Assembly (NCBI GenBank): GCA_030141605.1
Contig: JAQGDQ010000128.1
Location: 372,001-436,000 of the forward strand
Length of the DNA: 64,000 nt
DNA from: Tubiluchus corallicola
Taxonomy: Eukaryota > Priapulida > Priapulimorpha > Priapulimorphida > Tubiluchidae
Direction of reading: 5' to 3'
Shown: positions 1 to 64,000 of the stretch, piece by piece
Position numbering within the stretch: position 1 is the stretch's first letter
Layout of the letters: each line of letters starts with the position of its first letter
Position numbers and translations under genes: made by a program
The notes under the pieces: model-generated
Database searches by the model: none
What the model was told of the DNA's origin: nothing
Seen by the model: only the letters and a program-made list of their open reading frames with translations

Positions 1-600
1 GTCTGAAAACATGGTTAAAACATTCATGCAAGGTTTGTATCATGCTTCATAATTTAATACTGTTGAAACTTGAAATGGCTCAAGTGAACTTTTTATTTCA
101 AATAATAGCTAATAGATACATTTATTAATTGCAATACCAGTGAGGAAGAAGTAAGAGGCTAAAGCCGGTCTACGACCCATTCTCAAAATAAACAAAAAAA
201 CATAACACATGAACGAGAACAACATTATCAGAACTCCATAAACCCGTAATCAAAGAAAAAAACAGCAAAATTTGTGAACGCTATCCTTATCGAGTTGCTT
301 TAATCTAATCTACATAGTGTCAGATCATCTTCGTTTCCCAATTCAGCTCACCGGTCGCGTGAGGAAGCACGAAGCGTGAAGTTATTTATGTGTACGTTTT
401 TTGAGCTCTCTGCAAAATTCGAAAATATAATGGTTTCGTGAAGATGTTATTGGTTTCACGCTTTATACATAGCGTGAAAAACTATTTTGTTCGAGGAAGA
501 CGATAGCGGACATTGAAAAACATTAAAAACGGCCAGTAATAAGCTCTCCCAACTCAATGCAAACTTTACAGCGATAGAGCTGAATTATGCCATAAAACAA
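1..600. other. No gene seen
   Basis: AT-rich sequence without a convincing exon, RNA gene or repeat boundary. It lies 5' of the LINE fragment and could be intron of the gene that ends at 3992. Confidence 0.4.
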
Positions 601-639
601 ACAAAATGATAGGGAATAAGTCTTAATGGAGATGGAGTT

Positions 640-2482
640 CACCCAGTAATGTTAACACATCTGGGCTTCTGAGCTAAGTCAGCGTTCTTAAACTTGCGTA
701 ACTTATTCCTGAATGAGGGTCGATGGGTATGGAATAACTCGAAAGTTATATTTATTAAAAAAGAAAATAAGGAGACATACACTGAGCCCGGAAGCTTCTG
801 ACCAACAAATATTTCTCCTACTTTGGTGATTTTCAACAAGCTTTTGACTCAGTTTGGTTAGATGGCCTGATATATAAACTACATGAAACAAGAATCCGTG
901 GAATTTCGTTTGGCTTGATAAAAAAACATACGGTATGATAGGAAAGTACGTATTAGACTGGACAATTATTCTTTCAGTGATTACCACTGCAAAATTGGAT
1001 TGGTCCAAGGATCAGTGATCCCCTATTTTGTTTATATTCCATGCTTCTGAAATTTTCAGTCAACTGAGAACAATTATTGGTGATGTAAACTGTTACAAAT
1101 TTGCTGATGACGGGACGATCGTAGTAGGTAGTGGTATATCAATAGAAACAATTAAAAGAACCCAAAATTGCTGCAACAAACTACACAAATGGTGTTACAA
1201 AGGAAGGAAAGTCATAAATTGTTCAGCTGATAAAACTGAGGTCATACCTTTTGGACTTGGAAACCAACCTCAAACATGAACTATAGGAAATAAAATCATA
1301 AACTATGTACAGAATAGTGAGTTTCTTGTCATCATCATAGACAGTAATCGTTTGAATGCCACATAAACGCTTCAAGGAAAAAAGCTTAGAATGGTTGGAT
1401 AAAAATGTAAAAGAATTTAGTTTACCTACTGTAATTTCATTGTTTACAAGTATTGTTTTACCAACAATTATATATACGGAGCGACAGCGTGGACAAGTCG
1501 TAAGCATTGCGTCTTTGATGATTTAATTTATGATGTAATGAAGACAGGGACAGGTTGCCATTTTACGCCAACTAGAGAAAAATTGAAATTAATTTGTGAC
1601 CTATCACCACTAGATATCATGTTTAAAGCAATGTGTGCTAAACTGCTTTGTTAACATTAACTCTTACTGATGACCACCTTTTGAAATGAGAAATTATTAC
1701 AATAAGTGACCAAGCAAATCACAGGCATTTCATAAGCAAATCCACGCAACAACAAAGAAGTTTCTTAAGCATTGTAAAAACCTTGACAACCGCACTGAAA
1801 GTTTAAATAATGTGCCTGTTGATATTGTGCAGTATAAAAAATCAGAGATTGATGATTTTATTTCACGTCTATGGGTCGATAGGCGTCGCTCACGTTATCA
1901 ATGCCGTGAAAGTTCCATTAACCCCTATAAGATTTGGTTATTGACGCTAAAGTTGTCAATAACACCCTGGCAACGAAAAGTAGAAATATTAGCATTGAGC
2001 ATATTGCTAGGCCAAGGAAATTTTAAGGATTTTCTGCATAGACTTGGTTATATTAATGACAATTATTGTGAAAGCGACTTCGGTAGGCAAACGGCTGAAC
2101 ATTTGATATTTGATTGCCGAATAGTAAGTAGATTAGACTTAGCATAGTATATGATAGTATAGTAAGTAGTAAGTCAGGAAAAAGGTCTAAGTTTATCAGT
2201 TTTTTTCAAATCGTAATATTAATCTCCTTTTGACTGAAAGAGATGATGACATGTTGAAGAGCTTTGTAAATTTTGTAATGGATGATTTGATTTTAGGACT
2301 GCAAGCTGTTTAGCAAAATAACATTGTGTACCGAACTGACTTTTTATTCGATCTTTTACACAGTATGTAAATATTCTTGTACATCAACTGATTTTTGTTG
2401 TTGTAAACTACCACCTTGAAAATAGTATCTGTAAACATGTAAATATTTATTTTCAATAAAGAGTCATAATAATAATAAATAA
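640..2482 (+). mobile_element. Decayed LINE (Jockey/CR1-like reverse transcriptase)
   Basis: Broken reverse transcriptase of a non-LTR retrotransposon, read in several frames with frameshifts and stops. In order: an N-terminal RT stretch with SFRPTN-like residues near 780-810; an AFDSVW motif near 845; a QGSV-like motif near 1003-1015; the catalytic-site motif FADDGTI near 1100; a YGATAW-like segment near 1480; and a C-terminal piece (1812-2147) ending TAEHLIFDC, a typical tail of this class. The 3' end has AATAAA near 2456 and a short ATA-rich tail at about 2468-2482. The element is inactive. Family is inferred from motif order. It probably sits in an intron of the gene ending at 3992. Confidence 0.8.
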
Positions 2483-2523
2483 TCGCCGATTGCTGCACTG
2501 TAAGTAATTAATCAGTGTTTCAG

Positions 2524-3992
2524 GTATTGCATACACTGGATGCATACGTTTCTTAAATATCGAGGAAAAATCACCTGACCTCAGTTGTCAGTAGATTTCT
2601 CTGTGCGGGTACTAATCATGTTCAACAAATACAAGGGAACCCAGTCTTACGAGAAAAACAGCTAGCTTGGGAGTGTCAATGAATAAAATACGACAAAATT
2701 ATCATGCTAATTTTGAAAACAAAATTGTTAAGTAACTGCAGTGATCGTGACGTCGACTGCGTTAGGTATGATAGTGATGTCCACACAAATTATCATTTGG
2801 TGTACTCAGTAATGTACTTTATAAAGATAATAATGGTAAATGAGAATCTTTTACAGATATTAAAACGATCAGATTTGTAGAACATTTCGACGACAGGATC
2901 ACTCTAACTGTTAAATCCTTCCTACTTCTCACCATTGCTACTGGAATTGTCGTGATAGTTTTAAGTGTGATAGTCAACAAATGTGTTAAAAAGGTGGGTA
3001 CGGTATCCTGTAGTTACTACCGTTACTATTACAGTTACAGTTACAAAATAATTTCAGAGAATGTAAATTTGTTACCACTAGAAATTTTTAAATTTAGCAT
3101 TTTGCCAGCTCCTGGTGATGATCCAAAATTAACAATAATTACAACTTTTGCGCCTCATTCTTAGTTAAATTTGTGTGATTGTGCAATTATGTATCAATCA
3201 AATCTGAGTTTTTTCATATTGCTTAACATATAGCTCACAAAATTCTCTTGGTATGAAATAAATTTGCTTTAAAAAACCCTGCTTCTGAACGTAAAGGACA
3301 GAATTCAAAGTGGTCAGTCATTTATAAGAACGGAATTTTAATATTAGTACAATAGCATGAGCTTATTTGAATAAAAAAATCTAATTTAGGCACAAAAACA
3401 AAAACCGATAAAAGTGACGGACGACAGCACGTTACTTGATTCTAGAAGTTGGATTGTAGACGTTGTGAAATCAGCCACTGAGACAATAGACATGCAACGA
3501 AAGCAGGTATGTGCAACACATGCTCTCTCTCTCTCCCCCTCCTTCCCTCCCTTTCTCTCTCTCTCTCTTTCGCTCCACCCTATATATATATCTTTCTCTC
3601 CACCCCCTCTCTCCCTTTCTCTCTCTCTTAATAATGATGATGATGATGACGACGAGTCGGCAACAACGACGAGACAACATTTTTACTCACACAATTTCTA
3701 CTTTGGCACAGTTGTTGTATTTCTGATTTCCTGTTTTTAGTTACAAGAAGCTGAAAGTTTAGTGCGCAAGTACCGGAAGCAGATGAATTCAGTTATCAAC
3801 AAGAAACACCCTCACATCAGACGACGTGTAAAAGAAACAGCAGACGACGTAGAACTTGAGGACACGGGAGATCGGGAAATTAATTATTGGAGCGAGAGAG
3901 TAGACAGCTGTGACAATATTCAGGACAGTATTGAAAAGCGAATTGAGGAAATAAAGAACAACATTTTAGCAGTTTCTTCCACTAAAGAATAG
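2524..3992 (+). CDS. 3' exons of a single-pass membrane protein, unidentified
   Basis: Exons inferred from splice sites and phase: 2524-2586 (tentative), 2857-2993, 3390-3506 and 3741-3992, with the stop at 3990-3992. Exon 2857-2993 encodes a strongly hydrophobic segment (FLLLTIATGIVVIVLSVIV) flanked by lysines, so one membrane helix followed by a cytoplasmic tail of about 120 residues. The tail is charged and helical (KSATETIDMQRKQLQEAESL, then an RRR cluster and an acidic stretch). All junctions keep frame: phase 1 into the membrane exon, phase 0 afterwards. The tentative exon reads GCIRFLNIEE, which faintly resembles a laminin-G end, but this is weak. I do not recognise the family. The 5' part lies upstream, beyond or across the LINE. 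Confidence 0.6.
3521..3660 (+). repeat. CT-rich simple repeat with short GAT/GAC run
   Basis: Pyrimidine-rich stretch (CTCTCT with CCCTCC interruptions) followed by GATGATGATGACGACGA, within the last intron of the membrane-protein gene. It opens long spurious reading frames on both strands. Confidence 0.85.
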
Positions 3993-5404
3993 CAATATAT
4001 TGTTCTGTTTGTACAAACAAAGAGACAAATGAAACAAAGGCATAAAGAATAATTGCATTTGTGTACCGCTGAACTTGTTTAATATTAATTAACTTTGTGC
4101 TGCTGTGCGTTTGTGTGCATCATAATACTGTCGTACCATGGTACATCTTGCTGGATGCGTACAGTTGTTTATAGTGAACATAATGAACAGATAGACAGAT
4201 AATGAACATTAAGATAAACTTTCCCAAAATACACAATAGGCAATATCAACAATAATTCATGGTTTAGGCATTTCACAAAACAGTCTCTTCTCTTCCTGTT
4301 CAGTCAGTCTGTCACCTCTACATTTCCTATCTTTCCATTGCATGACCTGACAGTTCACCGTTATTTCTCTTCCTAGTCAAACTTGTCTCGTTTTCTCAAC
4401 TAACTTGCTGCTTTTTTTCTCTGCTGCACGCAGCTGTTTCTCTTCCCCGTTTCAGCACATTTCAAATGCGTTGAGATTTACTACAAAGTACAAACAGTAA
4501 AAATTTAAAAAGCAAAATAACTATGATCGCAGAACTTGTATTGTTTAAACAGAATTTCTGAGTAACTAATTTTCTAGATTCACACATCACGTATTTTAGT
4601 CAAAACAACTCCTAATTCCAGCATGTTAGGTTGCAGCTTTCCAGGTACTATAATTATTATAACCACACTGCAGAAAACGCATAAAACTTACACGCCCATC
4701 CAGCAAATCATAATTATAGTGTAAGAGTTCATTTACTCTGACTGGCTTTTTTTAGTTTGTTACCCGCTTGTTGTGCTTGCCTTCTGTTTTTAGTTTCAGA
4801 AAATTAACCTCTGACCTTAAGCTGAAAAGTCAAGTTCATTGGCTACCTCACTAAAATCTGCTCCTTGTCATGCACTAAGTTACCGTCCTCCTTACTAACA
4901 TATTTCAGGTGTTGCATTTTCAGTGTTCATTTAAAGCTCTTGTGCTTTAGCAGGCACTCTCCCATGGATGCCTTTAAAATATGTTTTGTAATTTTTGCTT
5001 TCACTATATCGCATTTGACAATATTTTTGACCATTCGGCGCTCATAGTATACTCAGAATTTTGCCATAGAAACCTGGACGGATTACGTACAGATCAAGCG
5101 TGCTAAAACTGCAGAGGATTAGCATCTTATAACGGTGAATAGTAAAGTCCCCAGAAGATTGCATTTACAAAACAATCAAAACTTTAATGCCACGTAACTT
5201 TATAACATAGCAAAAAAAGAACGGACAACAATGTAATGTAATGACATTCTAAGTGATTCTACGTAATACATTTATCTTCAGCTGCAATTGTCTGCCTGGT
5301 ATTGGTAATAATGTATTGTTTTTTGTAATGAACTTTAGACAAAGTTTTTAATGCTTGCATATTAAAATTAAAATTATTGTTGCTATGTTGTGGTCATTTG
5401 CATA
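3993..5404. other. Intergenic, no gene seen
   Basis: Space between the stop of the membrane-protein gene and the signal-peptide exon of the LRR gene. AT-rich; no splice-consistent open frame found. It should hold the 3' UTR of the first gene and the promoter of the second, neither of which I can place. Confidence 0.5.
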
Positions 5405-16886
<11,482 letters not shown>

Positions 16887-17059
16887 CTGTTGTCATTTTG
16901 TTTCATTTGTTCATTATGAGGTTGCACTTACATCTTTGGCTCATTGCAAATCATTGGCCTAAAGTTTTTTGGAAATTTGTGTCGAAGCTATAAACGAGAA
17001 ACACTCCAAACTGATTGTTGTGAGAGTGGGGGGACAGCAAATTAATTAGCTAGGAGAAG

Positions 17060-17430
17060 ACAAACGCCCACATAAAACACGTAGACATCGTTAAAATTTG
17101 CATTTCGGCCCTTTATTCTAAGGTAATCTTCAGAGAATACCTAGGCAAAAAATAATACAGATTTTAGTACAATTTGCCAACTTATATATATACATATATA
17201 TAGTTTGGAAGTGCATGCACCATGTTTGTGGTCACAAACCAGCAATACCACTTAACGAACAAAATTTGACTCAGTACACTTCGGTTTTTACGGGCAGGAA
17301 ATTTAGCAATTTCCTTGAAATAGTTCTCAAATACTTCTGATCAGTAAATTCAGCGATGTTACTGTAGTTTCGAGTACCCAGTGGAGGACAAACCCCGATG
17401 TAAAACACGTCGACATGGTTATTGTTACAG
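17060..17430. repeat. Dispersed-repeat fragment with internal direct repeat
   Basis: Two related stretches, GACAAAC...TAAAACACGTAGACATCGTTA (near 17060-17095) and GACAAAC...TAAAACACGTCGACATGGTTA (near 17388-17421), bracket AT-rich DNA. Confidence 0.45.
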
Positions 17431-17443
17431 AGAGTTGGAAAAT

Positions 17444-17580
17444 GGTTACGAAACTTAATATTTCCCAAGTCTTTTCTTTTTTTGGTTGTACTAGAGTGAT
17501 TATTATCTGTTGTTATTGGCGTTACGTATATATATATACCAAAAAAAGAAAAGACTTGGAAATATTAAGTTTCGTTAACC
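17444..17580. repeat. Inverted repeat with 43-base arms
   Basis: Arms 17444-17486 and 17538-17580 are reverse complements apart from small differences (core ACGAAACTTAATATTTCC and AAGTCTTTTCTTTTTTTGGT). The 51-base spacer contains a TATATATA run. Likely a fold-back element end. Confidence 0.85.
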
Positions 17581-17674
17581 AATAACGTCTTGCTTATTTT
17601 GCTTGGGCGTCTTGCTTATTTTTGGTTAACTGAAAGCAAGTTGCCTTTTGGTTTTTTTTTAATGATAGTTTCAT

Positions 17675-17993
17675 GAGTACATTGAAACTGACGGACATTG
17701 TGGAACTTCAGGCACACGCGTTCGGTGTGGGAAATGTGTATTAATCTATCGAGTTATCGCAAAACCTAATGCTGAGGAGAATTCATGCAAGCGCATTCTA
17801 TCTGAGCAATGAGATACGCGAAATTAAAATCTGGAAAAGTCCACTTCTAGACATAGCTGATTTGGATTTGTCCAATCATTTAAGTATCTCTATTATTATA
17901 TTTCGTGCAACTGGTCTAGCAAAAATGAATATACCGCAGCTTCATCCAAATCGTCCTCCATATGTCATATACCTGCAAATACTTTGTAATTAA
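17675..17993 (+). pseudogene. Dead LRR unit, relic of exon 5b type
   Basis: Reads KLTDIVELQ..., then an in-frame TAA (17741-17743), then IELSQNLMLRRIHASAF and on through SPLLDIADLDLSN to HPNRPP. This matches the second half of LRR exon 5b closely, including NLHPDRP/QLHPNRP. It lacks the cysteine cap, carries the nonsense codon, and where exon 5b has CTTGGTAAG it has CTTTGTAAT, so the splice donor is degraded. It lies 0.8 kb after the LRR stop. Confidence 0.85.
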
Positions 17994-19997
17994 TACCACA
18001 TTAGCTGTTTTGTTGTAATATAGTGTAGTGTAACAACTTAAACATATCAGCTTGATACAGAAATACATTAAAAGTTATTATTAATCATTGAGACATTAAC
18101 AGTAGGAAACTGAACAACAAATTTAGAAAAATCTGAATTCCGGTTATATATTGAAGCATGGCAGGGATTCTTAATTGGGAGACTGAGCATTCGGGCTGTT
18201 CTCTAACACCATATGCATAAGATCTGCTTTCAGGACGAGTAAATTAATAATCCATTCCATGGCGCCAGGCGCTGCTGTGTGGCTTATGAACACAGTCAAG
18301 GAAAATGACAGTGCATGATGTCTAGTGTATAATTTATAATTGCTACCACTTTTAACCCCGATAAATGAAAATAGCACTCTTTTGGCAGTGCACGATTGCC
18401 CGGGCGACAGGCGGCGAAATTAAAGATGCTCGTCCTGTGTAATGAAATAGCTCAGATCTGCTTTTGTGGGTGCTTAGTCTTCAATACTCATTTGATAAGA
18501 CTTGTTGCCACATCCATAGCAAAAGACTGCATTTTCTAACTTGTAATAAGTTAACAATTGACATAACAACGTGCTTAGATTACATTTAATTCTATGATAA
18601 ACATCGTGTAGTTCTGCAATAATTTATTTCTTCATAAATTGCTAGTTGTGGTTAAGTGATGAGGCATTCATCGATTGCCACTACTTATCCACCTTGATGA
18701 AATTGTGGCCAACGAATAAAGCACAAAACACTGCCCAGTTGTAGCACAATGAAATACCGTACCAGAATACAATAAAATGTGAAAAACACTTATTCACTGA
18801 ATAGGACTCAAGGAAGTTACACTGAATAGGGCGATCAGCTTTGTGTTCTTTTTTCAAAATATAGTTTAAGAAGGTGGGAGAATGCATATCATTAGCAGCT
18901 ATAGGCCAAAGGATTACAGACAGGCTAAGATGGCGACAGTTGGATCAGTGACAGTTCTACGAAAGGATGTGTTCTTGTAAAAACAAAGTATGCTAGGGCT
19001 AACAGTTTGTTTCTTCTTGCCCATTGACTCCAGCGGACTACTGCTTTTTTCTTCAATAAAGAAAATATAATGATTTTTCTAATTAATTACAATGTGCTGC
19101 TTTTACCAATATTTGCAAAAAGTATTTTTTTCCTATCAGATGCTGACAAAATATACAGTCCATGCTTGAGAACGTGAAATTTAACCTCCGCAGATAATGT
19201 ATTATTATTTCAGCAGAAAGTATGAATGTACCACTAGACAAAGGGCCTCCACAATTAGGAGACTCGGCCGTCAAAGGACCGACAGTCAAAAAACACCAGA
19301 CAAAACACTACTGGTCAAGCAGTTACATGAAAAGGCAAAAAAACTGCCAGTTAAAAGACCACTAAAGAAAAGCCGATAGATCCCAAAAAGGATGAACCGA
19401 AAAACTATTTAAGACACGCTTTCTACGGGGGTTGGAGAGGTTTAATTGTTAAGTTCTCAATTATTGTATAGTGTTAGTAAGGGTCTTACAGGACAAAAAT
19501 TACTCTCTAGCAGGTATCGATCGCCCAGGCCTATTACTTATGTGAAAAAGCAGCATGTTGCAACTAACTCAAACAGAAGGCAGCTGAACCAAAGCGCAGG
19601 AAGAAGTAAATTGATACCTCACAACAAAGTTTGTTTTTATAAGAACATCACACTAGCATGCTGATTGCAAGTATGCGGTTACATTCTTTCAGAGAACGGT
19701 CACTGATGTACGCCAAACCTTGATGCACGCTAACTAGGAATAGGCAGAAGTTACGCGAATCATATCTTTCCACTAAGCTGTGATACAAAAGTAAAGCTGT
19801 CTGAATCTTATTTCGCAGTTATCACCAACCAGTCATTGTCCTCTTGCATAGGCTATTGCCTGTTTAGGATCTTAACAGTACTTAACTTTTCACAAAAATA
19901 AAAAATCATATCTCTCTGATCGTCGGCTTGTTCACAGTTCTTGGCCTGTTGATGCCTCAATGCCTACAATAGGTGGAATGAGACTTTACGGAAGACG
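17994..19997. other. Intergenic, no gene assigned
   Basis: No homology recognised. An open stretch at 19212-19379 follows an acceptor-like TATTTCAG and is lysine/proline-rich in two frames, but without partner exons I do not call it a gene. Confidence 0.4.
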
Positions 19998-20432
19998 AAT
20001 TTGTGCACAGACATTACAGCTAAATTGTGCTAATTGCAATCATGATCCATGATTGCAATTCATGGATCATCCATCCTTTTTTTATCGGGTTCACATGACA
20101 GTGGGCTTATACAAGCCTTTGCTTCTCTAGCCCACTGCAGTACAATTATTCTTTTATGATAACGATAGTGTATGAAACTAACAATTTAAAACAGTATGAC
20201 GTAATAATTTTGATGTCACTGTGTGCTTAAATGTCATTATATTATACTGAATGTGATAATAATAAAACTAAACCTAAACATGGTGTTTCAAACGTTTTAA
20301 TGATAGAGATCGTATGTGGTTGAAGTGCTGAATTATTTTAATCCATAATTTTAGGTTCGAATCGATTTCGAACTAAAAAACTTGTTTGAATCGAATTCGA
20401 GCGTTTGAACTCGAATTGAATTCACCCCAGCA
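19998..20432 (-). mobile_element. Old copy of the 404-base hAT-like element, interrupted
   Basis: Two blocks (about 19998-20045 and 20279-20432) match the reverse complement of 63310-63560, including the TTCGAAT-rich subterminal region and the AGTGCTGA motif. About 230 unrelated bases separate them. The TAGGGGTGAGCAT end is worn to TTCACCCC. Confidence 0.75.
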
Positions 20433-20817
20433 CTAAGCAGTAGACATCCAGACCTGAGCATTACAAACAGGTACCTTATATTAAAATTAATAATATTGTC
20501 TCACTCAATTCATCAGAAGGTTCCCTGCTGCGGGTATAAAAGAACATCAAATTAAGTGCATACGAATTGACAAATTGTAACCAAGAAGCGTATAATCTTG
20601 ATAACAATATATATATTATCATATGGTTATAACTTTATTATAATGCAGTAATAAACAATTCAACACACAGTTATAACTTACCGGCCGATTAGCGTAGTGT
20701 ATAGCTCGGTGGAGTTGCTGTAGAGCTCGTCTAGTAAATAAATCATACGAATTAAATGATGTTATGACCAAAGATTTTCAGATTTGCAGACAGTAGTAGG
20801 CATATTACATAAGTAAT

Positions 20818-21870
20818 CTTTCTTTGTTTGAAATTTTCTTTGGCCATCTAATACCCAAAAATGTTTCTGTAATTTCGCCTTTGAAACCCATCGATTTCAG
20901 CTTTATGATTTGCTTTTAATGTCCAGAGCTCAGAGTTATACAGAAATACAGTTTCGACTAAGGCTGAGAATATTCTGATTTTTGTTTCCAAAGAAATCTT
21001 CCTATTTTCAAAAATTTTTGCGAGTTTTGAGTAAGCTGATAATGCCATTATCTTTCGTCTTAATATGTCGTCCTCTGTTGCTAGCAGACTACCGAGATAC
21101 TTGCATCTTTGCCTTGATTCATCACCATGGCGTGTTATATGAAACTCTTCAGTTTTATTTTTGTTTATAACGAGATTCATTCTGTTCAGTTTCTTCTCTA
21201 TTGAGTTTTTTATTTCATCTACTTGTTCTTTGTTTCTTGTAATCCATGCCACATCATCAGCATACTGCATTGATATCGTAGTTGACTTACTTTGTAGAGA
21301 GCTGTAACTGTGTTCTTGTCTTACTTCATTCAGTATTAATTTAGGATCAAGAATTGTGTAGTTGTGATCTTCTAGGTCTTTCAATGGTATAACTTTGTCC
21401 TCGGTGAGAGCTATGGCAAGATATAAAGTGAAAAGTACAGGGCTTAGACAGTCACCCTGAGGTACTCCTTTGTTTGTAGAAAATTGCTGACTCAATTTCC
21501 CTTCACACCTGACTTGAAACAAAGATCAAATGAAAACTTCAAACAAAGATCTATATGAAAAAATAAAAGAAGAACCTTGGACAAGAAAAATAAAAAGACG
21601 ACGTTTAAGATGGATTGGGCATATGCTTAGACTACCTGATGACGTTCCAGTGAAGATAGCTCTTCAACAAGCCATAGAACCTGCTAAAAAAACCTGCAGG
21701 AGGACAAATGTTAACATACTTAGATTTTGCACAGAAAGATTTAAACACTTCAGCATTGATCCTTAGAAACAAATCCACTTGGGGCATTGCAGCGTGTAGG
21801 GAGTCCTGGCATAGAGAGGTGAGCAGAATCATGTCCCTGGACGTTTGATTCAGTGAAGAAGAAGAAGAAC
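20818..21870 (+). mobile_element. LINE insertion with 5' inversion
   Basis: Plus-strand 3' part, about 21525-21870: the C-terminal LINE segment (RRLRWIGHMLRLPDDVP) ending in a GAA-repeat tail. Its 5' neighbour, 20818-21524, is the preceding RT portion in inverted orientation, reading on the minus strand: GVPQGDCLSPVLFTLYL, then the catalytic YADD, then RRNYRNIFG. The two segments overlap at the LINE break by about 17 bases (AAAAYTTCAAACAAAGA), and the whole is flanked by AAGTAAT at 20811-20817 and 21871-21877. This is the structure expected from twin priming. It is truncated and inactive. Confidence 0.9.
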
Positions 21871-21885
21871 AAGTAATATTATTAT

Positions 21886-22200
21886 CTACGGTAATAGGTG
21901 CTGCTGCTGGCTTGCTGGGCCAAGAACAGAATTAGTATTGTCCCTGCTGTAGCGGAAATTGAATTTTTTACCTAGGTAGCTATCTTCTGTGGTCTTCAAG
22001 TGTGTTTCCTGCCCAGCTATAATATTTGGTTTATATTTTTCTTGCTCTTTTTTCAATGTATTTTCCTTATGATTGGGTTTTAGTCGCTGTGCGTTTAGAG
22101 TTTCAATCTTTATTTTGTTTCCATGCCCCATTATTATGAGATAAGTAGTAGTAACACCGTCAACTGAGGTGACGTTGTTATCCAGTGTGACTTTGTTCAA
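21886..22200 (-). mobile_element. LINE endonuclease fragment
   Basis: Minus-strand open frame with IKIETLNAQRL and NIIAGQETHLK, the N-terminal motifs of an AP-type LINE endonuclease including the metal-binding Glu of QETHL. It lies outside the target duplication of the neighbouring inverted LINE, so it is a separate, truncated copy. Confidence 0.75.
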
Positions 22201-22785
22201 AAATGCTTGTTAGTTTCTGCATAAAATGTTTGTGCATAAACAAGAATAAATTAAAGCGGAGCAGAGATTTTCAATAATAGTGAAACTATTTTAGTATTTA
22301 TGTTGCAAGGCAGATATCCAATTCAGTAAAATTTAATATAATTATTTACACTGTATTGCTCCTTAGACATTCAGTCAGTGGCATTTCAGTGCACAAACTG
22401 TGGAAATTAAATAGATTCACAATATCATAGGTATTTTTTTCTGGAACAGAACTGCAATGCAGCAATAGTTTGGTTAGTGTTGTTTATGTTTTTAAAAACC
22501 TAGAACAAAGTCAACCTAATACTTTGACCCGTTCCATACAAGTGAACATTGTCCCAAACACCGGCGTGACATTGTTCATTTTTCAAGCTTTTAAGAAAGT
22601 AATTATGAGGGTGGCCGCTTCTTTGTATCAGGTGGTCTAGTAGGTAACACCGAATGTAACCTGTTTGTAGGCCTATTTTAGGATTTTCTGCAGGACTTTA
22701 GAGTGGGAAGTAATTAAAACACTTCATGATAGATCATTAAATTTTTGTTATCCCCCATTATTATATTCATTCATTTCCTTAAAAC

Positions 22786-23375
22786 TAGGGTTGCTAGATT
22801 AGAAAATTAGAAGTACGGGACACTCTTAAAATCTCTTTCTATACTACTATATTTATAAATTTATACATGCCTACACACCCAGACTAATATATTATATAAA
22901 AGTAGAGACATAAGTTAAAAACATAAAGCAAGGATTTTAATGGGTTATAAGGAAAACAAAAGTAAAATCATTTGAAAATATTTATTTAATACAGACAACA
23001 GAGAGCCATTATTATTATTTAATACAGGAATAATGATAACTAAAAGAAATTCTAAGAGAGAGAAAGTGAAATCATTGCAAAATTCTTATTCAATTGATAC
23101 AGTATAAAAATGTAAAGGAAAATAATCGTGAAAATTATTATTTAATACAAGCCATACAGAAAATAGACTAAAAATTTTGTTTCATATTGAGAATATAAAA
23201 AGAAACAGAACTGACAAACATCTATTTTTATATATAAAAGTATATTTTTATTACTAAATTTGAAATGAACTAAATACATGACATTTGGGTGTCCCTGAAA
23301 GGTCAGTACAGGACAGGAAACAAAATTATCAATTATGGGACATGTCCCATATATAAGGGACGTCTGGCAACCCTA
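22786..23375. mobile_element. 590-base hAT-like non-autonomous element
   Basis: Ends TAGGGTTGCTAGA and TCTGGCAACCCTA are inverted repeats with one mismatch. An exact 8-base duplication CTTAAAAC flanks it (22778-22785, 23376-23383). Very AT-rich inside, no coding frame; a GGGACATGTCCC palindrome lies near the right end. The 8-base duplication points to the hAT group. Confidence 0.9.
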
Positions 23376-24361
23376 CTTAAAACAAATGTGGGTTTGTTTT
23401 ATTTTCTTTTATAATGTTTTTCATTTCAGCTTAATCGTAGATATGAAAAGAGCTTGTTTGGTCAACAGATACGCCTTCTTTGTATTCCTGAGAAAGTAAG
23501 AAGTAGTGTGTGCTATGCTTTCTCTGAAATGGATCACAAATTTTAAATTCCTAAAAAATCCGTAAGTAAAACTGTATGTTGTTGGAATAGACTACTTAAA
23601 GGAAAAATCAAATGTATGACAGCTTCTCCACTACTAGATATAATTAGTGGAAAAATACAATAATTGTTTTTTCACTGTGTAAGACAAATAATTAAAATGC
23701 AAACATTTGCAAAATACAATCACTGCATTAGAAAGCTGTGTTTTGATATAGGGTATGATATTGCTTTGATTAAGGCTATTGCTAGTATGTATGCTTTAAT
23801 TAAGGATATAACTAATATATATGGCTAATACATACAATTAGGCATTGGTTACATGTGACTCTGTTACCACTTAGTTTCAATTTTAATTCACTTTTAATGC
23901 TATGCTTTTACTAGCTGAATTTTTATATTTATAAGATTCATTAACACTACACTCCTTATGTGTGCTTAGATTTACAAGTATAAATCCTTGTTTAGTTTAT
24001 TTATTTTATATTTTTACTTTCTGTTATTTTAAAATTACACGTATTGTGCAAAGGATTCAGATAAGCTTTAACACAGAATGCTATATAGGCCTATCTAATT
24101 GCCACTGCTGAATTATAATGAAAAGAGTGGTAGCAAGGTGACTTACCCTTGTTTTCTTTACTTAAATGAAATTGAACCCAACATTTTCTATGTGAAAAGT
24201 GAACACAGTCAGAGTTATTACTGTAGTTTATTTCTTTGTAGAAAATATATCAAATAATGCAACATATTTGTTATTATTAGAGAAACCGCCTGATAGAAGT
24301 TTTGTTTTGCAGTTTTTTAAGAACAAAACTGCCTAAAGTGTTGACTGATACTCTTGGAAAG
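23376..24361. other. Upstream region of the Angel gene
   Basis: No coding exon identified. An acceptor-like TTTTGTTTTGCAG at 24300-24312 precedes an open frame running into the ATG at 24362, so an earlier exon may exist. Confidence 0.45.
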
Positions 24362-27300
24362 ATGAACAATGAGATTAGCATTACCAGTGAGTCAACTTAC
24401 TTGGAGAACTGCACACCGGTTGTCCTTGATTTAGCCAGCCCTAGTGTTAATTCAGGTAAATTATGTGCATTTTATAATATGAAAGGAATCACCTACTTGC
24501 ATGCATTTAAAAATATGACATCGTACACAAAGTGAACTTTTGATAATATGTAGCACACACTGTCTCTTTATTTATTGATTTATTTATTATTTATAAGGCA
24601 CAAAAATAAATATATACATTTTATACATGAGTAAATGTAAACAGTAACATTATATGGTCATTATCAATAGGAAGGCTGTGCCTACCACTGTGTGCCATGG
24701 ATGACAGCAAGTAATAACTTTTGCACAAGGCCAAAAATGACGTTTTTTCTCTCCGTTTAATCCAGCAACCCAAGTTCGAAAGTAAACCATCAACAGCAAC
24801 GTAATACACTACATTGAGCTATTTATTACTGACAGGCCTATATAATCTAACGTAGACAATGGTATGATATGTAAGTTTTACGAATATGTTATTGTAACTG
24901 TGATCGAGGCCCGCAGTCTCAGCTTAGTATAAATTAATGTATTATATCTATAACTATTAATGTATTGTAGCAGCTTTGCAAGTTGCAAAATAAGGTATTA
25001 AGGTTAGATTCAAAATAAGGTTAAATTATTGCATTAATTTTTTTCTTGTCCTCACAGGTGTTTAACACAACAAGAGCATTTTTTTCAACTTTAACCTTTA
25101 TTTTGTCATCTTCAGCTATGTAAGCTCTCCTTTCATCCTTATTACTGCAGATTTCACGAGCTGCATCCAGAATCTTTTTGTTTTATTTAGTTAAAGACAC
25201 TGTAATGCCATACTTGCCCATATTTATGTTTACTTTACCCTTCAGAGTATTTTAGCTGCATAAAACTAATGTCTCTTTGTTCAAGTGTTGAAAGGAACAA
25301 TGATAGGTACTAGTCTTGCCATCTTAGATGAGTTGTCTAGATTAGAAACTGAAACTGGGATATTTTTCCCATGAACAGTATAAATATAACCAGGGGAAAT
25401 ATTTATACCTATCTTAATTTTTAGCAAAATCCACCATCACATTAATACAATCCTCTTCGTTTCCATTTTTGAGCTCGGGTATACCAAAAACTAGTAGAAC
25501 ATTACATCTCATATATTGAGCCATTGCTTGTTATTAGATTCAGGGAGACCATTTTTAGCCAGTTGTAGAGCATCATTTACAGTTTGGACAGCTTCGGTAG
25601 TATCAGATCGATGTTCCATAGTTTTGTTTTCAGTTGACCAACTTTAGATGGTAAAACAACTAAATCATTTATCTGAAAACTGTAGTTGCTCTCTCAGTGC
25701 TATTGGTCAAAGGTTCAAATTTTTTATCAATCCTAGCAAGTAGGGCTTCATTCATGTTCAGAAACTTTTTGCGTACAGTTGCTGCGTGTTTTAACACCTC
25801 TCATTAGTATTAAAAAAAATTTAATACATACAGCACACATCTGACTTATAATAACTTGAGTTCAGTTATAACCTGTACTGTGAAGCCAAGTACAGTGTTA
25901 CCAACCAACACTACATAGTAAATCTAGGCAGATAAGAACTTTGCTGAAACCTGCCACATCTACACAACTAGGTCACATCGCAAAATGTGACTTAGTCTTT
26001 ATTTGAATTGCCTTAACCAGTTTGGTTACTAACTATGTTGTTAGAAATCACAAAATTGACAAGTTGGAAAAATACTTGTAATTTGTCGCAAACTTCCCAT
26101 AAATTTGCTGTTTGCTAGATAAAGTAATCTAATATTCAACAAGTCATCAAATTTGTTGAAAATTATTCTTAATTTTTTTTGTACAGAACTGACTACAATG
26201 GAGATGGTGCCTTTGCCAACAGCCGAATCTTCTGTGCAGCGTGAAGCTTCCACTTCTGCAGAATCTGCAGTTCGACCTTACTTTAATCGGGTGTGGAATT
26301 GGACATACTCGGGTAGGAAGAAAGTATCTGATTCTTCTGCTGCAACAGACTTACAATTCACTATAATGTCTTATAATGTATTAGCGCAACGTTTACTGGA
26401 AGATCACATGAGCTTGTACTGCAATAGTGATCCATCAGTACTAGACTGGAAATACAGGAAACATGGTTTGTTGCATGAAATCAGCAGTGTTCAGCCAGAT
26501 GTAAGTAAAACCAAGTACGCTTCTAAAAATAATGTCTCATACAAAAAATAAATGGACTAGTTATTTATTTTCAAAATATTAATTTATTGTATGGCTTTAT
26601 ATTAAAATCAAAATATTTATAAATTTTTAATGTTAGTGACTGACTGTTCACATCTCATTTACTTTGTTTTTTTAATGAGAGTAACCCAAATATCAGAAAT
26701 CTTGTTAAGGTGAAAATCTGATATCTTTCAATTGCTTGAAGAACAATATTGCTTATTGTAACTATATAAGATGAGGTTTGGAAAGCTTAATTTATGTCAG
26801 TAACACCACACACGCAGTTCATGTGATTAATTATGTAGAAGGAACGAGTTATTGGTTAAGAAATTCTCAGCAGTTACCTAACTTGATTACAATGTAATAA
26901 ATTTCAAGCAGCAAGTCAATTCCCATTAAGAGCTAACATGAACACTGATTTAAATTAATTATTCGACACATCAATAAATTGTTGAAATGGTAGTACTATA
27001 TTATCGACTCTTAGAAAGGTAAGGTTTCACTAGTAAGTTTACCAATGAAAGAAATATAAACATGGATTGTTTCATCATGTGGTTACCGTTCAAATCAAAT
27101 AAAACGTAGTTCATCGCTTGGTATATATCCCACATGCGCACTAGCAGTCATCGTCAGGAAAAAATGTTCTCATTATCTGACTAGTGCAGCAGAAACACTG
27201 ATAACCACCAGTGTAGCAGAAACACTGTAACGTTTTTAATAAAAAAGGTAAAAAATTTGTTTGTTATTGTGGAATATTTGCAAAATTAAAGGAAGACTGG

Positions 27301-30300
27301 ACGATTGTTTAGACTCAATCTCATTTTAATTTACTGTCCAAAATATACATTTTCTTGCCTATAAAAGTTAACAATTGTTCCTTATATTTGAATAATTAAC
27401 TTTGAAAGTTAATTAACGGCAACCAAACACAGCTATTGTTTACATCAGAAACTAACCACAGTTTGTGCAATGGCAGGTGTCTTCCCTTGCGTATAAAGCA
27501 CATTTGCATAAGTGTTACAGTACTGTTTAAATGCATGATGTCACGAAAAATGGATTTTACATCATATGACGTCTGAAACTAACACTGCAGTTCATGATCA
27601 CGCTTATCATGGTACCGCCTTCTATCTGTCGGCCAAGCAAATGTGACAAAAACGCATCTCTGCCAATCTTAGTAGATTCACTAAGCCATGCGTAGCTTTG
27701 AAAGTTTAACGAAATTTGAGTATCCAAGGTAATTATTATTTAATCTAAGCTTTGATTTAAAAAAAACTATTATAGTTTTCAATATTTTAGAACATTCTTT
27801 ATTCTGAACTAATATTTACACAATCATCCGGTTTTTCTTTAATGTCGTTCATACTTTATTAAGGAAACCTGTCGCAGTTTTCTAAATGCCTGTAGTTCAA
27901 ATGTTTCACGTGCCATAAAGGGGAAACTTAGTAATTTTGTCATTAATATCAACTTAATCTTACATAGATTCTTTGCATGCAAGAGGTACAAGCCGACCAC
28001 TATGATGATTTTTGGAAACGACAAATGGAAAAACTTGGTAGGTACAAAGCTATGCAGGTAAATAGTTATTTGTGATTGTTAACTTTACATTACTTAGTTT
28101 CAATTTTTTTTAATTAATATTAAATTAAAGACTTTAGAATGGATTTTCAAAATACGTAGACCATCTATGGTGGATATTTCCTGAATGGTGGTGTAATGAC
28201 AAAACAGTAATGGCGGGAATAGTGATATAAGACCCATCCAGTGAGGTGCAGTGAGAGGTCAGGGGGACAACGTCTCCAAAAATCTAAAGAATTGTGTTTT
28301 TGGAGGCCTATTTTCGTATCACATATTGGTGGTCATTAGACTATCAAGTTTTCCCATTTTATAACAATGACTTTGCTTATCTATACAGAAGAATATGATC
28401 GCACTTTAATACATGTTCTGAATCTTCCTTGATCATAACTTGTACCTATCATTATTGACTTACATAGTGCAGCCCTTTCAATATTTCTTGCACGATGTGG
28501 CAAGTAATGTGCATTAGCTTTGAAACAGAATCTTATATTCAATTTGATTACCAGTTTTCACTGCAACATCTTAAATTTCTTTTTGTTGTGATTAACAAAC
28601 TTTTATTTAAAAATAATTGTGATAGCTAGGTATTAGGCTGCCTTGAATAATGTCAATGTAATGCACATGTTCGAGATCTTATGTTGGCAGGAAACTTGAA
28701 ATTTGCCGAGTTTTTGTGTATCACACTGAATGTTGTACAGTAGTACTACTGTAATTGAATTTTCGCTTTTACAAGCAACTAAGTGTTTGTGCTGCTAAAA
28801 ATTATGTTCAGTGGTGACATCATCACTAACTGGGTTCTCGGGCTGCTAATTAAGTTTTTAACCTCTTCTTTAATTATCAGAAACACTTTGACGTTATTAT
28901 AGGTGTTAAAGTATATACTTTTTATCATATACCAAATACCAACAACTGGTATTAACATTTCTAGTTGCAGTCAGTCGCTAATTTACATACCCACTGTCTA
29001 CAATAGACATGAAGGGGTTTAGTGTTTCAGAAAACCGTAGTCCATTGATTTTTTTATTTGATTCAACATAACAAACTACGAAGAGGTTAAGTTGTGCATT
29101 TGATTTTGTACACCACAAAAACAATAAGATTCTGTACTTGGTTCAGAATGTGGAAGAAAAACTATAGCATATTCGAGCTCGGTTGGCAAAGGCTCAGTCA
29201 AATATGTGGATTCAGTAAACTATGGTTCAATGAATCCGTACTCTAATTACTTTGTCATGGTAATTAAGTCTGTTTCTGTTAAAAAACTGTAAACTTGTTT
29301 CCTAACCTTGTAGCGCTTATAATTCTGGATTAAGCACATGTGGTATTGGTGCACAAGCCATATGCAGGCAGAGCTAGCTGGAAGGTTGTCACTTTTATTA
29401 ATTTTGAATAATTTTGTTGTACATTTTGCAGGATATTGTGCAACATTCAAAAAGAGGACAAATGATAAATTTGATGGCTGTGCAACATTTTTTAAGTCGG
29501 ACATGTTTGAACTTGTACATCACGAAGCGGTAGAATATTATCACCCCGAAGTTGATGTTTTGAATAGAGACAATATTGCACAGATACTTGTGTTGAAAGT
29601 GAAAGGTGTTAAGACAAAGATGTGCATAGCTAATACACATTTGTTATATAATCCACGGAGAGGAGATGTAAAACTTGCTCAGTTATGTGTGCTGCTAGCC
29701 CGGTTGGATCAGTATGCCTACAGGGATGCTTCCTGTGAAAATCCTTATTACCCAGTGATATTGTGTGGGGATTTGAACATGGAACCGTGGTGTGACTTGT
29801 ACAGGTTTATGTGTGGAGGTCATTTACGATACAAAGGATTGTATATTGCCGACATGTCCGGCCAAAAGAAGACAAGTTATTCTTCTAGACAGTTTTATAA
29901 TAAACTTTTACCAGACAGCCTCGGCATTACCGAAAACTGTCAGTATGAAAGCATTTCTAATAGTCGTTCAAAAGAAATCGCGAGAAAGGTGGTAGAGACA
30001 CTTGTTAGCGATGTTTGTGATGACCAAAACATACACAGTATTGATGTGCCATCTACTCGTGCAAAACATTTTAAAAGTAATGAAAGTAGTTCTGATTCAT
30101 GTTTTCATGTGGAATCATGTGAAGAACTTGAAATGGAAATGTCACATACGCGAAACAACTCATTTAGTGATTCTGTAACGCCAGGTACTCCAGTACCCCA
30201 TATTACTTATCCAGATTCGTTCGACATAAATTCAGCAAGAGCACTGAGTCAACCAGAGTTGCCGTATAAATACGGCCGTTTATCACACAAGTTGAAATTC

Positions 30301-30594
30301 CGATCTGTTTATAAACACAGCTTGCCTAACAAAGACCCGGAAATCACTACATGCCACAATGCAGACTGCTGTACAGTAGATTACATTTTTTATTCAGTTG
30401 ACAGTCAGTGCTGCTTCACTGATAGATATGGTATGTTTCGAACTCGAGATGTACAGGAAGGAAAGCTCCGTCTTCTTGGCAGGTTACAACTTCCTTCGTG
30501 GAGAGAACAAAAGGAGATTGGGTATTTGCCCAGTCAGTATGTGTCGTCAGATCATATGTGCCTTGCAGCAAGATTTTTACTGAAAGATAGCTAG
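24362..30594 (+). CDS. ANGEL2: Angel-type (CCR4 family) phosphoesterase
   Basis: Exons 24362-24455, 26187-26500, 27968-28037 and 29432-30594 join in frame to 546 residues; human ANGEL2 is of nearly the same length. The endonuclease/exonuclease/phosphatase fold starts at IMSYNVLAQRLLEDH (Asn95). The signature continues with ILCMQEVQADHY (Glu142), ANTHLLYNPRRGD (Asn227, His229), LCGDLNMEPW (Asp273, Asn275) and SSDHMCLAARF (Asp533, His534), so all catalytic positions are present. ANGEL2 is known as a 2',3'-cyclic phosphatase acting on RNA ends, and relatives are deadenylases; which applies here is not shown. A serine/acidic insert of about 100 residues (exon 4, 30000-30250) precedes the C-terminal half. 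The start is the first ATG in the exon; an upstream exon is possible. Assignment to ANGEL1 versus ANGEL2 is uncertain. Confidence 0.93.
25040..25800 (-). mobile_element. Decayed LINE ORF1-like fragment
   Basis: On the minus strand, in pieces with stops: CNVLLVFGIPELKNGNEEDC (25440-25520), typical of the RNA-binding ORF1 protein of L1-like elements, then KKILDAAREICSNKDERRAY and VKVEKNALVVLNTCEDKKK toward 25040. It lies in Angel intron 1. Confidence 0.6.
28625..28935 (+). repeat. Dispersed repeat A, copy 1
   Basis: Shares blocks such as TGTACAGTAG...TGACATCATCACTAACTGGG and TTATTATAGGTGTTAAA with 36620-37200 (opposite strand) and 53218-54875. It carries the uninterrupted AATT site (28872-28875) that is split by an insertion in the third copy. 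In Angel intron 3. Confidence 0.7.
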
Positions 30595-33004
30595 TCTCGT
30601 GTATTAATAATGCAGAGTGTTTTGTTCAATACATAGATTTGTGTATAACACAGACTGCATTTTAGCAATTATGTATAGATATGCATCTCCATGGGCCACA
30701 GATTGCTTCAAATATAGTTTGTGTGTTGGTTTTAAAAATTGATTGAGTATCAAGGTATCACCTCGCTTTTTCAAAGAGAAACCAAAAATGTTTTGTCAAA
30801 AACTGGGCATATAATTGCCAATAATATATCATTCTACAAAACAACTGTCTATACTTCCTGTGCAAAAAAACTTTAAACCATGGCTTTTGTATAATGCTTT
30901 ACGTTCAGCAAAATTCAGCTAAAACATTCACATTACTTATTCATTCAGCTAGAATATTCACGCTAAATTCAGCCTCATTTTGCCTTAATTTGATAGTTAA
31001 AGTTATAGTTTCTATAAAAAATATTCTTATAAGATTTTTTTTGTATGACAGTTTTTTACAATGATTCATTTTATATTCAGTACTGATGTTATCTATTAAA
31101 TATAGTTTTAGCATTGCTTTCAGTATTTGTAGTGTAGCTCTAATCTGAAGAGTTTGAATGTGTTTCTGCTTATAATACTTCTCATCTCTTGTCAATAGAT
31201 GTCACTATATTGTGAGTAATAGACACCACATCTAGTTCTATTTACATCATTGGTATTGCCATCTGTTAAAATTATTGTTGAACTAACAAAATTTAGTGCA
31301 CCTTTAAAGCAGCAATAAGAACAGTTTAGTTTATTATAAAAGCTTAACTGAGAATCACAGACTTTAGTACACGTCTCTGTTTTATCAATTGTGCAACAAC
31401 TTTTTCACTGGGATGATCAAGTAACTAATTTAAACATACGAAAGAATATTGTAAGCTAGTTCATTTAAATAAAATTTGATGCTTAAATGCTTTATTATTT
31501 TTTCCATACTAAAACTATTTAACTAGCACTAGTTAACAAATATGTAAATCATAACCACACTGTTGAAAACAATACATTTTAATAACATAACGTATAATAA
31601 TTTCTAACAAAATTAATGCCATAGTTATGTGTGTATCACAAGCCAATGATTTTTGGTTACAAAAATGAAATACATTAACAAATCACACAGGCACAATGAC
31701 ATCAGGAAATCTTTGACAAATATGTACAGAATGGTATCTCTTCAGAGAAGTAATACTATCACAGTCAATGCGTAGCTTTGCTGCAGTTGCAGTTCATAGA
31801 TCATCTTTAAATATACATGTTTTGAGAAATGCTCATAACAATATTATAATATTATAACTGACTTAGTGTAACAGGACATTGTATTTCTAATTGATAAAAC
31901 ATCTTTTGGGCTTTTGAAAGGATAATATGCTAAATATTAGTGTAGTAAAATGGTTTATGTGAAGCTTGCACGATTCTACATATGTCGTAAGACTGCTCTT
32001 AAAAAGAAGAGTCATGCTTAATAGAATAAAATGACTCAACAAAGTAAAAAATGTCACATTTAAACAAAACACTACTTTTCATATACAATATTTTAACATG
32101 ATTTTTAGAAATAACGGGTTATTTTGGGAAACATGCCACACAAAATTATCACACGATTTAAACACGTAACCCGAGATTTGATAAAACTTACATGGAAATA
32201 TAGATATAAGAGAAGCCAAATGTGCCGATGGAAAACATACACGATAAAATTAGCAGCACTATTATAATATTTGAAAATAGCAGACAAAAATGAGCTATGG
32301 AATACTAAATTAATGACAAATTACTTGGGATTTCTAATCTTTTGACTTCCCACGTTGATTAATGCTTGGCAATGTCAACAAAAGTCCATTTTTATGTGTG
32401 CGTAATGTCTTGGAGCAAACACTCAATTTTTGCTGTATTTCTGTTGGTTCTTCGCTGTTCCAATATAGTGAAAGCATCTACACAATTCAAATACATCATA
32501 AGAATGTATCAAAAAGTTGTAAATTAGTAACTGATGAATCACCATTTTAGGAACGTTAGTGTGCATCCACTGTGTGAATACCAAAATAAAGGTATCACGA
32601 AAAAGCAAAATTCTTAGGTCAGCCATTAATGCTATTAATATAGTCTTAATGAATTATTTTGAAAATAGTTCTTTCTAGCCATGCATGAAGCACACAAACG
32701 TTATATCACAACTTACAACAGTAAAATAATAATTACAGCATATAGTGTCACAACAAAAAATCATAGACATGCATGCTTCAAAAAAATCAACATGTGTAGG
32801 CTTCGTTTTTGGGCCCGTAGGCACTATCTGCAAATGGGTCCACATACTATAAGCCTGTATGTCAACAGACACTTTAAAACTTCTATAAAACAACTCGACT
32901 GTATAAATATAAAACATTAAAAACAGACCCAAAAATTAATTTTGTGTTGTAATTTAATTATTATGTTATCAATTTGACAAATATTGGAGATGAAATGCAG
33001 TTTG
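30595..33004. other. Convergent 3' region of Angel and vasohibin
   Basis: AT-rich. It should hold the Angel 3' UTR and the final vasohibin exon(s), but I could not locate a minus-strand exon matching the vasohibin C-terminus. Confidence 0.5.
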
Positions 33005-33500
33005 TTTCTCTTCCATGTTATATGGTCCACTGCAAGATGATCAGGCATCTTACTGGCCTGCAATGCCAGACTTAGATGGGTTGGCCATGCAGTTCATATA
33101 CCATCTATATAGTCACTTACCAAGAGACTGTTTTTCATAGTGAGCTTGCAACTGGCAGTCGTAATAGAAAGGACCAAAAATGCAGATACAAAGTTATCAT
33201 CAAGTGTGATCTCAAATTACAGATATTGATGTAGACCACTTGGAGGACTTCCACTGTCAAACCAAAATGGTGCACTAACATCAGTGAAGGAAATCTGGGA
33301 GAGACACAGTCAGTCAGAGATGAAGCCGTGGAAGCGGTGACTTTATCTGTCCACATTGTGATCTCCGACGCCAAGCTCAGATCAGCCTTATAAGCCACAT
33401 ATAGTTTAAGCACAGGATAACATGAATCCTGTAGATTTTCCACGATCATGATGGACTGTCTACTAATACTACCACTACCACTATCACTACAGCTACTACT
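33005..33500 (+). mobile_element. LINE 3' end with zinc-finger tail
   Basis: Plus-strand pieces read LRWVGHAVHIPS, then LATGSRNRKDQKCRYK, then FICPHCDLRRQAQISLISHI followed by TAG (near 33337-33400). This is the usual C-terminal order of many animal non-LTR retrotransposons, including the terminal CPHC...H zinc finger. It ends in an ACT/ATC triplet tail near 33467-33510. Frameshifted, inactive, antisense within the vasohibin gene. Confidence 0.8.
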
Positions 33501-33546
33501 ACTACCATTACTAATTATATAATACATTTTTGTAATTTTTTCTTAC

Positions 33547-36500
33547 CTTCCAATTAACTGAATCATAACTTGAAGGATCACTCTGCACAGGTCCTCCTAT
33601 CTTAACTTTTTGTAAGGTATGTTGACCTTCAAAAAAATGTTATCACATTTCTTTTGAATATATTCCGAGTAAATTAAACTGTAAAATACATGTTTCCTTC
33701 ATCTGCACATACAATTAACAAGATATTTAATTAAGAGCAAAAAGGAACAGTTAAATTAATTGCTCATGTGTATTACTGTAAATAGCGCAGAATTTATTTA
33801 TGTGCATCACAGAGTTAATAAATACCAGCTGGGACTTATACTCACATTCTTCATAGCATTGCTGAAACTCTGCTAAAAGACAACCAAGTGACTGGAAAAC
33901 AAACAGAAAAAGGAAACTTCATTAATTGGCAATTATAACTTTCCAAAATATTTGTGTTCTGATTTGCAAAAAGATAAAATGATACTAAATTCTCGCAGAA
34001 TCTTACGCAAAAATATGATGGGTATTCGTAGGAGCACATTTACCAACAAGCCTACTATGCTATAGCAATAGGAGCCCAGTGTTAAAGAATTCTTATTCTT
34101 TTAAAATGTGTATCTTTTCATATAAAACATAAGACACCACAAGCAGTTACTCAGTCTCTTTCGATACGAGAGCCACATAACAAACTCTTACAATTAATAC
34201 ATAAAAGTACTACACCACAAACAGTTACACTACTTGCTTAGATATAGAAGCTATATAAATATAGAATAATATTAGTTATGCAAATATTATGTCATTAATA
34301 ATAACCCAATAACCATGCAGGTACTGTGTAACAGTAATACTAACACACCACAAGTAATTATGAAAAGCTGCCATCATATAAATAACCATAAATCTGTAAT
34401 AGCGAAGGCAGGACAGAAGTATTACCTACGGAGTATCAACTAGGGTGTCCTCTTGATATGCCCCTCAATATAACACAGTAACATTTTGTATTTTCATGTC
34501 ACAATTGCATTATGTGACGTCACAGACGTCCTCGTCCGTATTAAAATTATGCTAAAGTTCATTTTGTACTCCAAATAAAATATTCATTTCTGTTTTATGT
34601 TTGGGTTGGTTTTCTGTCCATCCTTTAATACCTCTCCCCTTTTCCCTGTTTGATGGCGATCTTCCTGTCACATGTCTTGAATTGTTACAGGATAATTTTC
34701 GCGCTCCTGGAAAAGCATTGAACCGTGATTTTTTTCCTTATTGCGGCCATTGCGGGTTTGAGCTGCGTTTGAAGCTACACGTTTTGTAGCAGCAGGTTTG
34801 AGGTCTCGTAACTTTTGAGATCTCATAATGAGTTCGTTAGTTTTGGTGTTCTCAGTGTAATCAAATTTCTCTGAGAGGAAACCAGATGGTTCCTTGGCGG
34901 TGTTACTAGTATGCAGGAAACTTCGTCATGTTCGTAATCTGGCCACGTAGATCATGACGGTTGTTGGGTGGAGTTTGCTCCACTCTGGCATGCTCGGATA
35001 AAGTAAAAGATAACCCCTATTTTGCATTCCTGACAAAACTATTTATTCTTTTATATAATACACCATAGAGCGTCAAAAAGGGTGCCAGTGGTCGTCACAC
35101 ATTATAACACATCAATTACATAAAAACTGAGAAAAAATAATTTCAAATCTCAATTTAGGAATCAAAAGTGAAAAATAAAGCCGCGTTTCCACTGCGCCCG
35201 CACAGACACAAACGTTTTCAGTATGACTCACACAGAAAAGAAATGAAGCAACAGTGTGCTTTTGTAAATCACTGTTTACATGTTTTTCATTTCCACTGTG
35301 TTCGCATGGAAAGCCACGTACTCGCACCTAAGATATTTTATGTAGAATGCTACAGAATGAGTGCGGACCCAATTGAAACAACTTTTGCGGACGTAAAACG
35401 TATGGACAGAAAAGTCTGTGTCTGTGCGGACGCATTGGAAATGCGACCTAACTCTCACTACCTTGTATTCTACTGGTTTGTACATTAGTGATTTCCGACG
35501 ACTCAGGCCAACTGCACCAAATTTACCCTTATGATAAACACCAAGCACTATATGACGGTAAAACTTCGTTTTGAAAACAGATTTGAAACTTATTGGAAAT
35601 CGCACTACATCTGTCAGAGCATTGGTCAGATATCTAAAAATTGTAAAGGAATGTAACAAAGTTTTATAGTTCTTGCAACACTATTAATTACATATGCTTA
35701 CAAGTAAAATTAAGGATACAATGCTAAAATCACGGCCTCCAAACATTTTATAGGTAGTGCTTGTGTAATCATTTCCTTGGCTGAATCCATTAACCTAAAA
35801 AATAAATTAAGAAACATATGCAAGCATAATTCACATGTTAACCTTGAAAACGAATTATCTAAATTGGTTTCCTATAAACATACCCTGAATATGGACGATT
35901 TTTGCGGATTTCGAAAAACTGCATTCCAACATAATTATACTGTAGCTGGGTGATGTAATTCTGCACAGAATTGAGTTTAAACTGGACGTTACCGCCCATA
36001 TTAATTACATCTGGTGGCACTGGCACAGAAATCTGAAAACAATATTATTGTTTTAAGCTAAATTTCACATTGCTTTATTTTGAATTCTGTAATAACTTTT
36101 GAATATAGATATACAGATCTAGCTACTTGATCTGTTTAATATATTCAGCCATTCAGTTATCACTCCTCATGTCAGGCATTGTTTAACTAGGTTATGAAAA
36201 AGTCTGAAAAAAATACTGGCAGCTATTGCAATTGTACTAGATCCATATATTAATTTAGCAGGCCTAAGAGTTTATTCACACCGAATTTGAACTACATAGA
36301 ATGCTTCAATAAAGAGAGAATTTGGGCAATCATTTAAACTCGAATAACATTACATTTAGCATTTCATTATAGCTTTGTACCTCTCTTAGCTTTTTCTTTG
36401 TCATTAACTTCTTTATATCTTTGGACAGTAGTGGATTGAGTGTTTGAGCAAATGTCCACATGTTTTCCCAAGTAGCATTATCAATTGGAAAGCCATTTTT

Positions 36501-36554
36501 GTTTATCAAAAAATTTGACCCATTTTTGCAATCACGTTTTCCTTCCCTTGACAT
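33547..36554 (-). CDS. VASH: Vasohibin (tubulin tyrosine carboxypeptidase), partial model
   Basis: Minus-strand exons, 5' to 3': 36554-36381, 36032-35884, 35794-35720, 35633-35462, 33891-33846, 33626-33547. All junctions keep frame. The protein begins MSREGKR, then FPIDNATWENMW, QLQYNYVGMQFFEIRKNRP, ALPIKCLEAVIL, RFPISFK, FYRHIVLGVY, GAVGLSRRKSLMYKP and CYEECQHTLQKVKIGG, aligning with human VASH1/2 throughout. The catalytic set of the family is present: Cys in PIKCLEA, His in YRHIVLG, Ser in GLSRR. Vasohibins remove the C-terminal tyrosine of alpha-tubulin with the small partner SVBP. The first ATG directly follows an acceptor (TTTTTTTAG), so a 5' exon lies further right. The C-terminal tail after SVNWK was not found. 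Confidence 0.93.
35180..35447. mobile_element. Fold-back/MITE-like element
   Basis: Ends are imperfect inverted repeats of about 30 bases: GCCGCGTTTCCACTGCGCCC at the left and the complement of GACGCATTGGAAATGCGAC at the right, each with CGCACAGACACA. No coding. It ends 13 bases from the splice donor of vasohibin exon 4. Confidence 0.75.
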
Positions 36555-36619
36555 CTAAAAAAAGAAACGGCAACTTAGAAATGACTATAAGTTAAAAAAA
36601 TATATAAGCTCTAGATGAA

Positions 36620-37200
36620 CACTTAAAGGAAAACAGGATGATTCTAGCCCACTTTGAAGTACAGAAAAAAGTACACATTTTAACACCTAAAATAATACTA
36701 ACGTGCTTCTTAAAATTTAAATAATAGGTTAAAAATTTTATTCACGGTGGGAGAGCCCAACTAATGATGATGTCACAACTGGACGTAATTTTCAACAGCA
36801 TAAATGTTACACAAACGTGCTGCACACGTTTGCCTGAAAAGCGAAGACTGAAGTGCAGTGCTACTGTACAACATTCACTGTGATATACAAATCTCTGCAA
36901 ATGTTAAGTTTAAAAATTTAAATTTCAAATTTACTGCAGTGCTTACGCATGAGCTCTCAAATGTGTCTGCTGCATCACAAGTGAACAACATCTGAACTGA
37001 GAGGTACAGCACCTGCTTTTTGTTCAGCATATTTCTCAGATGCAAGCACTAGCGCCCACCTAACTAACGATTGGCGAAATGCATGCAACAGCACAGAACG
37101 AGCCGCAAAAATGTGAAATTAGGTTTTTGTGGGCAATAATTATTTCATGTAAGTCATTCTTTAAAAAATAGTGGGTTTCTTTTCAATATTTTATAGAGTA
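36620..37200 (-). repeat. Dispersed repeat A, copy 2
   Basis: Reverse complement is similar to 53218-54875 (minus its insertion) over most of its length, for example GAGCTCATGCG and CATCCTGTTTTCCTTTAA. No coding frame. Uninterrupted AATT site near 36714-36717. Confidence 0.75.
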
Positions 37201-37509
37201 GACAGTTTTCAGCTGCTTTCCTCCATGCTAACCATTTCATATACTGCCAATGACAATCTGACATAGTTTCAACTGTTAATGTGTTTTATCTAAGCACATA
37301 ACACATCACACACAGTTAAAAGCAAAGTATTTCTATTAGCCACTCTAAAAATTAGGTTCCCAGGATAATTTAAGCTAGCACTAGCATTATAAATATTTGG
37401 TGCAAATGGTCACGATAAGAGAACGAAATTCTGAGGCATTCTAATTAATACACGTTTGTAAAAAAATGAAATGAGTTTCATTTAATGTGGCTTTATCACA
37501 CTTTACCTA

Positions 37510-37518
<9 letters not shown>

Positions 37519-37584
<66 letters not shown>
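37519..37584. repeat. (TA)n microsatellite
   Basis: About 33 uninterrupted TA units. Confidence 0.98.
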
Positions 37585-37585
<1 letters not shown>

Positions 37586-37919
37586 CAACAAGGAATTATA
37601 ATTTATTGTATTATAAAACACTTGATTGTAAATGGCTTGTAGCAGAAGAATAAACCTGATAATCTAGATTTCTGGGTGATATATGGCAATGTAGCTTCTC
37701 ACAACTTTCTTTCTTCACAAAGCTTGGCTACTAGGCATGCATTCACATGCGTACGACCACATACTGCTATATAATTGTATTATAACATAAATAGTTAACT
37801 ACATTTTATGTCATTTTAGGTAAGTATACATATGAATTGTATAGAAGTCAGTTACACATCAAAGCAAAGATTAAATCAAAACCAAAACAAGGCACTCCAA
37901 AATGAAGCATGCCATCGCA

Positions 37920-38460
37920 ACAAATGATCATAGCTCTGGGTCGCTCTTTCATGTATGTAGCCCTGACCTTTGACCTTGCGACCCAAAATCAATAGGGTTC
38001 TTCCTCTATTGGTGGAAAGTCTTACATAAATACTAATAATTGCATGCATGGATAGATGAATGCACACACATGTGCATACGGACACTAACAAACATACACA
38101 CAGGTGTATGGAAACATACAGACACAAATGGATTTGCAGTTTATAGCATAAGCATATAAGCCTTCAAAAATAGCATTTTCACTCAAAACAAAGCCATTGT
38201 GTTGTATCATTTGCATTGAACATTCTTCAGTTGGATGGACCTATAACAGTTATTACTAGTGTCATGTTACTTAAAAACAACTATATCACCATTGAATTTC
38301 ACACAAATATTAACAATTGCACACGTGGACAGATGGGTGGACGCACCTCTGCACAAACCATCGAGCACTAACAACCACCTGCACATGTGGAAAGAAGGAT
38401 GCACACAAGAACAGATTCTAACAACCGCATGCATAGCCAGATGGTTGGCTGTACACACAC
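37920..38460. repeat. Degenerate tandem repeats and dispersed motif
   Basis: Contains TGACCTTTGACCTTGCGACC followed by CAAAATCAATAGGGTTC (37970-38005), resembling a motif I recall as widely dispersed in marine invertebrate genomes. Then come several roughly 50-60 base units around CTAACAACCGCATGCA...GATGG between 38030 and 38460. Confidence 0.5.
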
Positions 38461-38829
38461 AATGATGATAAAATTAAAATTCTGAAAAACAAGTGTACTG
38501 TGACAATCTTTAACCTTGGGATCACAAGGTCGCATGGATTCTTCCCCTCTCGAAGGGTGATATATACATGAACGATGAAAGCTTTGGGTCAACAGTTCGG
38601 TCTAAAACTTGTCCACAAAGCTAAAAATGGAAACGTGAACTGATAGACAGAAATATATGTATATAGTCGCTATATCCCTTCATGTCAATTCATCACATGT
38701 AGATAATTAATATCATAGATTGTATGATCTGAATTTGGTAAAGTATAAGATATGTATTGCTTATTAAATCTACAACTTTAACTAAGTTACCCTGCACAAC
38801 AACTAGCACTTAACATAACTTACTTATGT

Positions 38830-38935
38830 TATAATCAAGATATAAATAATCTAACAAAGAGTATAATAAATTGTAACACAACTTACTTACAGTCAAGATA
38901 TAAATAATCTAACAAAGACTGTAATAAGTTGTATT
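38830..38935. repeat. 58-base tandem duplication
   Basis: TCAAGATATAAATAATCTAA occurs at 38835 and 38893 with matching flanks. Confidence 0.8.
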
Positions 38936-40102
38936 CTTGTAAAAAGTTATCTTGCAGTTTCATTAAACAAGTCAATATTGAAATTGACAATTGGGGCTGA
39001 CAATCAGAAGATTATACCGTTGCAGGTAAGTTGTGTATGTTTATAAAGCTCACAGTTGTATTCTTCGGCTTCACGGAAATGTTACAAGTTTACCATCACT
39101 AACTTACTTTGCCAATGTATTCTGCAATTCGAGTATTTGCGCAATAAACGCGAAGTGAACTTGCACTTACAAACTTACAATACGTTACTTTATAACTTAG
39201 TTAACCTTAAGCTAATAAGAAAATTTAATATAAAAACAAAAGACAGATTGTAGACAGGTTTTTGCTAGAACAATTAATTTAAAGCTTGCGCTTTTACCTT
39301 CACGAGCTTCTTACTTTATTCCCATTTTACAAACTGTGTTGCTTGTAGAAATGATACTTTGCTAATAACCCGAAGTAGCAACATTAAGTATGATAAAAAG
39401 TGTAATCACATCGCTCCCATTTATTTATTTTCCGGCTGCTAAGGTTTCTAATCACGTGAGCAGATTTATTTTAAACATATCCCTCGATTCGAATGAAATT
39501 TAAAACGCATTTAAAAATGTTTGTCAATGAAAGAAATGATGCTAAACAGAATGAAACTAAAATAAAACATTAAAGTGTGAGTACTACATTTTTGCAATAG
39601 TGTTATCTTTCTTTTATATTTTTCCTACAAAAACATTTTTAATTTCTGGTTTAGAACTAAAGGCTCTAGGCTATGGCTTGTAATTCTTTTTGGATCCTTC
39701 TGCTGTTTTGTGCAGTGTAATTGCGGTGTAGCTATAAATTTTTGACTGTTTATAATATTAATAATATTAGTTTTAATGACAATCTTGATTCGCTATTTTT
39801 GTAAGCAGCTGTTAAGCAGTTTTAATTATTTTCAATCTCGTGAAATTTTACGTTCAAGTGTATGCGTTATATACTTGGGATTTTCCCAAAACTGGTAAAT
39901 AGGTTTTCACTCTTCTGGTACTGCAAGGCATTGTTCTTTAACAGAATAATGGCAGTATTTTCACATTACTGTAGATTTCTCCTTTTCTTTCTGATTTTCT
40001 GCATGCAGTAAAAATTCTAGTTTGTTCAATATCTTAATAAGGAAATTAAGCTTGCAAACTGAAGTAAGTTTATCATTTACGTTTATACTTCATAGTTCAC
40101 GC

Positions 40103-41076
40103 TGTTGGGAGCCGTTTGGACCACTGCGCCAAGTAGACCACTTGATGCGCTAAAAGTAGTGTCCTACATGGGCAGCCCAAGTAGGACACTAGCGATTTTT
40201 GTCGAGAAACTTGCTCTGGCAAAACTTGTTTCCAGTTTATATTACCATTGTTTATAAGTATTGTTATGACATAATAAAGCATAAAACAAAATTTCTTTTA
40301 GAAATGGATATTCCTTGGCAATTGACAAATGCATTTCTTACAATAATTTCATCATTATGATTAACTCCATTAATATATCATAACATTAAACCTAGTATCT
40401 AATGCTTTAAAGAGAGAAATTCTGCACACAGTTATTACAGAAATAATTGCAAATTTAAAAATGAGACAGATGCTGCTAAGCCTTCACAACACCAAAAAGT
40501 AATTTTTAACATTTAAGAAAAGCAAGGATAATTAGTTTTAATATTATCAGTAGTATTGTAACAAGTAGGGCACTGTCCTACATGGCTCGCTAGCCCATGT
40601 AGGACACATAGATCGCTAGAACGTTTACTTATAAGAAAACAATTATTTGCCCAAGAGGTAGTGAAACGGATCACCTGTTTGTGAAGTGAGACAAAATCAA
40701 AAATGATATACCTTAAACAAATGTTGAATTCGCAAAAAAGTGAGGTTTTTTCACTTCAACAACATTAATATCGAAACCAAATTTAATATTGTCCGTTCTA
40801 CCAGCTCAGAATAAAATTCTTTTATTTTATTAGATGTATAATAAATTATTCAACGTGTATTAACGTTTTTAATTATTATTATTATATAAACAAGCACAAC
40901 GGACGGTGTCAGTACACTTAACGACTGAATTCACGACCTGTCTCTAGTGTCCTACTTGGGCAGCCCAAGTAGACCGCGGTCTACTTGGGCTAGCCCATGT
41001 AGACCGCGGTCTACTTAGGCTAGCCCAAGTAGACCAATTGGTCTACTTGGCGCAGTGGTCCAAACGGCTCCCAACA
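40103..41076. mobile_element. 974-base palindrome-rich DNA transposon
   Basis: Terminal inverted repeats of about 42 bases with one mismatch (TGTTGGGAGCCGTTTGGACC..., then CACTGCGCCAAGTAGACCA), flanked by the exact 5-base duplication CACGC (40098-40102 and 41077-41081). Both ends continue into stacked palindromes: AAGTAGACCGCGGTCTACTT, AAGTAGACCAATTGGTCTAC, GGGCTAGCCC and GTCCTACATGGGC...GCCC. The middle is AT-rich without a reading frame, so the element is non-autonomous. Superfamily unknown; a 5-base duplication fits few groups. Confidence 0.9.
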
Positions 41077-41118
41077 CACGCATTACATTATACTTGGTGA
41101 TCATATATCCACTCTCCA

Positions 41119-41121
<3 letters not shown>

Positions 41122-41154
<33 letters not shown>
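41122..41154. repeat. (CT)n microsatellite
   Basis: About 15 CT units just right of the 974-base element. Confidence 0.95.
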
Positions 41155-41155
<1 letters not shown>

Positions 41156-41737
41156 ACCTAAGCTGACAGTTTCAAGTATAACATGATTTCAATGATTTAA
41201 AACTGATGTGAGCTCAGTGTCTAGGTGAACTGCACACAAAGGGTTGGCTAGGTGAAGTTCTTTGGGTCCTATTATACACAGAGATGTTTTCTTGTCTCTG
41301 AATGATTCTTGCATCAAAATTATGAAATTAGACAATAAACATAAAGTAAAATGTTTTGACACTATGACTACATATGTCTTCTATCACTTTGCACTTTTGC
41401 CTGCACAAATATAACACTAGAGTTTCATCTACATTCAGCGTCATTTTACTAAAAGTAGTGTGGAAATTATGTAAAACCATTTTATAAATATTTAAACGAT
41501 AAACCACATAAAAAAACGTGTAATTTCCTTCACTGAAACTCAGAAATTTGAGCAGGAAATTGCACAGAAAACCACTCTGTGTATAAACAAACCCTAAACA
41601 CCGTTGTGTACACTATGATGAAATTCTTTATAGGCCTAACAAAATTGCATAAAAAAATGTTTATACTGTCTAAAAAACTCTTGACGCCATTTTCTGTCTT
41701 CACTTTACAATGCAGTTTTTTACAGTTAGCTAGGCCT

Positions 41738-41925
41738 ACTAGTATTTTTTCATCCTATAATCAGTGAGTTGATAGACTTGATGCATAGAACCAGGTCTAT
41801 TACTATACCCTGATTGCTTTTAAATAATCCGTACTAGTATTTTCTAATCCTACAGTCATAGAGTAGATAGACGTGTAAGAAACCAGGTCTATTGCTATAC
41901 CCTGATTACCTTTAAATAATCTGTA
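41738..41925. repeat. 95-base tandem duplication
   Basis: ACTAGTATTTT...ACCAGGTCTATT...TACCCTGATT...TTTAAATAAT occurs twice, at 41738 and 41833. Confidence 0.85.
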
Positions 41926-43227
41926 TGACTTTTTGCTTATCAACATATTTAATTATCTTGTTATGATATGAACAAGTCTAAATAGGCTTTTTTTGATTTT
42001 CGAATATAAACAACTAGCCTGACATTTACTGTTTTGAGTGTGCATTGCTAAGTTTACATTTCTTTTGCATCCTAATTGATGATCTTTGTTCTACGGATGA
42101 ATTTTGTGACGACAATGAAACCATCAATTGGTTATAAAATGTAACCTTAAAAGACAAGAAAGGGGTTTCCTAAAGTAGGTTTCAGAAAAATCGCCTTAAA
42201 AATTGTATTACTTTACAGCATTTTTATGCATATATCGTACTTGCGTTGAAAGGAATTTTTGTTTGCTTTCATTTTAAATCTCCCGCAATACTGTTCTCAA
42301 GTCGCCATTACATGATGTCACCTACGCAAACGTGAATCCGGAGAAGAAAAGGCAATGTTAAATTACATCACAAAAAACTTTCCATGCAAATCTGTATTAC
42401 TTAGCATTTCGTTTACCTGCTGGAAACTCTACTGTAACTAGAAATAGTAATTCAAAATGTTCGTGCCAATTAGTAAAATGTCGCTAGCTTACCCTCCAGG
42501 ATGCGCCACTCGCTAACCAATAACGTATTTTTAATCTTGTTGACAAGGTACAGTAATTTAAAATTTTACTTAATTAGTACCACACGTGCTACGCATGCTC
42601 TGATTATTTTTTCAAGCTTCACGCAGTGTTATCTAAACTTGTTTCAAACGACCTACCATTAAAATGGCTGTGCTAACGGTCATCACGAAACTTAAATTTA
42701 CAAGTTTTATGCAGCGTTATTGCCGACGCAAGCCCTGGCATGCAAAAAGGCAGCATGTAAGTGGTATAAAATTTCAAGACAAATTTTTTAAGCATTATGT
42801 AAGTGGAGGGTTTTCTTGTAGTGCCTGAGTAATGTAATGATTCATGTCTTACCATAGCGTGAAAAAATGCTTGACAGTGGACATCAAGTTTGTGATCAGT
42901 GCTGGACAGTGGACATCACTCCTTCAGTTTATGATAAATCAACCCCGTTAGCAACATGCATATATGCAGGTTTTTACTTGAAAACTTAGGCTTAAATTTC
43001 ACATAAGGCCTATATATGCGCCATATGATTATTGTGTATTTTTTCAATTACGTTAACTTTTAGAAGTAATTAAGCAGGTAAACATTCAGCTAACTCTTAA
43101 GGACTAGTTTATAGAAAAGTTTTATTTACCCTAGGGTTTTTCAGCTTATCTTACGATGATTACCTGACTGCTTTTACAAAAACCAGAACAGCAAGAGGAG
43201 TGCCTAATTTACATAGCTACCGGTACC
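41926..43227. other. Upstream region of the OST-alpha gene
   Basis: No exon seen. It presumably contains the promoter and 5' UTR; I cannot place a start site. Confidence 0.4.
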
Positions 43228-43306
43228 ATGTCATTGATTAGTATGCGAGATGATTTGAACTGCACAGAAAATCAACGTCCACCACCTGTAGAAGTTGTGT
43301 TTAAAG
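43228..43306 (+). CDS. SLC51A: OST-alpha exon 1
   Basis: Starts MSLISMRDDLNCTENQRPPP; an in-frame TGA at 43165 precedes the ATG. Ends AAA G before GTAGGG, phase 1, so the G pairs with AG of either exon 2 to make Glu (VVFKEM). Extracellular N-terminus. Confidence 0.85.
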
Positions 43307-46300
43307 GTAGGGTCTTTCACATTTGAATATACATGTGCATTTACAATTGTTTGGTTACACTTTTTACTTGTTTTGTGTAGCAAAAATTTATTAGTATTAA
43401 CTATTTCTTCGTATTGCTTTTTTGTATTGCATTACAAAAGTTTTTATATTATCACGCTGATAGGCCTACGGTTATATCAGAACTTAGTTGTTTTTTTGAA
43501 AGCCTAGTTGACATAGCAAGTAGCATTTGATGACAGATGTTATTAGTTTCTATAAGAAGAAAAGATTTTGTGGATTTTTTGAAGACACGTTGGTATGGAT
43601 TTGCAAACGCAAGAACTACACTTTTTTTGCTTTTAAATTTACATTCTTAGTGCTTGAGTTTTTTTTACTAGAAATCAAGAAAATTAAACATACATCTACT
43701 TTTGCCATTTTCTCGTGTTATTATTGTGTAGAACTGCAAGTAACAACCTTTAAAAGTAATAATCTATAGTTTAAAGGTTACTTTCAATCGAATGAAGCTG
43801 TCAGACCTCGAAGAACATGTCATGTTTTACCTGCTGTACACTACACTCATATGTTAATATGTAGTTGTGTGTTTAAATTGAAAGCTGTGTCTTTTGGCCA
43901 CTACTTCAAAATAATTTTTTTCTCATTTTTGAATTCAAGAAGGAAGCTGAAATTCTTAGACAGGCACTTTAGCAGATGCTCTAAAAGCAGCTGCTAATGG
44001 TCAACTCTAATTGTTAATCTATGCTAGAGCTTTCCTCTTTATTATAAAATCGTTGTGGTTTTCAGTGGCTTTATTTCCTTGCCTTTATCCGAATTTTTAA
44101 AGAACTTCTAATTTTGGATGTTTTAAACATTTGTAAATGTTCAGTTAAAAAATATACAATGTGTTTTCATCTGTTCATAAATTAAAGCCTGTGTGTGGTT
44201 AGTTTTGGTACATTTGTTTATTTATTAAAAACAAAAGTGCTACTGTTTAATTTGTTGAATTTAAACAGTTAATACTAAGTTATTTGCTATGTTATAACAC
44301 AGTAAGCAGCTGAGGTGTTTATAACAGTTTTTTGGGTTTTCTTGCCACATAGCCACCGCGACTGTTGTCATTTGATTGCACATATGTTTTCAGAGATGAC
44401 ACGGCCTGGGTTTATATTGTCCAGTGTCATTCTGCTTCTCGCCTCTGTTACATTCCTCATTTACATTGACGAGGTCCTGTTTGTTCGGAAAACTCGGATC
44501 TCTTCGTCCCGGAAAAGCCGTTATTACTTTCTTTTGGGCCTCTATCCCGTAAGTGTGTGAGTGTTGCATGATTTGCATGGCATGTTTGCACGTTTGCTCT
44601 GTTACAGAGATGAGTCGAGCGGGCTTTGTCTTGTCCACTGTGGTGTTTCTGCTTGCTTCTACCACACTTTTGATTTATCTTGACGAAGTGCACTTCATCC
44701 GCAAGCTTACACACTATCCATCTGTGAGAAGAACTCGCTATTTCTTTTTGCTGGGCCTGTATCCGGTAAGTTTTTGTCAGTTATTATGCACACGTCACTG
44801 AGTAGCTTCTCTTACAGGTACCGCAAGGTAGGGCAAACATATACTTTAGATCTAAATATAACATTTCTAAAGAATGCTTTAGCTTTAAGTCCCAAAAGCT
44901 TTATTGATATTCAACAAATAAAATATTTTTTTATTAACTGTTGTGGTTTCTTCAAAAGTGTGCATTAATCTTATTAATCTTATACTTAAAACTGAAGTAA
45001 GTATGTCTGTAGGCAGTTTGGCTGAGAAAGTAGCACTTGCCCTTGTAAGAACCAGGTATTATACTAGGTAGTATTTAATGAGTTCAGAAATTGCATTGAA
45101 AACTGATAGGATTAAAGCGAGTTGGTCAATAAAATTTAGTAAAAATGGCAACAGCATAGGACTCTTGTCGATAGTGTACTGGTTTTCACAAACTCAGGTG
45201 ACTTTAACTGCTAAATATAAGCATCTAAACGCCAGTTAACACAGCAGTGCAAAAGTATTTAAACTGAAGCAGTTCTCTAACTAATTTCTATAGCACGAGA
45301 TGTGGATATGTAAGATAGCAGAAGAATTACTGCTTTGTCAATCTTGTTTAAATTTAAACTTGATTTTAACTAGTTTAACCATATTCAAATCAAATTTCTG
45401 ACCATGTAACATAAAGCAGAGTTTTTACGGCATGCATAATTTGCGCACTACAAATGTGGCACAAAGTGACATCACATTACAGGTTTAGTTGCCCACCTGT
45501 AGTTAAAAGTAAACCCAGAGTGCTGATACAGATCAGTGCTCACAAAAAGTAATTTGCTTTATGCTAATTTTAAACAATAAAAATAATGTGCATAATTCGC
45601 TTTACAAAAATGGTACAATAAACTTTCAGAAAATGGGCAAGTACTACTTGTAGATTATTTATTGGTTAAAAGTCAGTCTTTATATGTTTCTAGCCAAGTT
45701 GTGTCACTGTCTACGAATTACTTACTGGCAGTTACTGCCTATTTAGCAGTATAGAGAAAATGATTTTTTCACACTTGTATGTATATGTTTACTTCTTTAC
45801 TATTACTGTACACCTATCTGCTTTTTATTCAGTAGATACTTAATTTGCATCATTTGAATTAGTTTAGTTAACTGCCACTGAGTTTTTTGCTTATAGTATA
45901 CAATTTCAGTTTATTTTTAGGAGAGCTTCATTCGATGCATAATGTGGACATAAAACGTTACATGTTTAATTGTAACAGTCCGTCATTAGTTGCTTTTATA
46001 TTATAAAAGATAACTTTTGTGTTTACTATCACTATAAATTCTTCGAATTTCTACTGTACATAGTTCTATTATTCATTATTCTTTAAAGGTAAAGAGTTCA
46101 CTAAGCAGTGCAGTCTGGAATGTAATTGTTTCTTATCACTTTAAAAAAAATACAAATTTTGATATGATCCATCATTAACTGTATTATGGTGCTTGTTTTG
46201 CATGAACTCTTAAATTAGATTGGCTGTTTAAGCCAAACAAGAATTGGAAATTTGAGTTTGTTTTCGTAGCTCATGATTTTATAAGTGCATTATAATAATG

Positions 46301-49300
46301 ATTATGCATTTACAGCTTGCTAATTGGCATAAAGTACAGAAAATTGGCTTTTACTACTAAGTAGCACATTATTCTCTGTTATCCATAGTTCCTATTTTTA
46401 GCACTTTTTTCTGAAAGTAATTTTAACATGATTGGTCTTTGAACTGATGTAATATTGTTTATAAAAAATGTGTTTACAATATTTGTTAAATTACTTTTCA
46501 ACAGGTGTTTTCTTGGACATCGGTTTTGGGTTTATTTATTCCACGTGCTTCTGTGTTATCTCAATTAGTTTCGATATGGTAAGATGTGTTACATTTATAG
46601 CTATGTGACATGTTTAATGTAAAATTTCCCTTCACTATACATTAGGCCTTATCGGTAATCTATTATTATGCCATATCAGTAATAGTAAGCTTGCCCAGAT
46701 ATAAAAATTGTTTTGTTATGCACGTGACATGGGTTAGTATAATAACACTGGAAAACATGCTTATTTTTTCAAGGTAACAGCAGTAGTGTTTTCAGGTTCA
46801 AAAATTAAATTTTGTTAACAGTTCACAGTTTCACTCATTCTCAGTATGTTAAATAGTTTTGCTAAAATTTTCCATTGCAGCATCAACTTTCATCACTATG
46901 TGTTTACAGTTAATGCTGATTATGAAACCATGTCAGTTAGATTTTAGCTCTTCTTTTCTACCTTTATTTATTTTTCAGTTATCTTGCTTTGTGCGTATAT
47001 CAGTTTTTTGAGTTGATAGTGGATTACTTTGGTGGCAAAGCCAAGATGTTTCAGACAATCTCAGATTCAGCTATCATTCCACTCAGAAGTGTACCCGTAG
47101 GTTGTGTACTATGTTGTGTGGATTCAGCTAAACTTACTAGGTTTGTACACTGAATTCTTTTGAAACTATTTCCTAATAAAACTTCTAAGAGATTAATATC
47201 ATTAATTGAGTTACTCATGATCTTAAGTTTTTATGGGTTCATTTGGATGGCTAGTTATTAATAGTTAAGTGATCACTCATTTAGAACTGTAGTAGTAAAT
47301 TTTTGTATTTATCATTATAATTATTAAATATAGGGATTTTACAATTTAGCTCAATTACTAAAGCTTAAAGACTGTGTCATCTAAGTGTTACTTAAAGTGT
47401 CATTTAATGGCCAATGTTTTTGTACTAGCATAAGCCATCTGCTTTAAAAAGGCTTTTAATAATTATTGAATTTAAAGTAGCATACTTAGTGGCATATCAC
47501 TAGCTTAAGTTGGTGAACCCTAGTTTTCCATAGGCACATTTTCCGTAGGCATAAAGCCTCTCGTGTTATTTATGGCCAATGTTTATATACTAGCATATGC
47601 CATCTACTTTAGAAAGGTTTCTTATAATTATTGCATTTAAAGTAGCGTACTTAGTGGCATATCACTAGCTTAATTTGATGAACCCTAGCTTTCCATAGAC
47701 ATACATTTTCACATATCAGTCTTCTCAAGTTGTGTCGTATAGACTACATACATAGGTCTACTATCTTATGATATTTCTTGGAAATGTTAGACAATTAATA
47801 ATGTTTCAGTACTGCAGTTACAAGTCCAGTCCACCCAGGCAGTAGCTATTAATCTTGTTTTACACCACATGTTTCTGAACTTAATTAGTCATAAAACTGT
47901 TTTAACTAGTGCAATAAATAGCTGTGAAATTTGAGCATCCTGGACTACTTAGATTTACTATGGGTGCAACCAGTAGTGCAGACTGCTGCTGTTTATTGAT
48001 CATACAGGGATTAATTTGTAAATGTTGCTATGGCAGTGTCAAGGTCAAAAGTTCACTAAGCGTAATACATGAATGCAGGATGTTTGACACAAATTGACAA
48101 GTGGTTAGTCCACTAGTTTGCAAATGTGTCGTATCATTTTACTGTGGGCTGCATTATTTGTTGTAGTTGAAATTAGAATGATTACAAAATGTTCTTTTAA
48201 AATTCGCAAATTCAACAGTTTCAGAAAATGAAGTATTTGCAAGTTTTGCATCTCCACTAATTTAGCAGTGTCTCTCTTCTTAACTGGGCTACTTTCCCTT
48301 CTCAATGGCTGTTGATGTTTAGTAATAAGTTCTTTGTCTGAACCTTGTGAGCTGAGAATTAAACAGGTGGCAGTTCCCAGTTTGTGTCAATAATGCCTGT
48401 GCACTATATGCTGTGCAGCATAAATCGAAGATCTTAGCCAGACATGATGCTAAAATTATTGTTCATTAATTACTATTAAATGCTAAAAGTACGTGTACAA
48501 GTTTAAGTTTAAGCATTTATTTCAAAAATACATTTGACAGCTTGATAGACTGTTCAGCTCGTTACTAATGTCTAAGATTCTAAGTATTAACATTAAGCAA
48601 TAAACATTTATATAAATTGGTATTTTTATGCAAATATCTTAATTTCAAGGTTATCAATTAATATTTAAGTAAATCAATTATTATTAGATTTATTAAACTA
48701 AATCTATTTGAAAAAATTGAAATGTGGAAAGTCTGACTCCCGACTTTTTCCAATTTCTTTCTTTCAGTCTATTTAATTTGAAAATCTGGCAATTCTATTC
48801 GGTCATGCACAGTACACCCCAGAATGTACATGTATTTTTATACTGTACAGCAGTAGACTGTACAGTGTGCCTGTTTATTGTTTTGTCCTAGAAAACCAGC
48901 ATATGTAAACATAATGTATACTCATTTATTGACCCAGCCACTGCCATCTAAGCAAACTGACAAATAAGGTAACAGTTGACTCATCAGTCTGCAATTCAAA
49001 AATTACCCATTGAACACTAGATAACCTTTATAGCTAGCAAATGTTCAAAGCAGCCAGAAAGTAGATTGTCGGCACAGAAAAACAACTAAACAAATTTATG
49101 ATTCTTTGTAAATATGCTTCGATTTCCCTAAATGCACATTGATTTTGCTACTTTTATCCATGAGCTTGTATAGACTACTATAATTATCGTTTTTACAAAA
49201 AATTCCAAACTTTAGTCCTTATATTAACAACGACAACTATATTAGTGATATTTAAGGCACTTAGTTATAGTGTTAACTAAGTTATTTTACTATATATATT

Positions 49301-52300
49301 AGTTAATGTAGTTATTTTACAATGATATTTTTTATTATAGGAAAAATTTTCTTCGTTTGAAGCGATTAGTTTTACAAATGGCAATACTGCATCCCTTACT
49401 AATGTTTGTCGGTGCTGTGTTATCAGCTAATGGCACATATAATCCAGGAAAAGTAAGCTTCTATAGTCGTATCATTAAAATTGTGCTATTTGTGACATAG
49501 TTATAGGTTGGGGGCCCAACCGTTAAATGATTTTAGAAGATTCTTTTTGCTACTTTAATTAAATTTTGTCTTTTAACAAAGTAAATAGTAGTTAGATAAA
49601 ATCAACAACTTGTGGTCATGGTTACAGTATTCAACAAAATTCTCTAATCCACTAATTTGAAACCAGAAAGTTTAAATTTTAAAAATAAAATGAAGAACGT
49701 ATGTTACATAGTGACAAAATTTATATTTTTGTTTAAAAAAGGCTACTATCATCAACATTAGCTTAAATTATTAATGTGTAAACTAACATAAAACATTAGT
49801 TCATTCTTTGTTGATGTAACAAATTTGTCTATTAAACCAGACTGAATAAACAATTTCCATAAAGTAAAACCATCTGGTCAGCATGGTTTTTGTTTGTGAC
49901 AATGGTTTAACAGTCTGATTTGAGTGGCCAAATTTGTTACATGAACATCAAATGAACTAGTAATTTTATTTATAGTTTTATGTTGATACATGCGATTTTC
50001 TTTATATTCAAACTTTGATTTTCAGATATCACTTCATAGTTCTTATTTGTATATAACAAGTATTGCTGGTATATCAACAGCATTAGCCGTCTGGGGTTTA
50101 GTTATGCTATACAGGTAATAAACCACTTTGTCACATTCACACTTTTTGTGATGGCTATCTTTTTTGTGCTTTTTTGCCATTTTATTGATTTTTAGTGCAC
50201 TTTATGATTGTACACCCTGTTACATTTACCTGTTTTTGGTATTACTGATATGTAAAGACAATACTGTTGTTTCAAGTTAGAGGCTTAGTTGTGCTAAATA
50301 TATAACTTGGCTATGATCCAGATGTGTTGTTGTAGTACAGCAAGAAAATGTTTAAAAAGATACTGTCTGTAGCACAAACGTACTTTTTTTCAATTTATGA
50401 ACGTTATTGCTTTTTTACAAGATTGTTAAAGGAATGGTTTCAGTTTTTTACTTTACTTCCAATTGCATATTTATACCTTGCAAAATCGCATTTAGAATGC
50501 AAGTTTAACATGCTAATGTAAACGTTATAATTTTTATTGACAGTTACATTACATGTAATTTGAAACTCTCTTTGTAACTAAACTTGCATTTGAGTTTTTT
50601 CTGTTTATGAGAAATGGATGAGTTGCTCATAACATTTATTTTGTACATCATACGCATATGTCTGTCTGCTGCTTCAACCATAAATGTTGTGTGCAGACTG
50701 TGCATGCATTGAGAATCTCCAGACTAGGGTGGTTTTATGCTTTCTAACACACTGAGTAGTCACAGCAGTCAGAATTAGCAACTGCACTTAAATAGTCCTT
50801 GGTCAGAAAATGGATGGGTGACCACCTGGAAAACAGTCTTTTTAGTGTTTTGGTGGTTACATTTATCGTACTGCTCCAGCTGTTTGCCCCGTTAAGAGAT
50901 GATGCGTATGAACCCAAGTGTGACAAAGCACGTTTGTGGGTTTAATGTTGCATACAGATGAGACAAACTGGCAATTACTAGTCCTGCCACAACCGTCAAA
51001 GACTTAGAAGGTCTTGCTATTCATTGCTGGGTTCCAGCTTACTGAGTGTGAAAATATTAGAAAAATTTATCTAAGTGAAGCTGCAAGAATTTTGAAGATA
51101 TTCTTGCTAATAGCTGCGTTCTCAACTTGGCTTAACTGTGGCTATGCATAAAAGAAGAATTGCTAACAAAAAATGATTGCGAGGTTTAGCAGACATTTGT
51201 GCCATGCACCCTCTTGATCACTATTATGTTGACTTCCTCTTCACATGACGTATCAGAGGATGGTTTGCTAGAAGCTTAGCTTGGATTTTACTTAAAAAAA
51301 TAACAGCAGCAACTTCAGTTTTTTTTTGTATTGCAATGCTAGTGCTGTTATAGCTTATGATTTATATTGTATTACTTTCGTTATATAGGATAGCAAAAGT
51401 TCCTTTAGCTTCGTATCATATCACAGCCAAGTTTTTTAGTACGCAAGTAGTGCTCATTATGTCAAATGTACAGGTATGTGTGTAATATTTTTAGACAAAC
51501 TAATGCTTGTGAAAGTAAAATTGATAAGCTCATTAGCCACCAGAAAAATGTTTTTTTTCAAAGATTTATAATCACGTTCTGTTACCTACTGTGTTCCTTG
51601 CTGAGTTAGCATAGATTTATATTTATATGCCCATCCCAACATAGGCAACACTAGCAGCTGCCCATCCCAACTCAGGCAACATTAGCTGTTTACAGAACTT
51701 TGCTTTACTCTGTTAACTGTTGATATCAAACACTTACAGTCAAGCCAAATGATTGGAGCACATACACTTCACTGCAAAACATTGCAAAATATTTAAATAC
51801 CAGTGAGCTGAGTAACTCTGTCTTAACCACTTCACTGCCTGCATGATGAGAATCTCCCATCTTGAAAATACTATTTCGACTGGCCTGTATGACAAGACTA
51901 CTGTCATGCTTAATATGCAAATTAACTGATGCCTACACCAAAAGTAATAATACTTGCACATGCCATGTCCATTTGAGGAATTAAACTGTCGAAAACAAAA
52001 GGCAGTGGTATCATTTATTGTCTAAAAAAGTAATATACAAGCTACAAAAACTTATGGCCAAAAAAGTGCAAAACCGCAAAAACGATTGCTGTTATTGCGG
52101 AATGCTATCGCCTGCTAGCATTGTAATTGCTACCTTTTGTGTAGTTTTTTATCCTTTTCATGGATTTTTGTCTATTCAAATGGCTTAGTAAAGGTACTGT
52201 GTAGGAGAAATTAGAAACTATCTTACCAGATTTGGCATCGAGTCATCAGATGATGGTAGGTAAAGCCAATCCATACATATAATTGAAAACAGGTGGTTAA

Positions 52301-55300
52301 ACATTGTTTAGTTGACTAACTGTGTACATTCAAGCTAAAAATTGTAGCTACAGACCTTTATTTCTTCTACACTAGATTAGCTATTGGGTCAAATGTGAGC
52401 TGCTATGTTTACATATTTTTCAAAAAAGTAGTAGTTTGTGATGGCGATGGCAGCAACGGCAATAGTGACAGTCGTAGTGGTAGTGAATGGAATATGATGG
52501 AGTAACAACTGTATTAGTAATAACAGTAATAGCAGTGATAGGAGCAACTTTTCATTTTCTTAAAATATTCCGGTGCATCAGCTGGAATACATATTGCACG
52601 GCAGTGAAGTGGTTAGTCTGTGCACCTCGTTGTATCAGCTTGGTATAGTAATTGCTATCCATCGAAGTGGGAAAATTAATACTAGTATTGTTTTTAGTGA
52701 GTTGCAAAGAACTGAATTATTTGCTAGGCCGGTAGTAAACAACAAGTTTAAATTTTCTCAGTTCAGAAAAATATTCATTTATAAACTAATACTGTTTGCT
52801 ATGCAGTAAACAAAATTTGTAGCGAAAAATTTATTGTGTTTTTTCCATTTGACTTTTTTATTGCGTGTTTGCTTTCGTGTGCATTGCTATATTTAGTCAA
52901 TGGTACAGTTACAGTTACTATGAATAATTTATATGTACACATACAGTACTTTATTTTTGTATGAATGTGATCAAATGAAGAAGCTAAAAACATAAATAGC
53001 ATATCTCGAACTTGCTCGCTATCAGATATCCAGACCAGCAATTAGGCTGTTCTTTTAGTTAAACAACTTAAATGTTGTGTAAATTACTAGGAATTTTCTT
53101 TTCTACTAACCCGGGGCCTTCAAAAAAACTAAGAGTGCTGTCAGCCAACAAAATTTTATTTATGTTGATTATTTAAATCAAAACGAGACCCAACCTTAAA
53201 CCATAGCTCAAAACAATCTACCCTATAAAATATTAAAAAGGAACATACTATTTTTTTAAGAATGACATAAAAGAATTATTTCAAAAACGTAACTTCATGT
53301 TCGCATGGCTAGTTTTTCCTTGTTACATGCATTTAGATGCATTAGCTGGTTAGATGGGCACTAGCACCTGCATCTCGGAGACATGTTGCACAAAACAGCA
53401 CGTGCAGTACCTGTCAGTTCAGAGGTGTTCGGTTGTGACATGGTGTACACGTGTTAGAGCTCATGCGTGAGCATAATGGTAAATTTAAAATTTGCTGAAG
53501 TTTTGTATGTCACAGTAATGCTGTGCTTCAATATTCGCTTTCCAAATATGTGCAACATGCTCGTGGAATGTTGTTTTGTTGAAAATTAATATGTCCAGTT
53601 ATGCTGTCATCACTAGTTGGGCTCACCTGCCATTAATTAAGTTTTTAGCCTATATTTAATTGAAGTCTAACATAATGTCAATAATTTTCGTTGACTGCCC
53701 AATCAGCGTGCAAGTTATTTCACACACCTGCAGAGCTTACTTAACTCAGGTACGTTCGGGACGTTTAGACACAGCTGCTTTTAATACTGTTATGAAAAAT
53801 GTGGGTAAAATATTGGCCTGGTTCTAGATTTTATTATTGTAAATTGAAATTGCAAGTGAAATAGTGGAAATATATAGTCTAGTTATATTCATAGGAAGAA
53901 ATGCACAATGCTTATGTCTATGAGTTTCTGATTAAATCATTTTGCAATCAAGAAAATACGCAGTTTAGTTCAGTTTATGGCTTTGCAAGTTAGATAAAAA
54001 CAACAATTTGATTAACTTTAAATAAGGACAAAACAAAGTGTTTTCTTTTCTGGCCAGTTTTTATAAACCTCAATGAGTTCTTCACAGTCAAAATTAATTC
54101 AAATGTGGTCGAAGCCTATATTATACGTAAATGTAATATTAGTTAATTTTACGCTATTTTTCTGTTTATAATCATGGTTAAAAGATGCCATTGGGACTTA
54201 TGTAACTCGGGTTTCAATATAAGGGTCATCGATGGAATGGACCAATCAAATTTATTCTAAGTTACGTAGCCTAACAGAAAAATACAAAAACTGAATAAAG
54301 CTTGCAGACAAGCACATGATCAGTTAATATAAAAAAAATACGTTGCAGACTTGATGTTCGCATGTTTAAAGGCAAGAGAGACAATAATTTTGTTGCTCAT
54401 TTATTGTAAAGCAAGGCTGACTGGCTTAGTTTCTTTATTATACTTATGTCTCTGTATTTTGTAGTGCATTGAAACTTCGTCCTCTACATTTTGTTTAAAT
54501 TGAAAAGTCATTTTTTGGCTACTTGAAGTGTCAATTTTGTGTAAAAATGGCTGCTGCTCTGCAAATTTGTGTTTATGAAAAAGTGCAATCAATTTATCTG
54601 CTGATTAGATGTTAATTTTGACTGTCATGTTGTTTAGTTTAGTTAGTTTAGTTTAATTTAGACAGTTGTTGTTCAGCGTGAGCTGTTGTCCCGAATGCCG
54701 CTCAGCGTGCTTACGTTACAGCAAAGGCAGAGCGATAAACCAATGTGTTTGGCGTCAATTATCAGGAACGCTTTGGTATTATTATAGATGTAAAAATGTA
54801 TACTTCTTACCGACTTCAAAATGGGGTAGGTTATGAAAAATCATCCTGTTTTCCTTTAAAGCATTCAGAATTTCTTAATCTTTCCCTTTAGAGTGCATGG
54901 TAACTATTGTTACATGTTGACTGGATAGCTATATTTCATAAAATATAATAGTGTATGTTTAACACTTTTGTTTTAGGGTTGCTTATTTATACTTCTTGCG
55001 GGCAATAATGTAATTAAATGCTCGGCACCACTAGTGACATCTACGAGGGGAATTGGTGAGCATTATTTCTATTTTCATGCCTGACTTCCATTTTTGGACA
55101 GCTTTCCACCTCGTTAGCCGCAGTTGTTTTCCTATTTGTATGCTTTTTGTTGTTATTTAGGAAAAGTTTTGTTTCTTATAGTTTTTTCTTTCTGCCAGTA
55201 CATGAAATGTAAGTGCTTATTGCTAAATATGCGATTATGAGTTCGACTATATTAAGTATTCAGCGCAGAATTGTTCTAATTTGGTAACTACCTTGAGCAA

Positions 55301-58300
55301 GACCACCTACTCATTTTAATGCTTTCTGTAGCAGCTCTCTCATTTTTAAGTGAACTTTTGCTGAAGAGAATGGTTCATGCAATGAGACCTTATTTGTTTG
55401 GTCTATTAAATTCTAGAATTGCCTGCCATAGCTAACTTTTACTATTAAATCATATAAACACACACTTGTAACACAAACAATCTCGCGAAAAAATTTTGGT
55501 GTTAAATCAATTTCTTTGCAGCAGTAAGTCCAATAAGTACTGCATTTCTTACTGGCTTTGGGTTGCGTGATCTATTGTGAAATCAAGAACAATTGCAAAA
55601 TAACTTGTGCACTTGATTTTTGGTGCTTATTATATTTATACTTCATACTTTTTCCGACAATACTCAGCTTTTTTATTAAACAAAGGCTTTTTCATGAAAA
55701 ATTAATTTGTTGCTACAAATTGTAACTAATCTGGTATTTATATAATGCCACAGTTAAACATTTTTTTACAATTTTTGTTGCACAAATGCATGTTTTTCTG
55801 TTATTGATGTTGTTTATTATTTATTACTTTCTGGCATGTTCTAGCACTGTTTGACTGTTTTCAAGCTCAGATGTATTACACATTCTCCAATGCAAATGTA
55901 TAACATTGCCATGTGATGTGTATTACATGACGTTGAATATTTTCTGCTGTGCCATTCATCTGGTGCTTTGCGTGTGTTAGCAGTTTTATTGGGTTTGTAA
56001 GGGTTATGGTTTTGTGTTACACAACAGAATAATTTGCCATTGCACAGAGGTCACTGTGCATTTTACTGTAAAATTTAAGATATATAATGAAAAACTGCTG
56101 TTGATGATTTTAAGCTAAGTATTTTGAATGTTTACAATCAGGGTAGTTGTTGAATGTAGTGGTTTAATGTAGATCTTTGTTGGTAAAAATCTCTTTGATT
56201 GTAAAGTAGAAAACATTGTTGCTATGAAACATTCTAGTCTTCAGGTTTACTACAATAATGAATTGTATGGCTTGATTAAATCTTGCGTTCAAACAGCATT
56301 ATCTAAATTACAATTACTGTAGAGTGGCTCTCCGTCTCTAAATCAGTTTGCCATGTTTGCATTTATGTGCAAACTACCAAAACGCTACAGGAAGTGCTGT
56401 ATAAGCGTCCTGATTAATTGCATCTCCAAACAGTTCTTTAGAAAGGGTGAAATAGTTCATTTCTTCATTTTACTTTGGCTATCTAATTGGCAATTAGGCT
56501 AAGAATTTTAAGATGATGTCTAGCTTCCAGGTCTCTTTATTTGTATTCGTGTTTCTTTTTCATTCAGTCAGTACAGTCTGAAAATTTATTTTTGCTTTTA
56601 AGTCACTGTGTCAGTGTTGTACTTTTTGGTTTCTCATTTAATTACTAGTGAAGATTAAAAGGCCATAGCAAGTAAATACAGTATCTTGCTATTACAAAAC
56701 CAAGACCGAGAGTCAAAACTCCTCATATTTTATCTATTTTGTTACATTTTTTAATATATATATATATATAAATATATATAAATCATCCCCCACAAGGCCG
56801 GTCCATTCGAGGTAAGAGCTACAGTGAAAAGTGAATATTAGTCGAGAGAAACGGACTTCGTACATCTAATTTGTTAGTAACAGAAGGTATTTGTTGAAGT
56901 CCTTTTTGAATTGAATTGATATGGTTGAGGTTACAGCTAACAGATGACTGGTATAGAATTCCACAGGGAAGAAGTCCGAGGAAAAAACTGTACTTGTAAG
57001 CAGTTACATAAATAAAGAAACTACAGGTTGCAAAATAACAGCAATACGTACACTGGTTCTACTTCAAAATGAAAACCCCAATATTTGAAATCCAGACTGA
57101 ACTTTAAATTTTATACTATACAGATCAAAATCCATTCACTTACTCTGCTTTTGAGTTACTGTAGGGAGCAAGTGTAAAAATAATCGTCTCCCAAATTTTA
57201 ATAGATTTTAAGTAGATTGTGTACTGCGTACACACCCAAATTTTGTACAGCTACTGTCAAAATAAATCATTTCCTGTTTTTTAAATGTTGCGCGAAGTAT
57301 ATTTTACTCTAATACCACAGTTCTTAAAAAAACTTATAGGTGAGCCACTCTAATTTGTGCACCTATTTTTTTTGTTTTTGATTTAGTGTTATTCTAAGCA
57401 GAATGATAATTGTATTTTTCAGTCAGTGTTTTGATATGTCTCTGTGTAAGTCAACCATTAATGCTTATAAGCTCCCATGCTATTGATTTTCAAACTACGT
57501 GTAAAATACAGAGATTTACGTTTCTATGGGTTGCTGAGTTTACAATTTCTCTTGTAGAGCTGCATTTCCTGCTGCTGATATTTGAGTTATTTGCCGTCTC
57601 TGTCGCAGCTCGAATCTACTATCGACGCATCAGCCTTCCTGGGATGAATAGGATAACACAAAAATTGACAGATGGAGAAATGGTGTGCACAACGAATGAA
57701 CCTATACCAACCATTAGTCGGTTATGATCTGTTCGACTGAAAGCATTTTCAATATTTGTCAGCAAATATCTGATAACAGTATTACTTTGGCTATTCTGCT
57801 ACTATAAAGCAGTGAGAGGACTAGTGTTCATCTGTTCATACCCTGTGCTGATGACTGAATATAAAAATTTGAGAACACAGCTTAGGGTAAAAATTAACTG
57901 AAAGCATATAAAGGTGTGTGCATATCCAGATGTTATTGATACTTAAAATTGGAACAATATTGTGGACACTTGGATTTCTTAGATTACTGCATCATTGTAC
58001 TACTGAACTCTTATTTTATTATGCCAAATAACTTTTGGAACTTGATGGCCTGGTTTAGTGTGGATTTCACTGGTATATGCTCCTGCCTTTGCTGCCTTTA
58101 AACATATTTATTGTGATACCATAGAATACTGTGATACAGTGTCGTGGCTTCAACGTGTTTTGTAATATTGTAGGACTGAAGTCGTGGAGTACTTAATTTG
58201 TTACTTAAGTCGGTGCCGCTTAATAGACTCACTTTGGGATCAACGTGTTTTGACCTAATTAACTGACTAAACCTATTAACCGATGGGTTATTAGAGGTAT

Positions 58301-61087
58301 TTACAGGCATAGAACTATGAGTCATTAGCTTACTATGCACTGCAAAGGTTTTCATTGAATTTTAGAAACGAAGTAAAGCCTAAATTCCTTTGTGCAGTTA
58401 AAAATTAGAAAAAATATTTTAAAATATTAATATTAATATTAATAATTCCTTTTTCATACGAAATAAACTCATAATAATAATTTATATAAATGAATTAGCA
58501 ATAAATTAAAAAAGTATACTAAATCACAGACTTTTTTAAGTCTGTATATTTGCAAAAATTACAAAAATTCCTTCAAAGTCGGTTGCTTCATTTTCTCACG
58601 AAGAAGTTGACCCACAGTGTTCTCGTAATTATAAAAATGTTGAAAATCTGTTGTTTGTGTGTGTGTGACTAAAACAGTTCTGAATCGTCTGCTCACTTAC
58701 TGCGCCCTTGTAAGTCACAAGGAAATCCGGCTGACTACTGTACCTGCATCTTTGACTATTAACTCATTAAGCCTGAAAGCGTGATTTACAACTAGAGCAT
58801 CAAAAGGAAACCGCTAGACAAAGAAAAGTGATTAAATGTTTAGCTTCCAGAAATTCTTTGGGTAACAGTGGGCGAGCCGGTAACAGATTCAAAGCAAAAC
58901 CGCTTCGCTAGCTTATTAGTGCATGATAAATGTACCTGCTTATAAACAAAACAGTACTTAACATGATTGTTTCTGCATGCATAGTGTACAAAAGGGAAGT
59001 AAAGATGCCATAAAAGTAGGAAAGGCTCTTTTGGCACATACAAATATCTTATTTTAAGTAGCTGAAGAAAAAGTATTGAGTTAATTATGCAGAGTTATTT
59101 GAGTCAATTACCGATAGTTTTTATGAGTATTTGAATAGATGCAGCCAGTTGGGTGTTTTGAGTCAATTAAGCAATTGAGTTTATTAACCGTGAGTCTATT
59201 AAGCGGCACCTACTGTGTATGGCAACTAACAATGCAAACTATTTAATGGTGATTAATTTGTGGAAGTGCAGTATACAATATATCAGAATGAGTGCTATGA
59301 TACAGAATCAAAATGCTTTTATTCATGCTAGTCATCATTTAGAACTTGACTTAAGGCTATAGACAGCATTGCAGGAAGTTGTCTAGTCAAGAATTGTCTA
59401 CTTATGTATTTTACATTATTACAGTTTTATAAATTTAGTGTCTCTACTTGATCATAAATAATCCCATCTAGTCGTCAACATGCATTTTTTGAGAAATCTT
59501 ATTTTTAAGTTTAGGTCAATTGTAATGTAATTTTATTTTTCATATTTGATCCAATCGTAATTGAAATTTATACCTCGCACTTCTAGGCTGAAGTTTGTGT
59601 TGGATAATTGTTAGTTAATATAATTATGGTATTGGTTGGTGGCATGTATTGATAATTATTAGTGAAGTAATTTGGGTGTTTTATGAAAAAGGATGAAACT
59701 GTGACAATATTTTGGATTTTGAAACTTGAGTCAACTGTTGGATTGTTTGCTGTACTAGCAAAATGTGTTCTGTGAGTCACAAAATTGTTAAATTAAGACG
59801 TGGGATTCTTATGCACTTCAATTTTTTGCTTGTACTTTTTCATTTATTACATACCATGATAATAGTAGCACAACATTTTTGCATTTACTGGAGTGGAGTC
59901 CTCAGCATTGCGGTCGCACATATTTGTGCATTACCTTTTTACTGATGAGCATTGGTTCATAATAATAGTTCATTCTCCAGCATTTTTGTAGTTGTACACA
60001 ATTTCGATATTACATTCAACAGGGTATTTATACAGATGATTATTTTATCTATGCACCTGTTATTCCTGTTAGAATGTATTTTGAAAATTAATTTGGTGAA
60101 GCATCTGCATACTCAATGATGGGAAACAGTTTATAAAATAAATAAATATTGTGAACTTAGAATTATTTTATTTATTATATATTCTGCGATTAATTAGTTG
60201 TTCTTGTTAGTTATCACAGTACAAGATTACTCAACAACTTTACAACTTGGGATTACATGTGAAGAGCTTTTTGTTTGTTAATTTCAGCTTGCGCTGGTAT
60301 ACAAAGAATATTTTTGCTTGTAACAGTTTTGTGCTGTTACTGTGTAGTGTGTACATTTATTTTACAGTTCTTCAGCTGATATGTGCATGTGCAACAACAA
60401 TTGTGACTTTGTTTTTTTTTTGATAATGTTTGTAAAGCTTGGTGAATAATTTTCATTGGTGCTTTTTTACTACATGTAAGTATGGCAGTATTTTTAAACA
60501 CCTCTGTATGTCTCCTGTCGAGTGTATCCATCCGAAACCTTGTGGTTGTATAGATTCTTAATGTATGGTTTATATTCTTATAAAAGTTTTCACTGTTCAT
60601 CAACTATGCTCCAATGAATGTCATTTGTTTCAGTTTTCATTTTAGAAAATAATAACAAAGAAAATTACATAAGTAAACAGTTTTACTGCTGATGGTAAAC
60701 AATTTTTGTAATGCTTTAATTTGAAGCTACCAAGAGCTATATTTATTAATTCAGACTTTCAGTAAAGATTGTCATATTTGCATATATTAATTTTCTGAGT
60801 CATATTACTGATGATTTGTTTTTCATTGGTGTGGATGTTGTTAATTTTGAGGATTTCTTGTTAGTTACACAGTTATATTTTTAAATTTCACTTCTTCCGT
60901 TTCAGAGCTGCATCATCTTCTGCTAGTATTTGAGATGTTTGTTGTGTCTGTGATTGCTCGTGGTTACTACAGGAAAATTGTTGACTTGCCACATTGCATA
61001 CTCCGGCAACAGAGTGATAATGAGGATCAGTCTGGAGAAGATGAACTCAGTGACCATGACGAGTGTGATCAGCTGGCGCATTTCTGA
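43228..61087 (+). CDS. SLC51A: Organic solute transporter subunit alpha (OST-alpha) with alternative exons
   Basis: Exons: 1 43228-43306; 2a 44394-44548 or 2b 44608-44765; 3 46505-46578; 4 46979-47140; 5 49341-49452; 6 50026-50114; 7 51389-51473; 8 54977-55055; 9a 57558-57727 or 9b 60906-61087. The four combinations give 334 to 339 residues; human OST-alpha has 340. Seven membrane helices are predicted, after an extracellular N-terminus with an N-glycosylation site (NCT). Family features seen: GLFIPRASVL, DYFGGKAKMFQTISD, the cysteine-rich VGCVLCCVD loop, LTRKNFLRLK, NGTYNPGK and the last helix ending ARxYYRR/K. OST-alpha pairs with OST-beta to move bile acids and steroids by facilitated diffusion across the plasma membrane; substrate here is inferred from family only. 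Confidence 0.93.
44394..44548 (+). CDS. SLC51A: OST-alpha exon 2a
   Basis: Acceptor TGTTTTCAG then AGATGACACGG. Encodes the first membrane helix (FILSSVILLLASVTFLIYI), DEVLFVRK and FLLGLYP. 155 bases, ends phase 0 before GTAAGT. Confidence 0.9.
44608..44765 (+). CDS. SLC51A: OST-alpha exon 2b, duplicate of 2a
   Basis: Acceptor CTGTTACAG then AGATGAGTCG. Encodes MSRAGFVLSTVVFLLASTTL, LIYLDEVHFIRK and FLLGLYP, clearly paralogous to 2a but different in the loop after the helix (LTHYPSVRRT versus TRISSSRKS). 158 bases, same phases, donor GTAAGT. It lies only 59 bases after 2a. Confidence 0.9.
44766..46504. other. SLC51A: OST-alpha intron 2
   Basis: No further exon 2 copy or repeat boundary recognised. 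Confidence 0.5.
46505..51473 (+). CDS. SLC51A: OST-alpha constant exons 3-7
   Basis: Exons 46505-46578, 46979-47140, 49341-49452, 50026-50114 and 51389-51473. Splice sites are all GT...AG and codons split correctly (Cys across 3/4, Arg across 4/5 and 6/7). They encode helices two to six and the Cys-rich cytoplasmic loop; sequence follows human OST-alpha in order without gaps. Confidence 0.9.
47408..47706. repeat. Tandem duplication, about 160-base period
   Basis: GGCCAATGTTT...ACTAGCATA...GCCATCT...TTAGTGGCATATCACTAGCTTAA occurs at 47408-47545 and 47572-47706 with scattered differences, in OST-alpha intron 4. Confidence 0.85.
50811..50833 (+). repeat. 5S-rRNA-like segment, possible SINE3 relic
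   Basis: TGGATGGGTGACCACCTGGA matches the conserved internal promoter region of eukaryotic 5S rRNA. The rest of a 5S gene is absent. Probably part of a 5S-derived repeat. Confidence 0.45.
53218..54875 (+). repeat. Dispersed repeat A, copy 3, split by nested insertion
   Basis: Homologous to 36620-37200 (reverse complement) and 28625-28935, but interrupted at an AATT by the element at 53662-54756. Lies in OST-alpha intron 7. Confidence 0.75.
53662..54756. mobile_element. DNA element with AATT duplication (copy 2), itself interrupted
   Basis: Reverse complement of 14068-14700 in extended blocks (TTCGTTGACTGCCCAATCAG, GATTAACTTTAAATAAGGAC). Ends GAAGTCTAACAT and TTTGGCGTC are flanked by AATT (53658-53661, 54757-54760). 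About 440 unmatched bases (roughly 54180-54620) lie inside. Confidence 0.8.
54977..55055 (+). CDS. SLC51A: OST-alpha exon 8
   Basis: Reads GCLFILLAGNNVIKCSAPLV then TSTRGI and ends with G, phase 1, before GTGAGC. The same G+AG gives Glu with either terminal exon. Confidence 0.9.
55056..57557. other. OST-alpha intron 8
   Basis: Contains a short TA run near 56755-56780 followed by a possible dispersed repeat fragment (56785-57130). No exon other than the optional 5' extension of 9a was seen. Confidence 0.4.
57558..57727 (+). CDS. SLC51A: OST-alpha terminal exon 9a
   Basis: Acceptor TTTCTCTTGTAG; ELHFLLLIFELFAVSVAARI, YYRRISLPG and a 36-residue tail ending TISRL. An in-frame acceptor at 57420-57422 would add 45 residues, but human OST-alpha has nothing there. 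A candidate AATAAA lies at 58462. Confidence 0.88.
57728..60905. other. 3' UTR of isoform 9a and intron to 9b
   Basis: No coding exon recognised. A candidate poly(A) signal AATAAA is at 58462-58467. Confidence 0.45.
60906..61087 (+). CDS. SLC51A: OST-alpha terminal exon 9b, duplicate of 9a
   Basis: Acceptor TTCCGTTTCAG; ELHHLLLVFEMFVVSVIARG, YYRKIVDLP, then an acidic tail (SDNEDQSGEDELSDHDECDQ) ending HF and TGA. The helix is paralogous to 9a; the cytoplasmic tail is unrelated to it. Confidence 0.9.
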
Positions 61088-63309
61088 TACCCGAAAAAAT
61101 TTGCATCTGCACCAGCAACCTGCTAGCTACTACATGCATAGGTGCAATGTGTTGTATGCGTGTGACTGGAAATGAGATTTTAAGAGCTCTAGTGAGCCAC
61201 TTATCTTCACTGCAACCATGTCATGATTACATAATCACGTCACTATTGCTAGTGTTGCATTTACTGCTGTTTTGACATTTATTGCCATTGCAATATTTCC
61301 TGGATTTTTTATACTTTTGTGTCATTCATTTCTGATGTAAATAGTGAGTCTTAAGTCAATTCAAACTCATATGTAAGATAACCTACTTTGTGTCTATTCT
61401 GCTGTAATGCGGTCAAAACAGTATTTTATGAGATAGAATAATTGTTATTAATAATCAAGATCAGCTGTAATTCTAAAATGTGTGTGGCCGAGTTATTAAC
61501 GGTGATGTCGTTCACCCGACACATGCCGTACAAGTCAACTGAAAGCAGGTCTGGTGCTTCTGAAATAAGCGACGTAATGCAACTCAAGGGAGGCCTGTAT
61601 ATCAGTTGCTCTTCAAATTATCATTGAAGGCAGCCTAAAATATAAGACTTTCTAAATCTGTATAGCCAAACAAATGGTTTGTTTGTTGCTTTTCAGGCTA
61701 ACAAAAATGTATTAGAATGAATTTGTGTTAATGCAGCAGCTATGTAATGTCTGGAGCTTAATTTATACAATGTACATTGTTACACATTGTACAATGCACA
61801 AACTCTAGTATATTGTGTAAATTTTCAATTTTATAAACTCCTTTTTTACAGGATGCATTCTGCTATTCAACGTGTCTTTTATTTTGTGCCAAATGTCAAT
61901 TGATCACTGATTAGTTTTATTAGTACCATATCATATAAATTTATTATTACTTGTCCTGGATCACTCTTATACACCATTGTTATATATGAAAGTGCATCGA
62001 GTAAGTGAGGTCTATGCATTTAACGTCTGCTTTTGCAGTTTTATCTTCGAGACCGATGAAGTTTATGGCTTTTTGCAAACCAACCTTACTAAGTGTTTAC
62101 TTTAAAGACAATGACAGCTCATGTGACATGAATATGGTGTACCAATTGTACAAAAATTTTTAACGGAGTGCCAAAAACTGAAAATGTGTGTATAGCGAAT
62201 ATGTGTATTGGCTATTATTATGTGCTTGTGTTTTCATTTGTTTTGTTATTGATTGTGGAGTTTTGAATGTGTGAGTTAAGTCATTGTCAAAGTAACTGGA
62301 GACAAAAGCTGCAAACTCGTACGAAAACTAGGAGCAAATTTTAATGTTATTCATATACGCACTGAATTTGTGGCATGCTGATCCTCTTAGTCATAGTATC
62401 ATAGCTAACTAAAATATTCTGTTATGTCAGTCAAATCATGTGAAATTAAGGCCTTCAACAAGGGTAGAACAATGTACAGGACAATTATAAAAAAATTAAT
62501 ATGAGATATCTAGAAATTGTGGCACAACAGCCTCAGCCTCCATCACATGCTAATTTATGTTTTTACAGCATCACAGATCTTTAGCTGATTTAATGCTCGT
62601 GCCGTTCTTACTGCATACAATTACCCATTGCATAAAAACTCCAATTGTTTAATATACTATATACTCTAATATTTTTAGCAAGCCTGTAAATATAGTGATG
62701 CAACAACACTTCCTGCTTATTATAATAAACTGCTATTGCATTAGTGTTATTGTCCTCATGAGGCAAATTGTATGTTGTGTCTTCTGAATTAGCTGAAATG
62801 AATATGTAATTATGCATTATTTTCATGTGCTATCGAACAAAGTCTTTGTTAATTAAATTTTTGTATGCTTTACTGTAAAGCTTAATTTTGTACGTTTTGT
62901 AAAAATTCCTAGAAAACGTGTTTAGGGCATTTTCCCTAAGCACATTATGTTTGTCATTAATGCTAAAATCAACGCTATCTTATTATGCAGTCATATGCCG
63001 TGTATGTGCGACGAAGTAAAACATTCAGGTTATCATGTAGTGGAAATTGTGATTATTAAGTTTACATTTGAATTATAATGTACATACATTGTACGACTCC
63101 AACTTGAAAACTTCTAATTTATTCCTCCCTTTTTGCATTAGTTCTAAATCGATGTTCATTGTTTTTTATGCATAATATTTCACGTATGAAATATAAATTA
63201 ATGTACCTACCATTTTACAGTGCAAAATAAATCGAGATTATTATTATCATCTCTTATTTTTTGTGCTTGTACTGTTGAAAATATATAAGAGTATTTCACA
63301 GGTTATCAT
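61088..63309. other. Presumed 3' UTR of isoform 9b
   Basis: Long AT-rich stretch without exons; AATAAA at 63226-63231 could end the transcript, but this is not established. Confidence 0.4.
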
Positions 63310-63713
63310 TAGGGGTGAGCATCGAACGTTCGAATTGAATTCGAACGCTCGAATTCGATTCGAACGAGTTTTTTTTAGTTCGAACTCGATTCGAATCCAA
63401 AACTATAGATTCGAATAAATCAGCACTTCAAAAACACATGCTCTTTATCACTAAAACGATTGAAACATCATGAAATTAGCACAATTTAGCTGTGATTTCT
63501 GCGCACAATTTTAAAGAAATTACTAGTCGTTTTATTGCAGAACAAAATCTAGTGATATGCACGATCTTTGTAAGACAAATGTTTGCTGGTGGTTCGAAAA
63601 TCTTTCGATCTCAATTCGAATTCGAAACACTGAAGTTCGGTTCGATTCGAATTCGAAAGTCACAAATTCGGTTCGATTCGAATTCGCTTTCTGGTAGAGA
63701 ATGCTCACCCCTA
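63310..63713. mobile_element. 404-base hAT-like non-autonomous element
   Basis: Perfect 13-base terminal inverted repeats TAGGGGTGAGCAT/ATGCTCACCCCTA, flanked by exact GTTATCAT (63302-63309, 63714-63721). Both subterminal regions are packed with TTCGAATTCGAA-like motifs in alternating orientation. No open frame of its own. Confidence 0.93.
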
Positions 63714-63737
63714 GTTATCATGAGTTTCAGTTTATGA

Positions 63738-64000
63738 TCATGGAACAAATATCGTGTTCAACGAAACAAGGTCACAGCCTTGAAAAGGCAGGCCATTACA
63801 AACTATTTTATTGAAAGGTGTACCGGGGGGCCGAAATCAAAGGACTTTTGGCCAACCATCAAACCTTTCTTGAGTAAAAATTCAAAATCTGGGCAGGATA
63901 TTTGCCTCCTGGAAAATGATTCTGTCGTATCTGACCCTATTCGTTCTGCGATTTGCTCTATGATCATTTCTCTAAAGTAGCAAAGGACATCGGTAGAGAA
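63738..64000 (+). mobile_element. LINE fragment between endonuclease and RT regions
   Basis: Open frame from 63738 reads WNKYRVQRNKVTALKRQAI, then SKDFWPTIKPFLSKNSKSG and ICLLENDSVVSDP before a stop at 63978-63980. This linker precedes the reverse transcriptase in many animal LINEs. It may continue past the window. Confidence 0.7.

Follow-up and report, generated by a model that had tools for sequence, protein, structure and literature searches.

A frame-constrained, probably mutually exclusive pair of duplicated exons in an OST-alpha gene of the priapulid Tubiluchus corallicola

Results and Discussion

Gene content of the window and structure of the OST-alpha gene

The window, that is, the whole stretch of 64,000 nucleotides that was analysed, contains an OST-alpha (SLC51A-like) gene spanning positions 43228-61087 on the + strand. 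The gene has eleven coding exons, nine of which are present in any single protein, and its features are as follows.

43228-43306, +: exon 1, start codon and N-terminal segment, ending in phase 1; the N-terminus aligns with that of the Priapulus protein P0001
44394-44548, +: exon 2a, 155 nt, phase 1 in and phase 0 out; TM1, first loop and start of TM2 (helix limits from the P0001 model)
44549-44607, +: intron between 2a and 2b, 59 nt, carrying GCATG three times (twice as TGCATG) and GCACG once
44565-44584, +: RBFOX-type GCATG cluster, motifs at 44566, 44575 and 44580; of the three degenerate branch-point candidates in the 59-nt intron, two overlap the cluster
44608-44765, +: exon 2b, 158 nt, phase 1 in and phase 0 out; alternative version of exon 2
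46505-46578, +: exon 3 of the gene model
46979-47140, +: exon 4 of the gene model
49341-49452, +: exon 5 of the gene model
50026-50114, +: exon 6 of the gene model
51389-51473, +: exon 7 of the gene model
54977-55055, +: exon 8 of the gene model, ending in phase 1
57558-57727, +: exon 9a, putative alternative last coding exon with TM7, C-terminal tail and its own stop codon
60906-61087, +: exon 9b, paralogous putative alternative last coding exon with the acceptor phase of 9a, a different, acidic tail and its own stop codon

Both spliced proteins that were tried matched the Pfam family PF03619 (Solute_trans_a) over nearly the entire model, scoring 158.7 and 167.9 bits where the cut-off is 24.9, and a PDB sequence search with the spliced protein returned human OST-alpha chains (best E = 6e-38), in agreement with the assignment of the gene to OST-alpha in a preliminary description of this DNA. 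The closest relative found was the OST-alpha-like isoform X2 of Priapulus caudatus (P0001), which is 69-70% identical across the protein and has 158 of 199 residues in common with the window over exons 3-8. A profile search added OST-alpha proteins of six further animals, 32-34% identical to the Priapulus protein; two of these have 77/199 and 78/199 residues as in the window over exons 3-8. No convincing further copies of exons 3-8 were found in the window by tblastn. Intron 4 contains a direct repeat of 133 nt (47404-47701) in two copies that are 89% alike.

Elsewhere in the window, several similar long open exons with leucine-rich-repeat-like modules lie in series at 5372-17993 and possibly belong to one gene with duplicated module exons; LRR_8 matched 7839-8552 above the cut-off (E 7.6e-07) and 9879-10622 below it (E 1.7e-04), with no match at 10869-11612. 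A long GAT/ATG-type trinucleotide repeat with several open frames occupies 8568-8981. A reverse transcriptase fragment on the - strand at 20848-21525 (RVT_1, E 9.6e-15) is probably a retroelement remnant. An ANGEL-type (CCR4-like) nuclease gene of at least three exons lies at 26228-30588. Neither Rfam nor tRNA scanning gave any match in the window.

Paralogy and splice sites of exons 2a and 2b

The coordinates, lengths and shared phase given for exons 2a and 2b in the preliminary description proved exact base for base. Their paralogy, which had also been proposed there, was borne out by a tblastn search within the window, in which the 2b-containing protein found 2a at E = 9.6e-17, a value by which chance similarity was rejected. 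The two exons encode the same residue in 33 of 51 aligned codons (65% protein identity) and match at 94 of 153 nucleotides; because of this low nucleotide identity, an assembly artefact was also rejected. The splice sites of both exons are GT-AG, both donors read gtaagt, and the AG that opens each exon 2 completes the split codon G|AG (Glu) begun in exon 1. The pair is thus homologous, similar in length and alike in splice-site pattern and reading frame; these are among the criteria applied to mutually exclusive exons, similar length being by default within 20 amino acids in the scheme described in PMC3228551.

Reading frame of the possible transcripts

Eight exon combinations were translated, pairing each possible choice at exon 2 (2a, 2b, both or neither) with each last exon, 9a and 9b. 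An uninterrupted frame encoding 334-339 residues results in the four cases where exon 2 is used once, while the other four, with both exons or neither, suffer a frameshift and early stops. As had been predicted, joining exons 1, 2a and 2b gives '...LYP R *', an immediate stop, and joining exon 1 to exon 3 shifts the frame and then runs into a stop; retention of the 59-nt intron between 2a and 2b also leads to a stop, at '...LYPVSV*', with a protein of 81 residues. The stronger claim that one and only one of the exons can be used stands for the protein, in that only single use leaves the frame open, but not for the splicing reaction, which the frame does not police. Frame-enforced exclusive pairs of this kind are ordinary, accounting for 377 (60%) of 629 human clusters in the account of PMC5740500, where 83 of the 377 nevertheless have reads that join the two exons.

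The 59-nt intron and the choice between the exons

The intron between 2a and 2b is 59 nt long, and the next smallest intron of the gene has 400 nt. Introns of about 59 nt are spliced in nematodes and flies. The suggestion made earlier that this intron may be too short to splice is plausible, because of this difference from the next smallest intron and because its length places it below the donor-to-branch-point limit of about 50 nt discussed for vertebrates (PMC5740500, PMC7969005), a limit that was applied to 57 (9%) of the 629 human clusters as described in PMC5740500. Degenerate branch-point candidates are located at +20, +29 and +42 from the donor. The intron has no YTNAY site, which is not special to 2b, as three of ten acceptors have none between -45 and -18.

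The 59-nt intron is the sole stretch of its length in the window, on either strand, with three GCATG motifs, for which the Poisson probability at the window's own rate is about 3e-5, an optimistic figure because the motif was chosen after the intron had been read. GCATG is absent from the 59 nt adjoining each of the gene's other splice sites, nine acceptors and eight donors. A looser pattern, TGCATG-N(0-30)-GCATG, has three matches window-wide against 1.87 expected, which is not unusual (reached by 29 of 100 shuffles). The 59-nt intron carries (U)GCAUG motifs adjoining alternative exons, as expected of RBFOX-regulated pairs. The FGFR2 gene has mutually exclusive exons 8 and 9, and Fox2 represses the second of these, exon 9, by way of UGCAUG in the intervening intron 8 (as described in PMC2880598). 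In egl-15, by contrast, the UGCAUG through which RBFOX proteins repress exon 5B is found in the intron preceding that exon; 5B is the upstream member of its pair, so the motif is located ahead of the pair and does not separate the two exons. In unc-32, exon 7a is favoured by a motif in intron 7b (both as described in PMC3585155). These two layouts, as far as that account presents them, imply that the position of an RBFOX motif does not dictate the outcome everywhere. RBFOX binding could also mask the 2b branch site, because two of the three degenerate 2b candidates sit inside TGCATG motifs. That RBFOX is the switch between 2a and 2b is a tentative proposal, to which we give somewhat less than even odds.

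A competing explanation, which we consider possible but on the unlikely side, is that the exons are mutually exclusive but that the selection between them depends on steric hindrance within the 59-nt intron, together with competing intronic RNA pairing, and not on RBFOX. It draws on the intron lengths given above, by which any branch point lies at most 59 nt from the donor, and on predicted pairing of the 59-nt intron with intron 1 (-38.6 kcal/mol, a strength attained by 0/60 shuffles) and intron 2 (-40.0 kcal/mol, attained by 2/60). These values are for the best of many windows, and the shuffles preserved only base composition, leaving dinucleotides unconstrained. Overall, pairing with flanking introns exceeded most of these simple shuffles, being reached by 0/60, 2/60 and 2/40. 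The pairing is without comparative support, and steric hindrance and pairing alone do not explain a regulated choice.

Selection on both copies and age of the duplication

Over the 51 codons, 2a and 2b differ at 34 third, 15 first and 10 second positions (chi-square p = 0.0003). NG86 analysis gave a dN of 0.26, with dS saturated and not computable. In neutral simulations with divergence at the third-position level, the number of residues kept was at most 17 of 51, so that none of 20,000 sequences reached 33, and 4% of the sequences were without stops. Furthermore, four positions of the segment do not vary among seven OST-alpha proteins (R65, G74, Y76 and P77 in P0001 numbering), and both copies have these residues. 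From the third-position bias of their differences and their open frames, both exons look to be under purifying selection, and together with the simulations, the invariant residues and the AG and gtaagt sites of both this argues that the two copies have been selected as coding exons.

These results bear on the possibility that just one copy is still spliced in, the other being a relic. The sole related protein sequence seen has one version of the segment, and P0001 resembles the two copies about equally (34/52 and 34/53), which would suit such a relic; against this stand the third-position-biased divergence, the saturated synonymous sites, the two open frames, and the retention in both copies of family-invariant residues and AG/gtaagt splice sites. 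A recent loss of use is compatible with these data, but a relic seems very unlikely. Still harder to credit is that separate promoters drive 2a and 2b as alternative first coding exons, each with its own ATG start: each does open AG ATG, with ATG from the third base, but both retain the AG acceptor and the two bases that finish the split codon of exon 1, the Priapulus protein has the exon 1 segment joined to the exon-2 segment, and 59 nt would leave scant room for a 2b promoter.

A tree of exon-2 peptides was built from eight of the nine aligned sequences, P0006, whose N-terminus aligns poorly, being left out. AU p values were 0.08 for 2a and 2b as sisters and 0.74 and 0.35 for the other two topologies, none of which was rejected, so that by the AU test the exon-2 peptides are compatible with a duplication either before or after the split from Priapulus. 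At the 18 sites that differ between 2a and 2b, P0001 is as 2a at five, as 2b at five and as neither at eight. The Priapulus protein carries the name isoform X2 and belongs to a 90% cluster of two member sequences; both facts are compatible with a similar exon pair in Priapulus but are not proof of one.

Protein segment encoded by exon 2

The fold was read from a predicted model of the Priapulus relative P0001 (mean pLDDT 69.7, pTM 0.72). This predicted structure aligned with human OST-alpha chains at TM scores of 0.77-0.78, and its three PDB matches at E <= 0.001 were all human OST-alpha; the OST-alpha fold was accordingly recognized on the model of a relative that is 70% identical to the window's protein. 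The exon-2 segment corresponds to P0001 residues 25-77. It had been described as the first membrane helix and its cytoplasmic loop, and TM1 (28-56) and the first loop are indeed exchanged, but the description was too narrow, as the exchange also takes in 15 residues of the 26-residue helix 63-88 in the P0001 model. Differences between 2a and 2b fall in helix and loop alike, and the net charge of the loop is +6 for 2a and +5 for 2b. Judged from the translations, the 2a and 2b forms would each be a full-length OST-alpha, differing from TM1 through the first loop to the beginning of TM2.

A second duplicated exon, 9a/9b

The last coding exon is also duplicated, and exons 9a and 9b encode homologous versions of TM7. 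Their phase-1 acceptor, AG|AGCTGCAT, is identical, and 18 of 25 TM7 residues are common to both, while the tails are unrelated; exon 9 covers most of helix 275-300 of the P0001 model plus the tail. P0001 has 19/25 TM7 residues as in 9a and 17/25 as in 9b. Over 23-25 codons, 13-15 third, 7-8 first and 5-6 second positions differ between the two exons. AATAAA occurs downstream of 9a at 58462, 58500 and 60137 and downstream of 9b at 62724, 63226 and 63414, which is weak evidence in AT-rich DNA. Exons 9a and 9b would be alternative last exons, and the gene could encode 2 x 2 proteins, variable in TM1-TM2 and in TM7 and the tail. It is also conceivable, if improbable, that the transporter consists of two modules, RBFOX picking TM1 (2a/2b) and alternative 3'-end processing picking TM7 and the tail (9a/9b), with both choices coupled.

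Interpretation and comparison with known exon pairs

We conclude that 2a and 2b are most probably a tandem-duplicated pair of two functional exons that are used mutually exclusively, a reading to which we assign a probability of about 0.85. Under the mechanism we propose, both exons would be used. An RBFOX protein bound to the GCAUG cluster in the 59-nt intron would repress the 2b acceptor or branch point so that 2a is favoured, and 2b would be used where RBFOX is lacking. Joining of 2a to 2b may be hindered by the short 59-nt intron, and any mRNA with both or neither exon 2 would be removed as nonsense.

The pair resembles FGFR2 exons 8/9, egl-15 5A/5B, SLC25A3 and OGDH 4a/4b in that adjoining homologous exons have similar length, the same phase and the same splice-site type. 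As in FGFR2 (described in PMC2880598), the paired exons are separated by an intron with an RBFOX motif, and as in OGDH that intron is short, although its 59 nt compare with 118-131 nt in the bird and mammal OGDH genes described in PMC7969005. Unlike in those pairs, the host is an OST-alpha gene and exclusive use is here predicted from genome sequence; the gene also differs from known SLC51A/PF03619 members in that one gene encodes two TM1-TM2 versions and two TM7-tail versions. Frame-enforced mutually exclusive exons are a known principle, and OST-alpha would be a new host for them: like the preliminary description, which knew of no such report for OST-alpha, we found none in the open-access literature among the papers listed.

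If correct, this would to our knowledge be the first case of mutually exclusive exons in an OST-alpha gene. With the GCATG cluster filling the 59-nt intron, a single small minigene could serve to test how the either-or choice is enforced. A transporter that has either of two TM1-TM2 segments and is otherwise unchanged would constitute a natural swap experiment, for which human cryo-EM structures are available for mapping. Were the 2a/2b and 9a/9b choices in fact coupled, they would provide tissue-matched helix pairs that may alter substrate handling or partner binding.
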